Below are positions 1 through 64,000 of a DNA stretch of 64,000 nt, piece by piece. Every line of letters begins with the position of its first letter. The first letter of the stretch is position 1. The DNA is from Peribacillus asahii (lineage in GTDB: Bacteria; Bacillota; Bacilli; Bacillales; DSM-1321). Under the pieces are notes generated by a model. The model did no database searches and was not told the origin of the DNA. It saw only the letters and a list, made by a program, of their open reading frames with translations. The stretch is taken from the NCBI RefSeq assembly GCF_004006295.1, contig NZ_CP026095.1, positions 2,900,001 to 2,964,000 of the forward strand, read 5' to 3'. Both the position numbers and the translations under genes were made by a program.

Positions 1-1
1 T

Positions 2-157
2 GGTAGAACACTTGTTTCAGTCAATGGTTCATTGATTGGTGCTGACGATCACACTGTACAAGGTAGATACGGTGGAATCCCAAGTCAAAAATTCATGGTG
101 CTAAATGAAGATGGGATTGAAAGTACATATCGATTCAAATTAAATAAAATTGTTTGA
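2..157 (+). CDS. 3' end of a phage gene, product unknown
   Basis: An open frame enters from the left edge and stops with TGA at 155-157, giving 51 residues that contain GRYGGIPSQKFMVLNEDG and end in NKIV. The glycine-rich, evenly mixed composition is protein-like, and a strong ribosome site for the next reading frame follows directly. The start and most of the gene lie outside the window, so no family can be named. It probably belongs to the same rightward phage operon. Confidence 0.5.
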   Translation, partial: GRTLVSVNGSLIGADDHTVQGRYGGIPSQKFMVLNEDGIESTYRFKLNKIV

Positions 158-183
158 TGGCTAAACTTTAAAGGAGATTACAA

Positions 184-234
184 ATGTCTGATTTATTAAA
201 GTTTCAACGTGAAGAACATTGTGATTGTGAGTAA
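184..234 (+). CDS. Possible 16-aa peptide
   Basis: An AAAGGAG ribosome site lies 9 nt before an ATG that opens a 16-codon frame, MSDLLKFQREEHCDCE. The site is as good as those of the real phage genes. The peptide matches nothing I recognise and could be a remnant of a longer gene. Three acidic residues and two cysteines crowd its end. Confidence 0.2.
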   Translation: MSDLLKFQREEHCDCE

Positions 235-330
235 AACTTAAAAAATAAAATTATAAAATAGGTATCACAGTATGACTGTGCGCTATCTCTGAATTAAAAC
301 AAATAATAAAAAATTTGGAGGTTGTGAAAT

Positions 331-939
331 ATGAAAACAATTGGATTCGAAAAGGAATATTTAGAATTAATTCAAGAAATGTCAACGAATTTGGATGACT
401 ATCAAGATTGGTTAAAATTAAAAGAACGTAAAATTGCATTTAACCAAGAAGTTGATTCTAGTATTATTGACCGAATTGTAAGTTGGATTGAACTATGGAA
501 TGCCCAAGATGATAAAGCAGGATTAGTTGGAGATGACCGTCCTCAGATTACAATTGAAATTACCTCTGGAGGCGGAGATGTGATTACAGGTTTTGCTGCC
601 ATTGATGCGATCCAGAAAAGCAAAACAAAAGTAGTTACTAAAGGTATTGGACTTTGTGCTTCTATGGGAGCATTATTGTTAATGTCTGGTCATCAGAGAA
701 TTGCATATCCTAATACTGTAATCCTGATTCATGATGGTTCTATGGCTGTTTCTTCTACAAGTAAGAAAGCTAAAAATACAATGAATTTTTATGATCGCTT
801 AGATGAACGAATTAAAAACTTTATTCTAGCTAATACAAAGATTTCAGCAGAATTGTATGAAGAAAAAGAAGATGAAGAGTGGTACATGTTTGCCGATCAA
901 GAAGGTATTGAGTTAGGAATTGTAAACGAGATTATTTAA
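331..939 (+). CDS. ClpP-like serine protease (S14 family), phage
   Basis: A 202-aa protein with the ClpP fold signature. The segment ITIEITSGGGDVITGFAAID (about residues 73-92) is the oxyanion and substrate strand. Ser111 in GLCASMGALL is the likely nucleophile and His134 in ILIHDGSM the likely base. Phage ClpP-like proteins usually mature the prohead or process other virion parts, and its place just before the terminase and portal genes fits that role. The N-terminal ~65 residues are charged and unlike host ClpP, and there is no Clp ATPase nearby. The start is ATG with GGAGG about 12 nt upstream. A hairpin terminator follows. The catalytic Asp was not assigned. Confidence 0.75.
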   Translation: MKTIGFEKEYLELIQEMSTNLDDYQDWLKLKERKIAFNQEVDSSIIDRIVSWIELWNAQDDKAGLVGDDRPQITIEITSGGGDVITGFAAIDAIQKSKTKVVTKGIGLCASMGALLLMSGHQRIAYPNTVILIHDGSMAVSSTSKKAKNTMNFYDRLDERIKNFILANTKISAELYEEKEDEEWYMFADQEGIELGIVNEII

Positions 940-964
940 GTAAAATTACATAATTAATAATTAA

Positions 965-1040
965 AAGAACTCTTTTATCCAGTATTTGATACTTGATTAT
1001 TCTTGTATCGAATACTGTCATGAGTGTTCTTTTCTTTTAT
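965..1040 (+). terminator. Hairpin terminator after the ClpP-like gene
   Basis: CAGTATTTGATAC (980-992) pairs with GTATCGAATACTG (1005-1017) with one G-U pair. Outer arms AGAAC and GTTCT extend the stem, and a T-rich run follows. Confidence 0.75.
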
Positions 1041-1057
1041 AAGAAAGGAGAGATTAC

Positions 1058-2143
1058 ATGACTACAAACAAACCTACAAAAAAACCATGTTTAAAATGTG
1101 AAAAAGATAAGCCGATTACTAAAGATTTTTATCTTTCAAATTCAACTAATCATGCAGATTCTCGTTACCCTATCTGTAAAACCTGTATTAAAAATAATTT
1201 AAAATTAGATGAACCTATGTCTCAAGAAGCTATAGAGTCTCTTAAAAATGTATTAATTGAAATGAATCGCCCCTTCCTTTTCTCACAATGGACTACTTCT
1301 GTTGAAGAATCATCAAGAACTGGTAGAGAATTGTTCGGGATGTATATTAAAAATATATCCATGCCTCAATATAGAGATTACTCATGGAAAGATAGTGAAT
1401 TCGAACCTAACCTTCCATCCACCGAAAATAAAGTCGAAGTAGAAGTAATTAATAAATCAAATAAAAAAGAAAATGAAGAAATTGTTGTAATTGACACTAG
1501 AGATAAAGAAGATGTTATTAGAATGTTGGGTTATGATCCATTTGAACATGAAAATCCTAATGACAAAAAGCATCTTTATAGTAGGCTTGTTGATTTCCTA
1601 GATGAAAGTACGCTTGAGGATGGGTTTAAGTTACAAGCTGTCATTGAAATCGTTATAGGATTTAATCAGATAGATAAAATAAACCATGCTATTACAAATA
1701 TCACTAATGATATTGATAGACTATCAGATAAATCAGGCGGAATAAAGTCGCTGATTGATTCGAAGAAGAACATTCTTGCATCATTAATTAAATTAGCTGA
1801 AGAAAATGGTATATCAGTTAAACACAATACTCAAAAAAGTAAAGGTGCTGGAACTCTTACAGGAATCATTAAGACTCTCCAAGAAAAAGGAATCGAACAA
1901 GGAGAACTAAACTTATATGATATTGAGACGGCACAAGGCATTAGACAAGTTGCTGATTTGAGTAATCAAAGCATAATGGCTCAACTACAGTTCGATGAAA
2001 ATGATTACACTAGCATGTTAATGGAACAAAGAGAAATGATTCAGGAGTTAGATGCAAAAGTAACGAAACTAGAAGAAGAAAACAGATTGTTAAAAAAAGA
2101 GTTAATTAGGTATAAGCAGTCAGATGGTGATTCCGATGAATAA
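1058..2143 (+). CDS. Zinc-finger, coiled-coil phage protein before terminase (possible small terminase)
   Basis: A 361-aa protein. Near the N-terminus CLKCEKDK and CKTCIKN form a four-cysteine zinc knuckle (residues ~11-45). The middle is acidic. The last ~35 residues, with ELDAKVTKLEEENRLLKKEL, form a leucine-heptad coiled coil. It starts at ATG after AAGGAGAGATTAC, and its last codons overlap the start of the terminase large subunit gene. That position, with a DNA-binding finger and an oligomerising coil, suits a small terminase or terminase partner. This is inference from context, as I see no known small-terminase motif. Confidence 0.6.
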   Translation: MTTNKPTKKPCLKCEKDKPITKDFYLSNSTNHADSRYPICKTCIKNNLKLDEPMSQEAIESLKNVLIEMNRPFLFSQWTTSVEESSRTGRELFGMYIKNISMPQYRDYSWKDSEFEPNLPSTENKVEVEVINKSNKKENEEIVVIDTRDKEDVIRMLGYDPFEHENPNDKKHLYSRLVDFLDESTLEDGFKLQAVIEIVIGFNQIDKINHAITNITNDIDRLSDKSGGIKSLIDSKKNILASLIKLAEENGISVKHNTQKSKGAGTLTGIIKTLQEKGIEQGELNLYDIETAQGIRQVADLSNQSIMAQLQFDENDYTSMLMEQREMIQELDAKVTKLEEENRLLKKELIRYKQSDGDSDE

Positions 2144-3944
2144 TCAAAATTTATCTCAAAGGAAAATAGACGGATATTTAAAGTTAGCACAAATAATTCA
2201 GTGGGGAAGAAAAAATCCTGTACGTTTTGTGGAAAGATTCTTCGGAATGGAATTATTGGATTATCAAAAATATGTATTCATGGAAAGTTGGTATAAGCAA
2301 TACGTACTTTGGTGCATGGGACGTAATAGTGGAAAAACCACACTAGGCTCCCCTTTCATTATGGCAAAAAGTTTGTTAATACCAAATTTTCAAGCTTATA
2401 TATTAGCAGGTGTTGGTTCACAGTCACAAGAAATGTTCTTAAAAATTGAGAAGATAGCTAAAAGAGAAATTGCATCCTTTACAGGGCTTACTGATGTTTT
2501 CTATAACGAAACAGTAAAAAGTGCTGCAAATACAGATGGATTTACTCATAATCCTGCTTCGTTTCAATACAAATTATATAATGGTTCTATTGTAAACTCT
2601 TTGAACGGTTCATTTGACAATAACAGAAGTAAAAGATCAAACTTGAATTTTTATGATGAAAGCGGATTTGCTCCAGATGAATTGTTCACAACATCGGAAC
2701 CATTCGCTGTACAAAATAGCGACTTTCGTTTAGGTGGAGATGTCGATGTAACTCTATTCCCGAAACAAATGCCAAACCAATTAGTATACGCATCTTCTGC
2801 GTCATCTACTGATACGTACTTTTTTAGGAAGTATTCTGATTTTGCTAAGAAAATGTTCTTAGGAGATAAAAGATACTTTGTTGCAGATATAAGTTCAGAT
2901 GTGGTTATTAACGCTACGTTTAACGGAAAATTATATCCTGTTTCTCTTCTATCTCAAGAAACGGTTGACGCTGCAATGAGGGATAATAAAGAGAAAGCAA
3001 TGCGTGAGTATAAGAATATATTCACAAGTGAAGGCTCTGATAATCAAATCATCAAGCGTGCAATGATTATTAGAAATTCAGAAACTAGACCGCCTATTCT
3101 ATCTAATGATGGGAATGGAATATTTGTTTTTGCTATTGACCCTGCTAGGAATCATGATAATTCAGTGTCAACTGTAGCTGAATTAATAGAGGATGAAAAT
3201 ATAGGTTGGAGAATGGAAATAGTAAACAATGTGTCTTGGACTGATTTAGAAAAAAAGAAAAAGACACCTATTAAAACTCCTGATCAAATTAAAGATTTCA
3301 AAAGAATGTTACTCGACTACAATGGAGTTAAAGTGGCTGATTACGAGAATATTCATAGAGTTTTAATTGATGCTGGTGCTGGTGGAGCAGGTATGTCTGC
3401 TTGGGCTGATGGATTATTAGAAGATTGGACAGATAATAACGGTATTAAGCGTAGAGGATTGATTGATAAAAATCATGATGAGTATAAAACTTACTCTCCT
3501 AAATATCCAAATGCTGTTGATAAAATAAGCCTACTCTCCCCTCAAAAATACAAAAAAGAAATGTTTGAAGCTTTAATAGAAATGATGAATTTGAATCTCA
3601 TTTCTTTTCCAGAAACCTATGACTATAAAGGTGAATTAACAATCCCTCTTGAAAATGGAGAAGTTAAAAAATACAAGTTAACTGACGATGAAATATTATC
3701 ATTGACTAATATTGATATAGCAAAAGAAGAATTGGTTAGTATTTATGCTTTCAAAAGTTCAAATGGTAACGTTCGTTATGATTTACCACCTGATAAACAA
3801 AATAAAATTCATGATGACCGTGCCTATACTATCGCTATGTTGGCTTGGTATTTACAACAATTAAGACGTGAAAGAATCACTAAGAGACAAAGTCCTAAAG
3901 TAAATATTAGTGAGTTATTCATGTTCAAACAACCAAATTTATAA
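2136..3944 (+). CDS. Phage terminase large subunit
   Basis: A packaging motor of about 602 aa. The ATPase half has the Walker A-like MGRNSGKTT and the Walker B LNFYDES. The nuclease half has an RNase H-like acidic triad in AIDPARNHDNS, LIDAGAGGAGMS and HDDRAYTIAM. It would pump DNA into the prohead and cut it. ATG at 2136 has GGTGAT just upstream and overlaps the end of the preceding gene, which suggests translational coupling. An in-frame ATG at 2124 is also possible. It matches the SPbeta YonF position, directly before the portal gene. Confidence 0.92.
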   Translation: MNNQNLSQRKIDGYLKLAQIIQWGRKNPVRFVERFFGMELLDYQKYVFMESWYKQYVLWCMGRNSGKTTLGSPFIMAKSLLIPNFQAYILAGVGSQSQEMFLKIEKIAKREIASFTGLTDVFYNETVKSAANTDGFTHNPASFQYKLYNGSIVNSLNGSFDNNRSKRSNLNFYDESGFAPDELFTTSEPFAVQNSDFRLGGDVDVTLFPKQMPNQLVYASSASSTDTYFFRKYSDFAKKMFLGDKRYFVADISSDVVINATFNGKLYPVSLLSQETVDAAMRDNKEKAMREYKNIFTSEGSDNQIIKRAMIIRNSETRPPILSNDGNGIFVFAIDPARNHDNSVSTVAELIEDENIGWRMEIVNNVSWTDLEKKKKTPIKTPDQIKDFKRMLLDYNGVKVADYENIHRVLIDAGAGGAGMSAWADGLLEDWTDNNGIKRRGLIDKNHDEYKTYSPKYPNAVDKISLLSPQKYKKEMFEALIEMMNLNLISFPETYDYKGELTIPLENGEVKKYKLTDDEILSLTNIDIAKEELVSIYAFKSSNGNVRYDLPPDKQNKIHDDRAYTIAMLAWYLQQLRRERITKRQSPKVNISELFMFKQPNL

Positions 3945-3968
3945 ACAAGGAGGTGTAGAATTAATAAT

Positions 3969-5426
3969 ATGACTGAACAAGTAAATCAAAACATCCCTAT
4001 TTCATTCGCTCAACTAGGTAAATTAATTTATAACGATATCGAAAAATCTACAACAAAGTCATCTATCATGACAAAGTATACAAAAGAACAAATTGTTCGC
4101 TTTTTAGAGAATCCCAAAGGGAATCAAAAAGAATTACGTAAACTAAGCAATTTCCTATTCAACGGTTCCCCTAACTATAGACGATTAATCTTGTACTTTG
4201 CTAATATGTTGAAATTTGACTATATTGTTGAGCCTTTTGACTTGAATACAGAGAAAATTGAAATAGATAAATTTAAGAAACAATACTTACAAACTATAAA
4301 ATCATTAGAAATTATGAACATCCCTCATGAAATGCAAAAAGTTTTGAAAACTTGTTTCAAGGAAGATGTGTTTTATGGTTATGAGCATTCTACAGTCGAT
4401 TCTTATTTCATCCAAAGACTGAATCCCGATTTCTGTAGAATTAGTAGTATTGAAGATGGTATCTATAATTTTGAATTCGACTTCTCTTTCTTTAATGATT
4501 CAACTTATAACGTTGAGAATTATCCACAAGAATTTCAAACGAAACGTAAATTATATCTTAATGATAAATTAAATAATAGATGGCAGGAGCTAGACTCCAA
4601 ACAAACAATTTGTATCAAGATAAATGATGAGTTTGAATATCCTGTACCTCCCTTCAATACTGTATTTGAAGCTGTATTTGATATTGATGAGACTAAACGA
4701 ATGCGTAAGATAAGTACGAAAATGGATAACTATATGATTCTTACTCAGCAGATTCCTATTGATGACAAGAAAAGTGAACCGAATCAATTCCTAATAGACT
4801 TAGATACTGCAATTGCATTCCATAATAAAGCGATTCAGTCTTTACCTGAAGAAGTCGGACTAGTCACCTCTCCTATGAAAATTGAAGCTATTAAATTAGA
4901 AAGACGAAATAAAGACGCTGACCATGTAGCACAGTCAGAACGTGATTATTATAATGCTTCAGGTGTAAGTCAAATGCTATTTAATAGTGATAAGACAAAT
5001 AGTACAGCATTAAGCAAATCTATTACTACTGATGAGCAAATTGTTTTAACTGTATTGAGACAAATAGAGCGATGGGTAAATCGTAAGTTAAAATATATCA
5101 ATAATAAATATAAGTTTAGAGTTAAATTCCTTGATACTACAAATTTCAACTATAAGGAAATTAGTGATTTATATTTAAAGGCTGCTCAATATGGAATGCC
5201 AGTCAAACAAGAATTAGCAGCTACATTAGGACTCTCCCCTTCTAGTTTAATTAGTAAAACATTCTTAGAAAATGATGTCCTAGATTTACATAACAAATTA
5301 ATCCCATTGAGTTCTTCACATACCATAAGTGGAAAAGATGGTGCAGGAAGACCAACTAAAAATGAGGATGAATTAAGCGAGTCTGGACTTAAAACTAAGG
5401 ATACAGATGGGAATATTAGAGAATGA
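3969..5426 (+). CDS. Phage portal protein (SPbeta YonE-like)
   Basis: A 485-aa protein directly downstream of the terminase with an AAGGAGGTG ribosome site. The sequence (PNYRRLILYFANMLKFDY, then a long helical region and a polar C-terminal tail rich in Lys, Asp and Glu) resembles the portal proteins of SPbeta-type and related siphophages. The portal is the dodecameric ring at the head vertex through which DNA enters and to which the tail connects. No single decisive motif was found. The call rests on size, gene order and overall character. Confidence 0.75.
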   Translation: MTEQVNQNIPISFAQLGKLIYNDIEKSTTKSSIMTKYTKEQIVRFLENPKGNQKELRKLSNFLFNGSPNYRRLILYFANMLKFDYIVEPFDLNTEKIEIDKFKKQYLQTIKSLEIMNIPHEMQKVLKTCFKEDVFYGYEHSTVDSYFIQRLNPDFCRISSIEDGIYNFEFDFSFFNDSTYNVENYPQEFQTKRKLYLNDKLNNRWQELDSKQTICIKINDEFEYPVPPFNTVFEAVFDIDETKRMRKISTKMDNYMILTQQIPIDDKKSEPNQFLIDLDTAIAFHNKAIQSLPEEVGLVTSPMKIEAIKLERRNKDADHVAQSERDYYNASGVSQMLFNSDKTNSTALSKSITTDEQIVLTVLRQIERWVNRKLKYINNKYKFRVKFLDTTNFNYKEISDLYLKAAQYGMPVKQELAATLGLSPSSLISKTFLENDVLDLHNKLIPLSSSHTISGKDGAGRPTKNEDELSESGLKTKDTDGNIRE

Positions 5427-5462
5427 TTAATTTAATATTTCGCTTGGAAGGAGGTGAAATGG

Positions 5463-7022
5463 TTGGACAAGAAAATTGATAAATTTGTACCCGTCCTCTT
5501 TCAAAAATTAAATACATACGAAAATGAATCAGAAGATACAAGATTCTTAAAGGTTAAAATTTGGCTAATGCACACTGAAGAAAATCTTAATGGTAGTTAT
5601 TTTGATAAAAAAGTAGTTGAAGAAGCTATCCCTACATTAGCTAACACTCCTATTCTTGCTTACATTGAAGAAAATTCAGAAGATGAAGTAGACTTCTCTG
5701 ATCATAGAATGGTTTTAACAAAAGAAGATGGACAATTTAAAATAAAATACATCGGTCAAGCTATTGGTGTCATTCCTGAAGATAATAACGCTCAATTTGA
5801 AACACGTTTATGTGACGATGGCATTGAACGAGAATTCCTAACAGTTGATGGATTAGTGTGGACAAAATGGGACGATCCTGTAGATATTTTTAATCGTGAC
5901 GTATTTAAAGCTCAATCAATGGAACTTCATGATGATTATGAAGGACAGTTTGGAGAAGACGGATTATTCCATTTCACAAAATTCTCCTTCTTTGGTGCAT
6001 GTGCTCTAGGTACAGAAATTTTACCTGCTATGCGATCAGCAACGATTGAGGCACAGTTTTCATATGACAACATGTTTGGAGAAATTCAAAACAAAATGGA
6101 GCAATTCAAGCTTGTATTTAGTAAGACTGATGAAGGAGGTAACGAAAACGTGGATGAAAAATTAGAGTTGTTGAAAAAATACTCTCTTACAGAAGAAGAT
6201 TTAAAAGTAAAAGAAATCAACTTAGAAGAATATTCAATTGAAGAGTTAGACGTTAAATTACAAGAAATTGCTTCTGTAGAAAATAAAGATTTCGCTTTAG
6301 TTGCTAGTCAATTAAAAGATGAAATTAGAGCAGAACTTTATAAAGATTACACTGAAGATGAATGGGGTTATAAATCTCGTAGTTATTGGTATGTAGACCA
6401 TACTGACGGATTAGTTATCGCAGAAGATGCTAAAGATAATTATCGTCTGATTGGTTTATCTTATACAGTTAACAATGATGTAATTGAAATTGATTTCGAT
6501 TCTAAAAAACGAGTAAAACTTGCATATGAAACTATCGAAGGTGAATCTGATTTACAATTTAACTTAACATCAAAAGATAAAGTTGAATACGAGTTAAATG
6601 TAAAAGGAAAAGAGTTAGAAAGTAATTTCACTACAGAAAAAGAAACGGCTGTAAATGAAATTAAAGATGAGCTTGATGTACTATCTGGAAACTTCAATAA
6701 ACTTGAAGAAGAGGTTACAGGTTTACGTCAATTTAAACAAGAAAAATTATCTGCTGAACGTTTAAAAGAAGAACAGTCATTATTTGAAAGTTTCTCTACT
6801 GAACTTACAGAAGATGAAATGAAAGAAGTTAAAGAAATTGCTTCTGAATTCACATTGGAACAAATTGAAGAAAAATTATTTACATTAGTCGGTAAGAAGA
6901 AAGCTAATTTCTCTAAACAAACTAAAAAAGAAAAATCATCTTCAATTAAAATTGAGTTCGAACATAAGGATGAAGAAGTTGTTCCTTATGGTGGCATTTT
7001 GAATAAGTACATTAAAAATTAA
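5463..7022 (+). CDS. Phage prohead protease/scaffold-like protein (YonD position)
   Basis: A protein of about 519 aa read from TTG at 5463, 8 nt after AAGGAGG. A GTG at 5454 lies inside the ribosome site and is not the start. The N-terminal half (KVKIWLMHTEENLNGSYFDK; TPILAYIE; IGQAIGVIPED) resembles prohead-protease-like domains that begin capsid modules. The C-terminal half is an acidic, Lys/Glu-rich coil (ELDVLSGNFNKLEEEVTGLRQ) like an internal scaffold. Between portal and capsid genes this suggests a fused protease-scaffold. Catalytic residues were not assigned. Confidence 0.6.
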   Translation: MDKKIDKFVPVLFQKLNTYENESEDTRFLKVKIWLMHTEENLNGSYFDKKVVEEAIPTLANTPILAYIEENSEDEVDFSDHRMVLTKEDGQFKIKYIGQAIGVIPEDNNAQFETRLCDDGIEREFLTVDGLVWTKWDDPVDIFNRDVFKAQSMELHDDYEGQFGEDGLFHFTKFSFFGACALGTEILPAMRSATIEAQFSYDNMFGEIQNKMEQFKLVFSKTDEGGNENVDEKLELLKKYSLTEEDLKVKEINLEEYSIEELDVKLQEIASVENKDFALVASQLKDEIRAELYKDYTEDEWGYKSRSYWYVDHTDGLVIAEDAKDNYRLIGLSYTVNNDVIEIDFDSKKRVKLAYETIEGESDLQFNLTSKDKVEYELNVKGKELESNFTTEKETAVNEIKDELDVLSGNFNKLEEEVTGLRQFKQEKLSAERLKEEQSLFESFSTELTEDEMKEVKEIASEFTLEQIEEKLFTLVGKKKANFSKQTKKEKSSSIKIEFEHKDEEVVPYGGILNKYIKN

Positions 7023-7039
7023 ATTAAGGTATTAAATTA

Positions 7040-7070
7040 GACGTTACATTAGTGATGTCTTTTTATATTT
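7040..7070 (+). terminator. Hairpin terminator
   Basis: GACGTTAC (7040-7047) pairs with GTGATGTC (7052-7059) with two G-U pairs and is followed by TTTTTAT. Confidence 0.65.
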
Positions 7071-7102
7071 TATAAAACAAAATCAATTAGGAGGAAATAA
7101 GA

Positions 7103-7639
7103 ATGGCAAATAGCGTAGTAAGATTAGATAAAGTAAAATCTACAGGAGTGGGTCACATTTACTCCGTGTTAGCACCTGAAGCTTTACAAAATGGTTTCGT
7201 TGCAGCACTTAAAGGACTTAAAGCAGGAGAGCGTGAAATTTATGAAATCGAAAAAGCAGGTACAACTAAACCTGTAGTTTTAATTGCTAACCCTGCAATC
7301 AACTATGACAATGCTCGTCAAGGTGCAAATTCTGAACAAGAATATTCAATTGCAAACGGAGAAGTTGTTCGTGCTTACGAATTACAAAAAACAGACATCT
7401 TTTCTGTAACTGAAGAAGGTTTAACTCTACTCGGAACAGACCTAGTTGTAGGTAACTATGTAATTGGAGATGCATCTACATACAAACTTAAAGAATCTAC
7501 AACTGTGGCTGGAACAGAAGCATTTGTTGGTAAAATCGTTCGTATTGATACTTTAGGTACTACTGCTGTAACTGGTCAAGCAGGTTCAGTTGGTCGTGTA
7601 TTAAAATACGCTGTAATCGAAGTACAAAAGAACGCTTAA
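7103..7639 (+). CDS. Phage structural protein, possible capsid decoration
   Basis: A 178-aa protein, rich in Ala, Gly, Val and Thr, with many predicted beta strands (KPVVLIANPAINYD; GTDLVVGNYVIGD) and no membrane or enzyme motif. It sits directly before the major capsid gene behind its own AGGAGG site and a preceding terminator. Small beta-rich proteins in this slot are often head decoration or head-fibre proteins. That role is inferred from position only. Confidence 0.55.
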   Translation: MANSVVRLDKVKSTGVGHIYSVLAPEALQNGFVAALKGLKAGEREIYEIEKAGTTKPVVLIANPAINYDNARQGANSEQEYSIANGEVVRAYELQKTDIFSVTEEGLTLLGTDLVVGNYVIGDASTYKLKESTTVAGTEAFVGKIVRIDTLGTTAVTGQAGSVGRVLKYAVIEVQKNA

Positions 7640-7683
7640 TTAAATAAAATTATAAAATATAATATCTAGGAGGATAAAATTAA

Positions 7684-8685
7684 ATGAATAAAGAATTAGT
7701 AAAACTATGTGTTGACACAGTTAAAAATCCATCAATTGTACAAAACTTTTCAAAAGGGCTTAATCCAAGTGATGTAATTCGTAAAGAATTCTTCGAAATC
7801 CTTGGTACAGAAAAACCTACGTATAAAGATTTACGTAAACATAAAGTAGAAGTATTTGAGATTCTTGAAGAAGTATTAGACCAAACAGTTATCAATGGTG
7901 TAAACGAAGATGATTTCTTCATGCAATTTGCAGAAACTCGTAACGTAGCACTTGGAGATCAATTAGAATTCTATGTACCTGATAATAGTTTACTAGTGGC
8001 TTCTGAACTTGCAGGAAATCATTGGGATATCACTCGTCAAAAATTAGATGTTGGTCAATCTTTCACAGTTAAAACTCGTTCATTCGGTATGGCTGTGTAC
8101 GCTGACTTCATGCAATTCTTAGCTGGTCGTGTTGATTTCGCAGAATTAGTTGCAAAAGTAGCTAAAGCAATCCAAAACAAAATCGCTCAAGAAGTTGCAG
8201 CATCATTCGCAGCAGGTGCAGGATACCTACCTACTGAATTTAAAGCAACTGGTTCTTATTCAGAAGGTACGTTAATGGATATCGTTGGTCATGTTGAAGC
8301 TGCTACTGGTGCTACTCCTATGGTAGTTGGTACTCGTAAAGCGTTAGCAAAAGTTACTGCTGGAGCAAACCTTTCTGAAAGTATGAAAGATCAATTAAAT
8401 CAAACAGGTCATCTTTCTGTTTATAATGGTCTTGTACTAGTTCAATTACCAACTGTACATAAAGCTAATACTTTTGAATTTGCATATGACGACAATAAAC
8501 TTCTTGTACTACCTGCAAACGATGCAAAACCAGTTAAACTAGTTTTCGAAGGCGATTCTTTAGTTAAAGAAGTATCTGATGGTACTCAAAATATGGATAT
8601 GTCACTAGAATACAAATTCTTAACTCGTTTTGGAGTTCAAGTTGTATTTAACACTCTTTATGGGTCATATACTATTACTGCTTAA
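7684..8685 (+). CDS. Phage major capsid protein
   Basis: A 333-aa protein whose layout fits an HK97-fold capsid. An N-terminal helical arm is followed by a long helix (VDFAELVAKVAKAIQNKIAQEVAASFAAG, spine-helix-like), the stretch ATPMVVGTRKALAKV, and a C-terminal beta segment ending YKFLTRFGVQVVFNTLYGSY. Codon use is the most adapted in the prophage (many GCA, GTA, GAA codons), as expected for a highly expressed capsid gene. The start is ATG after AGGAGGATAAAATTAA, and a strong terminator follows. Confidence 0.82.
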   Translation: MNKELVKLCVDTVKNPSIVQNFSKGLNPSDVIRKEFFEILGTEKPTYKDLRKHKVEVFEILEEVLDQTVINGVNEDDFFMQFAETRNVALGDQLEFYVPDNSLLVASELAGNHWDITRQKLDVGQSFTVKTRSFGMAVYADFMQFLAGRVDFAELVAKVAKAIQNKIAQEVAASFAAGAGYLPTEFKATGSYSEGTLMDIVGHVEAATGATPMVVGTRKALAKVTAGANLSESMKDQLNQTGHLSVYNGLVLVQLPTVHKANTFEFAYDDNKLLVLPANDAKPVKLVFEGDSLVKEVSDGTQNMDMSLEYKFLTRFGVQVVFNTLYGSYTITA

Positions 8686-8706
8686 TAAAATTAAATTACA
8701 TAATAT

Positions 8707-8741
8707 AAGGATGTGTTCAATATGGCACATCCTTTTTTATA
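8707..8741 (+). terminator. Strong terminator after the capsid gene
   Basis: AAGGATGTG (8707-8715) pairs perfectly with CACATCCTT (8726-8734), followed by a T run. Confidence 0.85.
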
Positions 8742-8766
8742 TGAATACAAGGAGGATTTAAATTAA

Positions 8767-9336
8767 ATGGCTGAAACAACTAAACGAACAACTACACGAA
8801 AAAAGACTACTACTCCAACAAAACCTGTTCAAACAGAAGAAGTGGTTGAAACTGTAGAAGTTAAAGAAGAAAAACAAGTTAAACGTAAAAAACAAGTTGA
8901 TCTAGATATTTTAGTATCATGTCGTAATGTGACTGACGGACTGTTAGTTTATGTATCGAAAAAAACTGGCTTAGAAACTATTTGGTCAGAATATGATGCT
9001 GAGGAAATGTTAACTGTTGGAGAATTACTAACAATGAAGGCATCTCAGCCTAAGTTTTTAAAAGAGCCTTGGTTGATTATTGATGATGAAGATGTAGCTG
9101 AACATTTAGGTTTAACTAAAATGTATGAAGACCTTGTTGAAATTGAAGATTTAGATGAATTTTTCGAATCACCTGTTTCTGAAATGGAACAAGTCTTAAC
9201 TAAACTTCCTAAAGGATTAAAGGAAACGGTATCAATTCGCGCTAGAAAGAAAATTGAAGATGAAACTTTATATGACACAAGAAAAATTAGACTATTAGAA
9301 GATAAATTGAAAATCGATTTAAGTATTCTTCGTTGA
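8767..9336 (+). CDS. Phage head-region protein, unknown
   Basis: A 189-aa protein. The first ~40 residues are a low-complexity Thr/Lys tail (TTKRTTTRKKTTT). The rest is acidic with short beta stretches (LDILVSCRNVTDGLLVYVSKK). ATG follows AGGAGG by 9 nt. It lies between the capsid gene and the connector genes, so a head-completion or structural role is likely. I do not recognise the family. Confidence 0.55.
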   Translation: MAETTKRTTTRKKTTTPTKPVQTEEVVETVEVKEEKQVKRKKQVDLDILVSCRNVTDGLLVYVSKKTGLETIWSEYDAEEMLTVGELLTMKASQPKFLKEPWLIIDDEDVAEHLGLTKMYEDLVEIEDLDEFFESPVSEMEQVLTKLPKGLKETVSIRARKKIEDETLYDTRKIRLLEDKLKIDLSILR

Positions 9337-9352
9337 TTAGGAGGTGCTGAAA

Positions 9353-9778
9353 ATGGCAACTTCTTATCAAGATATATACGCAAGGTTTCTTCCGAAAGTA
9401 ACAGACTACTCTTATCTGAATTTAACCAATGAAGAAGTTGAAGATAACTTAGAAACATTCATGAAGTCTTCTATCATCAAATTTAGATATTGCAACAAAC
9501 TAAGTGACCGAGATGAAGCAGTAAATGTATTCAATGAAAATTTAACAGATGAGGAACAAGAAATCTTAGCCACTCTCATGTGCGTTGAATTTTTAACTCC
9601 TAAACTCTTGACTGATGACCTACTAAAGCAAACTTTAAACTCTAAAGATTATAGTCTATATTCTCAAGCGAATCACATTAAAGAAATTCGTCAACTTAGA
9701 GATATTTTTCAAAAAGAGGCAAACAATCTAATGATATTGTACACCTTCACTAAATCAAAGATGGATGATTTCCTATGA
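9353..9778 (+). CDS. Phage head-tail connector-type protein, unknown
   Basis: A 141-aa, mostly helical, acidic protein (NLTNEEVEDNLETFMKSSIIKFRYC). The start is the ATG at 9353, 8 nt after AGGAGG. A GTG at 9344 is part of the ribosome site. Its TGA overlaps the ATG of the next gene (ATGA), which shows tight coupling. Position and helical make-up fit head-completion adaptors (gp6-like), but there is no diagnostic motif. Confidence 0.55.
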   Translation: MATSYQDIYARFLPKVTDYSYLNLTNEEVEDNLETFMKSSIIKFRYCNKLSDRDEAVNVFNENLTDEEQEILATLMCVEFLTPKLLTDDLLKQTLNSKDYSLYSQANHIKEIRQLRDIFQKEANNLMILYTFTKSKMDDFL

Positions 9779-10098
9779 CAACATATAAAATCCCTAGAAA
9801 CAGTCAATTGTTTGATAGTTACTTAGAGGTGTCTAAAGGTCGAGTATATAAAATACTTCCATTATTAGAAGAAGAAAATGAAGGATTGTATCATTATGTA
9901 GATTCATTGCTTTTTGAGATATATGGCTTACAGTACGTTATCACAGGAGTTAAAGAGTCATTTAATTACTTATCGCTACTATGCGGTCTTGAGTCAATAT
10001 TGGATGAAGTTTTAGTAAAAGAAAAAGACTTGAAGTTTATTAGAAGTGAAATATTTAGATTGATTGGATTAATCGAAAAGATTCAGAAAGGAGAGTGA
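9775..10098 (+). CDS. Small phage connector-region protein, unknown
   Basis: A 107-aa protein translationally coupled to its upstream neighbour through an ATGA overlap. It is helical with alternating hydrophobic and charged stretches (LLEEENEGLYHYVDSLLFEIYGLQYVI). Its end contains the ribosome site of the next gene (AAAGGAGAG). Function is unknown. Its place suggests a head-tail joining or completion role. Confidence 0.5.
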   Translation: MTTYKIPRNSQLFDSYLEVSKGRVYKILPLLEEENEGLYHYVDSLLFEIYGLQYVITGVKESFNYLSLLCGLESILDEVLVKEKDLKFIRSEIFRLIGLIEKIQKGE

Positions 10099-10100
10099 AA

Positions 10101-10745
10101 ATGAGTTATTTAGATATTTACAAAACAAGACTTCAAGCTAGTGGTGATAATTCTACAGATGGCATTGTCTTTTCAAGTAAACATACGGTTAAGAATAACT
10201 TTAGTAACTCACTATTTTCTGAATTGGTTTTAATCAATGATGATGAATATGAAGCTATTATTACGCAAGGTGAAAAAAGTAATGATAAACAACTACTTTT
10301 AAAACCTGATGTCAAAATTAATATTGGATCAGTAGTTAAAATCAAAGAGTCAAATTATCTTGTTTTTGATTTTCTTGGTGATGGAATTAACGAGATATAT
10401 CCTACAGCTACATTGAAACTTTGCAACAACTCATTGACAGTTAAAGGTGAACCTACAGAAACTCAAGTTGGAACAAATCCTTATACTGGAGAGCCTGTGT
10501 ATGAATATCAAGATGGAGTACCTACAACCTACCCTTGTATAGTAACAATGCAATTAGAGAATGAAAATCTAGAGAATCAACCCATTCGCATCAATAATGA
10601 TGTTGTTCAGGTCACTCTCCCCTACTTTGATTTTAAAGAAACTCAAATTGAGTTATATGAGAATATTTATCAAGTTAAAACCGTTGATAAAACAAAGGTT
10701 ATTAATGGAGTTGGATTATTGACAGTCTTAGGAGAGAAGGTGTAA
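10101..10745 (+). CDS. Phage head-tail joining region protein, unknown
   Basis: A 214-aa protein read from ATG at 10101, after AAAGGAGAG. It begins MSYLDIYKTRLQASGDN and has several beta strands (SVVKIKESNYLVFDFLGDGINEI), which fits head-closure or tail-terminator folds. The stop is 3 nt before the next start. The assignment is by position. Confidence 0.5.
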   Translation: MSYLDIYKTRLQASGDNSTDGIVFSSKHTVKNNFSNSLFSELVLINDDEYEAIITQGEKSNDKQLLLKPDVKINIGSVVKIKESNYLVFDFLGDGINEIYPTATLKLCNNSLTVKGEPTETQVGTNPYTGEPVYEYQDGVPTTYPCIVTMQLENENLENQPIRINNDVVQVTLPYFDFKETQIELYENIYQVKTVDKTKVINGVGLLTVLGEKV

Positions 10746-10748
10746 TAA

Positions 10749-11240
10749 ATGAATTTACGTGAATATACATACAAAATTGAAAATGTATTAATGGATGAAG
10801 AGTTATTACGCCTACTTTATTACATGCCTAAGAATGTGTTGGATAATCCATTAGATACCGCTAAACCTAATATACTTGATAAACCTACTAAGGATAAATG
10901 GGCAATATTCAACGATAAGATTATGACTGCTTCAAATTTCAATGGATTTGATACGTCACCTATATGTAGATTATTTTACTATGCAGGTAACGGTAGGAGT
11001 GCGAAGGATAATTATTTATTTTCTAAGCAGCAATTCCATTTTGATGTATTTGTTCATCAGTCAATTGAAAACACAGATAAACGTTTAGAATGGATTTGTG
11101 ACAGAGTGAATGAGCTGGTCTTTAATAAGTCAATTGCTGGATTAGGTAAAACTTTGTTTATACAGAGACATCCGGTAAGTGCACCAGTTAATTATGTTGG
11201 ATATAGGTTAATCTATGAATTCTGTCATGAGAATTATTAA
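10749..11240 (+). CDS. Phage tail-completion region protein, unknown
   Basis: A 163-aa protein, packed between neighbours with almost no spacing. It has mixed alpha/beta content with VFVHQSIENTDKRLEWICDRVNELV in the middle, resembling the general character of tail terminator or neck proteins. I see no decisive motif. Confidence 0.5.
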   Translation: MNLREYTYKIENVLMDEELLRLLYYMPKNVLDNPLDTAKPNILDKPTKDKWAIFNDKIMTASNFNGFDTSPICRLFYYAGNGRSAKDNYLFSKQQFHFDVFVHQSIENTDKRLEWICDRVNELVFNKSIAGLGKTLFIQRHPVSAPVNYVGYRLIYEFCHENY

Positions 11241-11251
11241 GGTGATTGGAT

Positions 11252-11989
11252 ATGAAGATATTGAATGAAAATGATATTCATTTGAAGTTTCTATTGGGAT
11301 TATCTATACCTGTGGATGGAATTGGAGAGCTTAAGTCTCCCCTACTCAAAGACATTGTTGATTTGACTGAGGAATCTTATAATATGGCACTATCTTCTAT
11401 TTTCTTCGATAGAAAAAATTTAGATGTAGATCCAGAGCAAGTTAAAGATTTATCTGATTTTGAGATACTGTCATCTATTATTTATCATGATGGTTCATTT
11501 AGAGATGTCTTTTTTGATGCTTTAGAATTGCATTTTGGTAAGACACCTCGATTACATGAACAAGGTTTCGTCTATTTTGATGAAGCGTCTGAGGAAACTG
11601 TTTTGACTGATGAGAGATTCGGGTACATGAAAAAGTTGATAAGGATAGCTAATAATCTTGCTGAAGAAGAAAAAGAGGAAGATGAAATAATTGCAGGCAA
11701 CGAAAGAGCTAGACAGTTCATGGAAGAACAAAAGAAACGAAAAGCTCTGTTAGCTAAACTTAAAAAACCTAAAATCAACTTGCATAGCATTATCTCTGCT
11801 GTTGGTTGGAAATCTAAAAGCTTTGATTTTATTAATCAATTAAACATTTATCAACTTTATAATGGCTATTCTAGATTTCAATTGTTTGACAACTACCATT
11901 ACACAATGAATGGTATTTATGCTGGCACAATCGATACCTCGAAACTTAAGTTAGAGGATATTAATTGGGCTAACATTTTTAATACATAA
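11252..11989 (+). CDS. Phage protein upstream of the tail-tube gene, unknown
   Basis: A 245-aa protein from ATG at 11252 (AAGGTGAT upstream; a TTG at 11246 lies in that site). It is acidic and helical, with a charged segment EEEKEEDEIIAGNERARQFMEEQKKRKALLAKL in the middle. It lies directly before the split tail-tube gene. Function is unknown. Confidence 0.5.
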   Translation: MKILNENDIHLKFLLGLSIPVDGIGELKSPLLKDIVDLTEESYNMALSSIFFDRKNLDVDPEQVKDLSDFEILSSIIYHDGSFRDVFFDALELHFGKTPRLHEQGFVYFDEASEETVLTDERFGYMKKLIRIANNLAEEEKEEDEIIAGNERARQFMEEQKKRKALLAKLKKPKINLHSIISAVGWKSKSFDFINQLNIYQLYNGYSRFQLFDNYHYTMNGIYAGTIDTSKLKLEDINWANIFNT

Positions 11990-12016
11990 AATTATAGAAA
12001 TAGGAGGAATTTTATT

Positions 12017-13939
12017 ATGGCAACACCTAATCGTTGGGCAATCCGAGAAGCTGGAGAATTTACAGCTTATGATTTAGTAACAGGCAAAGCAAAAGTAACT
12101 TTAACAACATTAAAAACTTCTGGCGTGGAAACTACTGGTAGATTTTGCCACCTAGTATAGTAATATATTAGTGAAAATCGAGCAAAATCGGTGAAGTCCT
12201 CCAATTAATCATAGGATAATACCGAGGTAAAGCACACTTTAAAAGGTGTGGCTCACCGTAGAGCATAGGAATTGAAACTACTTATAGTAGAATACAATAT
12301 TCCCACGAGTGCTTGACATCCTTTCTTATTTTAAAGGATGAAAATATATGCCGACCTTGCACAATGGCAAAGTGTAAGAAGTATGGATAAAAAGCCATGC
12401 GATAACAATGTGGAAACAGTTTACGCACAGGGTGGACGTGGTTAAGCGTTAGCCACCTTATACGGTAACGTATATGTAAAACAGGAGTATTAAGCGAGAA
12501 GGCTAAGTCTGATGATATGCTAACTCGAACCGAAGGCTAAAGGTAAAACTTTAGTCAGGGGCAACGCATAGGTAGTGAACCTTATTATAAGAATACAATC
12601 TACCCAAGAGACTCCTGCTCCTCTTATGTACGATGAGGATGAAAAAGTATGCTGAACTTATAGGAAACTATAAGAAGTAGATGATAAAAAACTTCTACGA
12701 TAACAAAATTGAACGCACGATTAATCGGTTTCTCATCTAACCGTCAAGCAAAAATTACACTTCAAGATGCGATCAACTTATCAAAGGTCGCCTAAAACAG
12801 AAATGTTTTAGATAGTCATCAACCAAAATCGGTGAAGCCTAAGTTATGAATAAAATTATAATATGGTAATACCGAGGTAAACAGGAACATCACCTGTCAC
12901 CGTAACGCATAGCTACTGACCGTTAAGAGAGGAAAAATGTAGCCACGAGTGGTTGACACCTTAACAAGTAATGTTGAAGGTGAAAATGTATGCTGAACTA
13001 GGTATGAAGTGACATACCGTAATGCGAGGAAACTCCTAGAATATGAGAATAAAAAGTCTCATAGATAACAGAAATGTTTTGATAACGAAGCAGTTGCAAT
13101 GTTGACTGGAAATGATCTTGTTTCTGGAACAAAAGTTATTGACTTCTATGAAGTTAAAGCTGTAACTTCTAACAAATTAACTTTATCTAAAACTCCTACA
13201 GGAGCTATCGTTACTGTTTATAAAGTTAATGTAGATGGTACAAATGGTCAAGAATATACTCTTGGTACACCGGGAACAAATGCAACTGAATACTCTGTAG
13301 CTGGTAAGGATTTAACTTTCCATACTGGAGTAACAAACGGAACTCAATTCCGAGTATACTACAAAGTAACTACTGCATCTGATACTAAAACAATCAAGGT
13401 ATCATCTGATGCTTTCGGAGGCACTTTCCGTGGAGTTCTTAAATGTCTTGTTGTTGATGAATTCACTAAAGATGCTTTTGAAGCTGACCTTGTAATTCCT
13501 AATGCTAAGTTTGAAGACAACTTTAATCTTTCCTTAAAAATTTAATAGGGCTTTATGATAGAAATATCATATCGAAACCACTTTAATTCAGAGAAACTCC
13601 TAACAAGTAAGGTTGAGGACAATTCTGAGCCAAGCTATATAAACAAAATTATATAGAAGGTGCAACGACTAGTCGAAAGACGTACACCATAAGCGATTGA
13701 TGGTGGAAATGGGTGGAATCTTAACGGATAATGCTGAAGATTTTGATATAGTCTAGCCTCTATAGAAATATAGAGAAGTTCATAAGAGAACTGCATGAAT
13801 TTAGCGAATTCGTGTGAATATAAGCGTTGCTGCTGATGGAGATCCAGCGGTTCTAGATTTAAACATGGAAATTCTAAAATCTCCAACTTCTTCAACTATG
13901 TGGGAATTAATCGTTTACGATCAATCTGCAATTGTTTAA
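12017..13939 (+). CDS. Major tail tube protein gene, split by four group I introns
   Basis: Five exons join to a 265-aa protein: 12017-12139, 12413-12442, 12712-12778, 13082-13534 and 13815-13939. The splice sites restore one frame: SGVETTG joins ETVYAQGGRG, then NARLIGFSSNRQAKITLQDAIN, then YNEAVAMLTGND, and NFNLSL joins NISVAADGDPAVLDLN. This order (YAxGGRGN, FSSNR, LQDA, AMLTGN, ADGDP near the C-terminus) is that of tail tube proteins of Bacillus phages. The tube protein polymerises into the tail's inner channel. Each upstream exon ends in U and each intron ends in G. Read without splicing, the gene stops after 48 codons. Exon 2 is only 30 nt. The third junction is the least certain. Confidence 0.85.
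12140..12412 (+). ncRNA. Group I intron 1 in the tail-tube gene
   Basis: A 273-nt intron. The exon end TGGT pairs with GCCA a few bases inside the intron (P1, with the splice-site U on G). The core has the GGTGAAG...ATACCGAGGTAAA stretch and P7 strands GCATA (12262-12266) and TATGC. It ends GATAACAATGTG, the last G being omega-G. No ORF lies inside. Similar in layout to introns 2 and 3 here and to the last tape-measure intron. Confidence 0.8.
12443..12711 (+). ncRNA. Group I intron 2 in the tail-tube gene
   Basis: A 269-nt intron of the same subtype as intron 1. TGGT at the exon end pairs with GCCA in the intron. GCATA and TATGC form P7. The short hairpin CTTATAGGAAACTATAAG follows, and the intron ends GATAACAAAATTG. 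No ORF inside. Confidence 0.8.
12779..13081 (+). ncRNA. Group I intron 3 in the tail-tube gene
   Basis: A 303-nt intron of the same subtype, with ATCGGTGAAGCC, ATACCGAGGTAAAC, GTAACGCATAG and GTATGCTGAAC in order. Its 5' site is the least certain. I placed it after AACT because ACTT pairs with AGGT (U on G) and the join to TAACGAAGC then keeps frame. A hairpin AAAACAGAAATGTTTT lies near its start and part of it recurs at its 3' end. Confidence 0.72.
13535..13814 (+). ncRNA. Group I intron 4 in the tail-tube gene (Twort-like, IA2 type)
   Basis: A 280-nt intron. It has the hallmark GTGCAACGACTA...GACGTA stretch (R) and TGATATAGTCT (S), so P7 is GACTA with TAGTC. The layout follows the phage Twort intron closely (ATCGAAA near the start, AGTGCAACGACTA, then GATATAGTCT and a small GAAA hairpin). 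CCTT at the exon end pairs with AGGG. It ends CGTG and has no ORF. Confidence 0.88.
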
Positions 13940-13958
13940 TATTTAGGAGAAAAACACT

Positions 13959-13990
13959 GAGGGTATTGTAAAAAATACCCTCTCCCCTTT
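13959..13990 (+). terminator. Terminator after the tail-tube gene
   Basis: GAGGGTATT (13959-13967) pairs perfectly with AATACCCTC (13974-13982), followed by TCCCCTTTT. Confidence 0.8.
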
Positions 13991-14006
13991 TATGGAGGTG
14001 TAGCAA

Positions 14007-14222
14007 ATGGCGACACAAGAAAAAGAAACTATCAAGGAAACTGAATTAGTTATCCATGAAGTAGAAGAAAAATCAGTAATCGTTAATCTTGATGGTTGGC
14101 GTATGCGTGTTTACTTTGATAAAGATTTCAAAGGACATGTATCTAAAGGTACAACAATTAAAGTCAAATATACTGGAGATATTGAAAATCCTCACAGTGT
14201 AAAATTTGAAAAACTTAAATAA
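14007..14222 (+). CDS. Small phage protein, unknown
   Basis: A 71-aa protein with an ATG 8 nt after GGAGGTG. The acidic start (QEKETIKETELVIHEVEEK) is followed by a short beta-rich part (VIVNLDGWRMRVYFDKDF). It lies between the tail-tube gene and a free-standing nuclease. No family recognised. Confidence 0.55.
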   Translation: MATQEKETIKETELVIHEVEEKSVIVNLDGWRMRVYFDKDFKGHVSKGTTIKVKYTGDIENPHSVKFEKLK

Positions 14223-14372
14223 TTTTTTATTTAAACCATTTACGCAAATAAAATTATATGTTATATTTAATGTGTGGATAGGTAAGGATTAATACTGATA
14301 AGAGGGGTCAATCCCACCTCTCTTCCCTTATTTTATTTAAAGGGATAAATACACTAGGGATGGTGGATTAAA

Positions 14373-15734
14373 ATGTTACTAAGTGAAACAGTTGATGTGT
14401 CGATTTCTCATAGGAATAAAAATATTTATTTAAATAAAGGCTACAACGATTCGATTGTCGGTAATGTGATTAAAGTTTCGATTGAAGATTTACCAGAAAG
14501 CTCAGGTAAAGAGATTGAAGTTCAATGTGATTATTGTAGTGATAAATATAACATTAGATATTGTGATTATGTTAGAACTAAACATGTATTCCTACATAAA
14601 GACGCTTGTAAAAAATGCTGGCATAAGAAAAGACAAGATATTTTAAATTATAAACTTGGAAATAATTTAATAGAAAATCAAAGTGAACGTGGTTATTGGT
14701 CTAGTGTAGATAATATTAAAAATGAATTAAATGAGTATATCAGATTCAATGGTTTTACTGGGAAAAGTGACAATGAAGAACAAAATAAAAAATGGAATAT
14801 GATTAGTTGGTCTGTGAAAAGAAATGAATTAGACTTAGGTGAATTAGTAAGCGATTTGGGATACGATTTAAATAACATTCAAAGAAGAAAGCCTAATGGT
14901 TATATTATTCCATTTGAAGAGTTAAAAGAAAAAATTGATAACTTTGTTAAAGAGTATGGATTTTTCCCGGATCAGAAAAACTTATCTAAAGATTTAAAAA
15001 TACACAGTTCAGATTATCAAAAACATGGTGCTTTAGTAGAAATAAGAGATAAGTTAGGATATAATGATAAAAAGTATTTAACAGATAACAGAGGGTTTAT
15101 AAATAAATCTTCATTTGAATTGATAGTTGCAAATTACTTAATTGCACAAAATATCCCTTACAAACGTGAACAACTTCCTTTTAAGGTATTTAATAAAAAT
15201 TTAAATTATAGAAGTGATTTTACATTTTATCTCGATGAAAAAGAAATTCACGTTGAAGTTTGGGGCGGAATGAGAACATTTAATGGACAAAGAGAATTAT
15301 ACGATTATGATTCAGTAATGAAAGAAAAGCTTCAATTATACGAAAAATATAACATAGAATTAATATCAGTAACTCCAGACATATTCTATAATTCTATGGG
15401 AATGATTAAAAAGAAATTATATAATATATTTTCAGATTATTTAAATCTCCCTTTCATCGAAGTTAAAGATAGACTTGTTTCAACATTTACTCTTCACGAA
15501 ATGTCTGATGAAACACTGTTTGAAGAAATAATGAAGTTTAGTAAAATAAAAAGAGTTTTACCATCATATGGGACTATGAGAGAAAACAAACATGAATTTC
15601 TATTTAAAGAAGTATTAAAAAGATATGACTCACTAAAAGAATTTGCAAAAAAGAACAATGTAATAACTGCATATGACGCAAGAAGTAAAAAGATAATGAA
15701 TTCTGTACTAACCAACACCCACTCCCTAAAGTGA
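14373..15734 (+). CDS. Free-standing zinc-ribbon nuclease, likely homing endonuclease (type A)
   Basis: A 453-aa protein. The N-terminal DNA-recognition part has CDYCSDKY and CKKCWHKK, a treble-clef-like zinc site (residues ~53-90). The helical middle repeats a short motif. The C-terminal part, SSFELIVANYLIAQNIPYKREQ then YRSDFTFYLDEKEIHVEVWGG, has the spaced acidic residues of a Vsr/PD-(D/E)xK-like nuclease. It is a paralogue of the gene at 49922: both begin MLL..T, share SIEDL, and share the nuclease core ending HVEVWG. It stands 430 bp after the four-intron tail-tube gene, so it could drive spread of those introns. The function is inferred. No activity is proven by sequence alone. Confidence 0.65.
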   Translation: MLLSETVDVSISHRNKNIYLNKGYNDSIVGNVIKVSIEDLPESSGKEIEVQCDYCSDKYNIRYCDYVRTKHVFLHKDACKKCWHKKRQDILNYKLGNNLIENQSERGYWSSVDNIKNELNEYIRFNGFTGKSDNEEQNKKWNMISWSVKRNELDLGELVSDLGYDLNNIQRRKPNGYIIPFEELKEKIDNFVKEYGFFPDQKNLSKDLKIHSSDYQKHGALVEIRDKLGYNDKKYLTDNRGFINKSSFELIVANYLIAQNIPYKREQLPFKVFNKNLNYRSDFTFYLDEKEIHVEVWGGMRTFNGQRELYDYDSVMKEKLQLYEKYNIELISVTPDIFYNSMGMIKKKLYNIFSDYLNLPFIEVKDRLVSTFTLHEMSDETLFEEIMKFSKIKRVLPSYGTMRENKHEFLFKEVLKRYDSLKEFAKKNNVITAYDARSKKIMNSVLTNTHSLK

Positions 15735-15848
15735 GGTGTTTTATTTTTTTTAATCCGTTAAAAGCATGATTTTATCGCAAATTTAAGAGAAGAAAGTCCT
15801 TTATTTACAAGGGTTTTCGACAAGGATCATAAGGAGGAATTAAATATT

Positions 15849-16382
15849 ATGGCAAAACAAGTAAGTATTAAAATGTTGGAAGAAGAAACTAAGCTCTACA
15901 GTGAGCATATTGATATCCCCGTCACTATTCAAGGTCAAACTGAAGAGTTAAATATTAAACTCTACCCTTTCTTCTCCCCTACCAAAGTGCGTGATCTAGT
16001 TAACAGCTTGATTGAATTCTTTAAGGCTGCTGAAAAAGAAAAAGTGAAAGTTGATCAGTTAGATGAAGATGATTTAATTGGATTCTTTATTGTAAAATAT
16101 TTCACCAACCTAAAGTTCACCAATAGTAAAAAAGCTTCAACAATTTATAAAGAATTTAAGATTGCTCAAAATTCAAGCGTATTCAAAACACTATTACAAG
16201 CGTTTCCTGAAGAATCAGTTAAATCAGTAATGGAACGTATTTATGAAGTTCGAGATTTCAATGCTAAATTTCAAAATATGATTACGAATGTACAAAAGGA
16301 AATGCAGGAATTACCTTTAGAAAATAAAGAAATTCTATTCCCTAATAAATCTGACGTGAGTAATGTTTTAGCAGATAAATAG
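15849..16382 (+). CDS. Tail assembly chaperone-like protein
   Basis: A 177-aa helical protein between the tail-tube and tape-measure genes, where siphophages keep their G/GT-type assembly chaperones. ATG follows AAGGAGGAATTAAATATT. It begins with a beta-rich stretch (DIPVTIQGQTEELNIKLYPFFSP), then helices. I found no clear slippery site leading into a longer -1 product, so frameshifting is not claimed. Function is by position and size. Confidence 0.55.
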   Translation: MAKQVSIKMLEEETKLYSEHIDIPVTIQGQTEELNIKLYPFFSPTKVRDLVNSLIEFFKAAEKEKVKVDQLDEDDLIGFFIVKYFTNLKFTNSKKASTIYKEFKIAQNSSVFKTLLQAFPEESVKSVMERIYEVRDFNAKFQNMITNVQKEMQELPLENKEILFPNKSDVSNVLADK

Positions 16383-16399
16383 AATGTGAGTTGATATGT

Positions 16400-16855
16400 A
16401 TGCCAACTTTTTCAAACTTGAAAGATTTAGAGAAATATATGAATCAACAGGCTAAGAAAGCTATGTCTAAAGGTAAAAATGTTAAAAGAGCAGTTGTTGA
16501 CGAAATGATTGAAAAGATTGATAAAAATATTTATCCGAAATATGACCCAAAGATGTATACTCGTCAAACTACTGATGGTGGATTAACTGACCCTGAAAAC
16601 TTTGCGATGGATGAAACTGCTGAAGGTGTGTCTATCTACTCTACAAGGGAAGCTACAGATAGAAGTGGTCAAGATGTGTATGCGTTAGAAATTATCGAAG
16701 GACATAAAGAATATTCTATTGAAGATACATATGGATATGGCTATGAGAAGCCTCGTCATGCAGTGGAGCCAACTAGAGAAGCATTGAGAAATAGTAATAA
16801 ACTGACTAATGCAATGAAAGATGATTTGAAGTCAGTTGGGTTGAACATTAAATAA
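16400..16855 (+). CDS. Phage tail-region protein, unknown
   Basis: A 151-aa protein from ATG at 16400. A TTG at 16391 is also in frame, and GTGAGTTGAT serves as a weak ribosome site. The N-terminal helix is basic (YMNQQAKKAMSKGKNVKRAV). The middle has GGLTDPENFAMDETAEGVSIYSTRE and a Tyr/Gly-rich turn DTYGYGYEKPRHAVEPTRE. The last motif recalls HK97 gp10-like minor tail or neck proteins, in which a similar PR.F..PA stretch precedes the last helix. Function is tentative. Confidence 0.5.
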   Translation: MPTFSNLKDLEKYMNQQAKKAMSKGKNVKRAVVDEMIEKIDKNIYPKYDPKMYTRQTTDGGLTDPENFAMDETAEGVSIYSTREATDRSGQDVYALEIIEGHKEYSIEDTYGYGYEKPRHAVEPTREALRNSNKLTNAMKDDLKSVGLNIK

Positions 16856-16879
16856 AATTATATAAAGGTGGTGTAAAGT

Positions 16880-17881
16880 TTGAGTAAGAAAATTGAGAAA
16901 AATATGCTCAGAGAACGTGCTAAAAAATTGCCTGATGTAACAGATGAAATGTGGAAACAAGTTAATGAGGATTATAGATTGCTTGTTGAAGAATATATCT
17001 CAGTTCAATCTCACAGTCCACAAACTAAGAAACAGTACACCTCATCTCTCCGTCAATTTGGCTGGTTTATGTGTCAGTCTATGAATAACAAACCACTATA
17101 TAAAATAACTAAACGTGACTTCTTGCGATATTTAAGTTATTTGAGAGATGATAGAAAAATGTCTTCAAGTGGAATGAATTTAAAAAAAGCAACCGTATCT
17201 AGCTTATGTAATTATATTGAAAATGTAGTAGCAGATGAAGATCAAAACTATAAAAATTTTAGAAATTTCACACGTGGTCTGCCTTCAATCCCCCGAAATA
17301 AAGTATATGAGAAAATTAAAGTTACATATGATGAATGGCAAGAAATGATGAAAGTTTTAGAATCCGATGAGAATTATCTAGGTATGGCTTGGTTAGCTAC
17401 TGCATTCTTAGTGGGAGCTAGACGTTCCGAGATTATCCAATTCAGAACAAGTATTCTGGAACAAAATCCAAAAGAAGGTCAAAATTATGTACTTTCGCAT
17501 ATTGTTCGTGGTAAGGGATCATCGATTGATGGTAAACCTCTAGAATACATGATCCCGTTAGATGTATTACCCTATTGGAAAAAATGGATTGAATTTAGAG
17601 GCTATGAAAGTGAATATGTTTTTACAACAAAGCATAATGGTGAAATTCGTCAAATGTCTCCTAGTTGGGCTGATTATTTTTGTACAGAAGTATTAAGTAA
17701 CATTTTAGGAAGACGAATTAATGTTCATATTTTCAAAAATTCTTGTATTACTTATCATCTAGAAAATGGAGTGGACATCAATTTAGTCAGCAAGTTTATT
17801 GCACACCATAACGATATTTCGACTACTTCAATATATGATCTAAGAGATTTTGAAGATGAGAAAAACGGTATTTTCGGCTAA
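16880..17881 (+). CDS. Tyrosine recombinase-like protein (SPbeta YomM-like)
   Basis: A 333-aa protein read from TTG after AAAGGTGGTG. It has a SAM-like N-terminal core-binding part (residues ~35-125) and a catalytic fold: Arg in GARRSE (181-182), Lys in RGKGSS (212), HIFK (283-286), AHHND (309-310) and Tyr319 in SIYD. The usual HxxR box is HxxK here, so catalysis may be reduced. It lies inside the tail operon, as yomM does in SPbeta, rather than beside an attachment site. Recombinase-fold proteins in SPbeta-like phages can act as regulators (the YopR/MrpR repressor), so either recombinase or regulator is possible. Confidence 0.72.
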   Translation: MSKKIEKNMLRERAKKLPDVTDEMWKQVNEDYRLLVEEYISVQSHSPQTKKQYTSSLRQFGWFMCQSMNNKPLYKITKRDFLRYLSYLRDDRKMSSSGMNLKKATVSSLCNYIENVVADEDQNYKNFRNFTRGLPSIPRNKVYEKIKVTYDEWQEMMKVLESDENYLGMAWLATAFLVGARRSEIIQFRTSILEQNPKEGQNYVLSHIVRGKGSSIDGKPLEYMIPLDVLPYWKKWIEFRGYESEYVFTTKHNGEIRQMSPSWADYFCTEVLSNILGRRINVHIFKNSCITYHLENGVDINLVSKFIAHHNDISTTSIYDLRDFEDEKNGIFG

Positions 17882-17935
17882 TTGATTACTGTAAAATTAC
17901 CCTTTTATCACAGTATCTCCTCTCCCCTATTCGTA

Positions 17936-17975
17936 TCAACTGAGCGTCTATACTCCCTTCTAGGCGTTCGGTTGA
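17936..17975. other. Long imperfect palindrome without U-run
   Basis: TCAACTGAGCGTCTA (17936-17950) pairs along its full 15 bp with TAGGCGTTCGGTTGA (17961-17975), allowing four G-U pairs, around a 10-nt loop. No T-run follows on the + strand, so it is unlike the many terminators here. It follows the recombinase-like gene. Confidence 0.5.
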
Positions 17976-17993
17976 AATACATTTTGTAAGTAG

Positions 17994-18027
17994 AAAAAGA
18001 CACTCATTTAAATTTGAATGTCTTTTT
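17994..18027. terminator. Bidirectional terminator
   Basis: AAAAAGACA pairs with TGTCTTTTT around TCATTTAAATTTGAA. It separates the rightward recombinase gene from the leftward RHH gene and works on either strand. Confidence 0.75.
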
Positions 18028-18045
18028 GTGTTTATAACGTATAAA

Positions 18046-18447
18046 TCATTCATCTTCTCTAAGTGACTTTGGAATTTTAAGCTTTTTAAGTTTACCTTTG
18101 TCCATAAGTTGTATCTCATCTGAATTATCGAAATCAACTTCATAAGGGTTGTATTCACGAGAAGATTGTTCATTTTTGATAATGTGATAACCATTCATAT
18201 CGTTTCTAGGTAATCCCTCTTCATTACCTAAGTTACGATTAGTATCTCTTTGTAATTCTCTCTCAAGTTGATTTCTCTTATTGATTGCATTTTTAGTGAC
18301 TGCTACTTGTAACGCATGTTGTTCAAGGATATGAGCTATATAATTACTCAGACTCCTATTATTCTCTTTGGCAATGTTCTTCAATTCTTCTTTAATTTGT
18401 TTATTGATAATTATAGTTAAACGATCATTGTTTTCAGATATAGACAT
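18046..18447 (-). CDS. Ribbon-helix-helix (CopG/Arc-type) regulator
   Basis: A 133-aa protein on the minus strand, against the late operon. Its first ~45 residues, NDRLTIIINKQIKEELKNIA then NRSLSNYIAHILEQH, have the strand-helix-helix pattern of RHH DNA-binding proteins. The rest is polar and unstructured, possibly for partner contact. AGGAGG precedes the ATG by 7 nt. The divergent upstream region contains a consensus promoter covered by a palindrome and related half-sites, a likely operator for this protein. Opposite orientation and its own terminator suggest expression in the lysogen. Confidence 0.75.
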   Translation of the reverse strand: MSISENNDRLTIIINKQIKEELKNIAKENNRSLSNYIAHILEQHALQVAVTKNAINKRNQLERELQRDTNRNLGNEEGLPRNDMNGYHIIKNEQSSREYNPYEVDFDNSDEIQLMDKGKLKKLKIPKSLREDE

Positions 18448-18519
18448 GAAATTCCTCCTTCTAATTACTTAAGGTTAAGGTATTAAATTTATAATAACAA
18501 AATTTATAAAAAGTTTCCA

Positions 18520-18592
18520 TATTATTTATAAACCTTTTGTAAACTTTTAACCTTTGAAACTATTGACAAATGGTTTATAAACCTTTTATAAT
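18520..18592 (+). promoter_or_regulatory. Sigma-A-type promoter with palindromic operator
   Basis: TTGACA (18563-18568) and TATAAT (18587-18592) are separated by 18 nt. The perfect palindrome GGTTTATAAACC (18572-18583) fills the spacer. A half-site TTTATAAACC lies at 18525-18534 and looser copies lie further left, toward the RHH gene. This is one of the best promoters in the prophage and should drive the 74-aa gene at 18652. Binding by the neighbouring RHH protein is inferred. Confidence 0.7.
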
Positions 18593-18651
18593 AAGTATAT
18601 CAACAGGAAATAGCTTCCTAGTTACACTTATTCAGAAGGGGTGTTTTAAAT

Positions 18652-18876
18652 ATGAAACCCACAGTATTTACAGATCTAAAATTGTCGGTATCTACAGAGG
18701 TTGCATCGGAAAGCGAACAAGATGGATTATTAGAAGGAGGTTATACATTTGACTCATTAACAACAAGTAGATTTATTCTTATTAGAATTGATAATGAAGG
18801 AAAGTCTCACGTTGTGGATGTTCATGATTGGGAAGCTGATTTGGAGAATTTAAAGTATTTTTGTGCGGATGAGTAA
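18652..18876 (+). CDS. Small acidic protein under a regulated promoter, unknown
   Basis: A 74-aa protein, ATG after AAGGGGTG. It is acidic with a beta-rich centre (TTSRFILIRIDNEGKSHVVDVHDW). It is transcribed divergently from the RHH gene, from a consensus promoter with an operator. The two genes look like a self-contained regulatory unit inserted in the late operon. No family recognised. Confidence 0.55.
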   Translation: MKPTVFTDLKLSVSTEVASESEQDGLLEGGYTFDSLTTSRFILIRIDNEGKSHVVDVHDWEADLENLKYFCADE

Positions 18877-19002
18877 TTAGTAGATACATAAAATGAGTGA
18901 TTATTATGTGAGTATGATTGGTTGGTCTACTCTTCTCCTTTCATGCTCGATATTTTTTCATAACATACAGATAAATTTAATGAGTGTGGAGGGTGATTTG
19001 TG

Positions 19003-20697
19003 ATGGCTATTATTGAGGGACAAATGGTTAAAGTTAAATGGACGACAAAAAATAAAAAATATTTCGAATTATTTGGATATCAATTTACCTGTAAAGGTGA
19101 AGAATTCGAAATAAGAATAAATGAGCTAAATAAAGGATCAAGGATAGAAATAGAATGCACTTGTAATCAATGTAAAGATATATTTAAAAGAGAAGCTAAA
19201 CGTGCTTTTAAATCCGATAAACATTTCTGCTCAAATGAATGCAGAAATAAATACAATAAATTAAACCCGATAACTCCTGAAACAAAAGTAGAATACAATT
19301 GTGATATGTGTGACAAATCTTTCAGAGTAGCTAATTATAGATTTCAACAAGTAAAAAACGGAGAGCATGAAAATTTATTTTGTAGCAGAGAATGTCAAGG
19401 TAAATGGAACAGCTTAAATCGCACAGGAGAGAATAACCCACATTTTAATTCAATCAAAATAAACTGTGAATACTGTGAAGAAGAATTTTCAGTACCAAAA
19501 CACAGACAACATACTGCTAAATTTTGTTCTGATAAATGTAAAAGAATTGGTTCTAGAAAAAGGATAGAAATAAATTGTGGGGTTTGTAATAAGAAATTAG
19601 AAGTAGCACCTTCTAAAATCGAACAAAGTAAAAGTGGTCAAGTATTTTGCTCAAACGAATGTGTTGGAAAATATAACGCTATTAGACATAAAGAAAACAG
19701 GATTAATAAAACATGTTTGATATGTAATACACATTATGATGTAAAACCTTCGGAAGCTGAGAAAAGCGTCACCTGTTCTGTTGAATGTCAAAAAATTTGG
19801 CAATCAAAATACTTAATTGGTGAAAATGCCAACAATTATAATTCGAATATCACATCTGAAATGAGAATGCATAATTGTGATTGGTGTGGAACGAAATATG
19901 AATTGAAAGCCCCTTATAAAATCAAAATGAGAGAACAAGGTAAATCGTTATTTTGTTCTATTAGATGCTATCGTGAATGGTATGCGAAAGAATGGTCACA
20001 ATCTCTCGAATGGAAAGATGAAAGTAGAATGAGAGCAGTCAGAATGTTAGAAGATGGCACTTTTAATAAAACTGACACAGAGTGTCAAATGATAATCAAT
20101 GAGATATTAGACAATTTAAAAATAAAATATGAAAATGAATACAATTGCAAATATTATGCTGTAGATAATTATTTAGTTGATTATAATTTAATGATTGAAG
20201 TTAATGGAGGATATTGGCACGCTGACCCAAGAATTTATCATGAAATAAATTATCAGAATCAAGTTGATAGAATTAAAAACGACAAAGCAAAAAATACTTA
20301 CATTAAAAATAATTATGAAATAAATATTTTGTATCTATGGGAAGAAGACATCTTAGAAAATAGAGAATTGTGCGAGTTACTTATAAAAGAATATATAGAG
20401 TCACAAGGAAAGTTAGATTATTATCACAGTTTTAACTATGCTTTAAACGATAATAAAATCGAGATAACGAATAACATTATAATTCCATTTATGGAGTACA
20501 GCATTGAAGAATTAAGAACATTAATTAATATAGTAGGTAAAAAGAAAAACAAAAAACAAGCTGATAAGTGGATAATATTTAATTGTGATAATTGTGGCAC
20601 AGAAAAAGAACAATTAATATCGCACTACAAAAATAATAAAAGTCATTGTTGTAGTGTAAAGTGTGCTGTCGAATATAGATTACAATTAAGAAAATAA
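19003..20697 (+). CDS. Free-standing nuclease with about seven zinc fingers, likely homing endonuclease
   Basis: A 564-aa protein, ATG at 19003 behind GGAGGGTGAT. The N-terminal module (KVKWTTKNKKYFELFGYQF) resembles those of the nucleases at 14373 and 49922. About six C-x2-C...C-x3-C treble-clef fingers follow (for example CDMCDKSF with FCSRECQ; CEYCEEEF with FCSDKCK). The Vsr-like nuclease core is VDYNLMIEVNGGYWHADP followed by ILYLWEEDI. A seventh finger, CDNCGTEK with CCSVKC, closes it. The acidic residues and the His next to GGYWH fit the EDxHD/Vsr homing nuclease group, to which I-Bth0305I belongs. It lies 520 bp before the three-intron tape-measure gene. Confidence 0.72.
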   Translation: MAIIEGQMVKVKWTTKNKKYFELFGYQFTCKGEEFEIRINELNKGSRIEIECTCNQCKDIFKREAKRAFKSDKHFCSNECRNKYNKLNPITPETKVEYNCDMCDKSFRVANYRFQQVKNGEHENLFCSRECQGKWNSLNRTGENNPHFNSIKINCEYCEEEFSVPKHRQHTAKFCSDKCKRIGSRKRIEINCGVCNKKLEVAPSKIEQSKSGQVFCSNECVGKYNAIRHKENRINKTCLICNTHYDVKPSEAEKSVTCSVECQKIWQSKYLIGENANNYNSNITSEMRMHNCDWCGTKYELKAPYKIKMREQGKSLFCSIRCYREWYAKEWSQSLEWKDESRMRAVRMLEDGTFNKTDTECQMIINEILDNLKIKYENEYNCKYYAVDNYLVDYNLMIEVNGGYWHADPRIYHEINYQNQVDRIKNDKAKNTYIKNNYEINILYLWEEDILENRELCELLIKEYIESQGKLDYYHSFNYALNDNKIEITNNIIIPFMEYSIEELRTLINIVGKKKNKKQADKWIIFNCDNCGTEKEQLISHYKNNKSHCCSVKCAVEYRLQLRK

Positions 20698-20704
20698 GTA
20701 TTAT

Positions 20705-20747
20705 CTCATGGTAAATATGTTATAATGTAAGTAAAATTTACCATGAG
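20705..20747 (+). promoter_or_regulatory. Extended -10 promoter inside a 12-bp inverted repeat
   Basis: CTCATGGTAAAT (20705-20716) and ATTTACCATGAG (20736-20747) are perfect inverted repeats. Between them is TGTTATAAT, an extended -10 (20718-20726). A repressor bound to the arms would cover the promoter. As RNA, only the right arm would be transcribed, so a DNA operator is more likely than an RNA hairpin. SPbeta is known to carry repeated inverted operator elements (SPBRE). I could not compare the sequences. Confidence 0.7.
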
Positions 20748-21146
20748 GTGATTACACTGAAAAAGCTATTATCAATCCTACTCCCCTTCTTTTTATTCGC
20801 ATGTTCATCTAATACAAGTGGCGTAGATAATTCTCTTTATAAAGACAGTGAAGAAATTATAAATATTATTAATCAAATGCATGGTCAAGGTGAACGTATG
20901 TTAAACGAAAAGGAAGAAGCTAAGCTCCAATCATTCTTTGATGAATATAAATATAACGAAGATGGTGTTAATAAAACTAAAGATGAACAAATTGTTTATG
21001 ATATTTATCATTTAGAAGTTATTAACTCTCACTATATGTTGGCGTATCAAACTGGTAACAGAGAAACAATGGATGAAAAACGCAAAGAATATGAAGGTAT
21101 ATTAAATAAAATTGAGTCAGATTACGGAATAAAGATAGATGAATAA
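20748..21146 (+). CDS. Prophage lipoprotein, unknown, with its own promoter and terminator
   Basis: A protein of about 132 aa. A hydrophobic signal peptide ends in the lipobox LFACSS, so it should be lipid-anchored outside the membrane at Cys. The mature part is polar and helical (EEIINIINQMHGQGERMLNE). The annotated GTG start lies inside the GAGGTGAT ribosome site. The in-frame CTG at 20757, 5 nt after that site, may be the true start. With its own operator-promoter and a strong terminator it is a moron-type cargo gene in the tail operon. Possible jobs include superinfection exclusion, but this is not shown by sequence. Confidence 0.72.
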   Translation: MITLKKLLSILLPFFLFACSSNTSGVDNSLYKDSEEIINIINQMHGQGERMLNEKEEAKLQSFFDEYKYNEDGVNKTKDEQIVYDIYHLEVINSHYMLAYQTGNRETMDEKRKEYEGILNKIESDYGIKIDE

Positions 21147-21157
21147 ATAACATTTAG

Positions 21158-21190
21158 GAAGTGTCCTTTCATTGGCACTTCTTTTTTTAT
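21158..21190 (+). terminator. Terminator of the lipoprotein gene
   Basis: GAAGTGTC (21158-21165) pairs with GGCACTTC (21174-21181), followed by seven T. Confidence 0.85.
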
Positions 21191-21211
21191 TTTTAAGAAA
21201 GGAGTGTTCAT

Positions 21212-24200
21212 ATGAACAATGACATTAAAATATCCATAGTTTCCATTTTAGACATAAACCAATCGACATCTCAGATAAACAGAGATATCGCTACACTTGA
21301 AAAGAAAATTAATAGTATAAAATTAAATATCCAAGTCGATGAAAAGGTGTCCAAAATCCTAGCTCAATACTCTCAAGCTATGGAAAATCACAAAAAGATT
21401 AACCAAGACTTAAACAGAGTAATGAAAGAAGAAAAAACCATCTCTAAAGAGAATAACGGAATCATTAAAGAAAGTATTACTCAACATCTTAAAAATGGCG
21501 AAATTATTCAACGTGAAATTGAGCGTATAGATAAACGAACAAAAGCAACTAAACAAGAAACTGAAGTAATTAAACAACAGATTTCTGAATTAGAAAAGCT
21601 TGGACAACTTCAAAAACGAGTTACAAAAGAAAATGCCAAAGGTGCTACAGGTGGTTCTGATACATATAAAAATGGAAATACTTCCACTACTTATAATTAT
21701 GATAAAGGTGGGAACGTTACTTCCAGTAGAACTACCCAAAACATCGAACAACAACGTTTAGCAACTGAAAAATTGCTCGCTACTCAAATTAGATTAAAAA
21801 ATGAGTTTAATGAATTACAAAGACAAGGTACTATCACATCCTCTTCTCTTTCACGCTTAAATAATGCGATTGATAATACTAAGAATATTGATCAAATTAA
21901 AAAATTAGAAAATGCTTTATCTAGAGCTAAAACTAACGCTAACACTAATGTAGGTTTAGAGAACTATAAAAAACAAGCTAGTGTAAATGTTCAAAATTTA
22001 GCTAGATCAACAGGAATGTCCATGAATGATTCAAGTATTAAACAATATTTGAATTCAGTTAATGCTTTGACTTCTCGCACACCTAACCTAAATCAACAAA
22101 TGTTGAATTTAAGTACTAGTTTTAGACAATTAGCTGCCAATGCTAGAGATACAGCGAAAGCTAATGAAACTTTAGGTAATTCACTAGCCGGAATCATGGG
22201 TAAAGTAGCCACATGGGGAATTGTCACTACAGCTATATACGGAACTATTAATGCAGCTAAAGATTTCATGTCAATTATTGTCGATATAGACACTAAAATG
22301 ACCACTTTGAAAATGGTAACTGGTGAATCTGATCTATCGAGTGTATTTGATCGTGCTGTGGAAAGTTCAGAAAGATTCTCACGTTCAATTTCTGAAAGCA
22401 TGGATGCCCTTGTTGAATTTTCTCGACAAGGTTTCAAAGGAGAAGAATTAAATGGTTTAGCTGACAGTGCCTTGATAGCTTCTGCCGTAGCCGACCTGAG
22501 TACTCAAAAATCAGCCGATTATCTAACTTCCACTCTTGTTCAATGGAACATGGAAGCAAAAGAATCGATGGGAATAATTGATGCTTAATTTCTAGGCATT
22601 TACAGTGGAAACATTGTATCTAAACCTCTTTAATTCGGTAGAACTCTAAGTCTAATTATTAGATATGACAATACCGAGCGAAGCCTCAAATGAGGAACGT
22701 GTAACGACTAGGCGGAAGCCGTACCTTATAAGCGATTGATAAGGGAAATGGGAGGAATCTTAACAGATAATGCTGAAGATTTTGATATAGTCTAATCTTA
22801 TAGGAAACTATAAGCAGTACAATTAAAGTACGCTTTATTCTGTAGCGAGAATAAGGGAATATAATGTGGAATGAAATATCAAATAACTATGCTACGACAA
22901 CTGAAAAATTGGCTCAGGGGCAAGCTAGAGCAGGTGCGACAGCTCGTGCTATGGGTCTTGACTTCGACCAATTAAACGCAATTGTCGGTACAGTAACGGC
23001 TGCCACAAAACAATCGGGTAAATTTCATTGCCCCTTATATTAGTGATGATATAAGCAAACCTTGAATATGCTGGAAACCCCTAAAGCTAACAGTACCGAA
23101 GTGTGACAATCTGTTAGATATTACAATGGGCAATCAGCAGGGATAGCCTTTTAGGAAGCCCCCAACGACTACCAAGAGGTAACTCAATAGAGTTAATGGT
23201 ATAGTCTACTCCCTTTAAAATATAGCGAAAGCTAGGGTACACAAGAATGAAATTGGTAACTTTATTAAAAGTGTCCTCCCTCGTCTTACATCCAAACCTG
23301 CGCAAGACGCATTAGCATCGTTAAATGTTTCTATGCATGGCGAAGATGGAGATATGCGTGACATTATTGATATCTATTCTGAAGTAGCAGAAAAAACTAA
23401 GTCTCTAACAAAAGACCAAAAAATAGCAGTAACAGAAGGATTGGCTGGTAAAATATTTGCCGTCTAATATAGAAATGTATTAGATTATGACAGGGCAAAA
23501 ACGGTGAAGGCTGAGATGCTAATACCGTGCTAACTAATTAATTAAATACCAATTAGTAGTGTAACGCATAGGAGATGAAACTGTAAGTACAGAATATAAT
23601 TCTCCCACGAGTGTCCTGCATCCTACTTAATTATAAGAGGATGAAAATGTATGCTGAACTATATCAAATACGAAGATATAGAGCTAGAGGATAAAAAGCC
23701 TTTAGGATAACAATTTGAAATACCATATTACGAGAATGCAAGCCTTCTTGGATGACTTAGGTAGAACTGACTCCATGTACCGAAAAATATATCAATCATC
23801 AACGAATGCAGCAGGTTCAGCTTTAAAAGAGTATAAGACGTTCGAAGATAGCTTGCAAGCAAGAATCAATAGAGCTACTGTTGCTATAGAGAAATTAGCA
23901 TTGGCATTAGGAGATGCTTTTTTAACGGATGGAATGGTTGAAGGTTTAGAAACATTCATCTCCCTACTCGGTTCATTTGAAGGATTAATTAAAACTATTG
24001 GTGGACTACCCGTTATATTAGGAGTCTTAAGCACTGCCGTTTTAATGTTAAATAAATCATTTTGGGCTGGAACTGCTGGTGTAAAAGGATTTCAATTATC
24101 ACTAGTAGGTTTAGGAACTGTAGCTAAAACTACAGGAACTATGCTTAGGGGATTAGCTGCTGCAAGTGGAGTTGGATTGGCATTTGTAGCAATAGGAGCA

Positions 24201-27200
24201 GGTTTAGAATTTTTATTAAGTAAACAATCTGAAGCTAGGCAACGTGCTGAAGAATTGGAGCAACAAAACAGAGCTTTAACTGAATCCTATAAAGAGCACC
24301 AAGAGGATGTCGAATCTTTAACTAAAGAATATGAAAAATACGAAGAATTAATAAGCACGGGCGAATTTGGTGTAGATTATGATGCAACTGATATAGAAAA
24401 ATACAGAAGTATCGCTAATGATTTAGCTAAAATTATGCCTGAATTAGTAATTGGTGAAGATCAATATGGCAATAAACTTATTGGTAGTAGTGAGCGAATT
24501 AAAGCTAAAACAGCCGACTTGGAGAAACAATTAGCGATACAAGAAAAATTAGATGCAATTCAAAGAAAAGAAGAAGTTGAAACTAATTACGACAATTCTA
24601 AAAAGGATTTAAAAGATAGACAAAAAGAACTGGATAATTTTTGGGCTGGAACAAGTAGTACGCTTAATCTGGACAGTTTAGAAGAAGCGGAAAAAATGTT
24701 CGATAGACTTCAAGATAAACTTGCGAATGGTAAGAAACTAAATCTCGTTGAGCAAGGTAATTTTGATTATCTTAAAGATGTAATTAAAGAATATAAAGGT
24801 TTAGAAACTGAAGTTGAATCATTAGCATTTATGTATAAACAAAACTTAATGGAAATGATTGACGTTAACGTTAAGTTAGATGATGCTACTAGTACTATGG
24901 CTAAATCAGTAATTGATGATTTCACATCTTTTGTTTCATCTGCTGGATTATCAGATCAGACACTCAGTAAAGTATTTGATGACCTTTTAAATGACGTTCA
25001 ATATGATTCTAACTTCAAAAAGACACTAGAGGATTATTCAAGTGCAATAAAAGATTATCAGGATGCTATAAACAAAGGTTCTGATACGAAAAAAATAGAA
25101 GAGTATAAAAATAAAGCCACTGATGCTTTTGATGCAGTCAAAGATTCATTACTTAATTTAAAAGGTATGGATGGCATTGATGATAAAACATTAGATATGC
25201 TTACTAATCAATTAATATCATCTGGAAACGCTGCTTTAGTTGCTGGTATTGATTTTACTAAATTAGCAGAAAAAACAGGGATGACCACAAAAGAAATACA
25301 GGAACAGTTGGGATTATTACCTGAATTAGAAGACGGAATTAGTGGAACGGGTAATTCGTCTGAAAGTACTGCAAAATCAATATCTGAATTACAAAGTGCT
25401 GTTAAAGAGTTTGGCGAAGGTTCTGAAGAAGCTGCGAATGCTCAAGAACAGCTAACAGATATGTTCGATGACGCAATATCCAATATCGACTCCCTTAACG
25501 GAGTTCTTGACGATTTAAAAGAAAACCAAAAGTTATCTGCTGATTCAATAGGTTTACTTATCGAAAAGTACCCTCACCTTCTTGGTTATATTGGCAACGA
25601 AAAAGAACTAAGAAAACAAATCCAAATTGAAATGGAAAATGAAGAAAAAGTTGCCAAACAAGTAATGTTAGCTAAATTAGAATATAACGATGTATTCTAT
25701 AAAGCAGCAGTCGAAGCTAATAGTAATCGTGTCAAAGCATTCCAAGATTTATACGGTGTAGATTTAACTATGTATAAGAATCTTGGTGAAGCGAAAGTTG
25801 CGGTTGAGAATGAGGTTCTTGCTGGAGTCGTTCAAGCTTGGAGTAGCCAATTAGAAAGTATTGAAACTAAAGCAAGAAATGTAGCTAACATAGTAAATGC
25901 AATGACTGGAAAAAATGGTTTAGCAGGACTCATGAATCCAAGTGCATTAGCTACTTATGCTTTTAGTGCTACATATAGTGGAGCTAGGGATTATGCAACG
26001 AAGGTTGAAGCTGATTTTAATGATATTTTCTTGGATCGTATTGAGATTGGATCTGATTTAAAAAAATCAACAGATAGCAACACTAAATCAACTAGAGACA
26101 ACTCCAAAGCAGTAAAAGACGCAGCCGAAGAATACGATAAATTTACATATGTTGTAGATAAATCCAAAGACGCACTTGAAAAAGCGAATAAAGCATTAGA
26201 AAAACAACAGGCTAAACTTGATCAATATCCTAAGTATTCTAAAGAATATCGTAATGCCCTTCTTGAAGAAATCAATTTACTAGAAAAGAAAAATAAAGCT
26301 ATTGATGGTGCAATAGATTCTATAGATAAGCAAATTAAAACTGGAAAGTATATTACAGAAGGTGTAGTTTCGCAGTCTGATGCAGTCAAGGATACTTTCT
26401 ATAGTCCTACTTCTACTTCTAGTAAAAGTTCATCGGCTAAATTAGCAGGTAGCAGTAATGCTGAGAAGGCTATGAATTTCTTCATATCTCAAGGTTACAG
26501 TCCACAAGCCGCAGCAGGAATAGTTGGTAATTTACAACAAGAATCTACCCCTGCACTTAATCCTAAGCAGAAGCAATACGACGGGGGTCCCGGACGAGGA
26601 ATAGCTCAATGGACATCTGGTAAAGCAAAAGGTAAACCTGATGATAGATGGGAGTTTTTCCTTGCTTGGGCTGCATCTAAAGGATTAGACCCTTATGATT
26701 TAGAAACTCAACTCATGTATATCGTGGTAGAACTAGAAGGTAAAGATAATGCCGAAAGAACTACTAATAGAAAATTAAATGCTCGTGGCGGAGTCACAGC
26801 TCTAAAAAACAATAGGAGTGTCGAAAGCTCAACAAGAGTATTCCAAGAGTCATTTGAACGTGCTGGAAAAGTTGAATATGCCAAACGATATAAATACGCT
26901 AATGATGCTTACAATAAATATGGTAAATCAGCTAAGGCATCAACAGCGAGTGTTAAAACTGCAAGTGTAGCTAAACCTGAACACGCTATTAACAGAACCT
27001 CTTCTGCTGATGTAGCTCAATGGTATTTGGATACCTTCAGAATGAGTGGAGATTTCGGTCAAAAAGACGCATTACATCCTAACGGTCACTGGGGAAGTGA
27101 TATGAATGTAAAGGGTACTTCTGGCAATCAAGATAAAGGTACTCCTATCAAATCACTCACTAATGGTACGGTTAAACAAGTATTCTCGCACAAAGAAGCA

Positions 27201-30200
27201 GGAAACGCCATTGTTATACAAGGTGAAGACGGTAAAGAATATCGTTACATCCATTTAGAGAGTCTTCCTAAATTTAAAGCAGGAGATTCAATTAAAGCAG
27301 GGCAAACTATCGGGAAAATGGGAAGCACAGGAACGTCAACTGCTGCTCATCTAGACTTAAAAATAAAAGACAGTAAGGGTAATTACATTAATCCTGAGAC
27401 ATACATAAAGGATTTAGCTAAAGGTGGAGATGGTTCTAAAATTTCCGCAGTTTCAGCATCTACCTCTTCTACTCTCAAAGTTGGCTCAAGAGGTTCTGAC
27501 GTAAAAGAATTACAAAAGGCGTTAGGAATTCCAGCAGACGGTATATTCGGTAAAGATACAGAAAAAGCAGTAAAAGCATTTCAGAAGAAAAATAAATTAG
27601 CTGTTGATGGAATAGCAGGTGCTCAAACTTTAAAGGCTTTAGGAATCAAAGTTGACGCAGGTAAAACTACATCCGAAAAAGAATCTGAGAAATCTAAAAA
27701 AGCTGCGGAAAATCAACAAAATGAAGATGCTGCTAAACAAGAAAAAGCTGATTTGCAAAATGAAATTCTACAAAATAATGCGGAAATTCAACAAATTTAC
27801 AAAGCAGTTGCAGATTCTTTCTCTGAGCAAATGGAAAGAAACTCTAATAGTTTTCAATCTCAAGCTGATGCTAAACAAGAAAAAGCTGAGTACTACGGTG
27901 TTGCTACCAAAAAAGGTAGAGCTTACTTATCTGAACAATATGACTTGTTAGAGAAACAAGAAAAACAAGAACAAAAAGATATGAAAGCACTACAAGATTG
28001 GTACAAAAAAGAAAAGCCGGGTATGGACAAAGCGACTAGAGCTTATTGGAATGATATCCTTGGTGATATGCGAGTAGACAATGCTTCAACTAAGAAAGCT
28101 ATGCAGGAAGTGGCTGCGAATGAAGTTCAAGCTTGGTCTGATCAATACGATGCTGAACTTGCTGAATTACAAACAAGAGCTGACCGTAAACGTCAAAAGG
28201 CTGAAATGTATGGAACCGAAACTGCAAAAGGTAGAGCTTATCTAAAAGAAGAAGCTATGCTACTTGAGCAAATTGAGAAGAAGCAACAATATAAGATTAA
28301 GAATATCGAAAAAGAAGTCAAAGCTAAATATAAAGCTGGAGAAATTGACAAGGCTACATTCGATTCTTATATGGCTTATATTCAAGGAGAATGGAAAGAT
28401 TCTGCTACTGAAACTCAAGTAGAAATTCAAGCAATTGCAGAAGAAGTCTCAGAAAGCATCGTTAACGAAATGTTAGATGCTATCAATAAAATTGAAGAAG
28501 CTAACTCTAGAGCGATGGATAAGATTGAAGGTAGAATCCATAGATTAGAAGCTATGGATGTTAAAGTTCAATATGCAGAAGAAAAAGGTGAATTAGATGA
28601 ACTCAATAGACATCTATCTATTTGGGAACGTGGTCTTGAATCCTTACAAAAAGATCTTCGGGATTTAGAATCAATTGATTTATCGAGTCTAGCATCAGTA
28701 GATGACGAAAATGAAGTTTTACGTGACATAGAAATTACAAAAGGTGCTATAGAGTCTACTCTTAGAGAAATTAAAAAGGTTAATAGTGAAATTGCAAAAC
28801 AGGAAGACATTCTAAAAAATGTTTATGGTTTAGTAATAAACGAACACAACGCTAAGTTAAATCAATTACTAAAGGAACGTCAAGATATCCTTAATAATAT
28901 CGCTAAGTTAGAAGCTAAACACACTTCCCTCACCCCTGCTAAACAAAAAGAAAATCTAGAACTAATTCAAGCAGAGCGAGATAAGTTAGATGCTAAAGAT
29001 TTGTCTATTTTCGATCAACAGCAAACTATTAAAGAATTATACAGTTCAATTGCAGATGAATATGTCGATGCTATGAAGGAAGCCTATGAAGCTGAACGCA
29101 CTATCAAGTTAAAACAACTTGATAAAATTCGTGAAGCTGAACAAAAAGCACATGATGAACGAATCGAGCGACTTAACGAAGAAGGCGAAAAATTAGACGA
29201 ACTCTATAACAAGCGGATTCGTGAAATTGATGATAAAGAAAATGCTGACAACTATGACAAAGAATTATCAAAGAAACAACAAGAAGCACAAGAGATTCAA
29301 AATAAAATCAATAAGTTGTCAATGGATGATTCCACATGGGCTAAAAAGCAACGTGATGATTTAAGTAAGCAATTAGCTGACAAAAATGAAGAAATTCAGG
29401 ATTTTATTCATGATAGAAGTCTTGAGCTACGTAAGCAATCTTTACAAGATGAATATGATGCTAAGAAAGAAAATATTAATCAGCAAGTCGAACTTGAGAA
29501 TGAAGCATGGGATAAGCGTTCTGAAGAATTTGATTCTCAACAAGAGTTCATTGAAAAGATGTATGATAACATGATTAATAATGAGCGATATTGGAGTAAA
29601 GTAAGACAAGATATCCTAAAGGGAGATATTGCACAGTATACATCTTCTATTGGGACTATCACAGAAACAATATCTTCAAACGCTCAGTTAGTTGGTTTAA
29701 GTGTATCTGAAAATATCACGGATGTTTTAAACGAATCATTATTAGCTTTGGAATCTCTGAAAGAAGGTTTCTATGACCTTCAAAGTGCTTCTAATTTAAC
29801 GATATCTAATCAAGATACAACTACTGCAAATAAAGCTAATATCCAAGCTAAGAAAGATGCTGTTACAAATGCTCAAAAATATGCACAAACATCAGTAATT
29901 GGTGCTAGTAGTGCTGATAGAAAGAAAGCTTTAACTGACTTAGAAAAGGCACAGAACGAATACAATAAATTAGAGGGCGTAAAGGATATCTTATCAACAG
30001 CAAAAGCAACTATAGATTTGAACATGTATGATGATACAGAAAAAAGCTACTTAGTTAGATCTGTATCTAAAAATGACGTTGTTGAATTCTTAGGATATGA
30101 AAAAGGCTATGCCAAAGTTAAATATGATGGTGCTGTAGGATATGTGACAAGTGGATATTTACAAATTGGAAACTATTCTACTATGGAAGAAAAAGAAGCG

Positions 30201-30695
30201 AAAAAGAAAGCAGAATTAGCCAAATTACAAAAAGAAAAAGAGAGAATCGGAAAAGAACTGACTAAGGCACAAGCTTCTGGAAATAAACCTGAAGTATCTA
30301 AGTTAACAAAAGAATTAGATGTAATAAGTAAAGAGTATGACAAAGTATCTAATACTCCTTTGAATGAATTTCATGATGGTGGAATTGTTGGTAAAACTCC
30401 TTCTACGAGTAATAAATTAACTGAATTAGCTAATAAATTGTTTAATACAAAGCCTAACGAAGAAGTAATCAAATCGCTAAAAGGTGAATTACAAATTCCA
30501 CCTAAGAATATTCCTAATATATTTACTAACATGAAAAATCTCATCAAATCAGTTACACCAAATATCGCCCTCTCCCCTGCTACTACGACAGTTAATATGA
30601 ATATTAACATAGCTAAACTTGAAGGTGGAGAAAAAGGTGCAAATGAATTATTCAAAGTATTAAATAAAAATTTAGCAGGAATGGGGTTGAAATAA
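21212..30695 (+). CDS. Tape measure protein with lysozyme and M23 peptidase domains, split by three group I introns
   Basis: Exons 21212-22585, 22867-23019, 23246-23449 and 23718-30695 join to about 2,902 aa. Junctions GIIDA-WNEIS, TKQSG-NEIGNF and EGLAG-KYHITRMQA restore the TMP core typical of siphophages. In the joined protein come coiled coil, the TMP core (~residues 380-600), a phage tail lysozyme-type domain (~1490-1640; AAGIVGNLQQES, GRGIAQWTSG), an M23 peptidase (~1690-1800; HWGSD, HLDLK), a peptidoglycan-binding domain (~1830-1890), long coils and an SH3-like domain (~2680-2730). It sets tail length and opens the wall during DNA entry, like SPbeta YomI/CwlP. The ribosome site is AAAGGAG. 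Confidence 0.9.
22586..22866 (+). ncRNA. Group I intron A in the tape-measure gene (Twort-like)
   Basis: A 281-nt intron. TGCT at the exon end pairs with AGGCA. It has GTGTAACGACTA, the stretch GGAATCTTAAC and GATATAGTCTA, and ends AATATAATG. Positions 22757-22796 match intron 4 of the tail-tube gene almost base for base. No ORF. Confidence 0.88.
23020..23245 (+). ncRNA. Group I intron B in the tape-measure gene
   Basis: A 226-nt intron, the shortest here. GGGT at the exon end pairs with GCCC (U on G). It has GCAATCAGCAGG (Q-like), CAACGACTACC (R) and GGTATAGTCTACTCC (S), so P7 is GACTA with TAGTC, and ends CACAAG. It is a third, different subtype in this window. No ORF. Confidence 0.82.
23450..23717 (+). 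ncRNA. Group I intron C in the tape-measure gene
   Basis: A 268-nt intron of the same subtype as tail-tube introns 1-3. CTGGT at the exon end faces GCC in the intron. It has ACGGTGAAGGCT, AATACCG, GTAACGCATAG and GTATGCTGAAC, then GATAAAAAGCC and the end GATAACAATTTG. No ORF. Confidence 0.82.
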
Positions 30696-30698
30696 TCT

Positions 30699-31811
30699 AT
30701 GCTAGAAAGTTTAGATTTCCATTATGACGGAATAAGTTCTAAAGATATGGGGTTAATGAGCGTAAAGTTGGATTCAGGTTTATTTGAAGAAATATTTCTA
30801 CCATCTAGAAATATTAATGAGGTAAAAGTAAAAGGTAATGATAAATCTTATTTTCAAAGCGTAGAGAGGGATAATATTTCCCTCCCCCTTACCTTTCTAA
30901 TGCCTGATGGATATGCAGAGGATCAAGAACGTAAAATTAAACGTTGGTTCAACCAAGACTATTACAAACCTTTTTATTTTGATGATTATCCTCATCGTAT
31001 GTTTTATGTCATGTATAAAGGTGATTCAAGAATTTCTCATAATGGATTAGGGCAGGGTTACTTTACAATTGAATTAGCATCTAATAGTCCATATAGTTAT
31101 AGTCCAGTCTACTCCTCCCCTTTCATTGAAGTGGATGGTGAATATGATTTCGAATTTGAAAATGATGGTGATTTAGATGTATTTCCTGAAATATGGATTA
31201 AAAATAAATCTCAACAAGAGAATATTAAGATACATAATCTAAGTAACGGTATTAAGTTTGAATTCACAGGGAAAGCTGCAACATTAATTGCTAATGAACA
31301 GGCTTTACCAACAACAGATTTAACTAATATTTCTGCCGATGCAAAGTTACTTATCATTATCGACGGAACTAATTATGAGATAAATAAAGCCTCGATACTA
31401 TCTGCAACAGGTGAAAATAAAAATATTACACACTTAATCAATCTAATCAATACTGCTATCGGTACGAGTGGATTTGCAGAAAATGATGGAACAGGTAGAA
31501 TTAAAATAGCTTCTTTCAGTAAAGGATTAGACTCAATAGTTACTGTCATTCCACTTGGTTCCTCTATAATTGGATTAGATTCTGCTTTTGGTTTTACCGG
31601 AAATGCATCCACTAGAGGTACAGGACTTGCACTTAATGAAACTGTATACATCGACAATGAGAAAAAAGATATTGAGAGTGATCTTCCATTAACGTATAGA
31701 TATGATGATTTCAACGGTGAATATTTGTGTTTAAATCGAGGCATCAATCGTTTACGTATTTTTGGGACTTGTGAAATTCAATTTAGATATCAATTGTCAT
31801 TTTTAATCTAA
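30699..31811 (+). CDS. Distal tail protein (Dit), YomH-like
   Basis: A 370-aa protein 3 nt after the tape measure. The start FHYDGISSKDMGLMSVKLDSG, then PLTFLMPDGYAEDQERKIKRWF and GQGYFTIELASNSPYSYSP, is typical of siphophage Dit proteins, which form the ring joining tail tube and baseplate. It is longer than the usual ~250 aa. The extra middle part (residues ~190-320) looks like an inserted carbohydrate-binding or galectin-like domain, though I cannot name it. A terminator overlaps the stop. Confidence 0.8.
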   Translation: MLESLDFHYDGISSKDMGLMSVKLDSGLFEEIFLPSRNINEVKVKGNDKSYFQSVERDNISLPLTFLMPDGYAEDQERKIKRWFNQDYYKPFYFDDYPHRMFYVMYKGDSRISHNGLGQGYFTIELASNSPYSYSPVYSSPFIEVDGEYDFEFENDGDLDVFPEIWIKNKSQQENIKIHNLSNGIKFEFTGKAATLIANEQALPTTDLTNISADAKLLIIIDGTNYEINKASILSATGENKNITHLINLINTAIGTSGFAENDGTGRIKIASFSKGLDSIVTVIPLGSSIIGLDSAFGFTGNASTRGTGLALNETVYIDNEKKDIESDLPLTYRYDDFNGEYLCLNRGINRLRIFGTCEIQFRYQLSFLI

Positions 31812-31838
31812 GAGAGTCTTAATCGGCTCTCTTTTTAT
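31811..31838 (+). terminator. Terminator after Dit
   Basis: AGAGAGT (31811-31817) pairs with GCTCTCT (31826-31832), then a T run. Confidence 0.75.
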
Positions 31839-31879
31839 TTTTAAAGATAATTTAAACAAAATCAAATGAGGTGATGCAA

Positions 31880-32035
31880 ATGGTTATTTACAGTCAGAAA
31901 CTAATGGCAAAGTTAGTATTGAAAGGCTTTGTCTTACAAGGAATGGGTAAAAATAGTAATGATAAACATAAAAATGTTTTCTACTTCAAAGATAGTGAAG
32001 AGTTGAGAAAAGCTATGGACGAACTCAAACAATAA
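31880..32035 (+). CDS. Small DUF5659-like protein 1
   Basis: A 51-aa protein, ATG at 31880 after GAGGTGATG. It reads YSQKLMAKLVLKGFVLQGM, then a polar turn with KNVFYFKDSEELRKAMDEL. Near-identical patterns occur at 42806 and 45756, and a weaker one at 48872: a hydrophobic helix with L.GF.L, then N.FYF.[DE]S..L. The conserved Tyr/Phe pair and the constant length point to one small folded domain, resembling DUF5659. Function is unknown. A nuclease gene starts 89 nt after its stop, behind a terminator. Confidence 0.75.
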   Translation: MVIYSQKLMAKLVLKGFVLQGMGKNSNDKHKNVFYFKDSEELRKAMDELKQ

Positions 32036-32061
32036 ATAATTAAATATATTTTCGAATACAA

Positions 32062-32090
32062 GGCTACCGATTATTCGGTGGTCTTTTTAT
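32062..32090 (+). terminator. Terminator between DUF5659-like gene 1 and nuclease
   Basis: GGCTACCGA pairs with TCGGTGGTC, followed by TTTTTATT. The same kind of hairpin stands before the nucleases at 43077, 46022 and 49922. Confidence 0.75.
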
Positions 32091-32124
32091 TGTCTAATTT
32101 TATAACAAATGGAGGAATGGAAAG

Positions 32125-33255
32125 ATGGAATATCGAGGAATTAAATTAGCTGACAGTGTTAAATTACACATGAAAAATGGAGATTTTAATAAAAAGATTA
32201 AAAATGGACTAGACACATTCATTGACAAATTAGAAGAAAATAACCATGAAGCATTAAGTGAATATATTGGTACTCATGAACTTATATTAATTAATTTTTC
32301 ATGTTTCCATGAACCGCACTGGATATCACCATCTAACTATAAAAAAGGAAGAGGCTGTCCGAAATGTTCAGGTAAAAATTTAGAACAAGCTAAAGAAAAT
32401 TTAATTTTGATGACAAAACAAAATGGACATGAGTTATTAACTGAATATATAAATGCAAAAACAAAAGTATTAATAGATTTCAAATGTGGACATGATCCTC
32501 ATGAAATTTACCCATATAGTTATAAAAATGGTGAAAGATGTCCAAAATGTGCAGGATTATGTCCGATACAAGCGAAAGAAAGTTTAATAGCATTAATCGA
32601 ATCAAATGGTCACGAATGGGTTGATGGCGAATATATAAACGCAAAAACAAAAGTAAAAATTGATTTTAAGTGCGGACATATTCCACACGAAATCACGCCA
32701 TATAGTTATAGAATCGGTCATGGTTGTCCTAAATGTAACGGAAAGTGTCCTGAACAAGCAAAAGAAGAATTAATCAATTTAGTTAGTTTTAATGGTCATG
32801 AATTACTGAGTGACTATGTAAATAATAAAACTAAGATACTAATAGATTTTAAATGTGGGCACAAACCTAATTGGTCAAAACCATCTGATTATAAAAAAGG
32901 GATTAGATGCCCTCTATGTTCAGAATCAAAAGGTGAAAAACAAATTAGAAAATGGTTAGAAGAAAATAACATGCACTTTGAGTCACAAAAAGAATTTGAT
33001 GGTTTAGTTGGAACTGGTGGAGGATTACTTTCTTATGATTTTTATTTACCTGATTATAATTTATTGATTGAATATCAAGGACAGTATCATGACGGGACAG
33101 TGAGAAATCAAACTGAAGAAGAGTTTAAGAAACAACAAGAACATGACAGACGCAAAAGAGAATATACTGAAAAGAATAACATTAATATTCTAGAAATATG
33201 GTATTGGGATTACGACAAAGTTGAGGAAATGCTTAAAAGTAAATTAAATATATAA
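32125..33255 (+). CDS. Repeat zinc-ribbon nuclease (type B), likely free-standing homing endonuclease
   Basis: A 376-aa protein, start behind GGAGGAATGGAAAG. It has about four repeats of ~60 residues, each ending with a pair like GCPKCSGKN (CPKC, CPLC). The pattern resembles DUF4379/DUF723-type treble-clef zinc repeats. The C-terminal nuclease part starts GEKQIRKWLEENNMHFE and has YDFYLPDYNLLIEYQGQYHD, then INILEIWYWDYDKVEEML, a Vsr/PD-(D/E)xK-like core. It shares this plan with the genes at 43077 and 46022. It sits between the Dit gene and the large baseplate gene. Target and activity are unknown. Confidence 0.7.
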   Translation: MEYRGIKLADSVKLHMKNGDFNKKIKNGLDTFIDKLEENNHEALSEYIGTHELILINFSCFHEPHWISPSNYKKGRGCPKCSGKNLEQAKENLILMTKQNGHELLTEYINAKTKVLIDFKCGHDPHEIYPYSYKNGERCPKCAGLCPIQAKESLIALIESNGHEWVDGEYINAKTKVKIDFKCGHIPHEITPYSYRIGHGCPKCNGKCPEQAKEELINLVSFNGHELLSDYVNNKTKILIDFKCGHKPNWSKPSDYKKGIRCPLCSESKGEKQIRKWLEENNMHFESQKEFDGLVGTGGGLLSYDFYLPDYNLLIEYQGQYHDGTVRNQTEEEFKKQQEHDRRKREYTEKNNINILEIWYWDYDKVEEMLKSKLNI

Positions 33256-33276
33256 TAATGAAAGGAGGATAAAAAT

Positions 33277-36200
33277 TTGAGATTAGGAACAATAGACTTA
33301 TCGTTAAAACCTCAAAAACCTAAGTTATCCATTTGCAAACCGAACAGAGTAAAAATTGGAGAATTAACAGAAGCGTATAATATTAAACATGATGTTTTTT
33401 TAGGAAAAGTAAGCGAACTAAGTTTTACTATTCCTTATCTTGTAGAGGATAAACATGAGTTAGTTGGAAATCCAAATATAGACAAGTTAAAAGATAGATA
33501 CTTAATTAAACTAGAATTAGGTAATTTAATCGAATGGTACATAATTAACGATGTAACTGATAGTTCAGATGAAACCAAAGATGATAAAAATGTACACTGT
33601 TATTCGTTAGCATGGCAACTCAATGACAAATTAATCAGGGGACTAGAAGAAACGTCTGTAAATGCAACTAGTATACTTAATACAGCATTATTGGGTAGCA
33701 CATGGGGAATCGGTTATATAGATAGTGACTTTGATATTCGCTTCCGATCATTTGAAGTATCTGAATCTACCGTGCTGGACTTTATTTTTCAAGTGGCGGA
33801 TACATTCGCTACAGTAGTTGAATTCAATACAGTTAATCGTTCAGTTAGCTTAAAGAAAGAAGAAAGTATTGGTACAAATAAAGGATTAAGACTTTCATAT
33901 GGAAAATATCTTCAAACATTAAGCAGACAATCTAATTCAGATGAAATGGTTACTCGTTTTCATGTGTTTGGCAATGAGAATCTAAGTATACAGAATTTAA
34001 ATATGACAGGTACTACCTTTCTTGAAAATTTCTCATACTTCTTGTACCCTTTCAAAATGGATGAAAACGAAAATATTATTAGTCATTCCTATTATATGTC
34101 AGATAACTTATGTAAGGCACAGATTAAGTATCAGGATTTAATTGTAGCAAGAAAGCCTACATTCAAGAGCTACTTGACGCAATTAGAACAACACCAAACC
34201 ACCCTTTTCACAAAAGAAACGGAAATGACAACTTTACAAAATGAGTTAAATATCATTGAAGATAAAATTTATATTGCTAAAGGTATGGAAGAAGATACTT
34301 CTACTTTAGATGCTCAAAAAACAACTAAAAATAATGAGATCGCCAATAAGCAGACTGAGATTAATAATGTAAAAGCTCAAATTACTACTGTAAACAATAA
34401 TATTTCTGCATTGAGAGCTGAAATAGCTGTTGAAAATAACTTTACAGTAGATGAGATTAAAGAGCGTAACGATTTCATTATTGAAAAAACTTGGCAAGAT
34501 GATAACTTTATTGATGAGCAAGATTTATATGATGAAGCCATTAGACGCTTTGAGGAACTGAAAGCACCTAAGACTACATTTAACATTGATATCATTAATT
34601 TTCTAAATGTCATTGAGGAGCAGCGTAATTGGAATAAGCTATCTATTGGTGATACAGTAACGATTAATTACGAGCTATTGGGTGTAAATATCACAGCTAA
34701 AATTATAGAAATTCATTTTGATTATGAATCAGACAATATCAGTTTAACTATTTCAAACACTGCTGATATTTTAGATGAGGCTACAAAATTAGCCAAGAAA
34801 ATCTATGACTCCTACTCCACTTCTACCTCTCTAGATATGTCTAAGTATAAATGGAATGAAAGTGCAAAAAAGATGGGAGAAGTTAATGAAATTATAAACT
34901 CTGAGTGGGATGCTACGAAAAGAGAAATATCCGCAGGGGTTAATAATTCGATTAGCATTTCAGGTAGAGGTATCGTAATTACAAATCCAGATGACCCGTT
35001 AAAACAGTTAATTGCTCAATCAGGAGTTTTAGCTTTAACTATGGATGGTGGCAACACTTGGAAGACTGCAATAAAACCTGACAAAATTGTAGCCGAAGTG
35101 GTAATGGGAAAACTGATTACAGGAGTAAATTTAGTAATTGAGAATCAATCTGGAACTTACACTATAGATGGAAATGGGTTCAATATCACTCGTTCAGATG
35201 ACAAAGTTAAAATCGGAATTAATGTTTCGGATGGAATTAAAATACAAGCAAAAGATGTCTATGGTCAATGGAAAGATAAATTTTACGCTGATACAAATGG
35301 TAATTTAACCTTCTCAGGTACTCTCTCTGGTGCTGACGGTACGTTTTCAGGTACAGTGTCCGCAGGTAAAATTATTGGTGGTACGATGGAAGCTACTGAT
35401 ATCACGGGTGGAAGTATCAATATTGGTAACGGTAATTTCACTGTGAATTCATCAGGGGAAATGGTAGCTAAAAGTGGTGAGTTTAGTGGAACGATTATTG
35501 GTTCTATAATTAAATCTAGTGATAAAAATACCAGTCTAACTATAAATGCTGGAAGTATGAAAGTAGAAAGCTCGTTAGGAGCTTATGTAACCGTAAGTCC
35601 AAATGGGATTGTAGGATATGACAACCAAGGTGCTCAAAAATACAGCATGGATGCTAATCTAGTCACATCCACAGCATTAGCTACCGTCAATAAAAACGTT
35701 TATTTGGGAACGTTACAAGGTGGAGAAGTTCGGGTCGTTGACGCATTTGGATTACCTAGTGACGGTGCTGTCGGTAGTTATTCATACCGAAATTTACGAT
35801 GTCGAGATGTTATTTCTCACGGTAATATCGAAGCAGAGTATATAGCTTCTAAAGGTGCGCTTATCGCTGGTGGAGATTTAGTTGTAACGGGGGATATCTT
35901 TGCAAATCAAGGTGCTGTAGCTACTCAAACATGGGTTCAACAACAAGGATACTCTACTGGTATTTCAAGCAGTCCTGTTTTTAACAGTGTAACTGCTGAT
36001 ATTTTCTATGGTCGTGAGGGTGGTAGTTTAGCTATGGGTTGGGATGGTCAACAATTTTTTCAATCTACTACTATCTACAACCGAACGTACAGCTCTGATG
36101 CAAATATATACATTACTTCTTTTGGTACACTAGGTCGATCCACTTCAGCTTCTAAATATAAGTTAAACATTGAAGAGTATAATGTATCTAAATCTAAAAA

Positions 36201-36555
36201 TATCTTAGATTTAACTCCCAAAACGTGGTTCGATAAAACAGCTACAGAACAATATGCAGAATATTTAACGAAAATAAGTCCTGTAGATATCGAAGGGAAT
36301 CCAGTGGAACCGCAAGAAGTTCCTGAAATGATAGATATTCCATACATGGAAACCCATACAGGTTTAATTGCGGAAGATGTAGAGGCTGTTGGATTGAGTG
36401 AGTTTGTTACATATGGCGCACCTGATGAAAACGGAAATCGTGAAGTGGAAGGATTGGAGTACAGTCGATTATGGGTACTACTCATCCCCTTAGTTAAAGA
36501 GCAGCAAACAAAAATTGAGGAATTAGAACAAAGACTTATAGCTTTAGAAGGATAA
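33277..36555 (+). CDS. Tail/baseplate protein with S74 autochaperone (YomG-like)
   Basis: A 1,092-aa protein read from TTG behind AAAGGAGG. The N-terminal ~350 residues resemble a tail-associated Gp27/Tal-type hub (SELSFTIPYLVED; ATVVEFNT). A coil region (TLQNELNIIEDKIYIAKGME) and beta-rich shaft repeats follow (GTFSGTVSAGKIIGGTMEATDITGG). The last ~140 residues match the intramolecular chaperone of peptidase family S74 (TSASKYKLNIEEY, then GLIAEDVEAVGL and EYSRLWVLLIPLVKEQQ). The S74 part trimerises the shaft and then cuts itself off at a conserved Ser. It lies 22 nt after the nuclease gene. Confidence 0.82.
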   Translation: MRLGTIDLSLKPQKPKLSICKPNRVKIGELTEAYNIKHDVFLGKVSELSFTIPYLVEDKHELVGNPNIDKLKDRYLIKLELGNLIEWYIINDVTDSSDETKDDKNVHCYSLAWQLNDKLIRGLEETSVNATSILNTALLGSTWGIGYIDSDFDIRFRSFEVSESTVLDFIFQVADTFATVVEFNTVNRSVSLKKEESIGTNKGLRLSYGKYLQTLSRQSNSDEMVTRFHVFGNENLSIQNLNMTGTTFLENFSYFLYPFKMDENENIISHSYYMSDNLCKAQIKYQDLIVARKPTFKSYLTQLEQHQTTLFTKETEMTTLQNELNIIEDKIYIAKGMEEDTSTLDAQKTTKNNEIANKQTEINNVKAQITTVNNNISALRAEIAVENNFTVDEIKERNDFIIEKTWQDDNFIDEQDLYDEAIRRFEELKAPKTTFNIDIINFLNVIEEQRNWNKLSIGDTVTINYELLGVNITAKIIEIHFDYESDNISLTISNTADILDEATKLAKKIYDSYSTSTSLDMSKYKWNESAKKMGEVNEIINSEWDATKREISAGVNNSISISGRGIVITNPDDPLKQLIAQSGVLALTMDGGNTWKTAIKPDKIVAEVVMGKLITGVNLVIENQSGTYTIDGNGFNITRSDDKVKIGINVSDGIKIQAKDVYGQWKDKFYADTNGNLTFSGTLSGADGTFSGTVSAGKIIGGTMEATDITGGSINIGNGNFTVNSSGEMVAKSGEFSGTIIGSIIKSSDKNTSLTINAGSMKVESSLGAYVTVSPNGIVGYDNQGAQKYSMDANLVTSTALATVNKNVYLGTLQGGEVRVVDAFGLPSDGAVGSYSYRNLRCRDVISHGNIEAEYIASKGALIAGGDLVVTGDIFANQGAVATQTWVQQQGYSTGISSSPVFNSVTADIFYGREGGSLAMGWDGQQFFQSTTIYNRTYSSDANIYITSFGTLGRSTSASKYKLNIEEYNVSKSKNILDLTPKTWFDKTATEQYAEYLTKISPVDIEGNPVEPQEVPEMIDIPYMETHTGLIAEDVEAVGLSEFVTYGAPDENGNREVEGLEYSRLWVLLIPLVKEQQTKIEELEQRLIALEG

Positions 36556-36573
36556 ACAAGGAGGAAACATTAA

Positions 36574-36729
36574 ATGGATATTCAAGTTAAAGATTTTAAT
36601 AAGATTGTAGAGCAATATGACAGAATGGTAGCTCAATTAAATCGAGAGAATATTTTTCTCAAAGCAGTGATTGAAGAGTTACAAGCTAACTCCCCTACTA
36701 CTGGTGAGCAAGTAGAATTAAGTAAATAA
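36574..36729 (+). CDS. Small coiled-coil phage protein
   Basis: A 51-aa protein with the ATG 9 nt after AAGGAGGAAAC, 18 nt after the baseplate gene. It reads KDFNKIVEQYDRMVAQLNRE then FLKAVIEELQA, a short two-helix coil. Similar small proteins accompany tail-fibre genes in Bacillus phages. Function is unknown. Confidence 0.65.
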   Translation: MDIQVKDFNKIVEQYDRMVAQLNRENIFLKAVIEELQANSPTTGEQVELSK

Positions 36730-36763
36730 AATTAAATAAAAGTTGAATTTTAACGGAAAATGG

Positions 36764-36814
36764 ACGCTCAAAAAGCCTTATTTTACAGGGTTTTTCGAGT
36801 GTTTATTTTTTTAT
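36764..36814 (+). terminator. Strong terminator before the spike gene
   Basis: The stem runs from ACGCTCAAAAAGCC (36764-36777) to GGGTTTTTCGAGTGT (36788-36802), followed by a T run. Confidence 0.85.
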
Positions 36815-36836
36815 TTTTAAATAAGGAGGTTATTTA

Positions 36837-39800
36837 ATGACGTTCGATTATGATGATCAAATAATTATATCTCGCAGACAAGGAAATTCAGAGTCTCCTT
36901 ATGTGCATATAGACGAATCCTTGGTTATTGATCCGCATGGTAAAGTTATACTAACAGAAATGCCCTCTAAGTTTAATGGAGTTTCAGTTAGTGGAGACAA
37001 TAAGACTTGGTTCGAAATTAAAAAAGGTGTTCCAAAGGCTAATGAATATTTGGTAGATTACAAGGGTGGGAAAGCTGTAACCTTTAATATCTCCAATGCA
37101 GGTAAACAATTAGCATTTTCCTATGAGGGTATGGGTCAACATTTTATCCCAAGTTCGATGGTTTATACAGAACAGGAAAATGGAACTGTCGTTGAAACAC
37201 TTAAAGGTTTAGTAGATAAATCCAAAGCAGACTTAGCAACAGATAGACAATCAGTTCAAGATAAATTACAAGAAGCTACCGACAAAATTGATGAAACTGA
37301 AGTAGCTAGACAAACTGTAATTCAAACTAATACTGATGTTAATGCAGAAGAAGAAATTCGTGTTTCAAGTGAAAATACTCGTATCTCTACTGAAAATCAG
37401 AGAGGTTTAGACGAAACAGAGAGAAAAAATTCAGAATCAACAAGAAAAGTAAATGAGCTAGAAAGAATTAACGCTGAGAATATTCGCATAAGCAATGAGT
37501 CATCAAGGGTTACTGCCGAGAATGAACGTGAAGAAAATGAATCTCAGAGAATTCTTGATGAAGCAGATAGAGAAGCAACAGAAGATGTCCGAATCTCAAA
37601 CGAGAATACAAGGATTTCAAGTGAGAATTCAAGGGTTAGTGCTGAAGCAGTAAGAGAATCACAAGAAACAGCGAGACAGCAATTTGCTGCAACTGCTCTT
37701 ACAGACTTGAACACTCTTACAAACAATACTAAATTCATTGAACCTTATAACACTACGACTACATATAAACCAAATAATATTGTCAGTCTTAACGGGAATT
37801 CTTACATCTGTAAGAAAACGAGTACAAATAACACTCCTCCAGATCCTCTAATCGCAACGGGAAATGAGTTTTGGGGGTTGCTAAGTCGCAAAGGTGCGGA
37901 TTCGAACGGAAATGTAGTTGTACATAAAGATAAATTCATCGCAACTGAAGGTCAAACAATTTTCACATTATCATATCCGTATGACCAATTCCAAAATAGA
38001 ACAACTGTAACAGTTGGTGGAGTTCCACAAAGAACACCTGATAATTATGAAGAAGCGAATTCTAATACAATTATATTGAATGACCCTGTATCTGCTGGAA
38101 CGGTTGTTGAAGTAAAATATTTCAGCGAAGCCCTCCCCCTAGCTTCGGATATTCAAACTGTTGTTGATAATCACACAGATGAAATTAACAAATTTAATAA
38201 TCAATCTATCTACACTGAAGATTTCATTGCAGTTGAAGGTCAAACTGTATTCACTTTGCAAACTATATATGACCAACTACAAGACAAGGTTGAAGTTTAT
38301 GTAGATGGTGTACCTCAAGATTCAGGTGATAACTTTACTGAAAGTGCAAATAACCAGATCACATTAAGCGAGGGTGTGCCGTTAGGGACGGAAGTTAAAG
38401 TAAGATATTTCGGTAAACGACTCCCTATTGGAACTGATGTGGAAGTTGCATTGAATACTCATGCGGAAACTTTGGGTAATCATACAACAGAGTTGAATAG
38501 TCATGCAAGTGATATTACTTCTCTTACGTCCCAGTTGGCGGAAACTATTCAACAAATCAAAAACATTGTGACTGTCGATGTGAAATCCTTTGGAGCAAAA
38601 GGTGACGGGGTAACAGATGACAGTGTAGCGATTCAAAATGCTATAGCAACACTTCCAAAAACAGGTGGTAAACTACTATTCCCACCTGGGGTTTATCTAC
38701 ATGGGGATGGAGTAACGACAGGATATTCGTACACACCTAATCCGAGTTACCCTAACAGACCACTTGAAGATGCAGAACATCCTGTTGACATAGGTAGAGA
38801 TATACGATTTATCTTCAAAGATTATGATAATCTGACTATTTCGGGATACGGTGCGACCATACAATCACATGATAACAACGGGGAGTGTAGAAATAACTCC
38901 ATATTAACATTTGAAAACTGTACTAATTTGCGTATCGAAGGTTTAAAAATTGATGGCAGGTCGCAATTTAGAGAACCTGTACTCGGTGATTACAACACAG
39001 GAAAAGGGTACGCTGATAGATCAAACATTTATATTAAGTTTGGGGAAAATATCACCTTGCAAGACGTTGAGAGTAACTATTCGATGATGGATGGTGTTTT
39101 CTTGTTTGGAAATGAAACAACATCACTGTCTAATGTTAGAGTGGTGAACTGTAATTGTTATTATAATTACAGACAAGGTATGACTATATCCAGTGTGAAT
39201 GATTGCGTTGTGGATGGCGGAAATTATTCGTTTACAGGAGTATTAAGAGGCACTCTACCAAAAGCAGGAATTGACGTAGAGGCAGATGCACATGAAAGTT
39301 ATAATGTAGCTATTAAAAATGCGAAATTTGACAGTAATGCTGTTAGCGGACTTGCTTTGTCTTTTAGAGGTAGTAATATAACTGTAGAGCAGTGTACGTT
39401 TGTAAATAAAGGTGTTACAACGGTTAGAGATGATAGTTGTGTAAATAACGTCGTAAAAGGGAATGTCTTTATAAACTGCGGACTAGGATTTTCACAGTAC
39501 GGTGTAAAGTATTATGATAACTTATTTAAGTTTGATACTGAGGGGTTGTCAACTAATTATCATTTTGATTTTGGAGTAAACACAGATAAAGTAGATGGGA
39601 AACTGGATGTCTTTGAACGAAATACGATTCTAGTTGATTTAGAGGATGTACCTCTCGGCTCTACAGGAGCGTTGGGTTGCTTTAAGCTCACAGGAACAAG
39701 AGTTATGTCATTCAAAAATAACATTATAAAAAACAGTTATGTGAATCAGTCAGGTCTAGCTTACGCTATTTGGTTATCTGGTGTTGGATTGAACTTAGAA

Positions 39801-40466
39801 AACAACCAAATGATATTTGATTACGCTGGCACGAATATTAGTTCTAGCAACCAAAGGACGAACATTGTTTCTCCAGTGTACAAAGATAACAATGTAACAG
39901 GATTCACGAGAGACAGCACAGATACAAAATATTCTAATCAATACGGTGCATCAAGTGACTTTAAGTTTTCTAAATCTTTCGGTATCGCTAATCAAGTCAA
40001 TAAATTACACAAGATAAACGCTAATTATAGTGGAACTTTAAAAGTATCTGCTAATACAGGAGATTTTGAACTTTATGAACTGAAATACAATTCAAGCGCA
40101 GGAACATTGACTGTAAATATGACACAACAAAACGGTACATCAGCATTCTGTAATGTTTATAAAAGTGCAACTTATCTCTATATTGAACCATTATTATCTA
40201 GTTTGGTTGTAGAGATAGATTTTTCTTTACCGAGTGCGACATCTCGCAGAAGTCCATTAGACGTAACCTTGGATTTAGATACTGTCACAGATAAAGCAAC
40301 ACTCCTACTTCTAGCTAAACCATTATTAAGTAAGTCCGTAACATCAAAAGAAGCAATAACACAAACTCCACCATACAAAGGATTTACAACTTTTGATGAA
40401 TCGAGAAATAAAAATATAACATGGACTGGAACTGGTTGGGTAGACCAAATGGGTACAGTTGTTTAA
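36837..40466 (+). CDS. Receptor-binding tail spike: BppU base and pectate-lyase-fold domain
   Basis: A 1,209-aa protein. The first ~150 residues resemble BppU, which anchors receptor-binding proteins to the baseplate. Residues ~150-290 are a regular triplet-rich coil with repeated ENTRIS, ESTRK and ENSRVS units. Two similar beta domains follow (EGQTIFTLSYPYDQFQNRTTV and EGQTVFTLQTIYDQLQDKVEV). From about residue 580 comes the pectate-lyase-3 start VDVKSFGAKGDGVTDDSVAI and a parallel beta helix. Such spikes bind and often cut surface polysaccharide. Catalytic residues were not assigned. Confidence 0.82.
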   Translation: MTFDYDDQIIISRRQGNSESPYVHIDESLVIDPHGKVILTEMPSKFNGVSVSGDNKTWFEIKKGVPKANEYLVDYKGGKAVTFNISNAGKQLAFSYEGMGQHFIPSSMVYTEQENGTVVETLKGLVDKSKADLATDRQSVQDKLQEATDKIDETEVARQTVIQTNTDVNAEEEIRVSSENTRISTENQRGLDETERKNSESTRKVNELERINAENIRISNESSRVTAENEREENESQRILDEADREATEDVRISNENTRISSENSRVSAEAVRESQETARQQFAATALTDLNTLTNNTKFIEPYNTTTTYKPNNIVSLNGNSYICKKTSTNNTPPDPLIATGNEFWGLLSRKGADSNGNVVVHKDKFIATEGQTIFTLSYPYDQFQNRTTVTVGGVPQRTPDNYEEANSNTIILNDPVSAGTVVEVKYFSEALPLASDIQTVVDNHTDEINKFNNQSIYTEDFIAVEGQTVFTLQTIYDQLQDKVEVYVDGVPQDSGDNFTESANNQITLSEGVPLGTEVKVRYFGKRLPIGTDVEVALNTHAETLGNHTTELNSHASDITSLTSQLAETIQQIKNIVTVDVKSFGAKGDGVTDDSVAIQNAIATLPKTGGKLLFPPGVYLHGDGVTTGYSYTPNPSYPNRPLEDAEHPVDIGRDIRFIFKDYDNLTISGYGATIQSHDNNGECRNNSILTFENCTNLRIEGLKIDGRSQFREPVLGDYNTGKGYADRSNIYIKFGENITLQDVESNYSMMDGVFLFGNETTSLSNVRVVNCNCYYNYRQGMTISSVNDCVVDGGNYSFTGVLRGTLPKAGIDVEADAHESYNVAIKNAKFDSNAVSGLALSFRGSNITVEQCTFVNKGVTTVRDDSCVNNVVKGNVFINCGLGFSQYGVKYYDNLFKFDTEGLSTNYHFDFGVNTDKVDGKLDVFERNTILVDLEDVPLGSTGALGCFKLTGTRVMSFKNNIIKNSYVNQSGLAYAIWLSGVGLNLENNQMIFDYAGTNISSSNQRTNIVSPVYKDNNVTGFTRDSTDTKYSNQYGASSDFKFSKSFGIANQVNKLHKINANYSGTLKVSANTGDFELYELKYNSSAGTLTVNMTQQNGTSAFCNVYKSATYLYIEPLLSSLVVEIDFSLPSATSRRSPLDVTLDLDTVTDKATLLLLAKPLLSKSVTSKEAITQTPPYKGFTTFDESRNKNITWTGTGWVDQMGTVV

Positions 40467-40559
40467 CACACAGTCGGAACAAACTGTACGATAATAACTA
40501 AATTAATGTAAATACATAAAAATCGACAATCGAATAAAAGAACAATTTTATCAGAAAAG

Positions 40560-40612
40560 ATGGCGTTCAAAACCTAGTAAAATCAAGGGTTTTGAGCGTC
40601 ATATTTTTATTA
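40560..40612 (+). terminator. Strong terminator after the first spike gene
   Basis: ATGGCGTTCAAAACC (40560-40574) pairs over 15 bp with GGTTTTGAGCGTCAT (40588-40602), allowing G-U pairs, and is followed by ATTTTTATT. Confidence 0.85.
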
Positions 40613-40663
40613 TTTAGGAATAAATAAACATTTTTCTACTATAATTAAAAAGGAGGAAAAAAT

Positions 40664-42070
40664 ATGGGGTTAAAGAGAATCAAACGGCACATGATTGACC
40701 AAGAGTTTGTGCAACAGGTAGATGACAGTGTTTCAACTTTGAATAATCATGCAACAAAGCTAAATGATCATGATGACGAATTGGCAGCAGTAAGCACCCA
40801 GTTGGCGGAAACCGAGATTCAAATCACTAATAAAACAGCAGGTAGAGTAAATTTAAAAGAGTATGAGAATCTGATTCCAAATAAAGCGATGATTCCTGAC
40901 CCTGTAAATTGGGACTGGGAAATCCCGATGCAACAAGCCGTGAATGATGCTGATGACATTTTTATACCCGACGGAATCTTCTTTATGTCCAGTTTCCCTG
41001 TATTAACAACGAGAAAACATATACACGGTGCTGGTTCTAGCTTATTCCACTCTACATCTAAGACTGTTTTGCGTTTTCCAGCTGGTGTTAAAGGTATTAC
41101 GACGCAAACAAATGATTCTGCCTTTACTGTTATTGAAAACCTTTGTCTCCATTCGCTGTCTACAACGTTAGGAACAGATGATGGCATTGTTCTTGGTTCA
41201 AATCGAGTAACGATTCGCAACGTACTTGTACAAGGTTTTGGTAGACATGGTATAAATATTGATTCAACGAATGGGAATGTAAATTTGTGCAATTTGGAAA
41301 ATGTGCGCTCGTACCAAAATAAAGGAAGAGGGTTTAGCTTATCGGGTGGAGTTGATAATAATGTTTTAACACTCCATAAATGTGACGCAACGGGTAATGG
41401 TGATTGGGGCTTTTATAATACTGCACGACATAGCATATTATTTAATTGCCATGCGTCTCAAAATACTGGTGGAGGGTTTTATGATAACGGTATATCAAAT
41501 GTTTACTATATGCCATATGTTGAAGAAGGTGTTGGGAATTTTTCAACAATAGATGCTTCATCTTCTTACGGTATATGGATAGCAACTTTTTACGCTGCAA
41601 TATACCCAAGCGTTCACGCAAACGCTAGAACTTCATGGTTTATTCAGCACCAATCGGGATTCACAAGGAAATTAACAATTCACGACAACGGAGGACCATC
41701 TTCGGGGAAAAATTACGAGTTTGATAACGGGGTTTTTAACGCAGGAGCTTTTCGTTTAAGAAACGTAACCGACAATAAGAATATCTTTGATGTAAACTCA
41801 ACTCTAACGAGGTTCATGTTTCATTTACCTATTGGATTTACGCCAGTAACAGCAAGTGCAACCAATAATACGTCATTTCTTGATAGTGCGGATAATATTT
41901 TAAAACATCGAGATAACGCAGGACGTACAGGGAATATGTCCCGTTTCGTAGCAGTGCCAGCTTCAGCAACCGCAACAGGGACTCCTGGTGACTGGTCGGC
42001 TGATGCGAATTATATGTACGTGTGTCATACTGCGAATACATGGAAACGAGTTGCAATCGCTACTTGGTAA
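40664..42070 (+). CDS. Second beta-helix tail spike
   Basis: A 468-aa protein, ATG behind AAAGGAGG. The first ~50 residues are an anchor coil (MIDQEFVQQVDDSVSTLNNH, ending TQLAETE). The body has parallel beta-helix repeats (NRVTIRNVLVQGFGRHGINI; GFSLSGGVDNNVLTLHKCDATGNGDWGFYN). The C-terminal cap ends WSADANYMYVCHTANTWKRVAI, found in many fibre tips. The anchor shares the QLAET joint with the spikes at 36837 and 47125. A surface-binding or depolymerase role is likely. Confidence 0.75.
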   Translation: MGLKRIKRHMIDQEFVQQVDDSVSTLNNHATKLNDHDDELAAVSTQLAETEIQITNKTAGRVNLKEYENLIPNKAMIPDPVNWDWEIPMQQAVNDADDIFIPDGIFFMSSFPVLTTRKHIHGAGSSLFHSTSKTVLRFPAGVKGITTQTNDSAFTVIENLCLHSLSTTLGTDDGIVLGSNRVTIRNVLVQGFGRHGINIDSTNGNVNLCNLENVRSYQNKGRGFSLSGGVDNNVLTLHKCDATGNGDWGFYNTARHSILFNCHASQNTGGGFYDNGISNVYYMPYVEEGVGNFSTIDASSSYGIWIATFYAAIYPSVHANARTSWFIQHQSGFTRKLTIHDNGGPSSGKNYEFDNGVFNAGAFRLRNVTDNKNIFDVNSTLTRFMFHLPIGFTPVTASATNNTSFLDSADNILKHRDNAGRTGNMSRFVAVPASATATGTPGDWSADANYMYVCHTANTWKRVAIATW

Positions 42071-42381
42071 CACCCAGTAGGAAGATACTGTGAAGTGAAT
42101 TTAGTGTAACTTTAAATGTATAAACATACAAACTACTGAATAAATATACATTAGCTAATTTCACAATCTCTCCCCTACTCTATTCACCAGTGTTTTCGCT
42201 TATAGAAACTAAAAATATATACATATAATAAAATTGACATTTTAAATGAATAAAATTACATAAAAATAAGACTGCATTCTCAAAGTGGGTAGAGTTGCAG
42301 TCTTATTTAGCTTTACTAAGCCTCTATTATTATATCAAAAATGAGGTGGAAAGACAATAACATTATATAGGAGTGTTTAAT
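42071..42381 (+). other. 311-bp gene-free stretch with terminator
   Basis: It holds a copy of CTCCCCT (42170-42176), two copies of the AATAAAATT intergenic motif (~42229 and 42249) and a terminator: AAGACTGCA (42268-42276) with TGCAGTCTT (42296-42304). A possible weak promoter, TTGACA with TACATA 17 nt on, spans 42236-42264. No gene is seen. Confidence 0.6.
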
Positions 42382-42774
42382 TTGAGTGAGGACTTGAATG
42401 GAAGACTATCTAAACTTGAAGCTAAAGTTGAAAATCATTCTAAACAATTAGATATACAAGCTACTAAAAATGATTTACAAGTTGAAATGAATACTCTACT
42501 TAAAATGCAGATTGAGTCTAATGAGAAACAGAATGTTCAAATGGAGAAATTCGCTGAAACGTTAGATCGAGTTGATGAAAATTTAACTAATTTAAATGTG
42601 AGCCAACAACGCCTGCAAAGTGAAGTTATACAGATAGGAAATCGAGTTGAAGACATCGAGAAGAAAGCAGATGAATCTAAGATTGATTTCGCTAAGTTAT
42701 TTAAGCATATATTATGGACTGGACTACCGACTCTTATAGTAGCTTATTTATTATATAAATTTGGAATAAAATAA
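42382..42774 (+). CDS. XhlA-like coiled-coil membrane protein (lysis-associated)
   Basis: A 130-aa protein from TTG at 42382, 6 nt after AGGAGTG. A long heptad coil (LEAKVENHSKQLDIQATK to VEDIEKKADE) is followed by a single C-terminal membrane segment HILWTGLPTLIVAYLLYKFG. This is the layout of XhlA/BhlA-type phage proteins that work with a holin to release the endolysin or dissipate the membrane potential. It opens the lysis block. Confidence 0.75.
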   Translation: MSEDLNGRLSKLEAKVENHSKQLDIQATKNDLQVEMNTLLKMQIESNEKQNVQMEKFAETLDRVDENLTNLNVSQQRLQSEVIQIGNRVEDIEKKADESKIDFAKLFKHILWTGLPTLIVAYLLYKFGIK

Positions 42775-42805
42775 ACTGGATTAAATTATCAGGAGAATAT
42801 CAAAT

Positions 42806-42985
42806 ATGAAAAAAGAATACATAGTGTTTTCAAATCAGCTTGCAGGTTACTTAATGATGAACAAGTTCCCTTTGAAGCGAATGGGTAAATCAGATAAACA
42901 GGGATCAAATTTAAACATATTCTTTTTTAATGAATCTGAAGATTTACTCAGTAAAGTTGAAGAATTTAAATCAATCAAGAAGTAA
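42806..42985 (+). CDS. Small DUF5659-like protein 2
   Basis: A 59-aa protein, ATG 7 nt after AGGAGAATATC. It starts MKKEYIVFSNQLAGYLMMNK, then FPLKRMGK and NIFFFNESEDLLSKVEEF. It is nearly identical in plan to the copy at 45756 (MKKEYIVFS start in both). The stop lies 91 nt before the start of the nuclease at 43077. Function unknown. Confidence 0.75.
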   Translation: MKKEYIVFSNQLAGYLMMNKFPLKRMGKSDKQGSNLNIFFFNESEDLLSKVEEFKSIKK

Positions 42986-43006
42986 ATTTAATAATTTCAC
43001 GTTGTA

Positions 43007-43036
43007 AGAGGTTGCGATTATCGTAACCTCTTTTTG
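43007..43036 (+). terminator. Terminator between DUF5659-like gene 2 and nuclease
   Basis: AGAGGTTGCGA pairs with TCGTAACCTCT around a 3-nt loop, followed by TTTTTG. Confidence 0.85.
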
Positions 43037-43076
43037 TTTGTCAAATATTTATTATCTAATAGGAGGAATTAGTAAA

Positions 43077-44249
43077 ATGCCAAGAAAGAAAACGCACGAA
43101 GAGTTTGTACAGGAAGTTAAAGAACTGGTTGGTGACGAGTATGCTGTTTTAGAGACTTACAAAAACGCACAGATAAAAATAAAAATAAGACACAATAATG
43201 AATCCTGTAATAATTATGAATGGAATGTTATTCCGAGTGGTTTTGTAAACTCAGGAAGCAGATGTCCCAAGTGTTCAGGTAATATAAAAAAGACTACTGA
43301 GGAATTTAAACAAGAAGTGTTTAAATTAACAGGTAGTGAATATGAAGTTTTAGGAGAGTACATAAACAACAAAACGCCAATTAAAATGAGACATACCTTA
43401 TGTGGTTGTGATGATTGGATGGTAACTCCTGATAATTTCTTGAGAGGTAATAAATGTTATAAGTGTAGTGGTAAAATGAAAAAGAACCACGAAGAGTTTA
43501 AGCAAGAGGTTTATAGTCTCGTTGGTGATGAATACACTGTACTTGGAATATATAAGAATGCCAAAACTAAAGTCAAAATGAAGCACAATATTTGTGGATA
43601 TGATGAGTGGAATGTTATACCTAAGAGTTTTTTATTAAATGGACGCAGATGTCCAAAATGTGCAAATGGCATCCGTAAAGAGAAAAAGACAAAATCTAAT
43701 AGTAAATTTGAACAAGAAGTATTTCGACTGGTTGGAATTGAATATCAAGTTTTAGGTGAATACGTGAGTGCTAAAACTAAAATTACAATAAAACATAATA
43801 AATGTGGATACGACCAATGGGATGTTGCTCCATACAGTTTCTTACAGGGTACGAGATGTCCTAAATGCAACGCCCCTAAAGGCGAAACTTTAATCTCAAA
43901 ATGTTTAGATAATTATAATATCAAATACGTACCTCAGTATAGATTCGATGATTGTAAATATAAAAACACCTTACCATTTGATTTTGCCATATTCAAAGAA
44001 AAAGAATTGTTATTTTTAATTGAATATGATGGTATTCAACATTTTGAACCACAAGAACACTTTGGCGGAGAAGAAGTATTTAAAGTACAGCAATTAAAAG
44101 ATCAAATTAAGAATATGTATTGTACAGACAATAATATACCACTTTATCGTATTCCCTATTGGAAACTTGATGAAATTGAAGATATATTAAATAAAATTAT
44201 ATATAATAAACACACAGAAGTCGATAAGGCTTCTTTTTTAGTTTTATAA
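43077..44249 (+). CDS. Repeat zinc-ribbon nuclease (type B)
   Basis: A 390-aa protein from ATG at 43077 behind AGGAGGAATTAG. Four ~65-residue repeats start with HEEF.QEV..L.GDEY.VL and end with a CPKC pair or variant (one reads CYKC). The nuclease part starts KGETLISKCLDNYNIKYVPQ and has FDFAIFKEKELLFLIEYDGIQHFEP, then IPLYRIPYWKLDEIEDIL. Asp, Glu and His spacing fits a Vsr/DUF559-like nuclease. The gene at 46022 is a close paralogue with one repeat fewer. It stands between the XhlA-like gene and the endolysin. Confidence 0.72.
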   Translation: MPRKKTHEEFVQEVKELVGDEYAVLETYKNAQIKIKIRHNNESCNNYEWNVIPSGFVNSGSRCPKCSGNIKKTTEEFKQEVFKLTGSEYEVLGEYINNKTPIKMRHTLCGCDDWMVTPDNFLRGNKCYKCSGKMKKNHEEFKQEVYSLVGDEYTVLGIYKNAKTKVKMKHNICGYDEWNVIPKSFLLNGRRCPKCANGIRKEKKTKSNSKFEQEVFRLVGIEYQVLGEYVSAKTKITIKHNKCGYDQWDVAPYSFLQGTRCPKCNAPKGETLISKCLDNYNIKYVPQYRFDDCKYKNTLPFDFAIFKEKELLFLIEYDGIQHFEPQEHFGGEEVFKVQQLKDQIKNMYCTDNNIPLYRIPYWKLDEIEDILNKIIYNKHTEVDKASFLVL

Positions 44250-44284
44250 AACATGTAGTGTTTACGAAGAAAGGATGATTAATT

Positions 44285-45091
44285 ATGACTATTGAAATTA
44301 AAAAGAATCTAGTGTCCTCAAGTAAATATAATGTCAAATGTCCCTATTCAATGGCTGCTAAATATATCACAATACATAACACATACAACGATGCTCCTGC
44401 TGCAAATGAAGTTAAATACATGAATAGTAATAACAATAGCGTTTCATTCCACTATGCTGTAGATGATAAAGAGGTTATTCAAGCTGTTCCTGAGAATCGT
44501 AATGCTTGGCATTGTGGAGATGGATCAGGTTCAAATTCAGGTAATCGTACATCCATTGGAGTTGAAATTTGTTACTCTAAATCAGGTGGAGAACGTTACA
44601 GAAAGGCTGAGGATTTAGCGATTAAGTTTATTGCTCAATTACTTAAAGAACGTAGTTGGGGAATTGAAAGAGTTAGAAAGCATCAAGATTGGAGTGGTAA
44701 ATTCTGTCCTCATCGTATCTTAGATGAAGGTAGATGGAGTAGTTTCAAAAAGGAAATTGAGAAAGAGTTAGATAGTTTAAATGGTGAAGTAGTAAAGAAA
44801 TCATACTCCCCTACTCCAACTAAAGTAAAATCTGCTACAACATCTAAGAGTGATTCAACTGACATTAAACTTCCTAATGGGGTCTATAAAAAAGGTGACA
44901 AAGATAATGCAGTTAAACAAATCCAAGAAGCTTTAAATGAACTGAATTTTAAAGTTGGAAAAGCAGACGGGATTTACGGATCACAAACTCAAGATGCTGT
45001 GTTAAGATTTCAAAAAATGTGCGGAATCAAACCTTATGATGGTATTTATGGAGATAAGACACGCAAGGAAATGTTAGAACAACTCAAATAA
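44285..45091 (+). CDS. N-acetylmuramoyl-L-alanine amidase endolysin (BlyA/XlyA-like)
   Basis: A 268-aa endolysin. The amidase-2 domain (residues ~1-160) has YITIHNTYND, a conserved zinc His, HQDWSGKFCPHRI with the remaining zinc ligand, and SVSFHYAVDD. A linker rich in Ser and Lys leads to one peptidoglycan-binding domain (residues ~200-265; KQIQEALNELNFKVGKADGI, YGSQTQDAVLRFQ). It cuts the MurNAc-L-Ala bond to lyse the host. It has no signal peptide, so release needs the holin encoded at 45472. Confidence 0.9.
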   Translation: MTIEIKKNLVSSSKYNVKCPYSMAAKYITIHNTYNDAPAANEVKYMNSNNNSVSFHYAVDDKEVIQAVPENRNAWHCGDGSGSNSGNRTSIGVEICYSKSGGERYRKAEDLAIKFIAQLLKERSWGIERVRKHQDWSGKFCPHRILDEGRWSSFKKEIEKELDSLNGEVVKKSYSPTPTKVKSATTSKSDSTDIKLPNGVYKKGDKDNAVKQIQEALNELNFKVGKADGIYGSQTQDAVLRFQKMCGIKPYDGIYGDKTRKEMLEQLK

Positions 45092-45134
45092 AATTACATA
45101 ACAACTAGATTGAAACAGGAGAGGAATTTATATA

Positions 45135-45458
45135 ATGATTACAGCTAGAATCTTAAAAATTACTGATGGTGACACTCTTCAGATTGAAATTCCTAAATTA
45201 TCGCTACGTTTAGATTTTGTCGATGCTTTCGAGACGAAGGGGATTGAGCGTGAGTTGGGATTAAAAGCAAAAGCATGGATGGAACAACAATTATCAGTAG
45301 GTGATGAAATTCAAATTGATCCTAAGCATTTCGATATTTACGGTAGATTAATCGCTACTGTATTTGAAGATGGGGAAAACATCAATGGGAAAATGCTAAA
45401 AGAAGGCGTAGCAGAAGTCTACTCCCCTTCTAATCATAATAACGGAAAATTAGATTAA
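45135..45458 (+). CDS. Thermonuclease-like (SNase) protein
   Basis: A 107-aa protein with the SNase fold: ITDGDTLQI, LRLDFVDAFETKGIERELG (Arg and Glu sites) and IYGRLIATVF (second Arg). It lacks a signal peptide and is short for the family, ~107 against ~140 aa for the mature enzyme, yet keeps the core. It lies between endolysin and holin genes. It may degrade host or competing DNA at lysis. That role is inferred. Confidence 0.8.
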   Translation: MITARILKITDGDTLQIEIPKLSLRLDFVDAFETKGIERELGLKAKAWMEQQLSVGDEIQIDPKHFDIYGRLIATVFEDGENINGKMLKEGVAEVYSPSNHNNGKLD

Positions 45459-45471
45459 GGAGGTGTATATT

Positions 45472-45723
45472 ATGAATATTAACTGGAAAGTTAGGTTCAA
45501 ACAGAAAACTTTCATTGTAGCTTTATTCTCTGCGTTATTGTTAGCAGCACAAGCAGTTGCAAGTTTATTTGGATATGATATTCCTGTTGAGTTTAGCGAC
45601 AAGTTAACTTATTTATTTAATACGGTTTTATCTATATTAGTGTTACTTGGAGTTGTAGTTGACCCCACTGTATCTGGGTTAGGAGATAGTAAAGAGGCAT
45701 TAAAATATACAAAACCTAAATAA
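45472..45723 (+). CDS. Holin, phi-LC3 type (BhlB-like)
   Basis: An 83-aa protein from ATG at 45472, 6 nt after AAGGAGGTG. A short basic start (NINWKVRFKQ) precedes two membrane helices (TFIVALFSALLLAAQAVASL and LFNTVLSILVLLGVVV) and the typical DPTVSGLGDS end of phi-LC3-type holins. It makes the membrane holes that let the amidase reach the wall. It follows SNase and amidase. Confidence 0.88.
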   Translation: MNINWKVRFKQKTFIVALFSALLLAAQAVASLFGYDIPVEFSDKLTYLFNTVLSILVLLGVVVDPTVSGLGDSKEALKYTKPK

Positions 45724-45755
45724 GCGCAGTTATTCCAAAATGGAGGCAACATCAA

Positions 45756-45932
45756 ATGAAAAAAGAATATATAGTTTTTAGTCAACGTTTAGCTGCAACA
45801 CTTATGTTAAAAGGTTTTGTGTTAAAACGAATGGAAAAAACTAATAGAGACAATTCTAATAGAAACGTATTTTACTTTAATGAGTCTAATGATTTATTAA
45901 AAATTGTAGAAGATTATAAAAATATCAAATAA
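45756..45932 (+). CDS. Small DUF5659-like protein 3
   Basis: A 58-aa protein, ATG behind GGAGG. It reads MKKEYIVFSQRLAATLMLKG, FVLKRM and NVFYFNESNDLLKIVEDYK, a close copy of the proteins at 31880 and 42806. The stop lies 89 nt before the nuclease start at 46022. Confidence 0.75.
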   Translation: MKKEYIVFSQRLAATLMLKGFVLKRMEKTNRDNSNRNVFYFNESNDLLKIVEDYKNIK

Positions 45933-45951
45933 TTTAACATTATTAATTTAG

Positions 45952-45980
45952 GACTGTACATTATTGTGCGGTCTTTTTTA
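45952..45980 (+). terminator. Terminator between DUF5659-like gene 3 and nuclease
   Basis: GACTGTACA pairs with TGTGCGGTC (several G-U pairs), followed by TTTTTTATT. Confidence 0.7.
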
Positions 45981-46021
45981 TTTCATCAAATTAACAATCA
46001 CTAAATGGAGGAATGACGGAA

Positions 46022-46972
46022 ATGTCGAAAAAGAAAACACATGTTGAATTTACTAAAGAAGTATACGAATTAGTTGGAGATGAATATGAAGTTTTAAGTG
46101 AATATGTTAAAACACATACTAAAGTAAAATTAAGACATACTGAATGCGAACATGAATATGAAGTAACTCCTGCTAGTTTTTTAACAGGCAGAAGGTGTCC
46201 AAAATGCGCAGGAAGAATAAAAAGAAGTACGGAAGATTATAAAAATATACTTTATGAATTGGTAAAAAATGAATATGAATTAATTGGGGAGTATAAAAAT
46301 AGCTCTACTCATGTCACATTGAAACATGTAATATGTAATAATACATTTGATGTTTTACCTAGCAACTTCTATAAAGGGAAAAGATGCGGTTACTGCTATG
46401 GAAACAAAAAGAAAACAACAGAAGAATTTAAACAAGAAGTGATTAATTTAGTTGGCAATGAATATGAGATTTCAAGTGAATATATAAATACAGATACTAA
46501 AATTAATCTAAAACATAATATTTGTGGACGTGATTATTATGTTAAACCTTATCATTTTTTACAGGGGTCTAGATGTCCGTTTTGCAATGAATCAAAAGGT
46601 GAAAAGAAAATTTCGCAATGGTTGAATGATAATGAGATTAAATATAAATCACAATATAAATTTGAGGATTGTAAAAATATAAATGAATTAAAATTTGATT
46701 TTGCGATTTTTGATTCGGAAAAAAGATTAATATGTGTCATTGAATATGACGGTGAACAGCACTTTAAACCTGTAGATTTTGCAGGAAAAGGCGAAGATTG
46801 GGCTATGGCATCTTTTGAAAAGAATAAGAAACGGGATGAGATCAAAAATACATATTGTATAACTAATAGCATTCCCTTACTTCGCATCCCTTATTGGAGG
46901 TTTGACGACATTGAGGAAATATTAAGTCAATATTTAACAAAAGGTGTTTCAGACTCAGAACAAACTGGATAA
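46022..46972 (+). CDS. Repeat zinc-ribbon nuclease (type B), shorter copy
   Basis: A 316-aa protein, start ATG at 46022 (an ATG at 46013 is too close to GGAGG). It has three ~65-residue repeats (THVEFTKEVYELVGDEYEVL onward) closing with CPKC, CGYC and CPFC pairs. The nuclease part begins GEKKISQWLNDNEIKYKSQY and has LKFDFAIFDSEKRLICVIEYDGEQHF, then IPLLRIPYWRFDDIEEIL. It is a close paralogue of the gene at 43077 with one repeat lost. It follows the holin and a DUF5659-like gene. Confidence 0.72.
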   Translation: MSKKKTHVEFTKEVYELVGDEYEVLSEYVKTHTKVKLRHTECEHEYEVTPASFLTGRRCPKCAGRIKRSTEDYKNILYELVKNEYELIGEYKNSSTHVTLKHVICNNTFDVLPSNFYKGKRCGYCYGNKKKTTEEFKQEVINLVGNEYEISSEYINTDTKINLKHNICGRDYYVKPYHFLQGSRCPFCNESKGEKKISQWLNDNEIKYKSQYKFEDCKNINELKFDFAIFDSEKRLICVIEYDGEQHFKPVDFAGKGEDWAMASFEKNKKRDEIKNTYCITNSIPLLRIPYWRFDDIEEILSQYLTKGVSDSEQTG

Positions 46973-47002
46973 TATTGAAAACTTAAAATAATACATAATT
47001 AA

Positions 47003-47036
47003 AGGGAGTTTCAGATATTCTGATTCTCCCCTCTTT
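47003..47036 (+). terminator. Hairpin terminator
   Basis: GGGAGTTTCAGA pairs with TCTGATTCTCCC (with mismatched TT), followed by CTCTTTTG. It contains a CTCCCCT copy. Confidence 0.65.
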
Positions 47037-47124
47037 TGTGTTGATTCTAAGTTGGATTATTAGTTTATTCTAACTCTAAATTTTTATACATTTGAACCAT
47101 ATTTTGCGACAAGGAGGTAAATTA

Positions 47125-48633
47125 ATGTTAAATAGAATTGATAAAAATATGATAGATAAAGATTTTGTTAAAAAAGTAGACGATACGGCTGCGATTTTAG
47201 TAGAAGCATCTAATGAAATTGGGGTTTTAACTCAAAATACAGAAGAGATTACAACGCAGTTGGCGGAAACTACGCAGGATATTGACATTTTTTCGGGAAT
47301 AACAGGAATAAAAGTAGAGAATTTCAAACGATTGGCAGGCGAAACAGACGATACAGGTAGAGTGCAACGAGCTATAGATAGCATACCTGCACCTCAAGTT
47401 AAAGCAACATTAATTTTTGCGGAAAACCAATATGATATCGGAACGAGCGTAAACCTCCCTAACATTCCGATAAAATTAGTTACTTTTGTGGGAACTGTCA
47501 TTAATGCCACGACTACAAATCCGTCATTTCTTCGTACACACCATAAAAAATTAGAAGTAGAAGGATTTACTTTCAAGGGTGCAGGAAATGGAATTAAATT
47601 TAATATGGCTTTATCCGCAGCTATGAACTTTGATTTTCATATTAAAACATGTGCATTTGAAATGAATAGCGGTGTATACGGATTATACTTTTACGGAGCT
47701 AGAGAAGGCACAATCGAAAAATGTACGTTTAAGAGCGGGAACGGGATTTACCGACAAGACACAGTAAATACTCTTGTGGATATGTGTATTTTCTTAGAAG
47801 GATTGGGAATTGGCGTGATGGATGACGGTTCTGTTGGAGCGAACGCAGCTTACAGTTGCGGACTATATCTTCACAAATGCCTCATGTTGGGAGTTACCGA
47901 AGGAGTCGTTATACAATACACTGACCATTTCACAATTGACGGATGTATGATTGATTATTGCGATAAACCACTTCAAATATACGGTCAAGACGGTGGAGTT
48001 ATTTGCGGAGGTACTTATATTTCATCTCGGACGGTTAACCCTTCCATCCGAATCGCTAAAGGGGCTTCATCTACGGATAGACCTAGAAATATTAAAATTA
48101 CGGATTCGTTTATTTTAGGACATTCAACGTCACCGTTTAGCTGCATCTACATTTCAGATGGTACAGATATTGACATAAAAGCGGATATTACATTCTATTC
48201 AGAGTACGGAGTAAAATATGAAAATACGGTTAAGCTGAAAATTAATCTATCTAACATTTCGCCACGATCTGGGTACGGAACAAACTCCATTAAATGTTTA
48301 GCAGGTGACGATTCAACTAATATTACAACGTTTAGTACGCTAGACCAACCGACAAGTACACAGTATATGAGGTATAGGGACTGTCTTGGACACGCTAGTA
48401 GACGAACAGGAACAGCGACTATAGCGGCAGGAAGTACAGAGGTAACCGTTACTCATGGAGCTAATTCTATTCCGACTATTAACAACGTGACTGTGATGCC
48501 TACTAACAATTTAGGATCTGCGCTTAAATATTGGGTAGACCCTTTATCTGTAACAGCATCAACCTTTAAAATTTACGTAGACCAAAACCCTTTAGGAAGT
48601 GGTGCAACGTTTAAATGGGAAGTTAACATTTAA
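47125..48633 (+). CDS. Third tail spike, beta-helix, after the lysis block
   Basis: A 502-aa protein from ATG behind AAGGAGG. The anchor coil reads MIDKDFVKKVDDTAAILVEA, ending TQLAETTQDID, as in the spike at 40664. The body has beta-helix repeats (FYGAREGTIEKCTFKSGNGIY; LYLHKCLMLGVTEGVVIQYTD), and the end VNNVTVMPTNNLGSALKYWVDP-type cap is fibre-like. It lies apart from the other spikes, beyond the holin and a nuclease gene. It may be an alternative receptor-binding protein. Confidence 0.72.
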   Translation: MLNRIDKNMIDKDFVKKVDDTAAILVEASNEIGVLTQNTEEITTQLAETTQDIDIFSGITGIKVENFKRLAGETDDTGRVQRAIDSIPAPQVKATLIFAENQYDIGTSVNLPNIPIKLVTFVGTVINATTTNPSFLRTHHKKLEVEGFTFKGAGNGIKFNMALSAAMNFDFHIKTCAFEMNSGVYGLYFYGAREGTIEKCTFKSGNGIYRQDTVNTLVDMCIFLEGLGIGVMDDGSVGANAAYSCGLYLHKCLMLGVTEGVVIQYTDHFTIDGCMIDYCDKPLQIYGQDGGVICGGTYISSRTVNPSIRIAKGASSTDRPRNIKITDSFILGHSTSPFSCIYISDGTDIDIKADITFYSEYGVKYENTVKLKINLSNISPRSGYGTNSIKCLAGDDSTNITTFSTLDQPTSTQYMRYRDCLGHASRRTGTATIAAGSTEVTVTHGANSIPTINNVTVMPTNNLGSALKYWVDPLSVTASTFKIYVDQNPLGSGATFKWEVNI

Positions 48634-48692
48634 TGAACAGTCGGAGTATGCAGTGACATATAAACACGAAAAAATGTAGGTTTTATCTTAAG

Positions 48693-48755
48693 AAGTTTGT
48701 GAGGTAATGGAGTGATCCCCTCTTCCCTATCTCACAAACTTTTATTTTTTATTAA
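48693..48755 (+). terminator. Strong terminator after the third spike
   Basis: AAGTTTGTGAG (48693-48703) pairs perfectly with CTCACAAACTT (48731-48741), followed by TTATTTTTTATT. Confidence 0.85.
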
Positions 48756-48871
48756 ATAAAATTATATAAACAAGAATTCTTCTACATTACATCTATTTTA
48801 GGTGTGATGAATGAAGGGTTTTTATTTTACCTTCAGGTTACTTAAATAAATTAAACAAGGAGTGATTAGTA

Positions 48872-49069
48872 ATGGAATTAAAAAATTACAAAAAAGAGGA
48901 TTTGTTTTACTGCTATTCGATTCATCTTTTTCATTTTCTTAAAGCAAATGGGTTTTATTATTTGTTTAAAGATAAAAATCCTAGCAGTGATAAATTCTAT
49001 TGGGTGTTTGAACGTACACCTAAGTTTTTAGAGGCGTTGACTATGTATACAGACAATAAGAACAAGTAA
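48872..49069 (+). CDS. Divergent DUF5659-like small protein
   Basis: A 65-aa protein, ATG behind AAGGAGTGATTAG. It reads YKKEDLFYCYSIHLFHFLKA then NGFYYLF and KFYWVFERTPKFLEAL. It shares the helix, the NGFYY/GFVL turn and the FYF-like strand of the three small proteins above, but more loosely. A wHTH-like gene follows, not a nuclease. Function unknown. Confidence 0.6.
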   Translation: MELKNYKKEDLFYCYSIHLFHFLKANGFYYLFKDKNPSSDKFYWVFERTPKFLEALTMYTDNKNK

Positions 49070-49113
49070 ATTTATTTAATTTTTATTATTTTAAACTAGG
49101 GAGTGTTATCAAA

Positions 49114-49704
49114 TTGAGTAAATTAATTAAACATGGTGAAGAATGGGTTCATACTGAAACTGGAGAGGTTTGGACTCAGAAACGATTACAAGAATATAAT
49201 GATAAACAAATGTTCGAAAATCACAACCAGTATATGAAGAATGCGATTGAACATGATCTTAAAGTTAAGAAGAAGTTAACTACTATAAGAGAATCAAATG
49301 AAACAAATAGAAAAACTATTAAGGAAGGATATAAGTTTAATATGATACATAGAACAGATATTAAAGAATTATTACTTTCTAATAAACTTACAGTCCAAGA
49401 GTTTGCTTTTATCGGTGCATTTACACCATTTATTACATATCCAGATAACGACATAAAGATTAATAATGAATACTTTCCATTGGAGGATTTAGCTGAATTT
49501 TGTGGCTACAGTAAGAATATAATGACACGTACAATTAAAAAGTTAGAAGAACTAGAAGTGATTAAAGTTGTAAAAGGTGGAAATAGACCTCCTATTATAT
49601 ACTTTAATCCTTTTTTATTTTCTGCTGGACGTGAAATATCTAACGATACCTATATGATGTTTTGTAAAAGTAGATATAATCCTGACGTTGCTCACTACTG
49701 CTGA
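49114..49704 (+). CDS. Winged-helix DNA-binding protein (replication/regulator-like)
   Basis: A 196-aa protein read from TTG behind GGGAGTG. A basic helical first half (KVKKKLTTIRESNETNRKTI) is followed by a wHTH-type part: LTVQEFAFIGAFTPFI, then DLAEFCGYSKNIMTRTIKKL and LEELEVIKVVKGGNRPPIIY. The pattern is that of RepA-N/replication initiator or MarR-like wings. It lies near the prophage's right end and may be a regulator. Its TGA is at 49702-49704. Confidence 0.6.
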   Translation: MSKLIKHGEEWVHTETGEVWTQKRLQEYNDKQMFENHNQYMKNAIEHDLKVKKKLTTIRESNETNRKTIKEGYKFNMIHRTDIKELLLSNKLTVQEFAFIGAFTPFITYPDNDIKINNEYFPLEDLAEFCGYSKNIMTRTIKKLEELEVIKVVKGGNRPPIIYFNPFLFSAGREISNDTYMMFCKSRYNPDVAHYC

Positions 49705-49869
49705 CGCTTCCCTCTACCCAAGACAGTCTAATAGAATAAGAAGCAGAAATACATAAAAACAGCTAGAAACGTTGATATGACAAGCTTAGTTGGACTTTTT
49801 ACTATCACATATAGTGTAATCTGTCTCCCATTCAGTGGGAATCATAAATAAATTTATATGATTTTACAA

Positions 49870-49900
49870 GGCTACGCAATGTTGCGTGGTCTTTTTTATT
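49870..49900 (+). terminator. Terminator before the last nuclease gene
   Basis: GGCTACGCAA pairs with TTGCGTGGTC around a 2-nt loop, followed by TTTTTTATTTTT. Nearly the same hairpin stands before the nuclease at 32125. Confidence 0.85.
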
Positions 49901-49921
49901 TTTAACTAGGAGGAATGGAAA

Positions 49922-51250
49922 ATGTTATTAACTAAAACTGCGAATGTAAAATGGTATTACAAAACAAAAGAATATTATGAAAATAAGGGTTATGTATTTA
50001 CAAAGTTTAATGATATATTTGAAGTTTCAATTGAAGATTTATATGAAGGAAGTAGCGTATATGTAGAATATCAATGTGATTTTTGTGGCAAGAAGCGCAA
50101 TAAAGTGTACAAGGATTATACTGATTCTAAAAAGAACGATTTTACCAATAAAGACGCTTGTCGTGGATGTTACCCCATTAGAAAAGAAGAAAATATGAAG
50201 ATCAGACAAAGAAAAGGGATACTTAAAAGGAATGATCCGTATTATTGGAAATTTAAAGAGAATCGCCTTGAAGAATTAAAATTGTATATAGAAAAACACG
50301 GAACCCTCGATAGTATTACTATGGGTGAAGGAATAATCATCAATCAACAAATGAATAACTATAAAGATGATTTGGAAGAGATGGTGAATGAACTAGGATA
50401 TTCCTTATTCGACCTTGTAAGTAGAATTCCAATTGGATATTATGATGACTTCAATAAACTTGAAAAAAATATATTGGTTTTGATTGAAAAGTATAGTAGA
50501 TTTCCAAGATTGGCAGAATGTCAAAACGAAGGAATTTCACAATACATAATTGATAAACACGGTGGGATAGACGAGATTAAGAGAAAAATGAAATATTACG
50601 ATGATACTGATCTGATTGATGACAGAGGATGGTATAATAAGTCGTCTTACGAGTACATGGTTGCACAATTTTTAATCTCGTACAACATTCCTTATAAAAG
50701 AGAACAGTACCCATTCCCTAATTCCGAGCGTGAATTCAGAAGTGACTTTACGCTTTTTCCATTAAACAAGGAGCCGATTCATGTTGAAGTATGGGGTTAT
50801 AATGACAAGTTGGACAATGATATTGAAATGGAATATTCTAAAAGGAAGAAAGAGAAAAAAGAATTATATGAAAAGTATGGGGTTAATTTGATTTCTATTG
50901 AGAAAAGCATCTTTAAAGACACTAAGTATCATCAAATCATTGAATCGCTCTATATTATTTTTAAAGACTTCTTAGAAATTAAATATGTCCACGTTGAGGA
51001 TGCTATAATTATTCCTACTAATTTAATATCAGATGAAGAACTATTCGATAAAATAATGGAATACAGCGACAATGATGACTGTTTACCAAATACAAGTAGA
51101 AGTTTTGATAAAAAGGGGTTCGGGAGACTATATAAAGAAATAATAAAAAGGTATGACTCTTTTAGTGATTTTGGGAAAAAGTTTAATATGATTACATTTA
51201 ACGAAAAAATGAAGAATGATAAATTAAATATACAACAGTTTAATATATAA
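49922..51250 (+). CDS. Free-standing zinc-ribbon nuclease (type A)
   Basis: A 442-aa paralogue of the gene at 14373. The start is behind AGGAGGAATGGAAA, which also precedes the nuclease at 32125. The zinc part CDFCGKKRNK with ACRGCYPIRK lies at residues ~55-90. The nuclease core SSYEYMVAQFLISYNIPYKR then FRSDFTLFPLNKEPIHVEVWG matches its paralogue closely, as does LYEKYGVNLISIEKSIF. Similar sequence at each end of the late region suggests a shared origin and separate insertion. Confidence 0.67.
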   Translation: MLLTKTANVKWYYKTKEYYENKGYVFTKFNDIFEVSIEDLYEGSSVYVEYQCDFCGKKRNKVYKDYTDSKKNDFTNKDACRGCYPIRKEENMKIRQRKGILKRNDPYYWKFKENRLEELKLYIEKHGTLDSITMGEGIIINQQMNNYKDDLEEMVNELGYSLFDLVSRIPIGYYDDFNKLEKNILVLIEKYSRFPRLAECQNEGISQYIIDKHGGIDEIKRKMKYYDDTDLIDDRGWYNKSSYEYMVAQFLISYNIPYKREQYPFPNSEREFRSDFTLFPLNKEPIHVEVWGYNDKLDNDIEMEYSKRKKEKKELYEKYGVNLISIEKSIFKDTKYHQIIESLYIIFKDFLEIKYVHVEDAIIIPTNLISDEELFDKIMEYSDNDDCLPNTSRSFDKKGFGRLYKEIIKRYDSFSDFGKKFNMITFNEKMKNDKLNIQQFNI

Positions 51251-51289
51251 ATCAAGAATAAAATTACATAATTAGCAATACAAATAATA

Positions 51290-51318
51290 AGGGGAAATCA
51301 GTATTATCTGACTCCCCT
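51290..51318. terminator. Hairpin near the prophage's right end
   Basis: AGGGGAAATCAG pairs with CTGACTCCCCT around TATTAT, with one mismatch and bulge. It contains the last CTCCCCT copy. It may end the rightward nuclease transcript. Confidence 0.55.
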
Positions 51319-51372
51319 CTATCCTATTCTTCCCTATCGTTTCAACCTCTTCCCCACTCACCCATTCCTCTC

Positions 51373-51795
51373 TCAAGCGTTTGAGGGACTCTTGATTAAA
51401 TTTAAATACACATCGGTTAGCAATTCTTTATAAGTTGGAATTGATGATTCTGTCTCATCATAAATTAACATCTTTAAATCTGACTCATCTAAATACTTTC
51501 CAAATTTATTAACAAATCTAACTTTCTCCTCTGAGCTAAACTCCTTTACTTTATGCACATTTTTATAATTAAAATTGTCATTTGGATTCAAAAAATTATT
51601 TATTTTTGTAGTAGCAATTTTATTAAGAATACTATTCAAAATATAGTCATTAGTATCGTTTGATCTCCAACGTATACCTCTACTTTCAGCTACCTCTCTT
51701 AAATCTGATTTCGTGTGAAACTTTCCTTTTTCGGATAAGTAATCATATAAAATTTCATCATCTAAATTCAATAACTCACCTATTGTAAACTTCAT
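51373..51795 (-). CDS. Prophage-end protein, unknown
   Basis: A 140-aa minus-strand protein. It is acidic and helical (GELLNLDDEILYDYLSEKGK; SSEEKVRFVNKFGKYLDES). It is the last gene before the recQ junction and runs against the late operon, so it is likely expressed in the lysogen. Its ATG is preceded by AAAGGTAGGG on its strand. No family recognised. It may act in lysogeny or excision control, by position only. Confidence 0.55.
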   Translation of the reverse strand: MKFTIGELLNLDDEILYDYLSEKGKFHTKSDLREVAESRGIRWRSNDTNDYILNSILNKIATTKINNFLNPNDNFNYKNVHKVKEFSSEEKVRFVNKFGKYLDESDLKMLIYDETESSIPTYKELLTDVYLNLIKSPSNA

Positions 51796-51888
51796 TTTAT
51801 ATTAACCCTACCTTTCATAAACGTTTATTTATCAATATTCTTGTCCATTATTTTTGATATATGGCGAATAACACAGACCAAGTACCTT

Positions 51889-52341
51889 TTACACTACTTC
51901 TCCCCACTGCGAAATACAATGAGCCTCATCAATAGCTACTAAGGATAGATTCATATGCTGCCATTCTTGTTGAAAAGCGGAATGATCTAGACGCTCAGGA
52001 GCAATATAAACCAGCTTATATTTTCCTTGCTTAATATCGTTCATTCGCGTATATGCTTCACTAGCAGAGATTGAGCTGTTTAAATACGTCGCTTCAATTC
52101 CATTATGTACAAGCGCATCCACCTGATCTTTCATTAAAGAAATGAGAGGCGAAATAACAAGTGTTATGCCTGGAAACAAAAGAGCTGGAATTTGATAACA
52201 AATCGACTTTCCTCCACCAGTCGGCATAATTCCTGCTGTATTTTTTCCTGCAAGCACCCGTTCAATAATCGCTTCCTGCCCACTTCGGAACGACTCATAT
52301 CCAAAATAATGTTGTAAATACTCACGTGCTTTCGTAATCAA
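51889..52341 (-). pseudogene. recQ: recQ 5' part, cut by the prophage
   Basis: A 150-aa N-terminal part of RecQ DNA helicase. It keeps the Q-motif-like FRSGQEAII, Walker A MPTGGGKS, VISPLISLMKDQVDAL and the DEAH box DEAHCISQWG. Full RecQ continues HDFRPSY for about 440 more residues. Here it ends EVV and a stop in phage DNA. The ATG is at 52341 with GGAGG upstream. The protein cannot unwind DNA on its own, as RecA domain 2, the zinc site and HRDC are lost. The 3' part should lie at the other prophage end, outside the window. Excision would restore it. Confidence 0.88.
51895..51915. other. Prophage attachment junction in recQ
   Basis: On the minus strand recQ coding sequence is recognisable through TCGCAGTGGGGA, after which the family sequence (HDFRPSY) is lost. 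The crossover core must lie in or next to this stretch. The other copy is outside the window, so the exact core is not defined. Confidence 0.7.
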
Positions 52342-52428
52342 TAAAAAGCCCTCCTCATTGCTGATTCATAGCTATATTGTACATGTCTTCTTTCATAACG
52401 TGAACTATTAACTGTTTTACCGATTTAA

Positions 52429-52456
52429 GCATAAACAAATCGAATGTGCATACTTT
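52429..52456 (+). promoter_or_regulatory. Possible SigE-type sporulation promoter for cotJ
   Basis: GCATAAA (52429-52435) and CATACTTT (52449-52456), 13 nt apart, are close to the mother-cell SigE consensus. The distance to the cotJA start is about 40 nt. The cotJ operon is known to be mother-cell expressed in Bacillus. Confidence 0.5.
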
Positions 52457-52494
52457 TGTATAGGCAGAATCTTTCTGTGAAGGAGGGACTTTAT

Positions 52495-52734
52495 ATGAGT
52501 CAACAGCATGAACAACCGTTTACACAGGTCAAAGCGTGGCAACCTTTTCACAGTCCATTTGACCCATGTCCACCTATCGGCAATAAATTTTACCGAACTC
52601 CTATTAACATATATATGACCTTTCAACCACCAAACCTTGAACAATTTTCCCCACAAGAAGCATTAAGGAGCGGCACACTTTGGAAAGTTTTTTATGATTA
52701 TTATGAAAACCCATATCGAGAGAGGGATTCTTAA
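52495..52734 (+). CDS. cotJA: Spore coat protein CotJA
   Basis: A 79-aa protein from ATG at 52495, 8 nt after AAGGAGGGAC. It is Pro-, Phe- and Tyr-rich, with DPCPPIGNKFYRTPINIYM then EALRSGTLWKVFYDYYENP, the CotJA signature. It is the first gene of the cotJABC operon. Its TAA is directly followed by the cotJB ATG. CotJ proteins enter the inner spore coat layer. The size agrees with the family (~80 aa). Confidence 0.88.
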   Translation: MSQQHEQPFTQVKAWQPFHSPFDPCPPIGNKFYRTPINIYMTFQPPNLEQFSPQEALRSGTLWKVFYDYYENPYRERDS

Positions 52735-52998
52735 ATGAATAAGAAACTAGATGCAGAATACTATCAACTGCTGGAGCAAATCCAAGCCGCCGACTTTGTT
52801 CTCGTTGAATTAACCCTGTACTTAGATACACACCCAGATGATCAAAATGCATTAACGCAATTCAATCAATACTCGGAGTATTCTAGACAATTAAAAGCCA
52901 TCTTTGAGCCAAGATATGGTCCGTTATTACAATATGGAAATAGCCCGGTTGGTCAACAATGGGACTGGGGATGCGGCCCATGGCCATGGCAGGTGTAA
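52735..52998 (+). CDS. cotJB: Spore coat protein CotJB
   Basis: An 87-aa protein. The family pattern is [24 protein letters not shown], then [25 protein letters not shown] at the C-terminus. It starts on the base after the cotJA stop and ends 12 nt before cotJC. It works with CotJA and CotJC in the coat. Confidence 0.9.
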
Positions 52999-53010
52999 GG
53001 AGGGAAAAGT

Positions 53011-53580
53011 ATGTGGATTTACGAAAAAAAATTACAATATCCTGTGAAAGTCAGCACTTGTAACCCAAAGCTCGCGAAATATCTCATTGAACAATATGGA
53101 GGCGCAGACGGTGAACTCGCTGCTGCTCTCCGTTATTTAAATCAACGATACACGATTCCAGATAAAGTAATCGGATTACTTACAGACATTGGAACAGAGG
53201 AATTTGCGCATCTCGAAATGATTGCAACGATGGTGTATAAATTAACAAAAGACGCCACACCGCAGCAAATGCGGGCAGCTGGCCTCGCTGAGCGGTATGT
53301 GAATCATGATGGTGCTCTGTTTTATGAAAATGCTGCCGGAAATCCGTGGACAGCGACATACATTCAAGCAAAAGGGGATCCAATTGCCGATTTATATGAG
53401 GACATCGCAGCCGAAGAAAAAGCAAGAGCTACCTATCAATGGCTAATTGACATTTCCGATGACCCAGATGTTAACGATTCATTACGTTTTTTACGCGAAC
53501 GCGAAATTGTACACTCTATGCGTTTCCGAGAAGCTGTCGAAATTTTAAAAGAAGAACAAAACAGGAAAAAGATTTTTTAA
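53011..53580 (+). CDS. cotJC: Spore coat protein CotJC, manganese-catalase family
   Basis: A 189-aa ferritin-like protein. It matches the CotJC/manganese catalase family: NPKLAKYLIEQYGGADGELAAALRYLNQRY, EEFAHLEMIATMVYKL, DIAAEEKARATYQWL and REREIVHSMRFREAVEIL hold the Glu and His ligands of the di-manganese site. It may remove peroxide in the coat or forespore. The start is ATG behind AAGGAGGGAAAAGT. It closes the operon. Confidence 0.92.
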   Translation: MWIYEKKLQYPVKVSTCNPKLAKYLIEQYGGADGELAAALRYLNQRYTIPDKVIGLLTDIGTEEFAHLEMIATMVYKLTKDATPQQMRAAGLAERYVNHDGALFYENAAGNPWTATYIQAKGDPIADLYEDIAAEEKARATYQWLIDISDDPDVNDSLRFLREREIVHSMRFREAVEILKEEQNRKKIF

Positions 53581-53959
53581 TAAGGTATACAGAATATGCA
53601 TTTATATTTACTCAAAATGTATCGTGACGAAGTTTATAGGTTGGGGCGATTCGCCTCCTCCTATTTACTTTTTTGACTGTGTTAATGAATAGTGTTGATT
53701 AATAAACGCCTAATTGGTTTACATAATAATATTAAAATAAACTAAAAAAGACAAAACGGCAAAGAAAAATGTAAATGACTTAACAAATATAATGAAAAAA
53801 AACATCGTTTTTCACGATTAACAGTGCGCGATAGTATTCTGAAGATACCAATTGGAGCAAGTATCCCATTTTAAATGTACCTGTACACACTTTCAAATAA
53901 TGGATTAGAAAACGAGAAAGGCCATGAATCCTTCAAAAAGTTCCATGGCCTACTCTCAT
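53581..53959. other. 379-bp gene-free stretch with two terminators
   Basis: No gene is seen. Near 53639-53675 GGGGCGATTCGCCTC and a T-rich run may end the cotJ transcript. At 53908-53952 the stem AGGCCATG/CATGGCCT, followed on the minus strand by TTTCTCGTTTT, ends cvfB. The part between is AT-rich. Confidence 0.6.
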
Positions 53960-54832
53960 TTATTTTCGATCAGACGAATAAGTCCAACCGTCCTCTTGAT
54001 AAACTTTTCCTTCTTTCATCAACTTTCCTAATGCGCGTTTAAATGCTCCTTTGCTCAACCCAAAATGAAATTGAACGTCTTCTGGCTGCGTTTTATCCCC
54101 ATATGGCATCGCGCCGCCACGATTCATTAAGTAACGTAAAATGACCTCGGCATCCTCCACCATTTTATCTTGTTTAAATGGCATTAACGACACATTTAAT
54201 GTACCATCTTCTTTGCTATCAATGACGCGTCCTTCTACAAATTCTCCTAATCGAGGCTCTTGCTTCCGCTCACTTTCATGCACAAAGCAACGGTAGCCTT
54301 CTTGTGAAACGAAGAACGAACCGACCATTAATAAGCGATATACATTTCCTTTAACCGTCGTATTACGTACACCTTTTAACGGCGCTTTTACCGCCATTTC
54401 CTGAATGACATCTTCCGTTGCTAACTTAGCAAATAAGCGCTCTTGACGATCTGTTTTTAAAGAAACATATAAACGGTCACCCACTGCTGGCCATAGATGC
54501 TGTAAATTCGGTAAATCATCTAATGATACTAAAATGTCCTTAGATAGACCGATATTGACAAATACACCTAACTCTCTTCTAACATTCACTACTTCCGCCC
54601 AGCCATATGTACCAACTTGAATACTTGGAATCTTCATTGTTGACGTTAAACGACCTTGTTTATCTAAGTAAATAAAAACGGTTACTTCCTGCCCAATTTC
54701 TAGTTCTGTTCCTTCTGTTATTTCACTATTATGAAGCAATACATCATCTGTGCCATCTGTTAAAAAATAGCCAAATTCCGTTTCGCGATCAACTTCTAAT
54801 TCAACAGCCTTGCCGACCTCTATCATTTGCAT
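53960..54832 (-). CDS. cvfB: CvfB (YitL), S1-domain RNA-binding protein
   Basis: A 290-aa protein, start chosen at MQMIEVGK (54832), 8 nt after AGGAGGAAATC. An upstream in-frame ATG has no ribosome site. It has tandem S1-like barrels (VELEVDRETEFGYFLTDGTDDVLL; YGWAEVVNVRRELGVFVNIGL; EGRVIDSKEDGTLNVSLMP) and a C-terminal winged helix (GKLMKEGKVYQEDGWTY). This is the CvfB layout. CvfB proteins bind RNA and affect virulence-gene or stress regulation in Firmicutes. Length agrees with the family (~290-300). Confidence 0.9.
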   Translation of the reverse strand: MQMIEVGKAVELEVDRETEFGYFLTDGTDDVLLHNSEITEGTELEIGQEVTVFIYLDKQGRLTSTMKIPSIQVGTYGWAEVVNVRRELGVFVNIGLSKDILVSLDDLPNLQHLWPAVGDRLYVSLKTDRQERLFAKLATEDVIQEMAVKAPLKGVRNTTVKGNVYRLLMVGSFFVSQEGYRCFVHESERKQEPRLGEFVEGRVIDSKEDGTLNVSLMPFKQDKMVEDAEVILRYLMNRGGAMPYGDKTQPEDVQFHFGLSKGAFKRALGKLMKEGKVYQEDGWTYSSDRK

Positions 54833-54960
54833 GTATGATTTCCTCCTGTGCGTTCCTTTACTTATCATTGTACCCTGATATGTATTTTTCAACATAGTTG
54901 AATCTATCACTTTTTACACTCGATGTACAGGACTAGTATACAGAGCCTGTTTTACTCATC

Positions 54961-55389
54961 TCATTTAGTTTTATCGATTTGCAGGTGATCAACTCCATGC
55001 TTCTCTAAATGAAGGTGATAGTCTTCTTCTAGTTCAACAATGCGCTCAAACGCTCGTTCCTCATCGTATACATGCTCTGTCATTTCCCGAGCCAAGTCCC
55101 GGCGTGCAAGATAATACGCTAATTTATCTTTAAACACCATCTCTTCATACTGATCAATTACCTGTTGTATGCCATTTTTACATGTTGCTGTCACATCATA
55201 TAAGTTATACTCTTCATCCCATTCAACACCGTCAAAACCAAAGTCTTTTGCCAGTGACAATATGTACTGTTCCATTTCACCAAACGCTTGAGCCTCATTC
55301 GTCTCCTGGTCAGAAGAAGCTACCCAATATCCATATTGGACAAGCTTAAATAATGTTTCATATTGTTCTCTTTTCAAGTGAATATTCAT
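54961..55389 (-). CDS. Conserved-type cytoplasmic protein, unknown
   Basis: A 142-aa acidic helical protein with NIHLKREQYETLFKLVQYGYW, SLAKDFGFDGVEWDEEYNLY and a Glu-rich end (RIVELEEDYHLHLEKHG). It resembles uncharacterised Bacillus proteins of similar length. ATG at 55389 with GAGGAG upstream. It lies upstream of cvfB on the same strand, ~130 bp away. Function unknown. Confidence 0.65.
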   Translation of the reverse strand: MNIHLKREQYETLFKLVQYGYWVASSDQETNEAQAFGEMEQYILSLAKDFGFDGVEWDEEYNLYDVTATCKNGIQQVIDQYEEMVFKDKLAYYLARRDLAREMTEHVYDEERAFERIVELEEDYHLHLEKHGVDHLQIDKTK

Positions 55390-55610
55390 AAAAAACTCCT
55401 CTATATTTTTTACTTTATAATCTTAAACAGTATACTAGTGTACCACTTATGTACAGTTTAAAAAACATAGAAGGTGACATGTTTGTATACGGTTTAATAT
55501 AATTAAGGTTATGTTAAATAATACGGTGGATAAAAGCTCCATAAACAGGAGAGAAACCTAAAAATCAACACCATCATATTTGTAACTAAACAAAAAACGG
55601 AAGTGATTTT

Positions 55611-56138
55611 TTGAACATTAGAAAAGCTACGGAAGAAGATGTAACCGGCATTGCCCATGTTCATGTTGAAACTTGGCGCTCTACATATGCAGGCATTATT
55701 CCCGATGATTATTTAAACTCATTAACGATTGAGAGCCGGACAAAGCATTGGAGAAGAAATTTAAAAACCATCCATTCTGCAATCTTTGTAGCGGAAAATG
55801 CCAATGGAGAAATTATCGGCTTTGCTGCTGGTGGAACCGAGCAAACGAGAGACCCTGTTTATCAAGGGGAAATTTACGCGATTTATATTTTGAAGGAGTA
55901 TCAACGACAAGGCATTGGTAAACAGCTTATCAAGCCCATTCTGGATATCTTAATTACAAAGGAGTATAAAAATGTCGTCATCTGGGCATTAGAAGAGAAT
56001 GTAAATCGCGCTTTTTATACCTCAATGGGCGGAAAACTTATTGCGTCAAAACCGATTTCTATCTATGGAAAAGAACTAATTCAAGTAGCTTATGCATGGG
56101 AAAATATTCATGATTTAATGAGAGAAGTAACGTTGTAA
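55611..56138 (+). CDS. GNAT-family N-acetyltransferase
   Basis: A 175-aa protein from TTG at 55611, behind GGAAGTGAT. It has the GNAT order: IRKATEEDVTGIAHVHVETWRSTYAGII, beta strands FVAENANGEIIGFAAG, motif A YILKEYQRQGIGKQLI (acetyl-CoA phosphate loop), then VIWALEENVNRAFYTSMGG. This start with W..TYAG.I is typical of a large Bacillus subgroup of unknown substrate. Confidence 0.85.
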   Translation: MNIRKATEEDVTGIAHVHVETWRSTYAGIIPDDYLNSLTIESRTKHWRRNLKTIHSAIFVAENANGEIIGFAAGGTEQTRDPVYQGEIYAIYILKEYQRQGIGKQLIKPILDILITKEYKNVVIWALEENVNRAFYTSMGGKLIASKPISIYGKELIQVAYAWENIHDLMREVTL

Positions 56139-56161
56139 AGGGAGGCTGTCCAACTCCCTTT
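56137..56161. terminator. Bidirectional terminator between convergent genes
   Basis: AAAGGGAG (56137-56144) pairs perfectly with CTCCCTTT (56154-56161). It overlaps the stop of the GNAT gene and serves the lipoprotein gene on the other strand. Confidence 0.75.
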
Positions 56162-56168
56162 ACACCTA

Positions 56169-56687
56169 TTAAACCTCCTTTGTCACATGCCTAATTCTCC
56201 AGCTTTTCTCTTCCTTCACCACATCAATAGATACTAAAACCATTTGACTTTTTTTATTCCCCTGGTAGAATTCGTAAAGAAAACTGCCTGTATTCTCATG
56301 AAGGTTATATTTGCGCAATCGTAAATACTGAATTCGATTTTCTTCATTAAAATTCCGGTAAAAAAGAGAGGCCCCATTTTCAAAAGTAATATGTGTAGAC
56401 TGTACTTCCACTTCTTCAGTAACCCTCTTTTCTACTTCATTAATATTTTGATCTTGTACAGCCAATAAGAAACGATAGATCTCTCCATCTACTAAATAAG
56501 CGATATCTTCCTTTTCTTGCATACAGCGAATTTGCTCTTCTAATTCAAATACTTTCGCTTTTAGAGACAATTTTTCTTCAATCATCGCTAATTCTTTATC
56601 TTCTTGAGTGGATGGTGAAATAGGAGTTGAACAGGAAACTAAAAGAAAACAAGCATATATGAGAACAATTATATATTTTATCGGCAC
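56169..56687 (-). CDS. Lipoprotein, unknown
   Basis: A 172-aa minus-strand protein. The signal peptide ends in lipobox LVSCST. A Glu/Lys-rich coil follows (IEEKLSLKAKVFELEEQIRC), then an alpha+beta part with VSIDVVKEEKSWRIRHV at the end, like NTF2-type lipoproteins of Bacillus. It is membrane-anchored outside the cell. Ligand unknown. Confidence 0.72.
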   Translation of the reverse strand: MPIKYIIVLIYACFLLVSCSTPISPSTQEDKELAMIEEKLSLKAKVFELEEQIRCMQEKEDIAYLVDGEIYRFLLAVQDQNINEVEKRVTEEVEVQSTHITFENGASLFYRNFNEENRIQYLRLRKYNLHENTGSFLYEFYQGNKKSQMVLVSIDVVKEEKSWRIRHVTKEV

Positions 56688-56896
56688 TTCCTACACTTCC
56701 CTCCTTTCAAACTGCCTTTATAGTATTTAGCTATGTATAGAACACTGTTAAATCGTGATGAACCATTTTAGTTAACGGGTACCTACTAGTTAAACGAATA
56801 AACCTATCAAAAAGTTTCATAAAAATTGAAAAATAACCCAACTTACCCTTAATTTAGTTCCTTTTACCTAATTAACTTTGAAAAGGAGATTTTTAA

Positions 56897-56980
56897 ATGA
56901 TTTCTCCGTTTCTATACATTCTACAGATTCCGCTTACGACAATTAATCGTTTATACAATCAAATTTCCTCCTTTCCCTAA
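56897..56980 (+). CDS. Possible 27-aa leader peptide before the ABC-F gene
   Basis: AAAAGGAGA stands 7 nt before an ATG opening 27 codons, with MISPFLYILQIPLTTINRLY at its start. It is hydrophobic and ends 49 nt before the ATPase start. Some ABC-F genes are controlled by short upstream peptides. This could be one, or a small membrane peptide. No comparison was possible. Confidence 0.4.
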   Translation: MISPFLYILQIPLTTINRLYNQISSFP

Positions 56981-57029
56981 ATCCATGGTATAATTCTAAG
57001 GATTATTGTCATTGGAGGAATGTAAATAA

Positions 57030-58649
57030 ATGATTACTGTAAATAATGTTGGTTTACGCTATGGTGACCGTAAACTATTTGAAGATGTTAATATAAAGTT
57101 CACACCTGGTAACTGTTATGGATTAATCGGGGCAAATGGGGCTGGTAAATCTACATTTTTAAAAATCCTTTCTGGTGAAATTGAAGCACAATCTGGCGAC
57201 GTTCACATGGGGCCAGGCGAACGCCTTGCTGTCCTAAAGCAAAACCATTTCGAATATGAAGAAGAAGAAGTATTGAAAGTGGTTATTATGGGGCACGAGA
57301 GATTGTATCAAGTAATGCAAGAGAAAGATGCGATCTACATGAAAGAGGATTTTACAGATGAAGACGGTATGAGAGCAGCTGAGCTGGAAGGCGAATTTGC
57401 TGATATGAATGGTTGGGAAGCTGATTCAGAAGCAGCCATCCTTCTTAAAGGATTAGGAATTGGTGAAGATCTGCATTATAAGAAAATGGCAGAATTAACA
57501 GGTGGCGAAAAAGTAAAAGTATTACTTGCCCAAGCGCTATTTGGAAAACCTGACGTTCTTCTTCTTGACGAGCCGACCAACCACCTTGACTTAAAAGCCA
57601 TTCAATGGCTAGAGGAATTTTTAATTAACTTTGAAAATACCGTGATTGTTGTTTCACATGACCGTTACTTCTTAAACAAAGTATGTACACATATCGCTGA
57701 CCTTGACTTTGGTAAAATTAAAATTTATGTTGGTAACTATGATTTCTGGTACGAATCTAGTCAACTTGCTCTTAAAATGGCACAAGATGCAAATAAGAAA
57801 AAAGAAGAGAAAATTAAAGAATTACAAGCATTCGTTGCTCGCTTTAGTGCGAATGCATCCAAATCAAGTCAAGCAACTTCTCGTAAAAAATTACTAGATA
57901 AAATTACGCTAGATGATATTCAACCATCGTCTCGTCGCTATCCATATGTAGCCTTTACACCGGACCGTGAAATCGGAAATGACCTTCTTCGTGTCGAAGG
58001 CATTTCTAAAACAATTGATGGGGTTAAAGTATTAGACAATGTAAGCTTTATTATGAATAAAGATGATAAAATTGCACTTGTTGGTAAAGATGAGATTGCC
58101 AAAACAACATTATTTAAAATTCTTGCTGGTGAAATGGAGCCTGATAGCGGTACATTCAAATGGGGTGTAACGACTTCTCAAGCCTACTTCCCGAAAGATA
58201 ACGCAGAATTCTTCGAAGGATGCGAGTTATCATTAGTAGACTGGTTACGTCAATTCTCACCGAATGATCAAACAGAAAATTTCCTACGTGGTTTCCTAGG
58301 CCGCATGCTTTTCTCTGGCGAAGAAGTAATGAAAAAAGCAAGTGTTCTATCCGGTGGGGAAAAAGTACGTTGTATGCTTTCTAAAATGATGTTAAGCGGC
58401 TCAAACGTATTAATGTTAGATGAACCAACGAGTCACCTTGACTTAGAATCTATCACAGCCTTGAATAATGGACTGATTGCTTTTAAAGGTTCTTTAATCT
58501 TTGCTTCTCACGATCATCAGTTTACAGAAACCATTGCAAACCGTATTATTGAAATTACACCTAAAGGCATTATTGATAAACAAATGACATACGATGAGTA
58601 CTTAAATAATAAAGACTTACAAAAGCAAATTGCTGAAATGTATCAATAA
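57030..58649 (+). CDS. ykpA: ABC-F family ATPase (YkpA type)
   Basis: A 539-aa protein of two ABC cassettes in one chain and no membrane part. The first has Walker A GANGAGKS, signature LTGGEKVKV and Walker B VLLLDEPTNHLDL. A linker rich in Lys follows (KKKEEKIKELQAFVARFS). The second has a degenerate Walker A VGKDEIAKTT, signature LSGGEKVRC and VLMLDEPTSHLDL. ABC-F proteins act on the ribosome. The second P-loop (KDEIAKT) is unlike the usual GxxGxGKS, a known trait of this branch. Start ATG behind TGGAGG. Confidence 0.9.
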   Translation: MITVNNVGLRYGDRKLFEDVNIKFTPGNCYGLIGANGAGKSTFLKILSGEIEAQSGDVHMGPGERLAVLKQNHFEYEEEEVLKVVIMGHERLYQVMQEKDAIYMKEDFTDEDGMRAAELEGEFADMNGWEADSEAAILLKGLGIGEDLHYKKMAELTGGEKVKVLLAQALFGKPDVLLLDEPTNHLDLKAIQWLEEFLINFENTVIVVSHDRYFLNKVCTHIADLDFGKIKIYVGNYDFWYESSQLALKMAQDANKKKEEKIKELQAFVARFSANASKSSQATSRKKLLDKITLDDIQPSSRRYPYVAFTPDREIGNDLLRVEGISKTIDGVKVLDNVSFIMNKDDKIALVGKDEIAKTTLFKILAGEMEPDSGTFKWGVTTSQAYFPKDNAEFFEGCELSLVDWLRQFSPNDQTENFLRGFLGRMLFSGEEVMKKASVLSGGEKVRCMLSKMMLSGSNVLMLDEPTSHLDLESITALNNGLIAFKGSLIFASHDHQFTETIANRIIEITPKGIIDKQMTYDEYLNNKDLQKQIAEMYQ

Positions 58650-58661
58650 ATCTCCTCAAAG

Positions 58662-58697
58662 AACGCACAGCTAAACATCTTGGCTGTGCGTTTTTCA
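58662..58697 (+). terminator. Terminator after ykpA
   Basis: AACGCACAGC (58662-58671) pairs perfectly with GCTGTGCGTT (58683-58692), then TTT. Confidence 0.88.
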
Positions 58698-58758
58698 CGT
58701 CTTCTCCTGAATAAAAGATATAAAAAACAGGTATATTGATACGGGAGGCGTAAAGTTC

Positions 58759-59022
58759 ATGGATACACACTTAATTAAACAAGCTTTTGACAATACAGGC
58801 TACTATAATCTTTATGAACAATTTCATTATCAAATTGACATAACAGGACTATTTGATACAGTGGAACAACCACTTATCATTGAGCATTTTTTAGAATGTT
58901 ACAGTTTTGACCCCGAACAACATTTATTCTTTGATGAATTTGCTTTTCACTTTAGGACCTTTCACTATACTTCGTTAAAGAGAGAATTACAATCTTTTTA
59001 TAATGCTAAATACCTTTACTAA
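58759..59022 (+). CDS. Small acidic protein, unknown
   Basis: An 87-aa protein, ATG behind GGGAGGCG. Rich in Phe, Tyr and His (EQFHYQIDITGLFD; EFAFHFRTFHYTSLKRELQSFY). No signal peptide, membrane part or known motif. It is preceded by the ykpA terminator, so it needs its own promoter, which I could not find with confidence. Confidence 0.55.
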   Translation: MDTHLIKQAFDNTGYYNLYEQFHYQIDITGLFDTVEQPLIIEHFLECYSFDPEQHLFFDEFAFHFRTFHYTSLKRELQSFYNAKYLY

Positions 59023-59081
59023 TTAAAACTCTCATGATGCTGCCAAAGTTCACATCATTATTTTAGCATCACGAATAAAAA

Positions 59082-59104
59082 ACCAGGTCTAGCCTGGTCT
59101 TTTA
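59082..59104. terminator. Terminator between the 87-aa gene and flotillin remnant
   Basis: ACCAGG (59082-59087) pairs with CCTGGT (59093-59098), with T-rich sequence on the right and an A-run on the left. Confidence 0.6.
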
Positions 59105-59209
59105 ACGTTATCAATAATATGGATATGAGTAATATGGATATGAATAATATGGTTAACTAGCCACCAGCGGGAGATGAAGGCTCCCCACTGATGGAAGTTC
59201 TACTTTATT

Positions 59210-59790
59210 TTAATTATCCACTGTATTTTCTCGACTAACAGGCATTGTTTCGTTAACACTTTTTTCCGGCAGCATCATTTGTTTACCAGAGAAATTCTCT
59301 AACAAATCTTTCACATCAATACCTGAAGAAGCTTTTAAAGATTCCTGTAAGGTAGACATTAAGTTCGTTGCATAAGCTGTGACTTTATTGGCACCGCCAT
59401 TTTCACTGCTTCCCCCCGTATCCACAACTGTAATTTTATCAATATTTCCTAGTGGACTAGCTACTTGCTTCGCATATTCAGGAAGCATTTTTAAAACCAT
59501 ATCCATCACAGCCGCTTGGCCGAACTGCTCGAATGCCTCTGCAATCTTTTGCTTTGCTTCCGCTTCGGCAGCCCCTTTTAAGCGAATAATTTCCGCTTCT
59601 GTTTCTCCTTGTGCTCCTTGTGCTCTTTGTGCTTCAGCTCTAGCAAGCCCATCCATGTGAACACGCTCAGCTTCCGCTTTAGCCATCGCTTCAATTTGAT
59701 ACTTATTCGCATCTGCTTCTGTGATTTGTTTCATTTTATTCGCCGATGCAGCCTGCTCTACAGCATAGCGATCGGCATCTGCTTTTTATG
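59210..59790 (-). pseudogene. floT: Flotillin (FloT/YuaG) 3' remnant
   Basis: The C-terminal part of a flotillin, reading back from 59210 to about 59790. It holds KADADRYAVEQAASANKMKQ, the Glu/Ala coil (AEAQRAQGAQGETEAEIIRLKGAAEAEAKQKIAEA), then MVLKMLPEYAKQVASPLGNIDKI. Flotillins have about 500 residues. Here the membrane hairpin and the SPFH domain are missing. Upstream of 59790 the flotillin frame is stopped at once and the sequence no longer looks like the gene, so it is truncated by a rearrangement. Confidence 0.8.
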
Positions 59791-60030
59791 ACTAGTGAGT
59801 TTTTTGTCCAAATCTCTACTTACATTCGTACTCTAAGGCTCAACTTAAATTTTAATAGAAAAAGCACATTGGACACAAAATACTAAAATTAAATACTGAG
59901 GTCTCTTAAGTTAAATATTTATTTTGTATTAGAATATGCTTTTCCACTTCAAAAAAGTAGACACTCTCTTTATGTATCAGATAATTTTTTTATCGCAGCC
60001 CCATCGCCATCAAGTTAAAGTTTTATAGAC
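59791..60030. other. Gene-free junction between two gene remnants
   Basis: 240 bp of AT-rich sequence with no reading frame of note and no clear promoter. It separates the cut 5' end of the flotillin remnant from the YeiH-like remnant. An IS231-like end sequence lies at its right side (60007-60019). Confidence 0.5.
60007..60019. repeat. IS231-like end sequence, left copy
   Basis: CCATCAAGTTAAA, also found at 61061-61073 in the same orientation. It resembles the terminal repeat of IS231-group elements (CCCATCAACTTAA). No transposase lies between the copies. Confidence 0.45.
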
Positions 60031-61029
60031 CCCCAGAATTGCTTTACCTTTTTTATCGCCCTGCTCGGCTACTTATTGGCAAAAGTACCTGGATTTGACC
60101 ATGTTGGGCAATTAGCACCCGCTATTATAATAGCTGTCCTATATCGGCAAATCTTAGGTTATCCGGAAATCATTCGTGCAGGGATAGGATTTTCTTCAAA
60201 GAGACTGTTACGTTTTGCCATTATTTTATATGGTCTCAAGCTAAATATCGGTACTGTTCTTCATGATGGATTAGGCTTGCTCGTTCGTGATACCGGGGTT
60301 ATCATTTTCGCGATTTTATTAACGGTGTGGTTAGCTAAATGTATGAAAGCTGACAAAAATATCTCTCTTCTTCTTGGAGTTTGCGGCGCAGCAGCCATAG
60401 CAGCTATCGCACCAATTGTTAAATCAAAGGATGAAGATACAGCAATTGGAGTCGGAATTATTGCATTAGTTGGTACCATTTTTGCGATTACTTATACCAT
60501 TTTACAGCCTATCTTACCTTTGTCAGCTGTTGATTACGGAATTTGGTCGGGGATTAGCTTGCATGAAATTGCTCATGTTGCATTAGCGGCAGCACCTGCA
60601 GGAGATGACGCACTGGCCATGGGCTTACTGGGAAAATTGGGCCGTGTGTTTCTTCTTGTCCCATTGTATTTCATATTTATGTATATTATGAAGCGAAAAA
60701 GCCAAAGTCAGGATCATTCTGACAATAAGATTGAATTCCCATGGTTTTTAATCGGATTCATTATAATGAGTATTTTCGGAAGCTATGTACTTGGGTCCCT
60801 TATTCCCGTTTCAACAGGATTTATGGATGGCGTATCCCAACTTACCACTTGGTATTTAACAGCAGCCATGGTAGGTCTCGGATTAAATGTAAGCCTGCGT
60901 GATCTCCGTAATAAAGCATTAAAGCCTTTAATTGCTATGGGGATTACCTCCATCTGTCTTTCTATTTTATACTCTAGAAAGTTTTATGAGAGTAGGAGTC
61001 AATCAATTTATCATTCTAGTAATTCATAA
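60031..61029 (+). pseudogene. YeiH-type (UPF0324) membrane protein, broken
   Basis: A putative anion (sulfate) exporter of the YeiH family with about ten membrane segments: IIIAVLYRQILGYPEIIRAG, RFAIILYGLKLNIG, LLGVCGAAAIAAIAPIVKSKDED and GISLHEIAHVALAAAPAGDDA are family blocks. The N-terminal end is degraded. RIALPF in one frame gives way to FFIALLGYLLAKVPGF in the next, a one-base frameshift near 60046, and no start precedes it. The open frame from TTG at 60076 gives 317 residues. The last 20 residues also depart from the family. Confidence 0.72.
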
Positions 61030-61060
61030 AAAGACACATGACCCTGTCAATACCTCATAC

Positions 61061-61073
61061 CCATCAAGTTAAA
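61061..61073. repeat. IS231-like end sequence, right copy
   Basis: CATAC then CCATCAAGTTAAA, in direct orientation relative to the copy at 60007-60019. It is a likely relic of an insertion sequence. Confidence 0.45.
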
Positions 61074-61097
61074 AACATGATATAAAAAACAAAAACA

Positions 61098-61146
61098 TGA
61101 CCACCCTTATTCAGTGTACCAGTGTACAGCTGAATAAGGATGGTCA
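61098..61146. terminator. Terminator of the mdh operon
   Basis: TGACCACCCTTATTCAG (61098-61114) pairs with CTGAATAAGGATGGTCA (61130-61146) with one mismatch. It lies just past the mdh stop on the minus strand. Confidence 0.75.
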
Positions 61147-61177
61147 TCAATCTAGAGTTGAACCAGCGTTCTCTCAT

Positions 61178-62128
61178 TTAAACTTCAACAGAATCTAAAA
61201 TAGATATAACACTGCGGACAGTCTGAGCAGATCGATTTAACGCATCTTTTTCTTCCGCTGTTAAAGAAAGTTCGATGATGCTTTCAATACCGTCTCCACC
61301 TAAAACTGTAGGGACGCCTAAATAGATATCACTATAACCATATTCTCCTTCTAAAAAAGCGATGGAAGGCAAAATTCGTTTCTTATCCTTTAAAATTGCT
61401 TCTGCCATTTGTACCATAGAGGCAGCCGGGGCATAATAAGCACTGCCCTGTCCAAGTAAATTAACGATTTCACCCCCGCCTTTACGCGTTCTTTCTACAA
61501 TCTCCTCAATGCATTCAGCTGGTAGGATTTTATCCAATGGGATACCTCCAGCGTAAGAATAGCGTACCAATGGAACCATATCGTCACCATGTCCGCCAAG
61601 TACAAAGCCTGATACGTCTTCAACGGATACATTCAGCTCTTGTGCAACAAATGTGTTAAAGCGAGCAGTATCTAACACACCTGACTGCCCGATGACACGG
61701 TTTTTCGGAAATCCTGTCGTTTTATAGCAAACATATGTCATGGCATCTACTGGATTACTTAAAACAATAATATAGCTATTAGGAGCATATTGTTTCACAT
61801 TTTCAGATACTTGCTTCATAATTTTCGCATTTGTTGCGACTAAATCATCACGGCTCATTCCTGGTTTACGAGGCAGACCTGCTGTTATTAAGACTAGATC
61901 TGCATCTTGAATATCTTCATAATTCGATGTACCTGTAATATTGGCATCAAATCCTTGTACCGGGCTTGCTTCTAGCATATCAAGTGCTTTCCCTTTTGTA
62001 GGATTACATTGAGAAGGAATGTCTACTAATACTACATCTCCAAGTTCTTTTTGAGCCATCATAAGAGCCGCTGTTGCACCTGTAAAACCTGATCCAATAA
62101 CAGCAATTTTTTTACGTTTGAAGGCCAT
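61178..62128 (-). CDS. mdh: Malate dehydrogenase
   Basis: A 316-aa NAD-dependent MDH. It has the Rossmann loop [12 protein letters not shown], the malate-specific loop [14 protein letters not shown] with the extra Arg of MDH, catalytic GGHGDDMV with the active His, and the end [18 protein letters not shown]. It oxidises malate to oxaloacetate. The start is ATG behind GGGAGGAAAAG, 61 bp after the BMC-H shell gene on the same strand, so it is probably in one operon with the microcompartment genes. It resembles Bacillus TCA-cycle Mdh (~312 aa) but stands outside the citZ-icd-mdh context. Confidence 0.93.
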
Positions 62129-62189
62129 TTCTTTTCCTCCCTTTCACTATCTCCCCTGCATCTGTCCATAAGTAACTCTCACCAAAATG

Positions 62190-62636
62190 TTATGATTTTT
62201 GCTCAGCAGGTGGTTCATCTTTTTCCTCTGCTGTGTTTAAGCCTGGATTTTGTGCAGGCTGAGACGCTGATTTCGGTTTAGCTCCCTCATTGGGACTTTT
62301 TTTACTTACCTTAGGTGTTTTTGTTGAGCTCTTCGTTTGTATTTCTTCTTTCTTTTGAGTCTTTAATAATATTTGTCCGATTCCTTCATCAGGATGCGGA
62401 ATTACGTGAGCAGATATTAACACACCAACTCGAGCCGCTGCTTCCTTACCTGCTTCTATCGCTGCCTGAACGGCGCTTACATCTCCCTCAACGAGTACGG
62501 TTACAAGAGCACCATCTACCTTTTCCTGTTTCACTAAGCGTACATCCGCCGATTTTACCATTGCATCCGCAGCCTCAATAGAGCCGATCAGCCCTCTCGT
62601 TTCAATCATTCCTAATGCCTTAGCCAAACTTGCCAC
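62190..62636 (-). CDS. Microcompartment shell protein, BMC-H type, with C-terminal extension
   Basis: A 148-aa hexamer-forming shell protein. Residues ~1-92 are a single BMC domain (ALGMIETRGLIGSIEAADAMVKSADVRLV; LVEGDVSAVQAAIEAGKEAA; AHVIPHPDEGI). The last ~55 residues are an unusual polar tail rich in Lys, Ser and Pro (TKSSTKTPKVSKKSPNEG). Typical EutM/PduA proteins end after ~95 residues. It overlaps the EutN-like gene start-to-stop, which couples their translation. Confidence 0.9.
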   Translation of the reverse strand: MASLAKALGMIETRGLIGSIEAADAMVKSADVRLVKQEKVDGALVTVLVEGDVSAVQAAIEAGKEAAARVGVLISAHVIPHPDEGIGQILLKTQKKEEIQTKSSTKTPKVSKKSPNEGAKPKSASQPAQNPGLNTAEEKDEPPAEQKS

Positions 62637-62904
62637 CCCTTTCTACATCGACAGAATCAATAATCCCTATAATGATTGCGTCAATTGGTAATCTTGTTTC
62701 CGACGTCATATTTGCAGACGCACTTCCTTTTGTGACCATTACTGCATCACCAATTCCTGCCCCGATACGGTCAACAGCAATAAATGGTGCATCCACAGCT
62801 GATCCATCTGGAAGCTCAGGCTGAACAATTAAAAATTTCAGGGCCCGCAAATCGTCTTCTTTTCTTGTTGCCCAAACGTTACCAATTACCGTTCCCATTT
62901 GCAT
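62620..62904 (-). CDS. Microcompartment vertex protein, EutN/CcmL type
   Basis: A pentamer-forming vertex protein of about 94 aa. The family pattern is MGTVIGNVWATRKEDDLRALKFLIVQP, FIAVDRIGAGIGDAVMVTKGSASA and PIDAIIIGIIDSVDV. The start is the ATG at 62904, 7 nt after the GGGGTGG on its strand. It overlaps the stop of the upstream gene and ends inside the BMC-H start. Such pentamers close the shell's twelve corners. Confidence 0.9.
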   Translation of the reverse strand: MQMGTVIGNVWATRKEDDLRALKFLIVQPELPDGSAVDAPFIAVDRIGAGIGDAVMVTKGSASANMTSETRLPIDAIIIGIIDSVDVERGGKFG

Positions 62905-63583
62905 GAACATCCACCCCTTTTGAATCAATCACACAGATGCTTTTCCCCAATTCCCGTGCTGTATCACGTGCTAAAGGGGTCACAATTGTTTTTTGACAAA
63001 TCATAATTTTTTCTTCCTTGCACTTTTTCACATCTGTTTGTGTTAAAAGCTTTTTAGTAGATGAAACCGGTTCATTAGTGTGGGACTGTTCCTCGTTTAA
63101 TGGCGATTGAATAAAAGATAAGAAAGATTCTACTTTTACCCCAAACTTTTTCAACGTCTCTTTATACTGAAGCAAGTGGGAAATATATTCCCTGTTAATC
63201 ATCACTCGATTATCTCCAAGAATGATTCTTCCCAAAGAAGTGGAGGGAATCAAAGAAATTGGGACTCCAGCTAAAATATATCGAGCTAATAGTTTGCTTT
63301 CATGGGTATCCGTAATACCAACTGCCCCTTTCACAAGCAAATCTTGTGTGGCATCTAAAAAAATAACTGCTTTAGCAGTTTCGGGAAAATCACTTTCATT
63401 CGCATCGTTATAAATTACATTCCATTTCGTTTCGAGTTTTATCAATTGAGAAGGGTCTAAATCTTGCACACCCTTCACAATTAATAAATCCGGTTTGGGT
63501 TTTGCACTTTCCCAAATCGTTGCCATGTCAAGCTTTTTTAACACCTCAACAACGATTTGGTCAATTAGTGTCCGATCCATCAT
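62879..63583 (-). CDS. Microcompartment-operon protein, unknown
   Basis: A 234-aa protein in the BMC operon, overlapping PduL by 4 nt (ATGA) and the EutN-like gene. The first ~20 residues, MDRTLIDQIVVEVLKKLDMA, form an amphipathic helix like a microcompartment-targeting peptide. A mixed alpha/beta fold follows (LLIVKGVQDLDP; VIFLDATQDLLVKGAVGI; SLIPSTSLGRIIL), then a linker and a short end with TPLARDTARELGKSICVIDS. It may be PduM- or flavoprotein-like. I cannot name it. The helix suggests it is packed inside or at the shell. Confidence 0.65.
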   Translation of the reverse strand: MMDRTLIDQIVVEVLKKLDMATIWESAKPKPDLLIVKGVQDLDPSQLIKLETKWNVIYNDANESDFPETAKAVIFLDATQDLLVKGAVGITDTHESKLLARYILAGVPISLIPSTSLGRIILGDNRVMINREYISHLLQYKETLKKFGVKVESFLSFIQSPLNEEQSHTNEPVSSTKKLLTQTDVKKCKEEKIMICQKTIVTPLARDTARELGKSICVIDSKGVDVHANGNGNW

Positions 63584-64000
63584 AACGATTCTTCATATTT
63601 ATATAGGTGCCCTATTGCACCTCCTGAAATATGCCCCGCATTAGCTTCATCTGTATCAATATGCATTTCAAGTTTATATCTTGGAGATACACGAATTAAC
63701 ACTTTTTCAAATGTGACAGGCCGCTCATTGTCTATTGTAATCCGAACATATTCACCATTTTCTATGCCATATGATGTTGCATCGTCCGGTGACATATGAA
63801 TATGGGCTTGGGCAATGATTAAGCCTTCTTTTTTATATAAGCTGCCCTTTGGCCCTACTAGTGTAATAGGAGCGGAACCTTTAAGATCACCCGATTCACG
63901 TAATGGCGGTTTCACACCAAGCTTAACAGAATCTGTATTGCTAACTTCCACCTGGGTTATATTACGCGCAGGACCAAGAATCCTCACTTTTTCAATGCTT
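63580..64000 (-). CDS. pduL: Phosphate propanoyltransferase PduL, C-terminal part
   Basis: A minus-strand gene running off the right edge. The visible part includes the PduL order EKVRILGPARNITQVEVS, GVKPPLRESGDLKGSAPITLVGPKGS and the zinc-binding IIAQAHIHMSPDDA, then MHIDTDEANAGHISGG. PduL swaps phosphate and CoA on acyl groups inside metabolosomes, recycling CoA. The N-terminal domain (~70 residues) lies outside. Its ATGA overlap with the next gene shows an operon. Confidence 0.9.
   Translation of the reverse strand, partial: SIEKVRILGPARNITQVEVSNTDSVKLGVKPPLRESGDLKGSAPITLVGPKGSLYKKEGLIIAQAHIHMSPDDATSYGIENGEYVRITIDNERPVTFEKVLIRVSPRYKLEMHIDTDEANAGHISGGAIGHLYKYEESL

Follow-up and report, generated by a model that had tools for sequence, protein, structure and literature searches.

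Three times within one prophage of Peribacillus asahii, a small gene is followed by a hairpin terminator and then by the gene of a multi-zinc nuclease. This raises the question of whether these neighbours form one mobile element, and what the small protein would contribute to it. The window analysed is the whole stretch of 64,000 nt (2900001-2964000 of contig NZ_CP026095.1). Among the matches listed for the Tal-like tail gene of the prophage, SPbeta-like and other large phages of Bacillus and its relatives have 35-40 % identity. All three blocks, described in an initial annotation made from the sequence alone, are real (Table 1): the small genes belong to the DUF5659 family, the nucleases carry CxxC repeats, and a terminator lies between the two. 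The PF18903 scores are 32.4 bits for the gene at 31880, 25.4 at 42806, 42.0 at 45756 and 38.3 for a fourth copy at 48872, all four passing the Pfam gathering cut-off of 23.6. The gaps from stop codon to nuclease ATG are 89, 91 and 89 nt. Cassette 1 is flanked by Dit and the Tal-like gene, cassette 2 by an XhlA-like gene (our reading) and the endolysin, and cassette 3 is placed after the holin. The three terminators are among the four longest-stem terminator-like sites between 30600 and 50000, the fourth being that ahead of the homing endonuclease gene at 49922; 12 terminator-like sites were found in this interval, against a mean of 7.0 (sd 2.9) in shuffles.

The fourth small copy had rightly been said to have no adjacent nuclease; it falls into another PHROG family, and a homing endonuclease follows one gene further on. 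The same order as at 48872-51250, with a DUF5659 gene, a replication-like gene and a homing endonuclease, is seen in another locus (L036 1475-3857). A fifth DUF5659-type gene ('FFCYS' type, locus L065) lies outside the window in the same genome, at 2871223-2871387 on the minus strand, and is followed by a gene that we read as replication-like, not by a nuclease.

Table 1. Features of the three cassettes and of the fourth DUF5659 locus, in window coordinates.
Feature	Position	Strand	Family or stem
Terminator-like hairpin, between Dit gene and cassette 1	31810..31833	+	
Cassette 1 DUF5659 gene, 51 aa; in-frame start upstream at 31871 possible	31880..32035	+	PF18903, phrog_31546
Cassette 1 intrinsic terminator	32060..32085	+	11 pairs, 5 G-C
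Cassette 1 leader with Shine-Dalgarno; resembles leaders of the L016 GIY-YIG and 49922 phrog_12131 nucleases	32086..32124	+	
Cassette 1 EDxHD / Vsr-like homing endonuclease, 376 aa, zinc-finger repeats; Dit-Tal interval	32125..33255	+	
Cassette 2 DUF5659 gene, 59 aa	42806..42985	+	PF18903, phrog_31546
Cassette 2 intrinsic terminator	43006..43032	+	12 pairs, 5 G-C
Cassette 2 leader	43033..43076	+	
Cassette 2 EDxHD / Vsr-like homing endonuclease, 390 aa	43077..44249	+	
Terminator-like hairpin within 3' end of cassette 2 nuclease gene	44216..44234	+	
Cassette 3 DUF5659 gene, 58 aa	45756..45932	+	PF18903, phrog_31546
Cassette 3 intrinsic terminator	45950..45975	+	11 pairs, 4 G-C
Cassette 3 leader	45976..46021	+	
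Cassette 3 EDxHD / Vsr-like homing endonuclease, 316 aa; 3 zinc repeats and catalytic domain (residues 190-310)	46022..46972	+	
Fourth DUF5659 gene, 65 aa, 'FYCYS' type; no nuclease directly after	48872..49069	+	PF18903, phrog_21297
Gene with weak HTH matches, between fourth DUF5659 gene and next homing endonuclease	49114..49704	+	
Intrinsic terminator ahead of fourth nuclease; terminator and leader like those of cassette 1	49868..49893	+	
phrog_12131-kind homing endonuclease, 442 aa; no DUF5659 gene directly upstream	49922..51250	+	

Judged by the model of cassette 3, the one nuclease that was modelled, the cassette nucleases are of a known kind, the EDxHD / Vsr-like homing endonucleases. The C-terminal catalytic domain of this model has the Vsr / I-Bth0305I (EDxHD) fold, and by conservation E194, D226, E241, H247, D272 and K275 stand out as invariant in 36 sequences. 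The CxxC repeats, with matches to DUF4379/CapR (below the Pfam cut-offs in cassette 1), make up a modular DNA-binding region. In PADLOC-DB the four DUF5659 proteins had no defence-family match, and the nucleases of cassette 1 and at 49922 had weak candidate-family matches. The cassette nuclease genes lie outside introns, as Rfam at gathering scores gives introns only at 13514-13775, 22576-22814 and 23010-23227, with no match above threshold at 30-51 kb of the window.

Counted over its whole length, the window has six homing-endonuclease-like genes and three matches to group I introns. The first intron lies at the 3' end of an apparent tail tube gene, and the other two lie inside an apparent tape measure gene, the reading frames of which are also split by a third insert-like stretch without an Rfam match (about 23467-23715). 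Two further homing-endonuclease-like genes, at 14373-15734 (phrog_5104/12131) and 19000-20697 (phrog_1271), have no DUF5659 gene visible directly upstream. The lysis block contains a staphylococcal-nuclease-like gene (PF00565; 45135-45458) between endolysin and holin. At 51889-52341 on the minus strand, the N-terminus of a RecQ-like helicase breaks off, and scanning for its motifs through the window and the preceding 34 kb did not find the rest; this fragment may mark the prophage end.

Pfam gives the DUF5659 family (PF18903; phrog_31546 and phrog_21297) no function. The AlphaFold2 model of the cassette 3 protein has the order strand-helix-strand-strand-helix with a mean pLDDT of 94, and had no confident match among solved structures. 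The protein is under purifying selection, with a dN of 0.15-0.38 in six pairs and a dS of 2.3-2.7 in two of these, dS being incomputable in the other four. Where no nuclease follows, DUF5659 genes precede SF2 helicase-like (L030, L038) and primase-like (L052, L152) genes, phrog_36702 genes (L015, L034) or others without assignment, or sit among structural genes, and distant members of the family are often found ahead of replication-type genes. Such gene neighbourhoods suggest that DUF5659 is linked with DNA-acting enzymes. Genes of the 'CYS' type have also been found after a nuclease (L017, L118). Three 'FYCYS'-type genes (L117 5501-5692, L118 2984-3175 and L160 2974-3198) stand alone among structural or terminase genes with no nuclease directly after them, that of L118 being about 230 nt downstream of a nuclease.

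The small gene and the nuclease are a recurrent unit, found at different genome positions in unrelated phages. In 20 distinct viral contigs, which came from searches started with DUF5659 alone, a homing endonuclease comes first downstream of the close DUF5659 relative in 11, compared with 3 of 122 other genes there (p=6e-9), by a profile whose seeds include partner proteins. When the count was repeated without these, using an EDxHD profile from 119 database proteins that may include L023's own, it gave 9/20 against 1/122 (p=3e-8). Inspection by eye showed that the 122 include at least one HNH-like gene (L016 7928-8518) outside the tally of three; raising the three to five still leaves p=7e-8. 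For these counts L019 was left out as a sequence duplicate of L020, and L014/L017 were taken as one contig, as were L016/L024/L035. The partner nucleases are mostly EDxHD, the others being GIY-YIG (L016), DUF7487/phrog_12131 (L025), phrog_681 (L027) and phrog_4538 (L020). One locus (L122) has two pairs, one on each side of a gene that we read as amidase-like, and the gut phage record MT835469 also has a pair. Three contig sizes of at least 5 kb (8580, 49686 and 101415) are common to the lists of DUF5659 and nuclease homologues, where about 0.02 would be expected. The spacing of around 90 nt, to which the initial annotation had drawn attention, holds in the window but not in general, as the gap ranges from 13 to 156 nt over 23 pairs.

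Seen from the nuclease side, 6 of the 80 loci have a DUF5659 gene immediately ahead of a nuclease by the first DUF5659 profile, and 7 of 80 by a wider one, three of these loci being related. The first profile finds seven genes in the six loci, every one directly upstream of a nuclease; the wider profile, which includes some of the sequences that it finds, gains L125 as well as three DUF5659-like genes placed elsewhere than immediately before a nuclease. PF18903 was absent among the Pfam domains of the 120 nucleases listed out of 2285, and in bacterial-genome DUF5659 loci the next gene was a recognised nuclease in 0/11 by eye (12 loci, all but L041). The expectation that the two genes usually stand together is borne out for close DUF5659 genes in viral contigs, a nuclease following in 11 of 20, but not from the side of the nuclease, as most nucleases are without DUF5659.

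A clean terminator separates the genes in 13 of 23 DUF5659-nuclease pairs (13/21 without L124 and L142, which were judged DUF5659-like by eye; L093 and L095 are related), compared with 0/24 pairs of DUF5659 and another gene (p=8e-6) and 28/249 control gene pairs (p=1.3e-6), in loci hand-picked from those fetched. The remaining ten pairs have no clean terminator, L017 among them having an imperfect one, and in L022, L025, L139 and L158 the terminator overlaps the DUF5659 stop codon. Over all nuclease starts of the 80 loci there is little excess of terminators (15/90, against 35/309 before other genes), which indicates an association of the terminator with the DUF5659 pair and not with the nuclease as such. 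In L015 a DUF5659 gene is followed by an imperfect terminator and no nuclease, and at 49922 terminator and leader are present without DUF5659.

The leaders ahead of unrelated nuclease classes are alike in sequence. Over the 70 nt before the nuclease start, ten nucleases, hand-picked for long gaps or terminators and leaving out L022 and L025-L028, have a mean local score of 31.0 to each other and 15.3 to 31 control leaders of the window (permutation p=5e-5). The leader of cassette 1 scores 60 against that of the GIY-YIG gene (L016) and 43 against that of the phrog_12131 gene at 49922. Of the eight top leader scores (≥27) over the 90 nuclease starts, six come from DUF5659-type pairs, counting L124 and excluding L074, whose score of 140 is a self-match.

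A DUF5659 tree of 46 proteins, which are short and leave many forks unresolved, groups cassette 1 with L016 (98/81), cassette 2 with L023 (97/85) and cassette 3 with L020 (86/82), the misframed L156 having been left out. As each groups with the cassette of another phage, the three look separately acquired, and on this tree of hand-picked loci they look like separate lineages, not copies of each other. Whether a nuclease follows changes 10 times on the tree, against 15.7 in shuffles (0/500 as low). Of the early proposal of a mobile or co-duplicated two-gene unit, the recurrence at differing positions in unrelated phages supports the mobile part, and the tree speaks against co-duplication. The distances of DUF5659 and of the catalytic domain, in loci picked in the same way, are weakly correlated in Mantel tests (r=0.15, p=0.13 for 18 pairs; r=0.29, p=0.07 for 13; r=0.37, p=0.06 for 12), so that partners seem to have been exchanged. 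In related cassette pairs, DUF5659 identity is 74 % to a nuclease identity of 48 % and 79 % to 44 %, with a third pair reversed (57 vs 66 %). In L023 (2814-2993) the DUF5659 gene has ATC where its relatives have an ATG start.

Comparison with phages lacking a cassette, as the initial annotation had proposed, was made at gene level for cassette 1. Both the DUF5659 gene and the nuclease are extra at this site, since all five related phages examined, out of 74 records that have the Tal-like gene, lack them there. In these five no more than 18 nt separate the Tal-like gene from the end of the gene upstream of it, which carries the annotation tail protein, hydrolase or hypothetical, and the stretch before the Tal-like gene has no DUF5659 and no EDxHD match.

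The order recurs and is enriched, leaders are shared, nuclease classes are exchanged, the modelled nuclease has a homing endonuclease fold, and five relatives lack both genes at the cassette 1 site. Together these findings point to a free-standing homing cassette of exchangeable parts, to which we give a probability of roughly 55 %. Each block would consist of a DUF5659 gene, a terminator at or just after its stop codon, a leader carrying a strong ribosome-binding site, and a nuclease whose class varies. During mixed infection the nuclease would cut cassette-free genomes, and repair would copy the complete block with its DUF5659 gene into a fresh gap between late genes. The terminator would stop the upstream transcript after the small gene, leaving the nuclease to be expressed from weak read-through or its own promoter only; such low expression could limit ectopic cutting and let the cassette sit in essential late operons. 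In the least certain step, the DUF5659 protein may be a nucleic-acid-associated helper or regulator, carried for aiding or restraining the DNA-acting enzyme of the element. A fixed two-gene unit is disfavoured, because most such nucleases are without DUF5659, distant DUF5659 genes are often placed ahead of replication-type genes, and co-divergence is weak. It is possible, though we hold it only tentatively, that DUF5659 is a dedicated but nuclease-independent partner, which with the terminator-leader module makes a portable platform for swapped nucleases of unrelated folds.

The main rival takes the DUF5659 gene and terminator as ordinary phage genes, with differing nucleases having inserted behind the harmless spot that a terminator offers, so that DUF5659 is outside the element and functionally untied to it. 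This would suit the DUF5659 genes without nucleases near replication-type and structural genes, the barely correlated distances, the imperfect terminator of L015 with no nuclease, and the nuclease at 49922 behind a terminator without DUF5659. However, the terminator can hardly be a standing feature of DUF5659 genes when clean ones are missing in all 24 of their pairs with other genes, the site of cassette 1 is empty of both genes in the five relatives, and the shared leader reaches the start codon ahead of unrelated nucleases, not just of anything behind a terminator. These three points favour the modular cassette without settling the matter, and we consider insertion behind ordinary genes rather unlikely.

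A role in restraint, with DUF5659 as an antitoxin- or immunity-like protein that is made first and limits the nuclease or represses its leader, sparing phage or host from resident copies, would fit the purifying selection on the protein, the terminator insulating the nuclease in 13 of 23 pairs, and the small gene coming first in all 23, albeit in pairs picked for that order. It seems improbable to us, as the swapping of partners between unrelated nuclease classes and the weak co-divergence are hard to reconcile with a specific enzyme inhibitor, the family also stands ahead of helicase-like and primase-like genes, most such nucleases do without DUF5659, and 'CYS'-type genes also come after nucleases. 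A phage so rich in homing-endonuclease-like genes and group I introns might also have gathered three pairs by chance or hitch-hiking. Coincidence is contradicted by the recurrence of the same order in unrelated contigs (by the independent profile as well), with shared leaders and terminators, and we give it next to no credence.

The initial annotation knew of no described system of this form. For the nucleases this does not hold, as they are of the EDxHD / Vsr-like kind. For the pair, a full-text literature search found no paper with the term DUF5659, and nothing like it appeared among the listed titles and abstract openings that combine homing endonucleases with Vsr, EDxHD, terminators, small or accessory proteins, or SPbeta. 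Free-standing homing endonucleases are usually regarded as one-gene selfish elements. If DUF5659 is indeed such a dedicated partner, free-standing homing would often be the work of a multi-part mobile system rather than of a single selfish gene. A partner gene, terminator and leader kept through changes of nuclease class would explain how such elements settle in essential late phage operons, and the recurrent pairing would give the DUF5659 family its first context.

Among the nearest known nucleases, I-Bth0305I is intron-associated. It is treated among intron-encoded enzymes in the review PMC3943268; in contrast to EDxHD enzymes of its type (phrog_559, phrog_9084), the cassette genes here are free-standing, with a DUF5659 gene and a terminator ahead of them. 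The seg and mob endonucleases of T4-like phages are likewise intergenic and outside introns, and passages of PMC2988022 describe terminators within or close to mobE, segF and segD, together with hairpins ahead of segB, mobE and seg43(25). A separation of late transcript and nuclease gene, as suggested here for the cassette terminator, has been described or proposed for these T4 elements. Those passages mention neither a small partner gene of one family nor a leader common to nuclease classes. As in group I introns with homing endonucleases, a selfish nuclease has a companion element, but here the companion would be a protein gene with its terminator.
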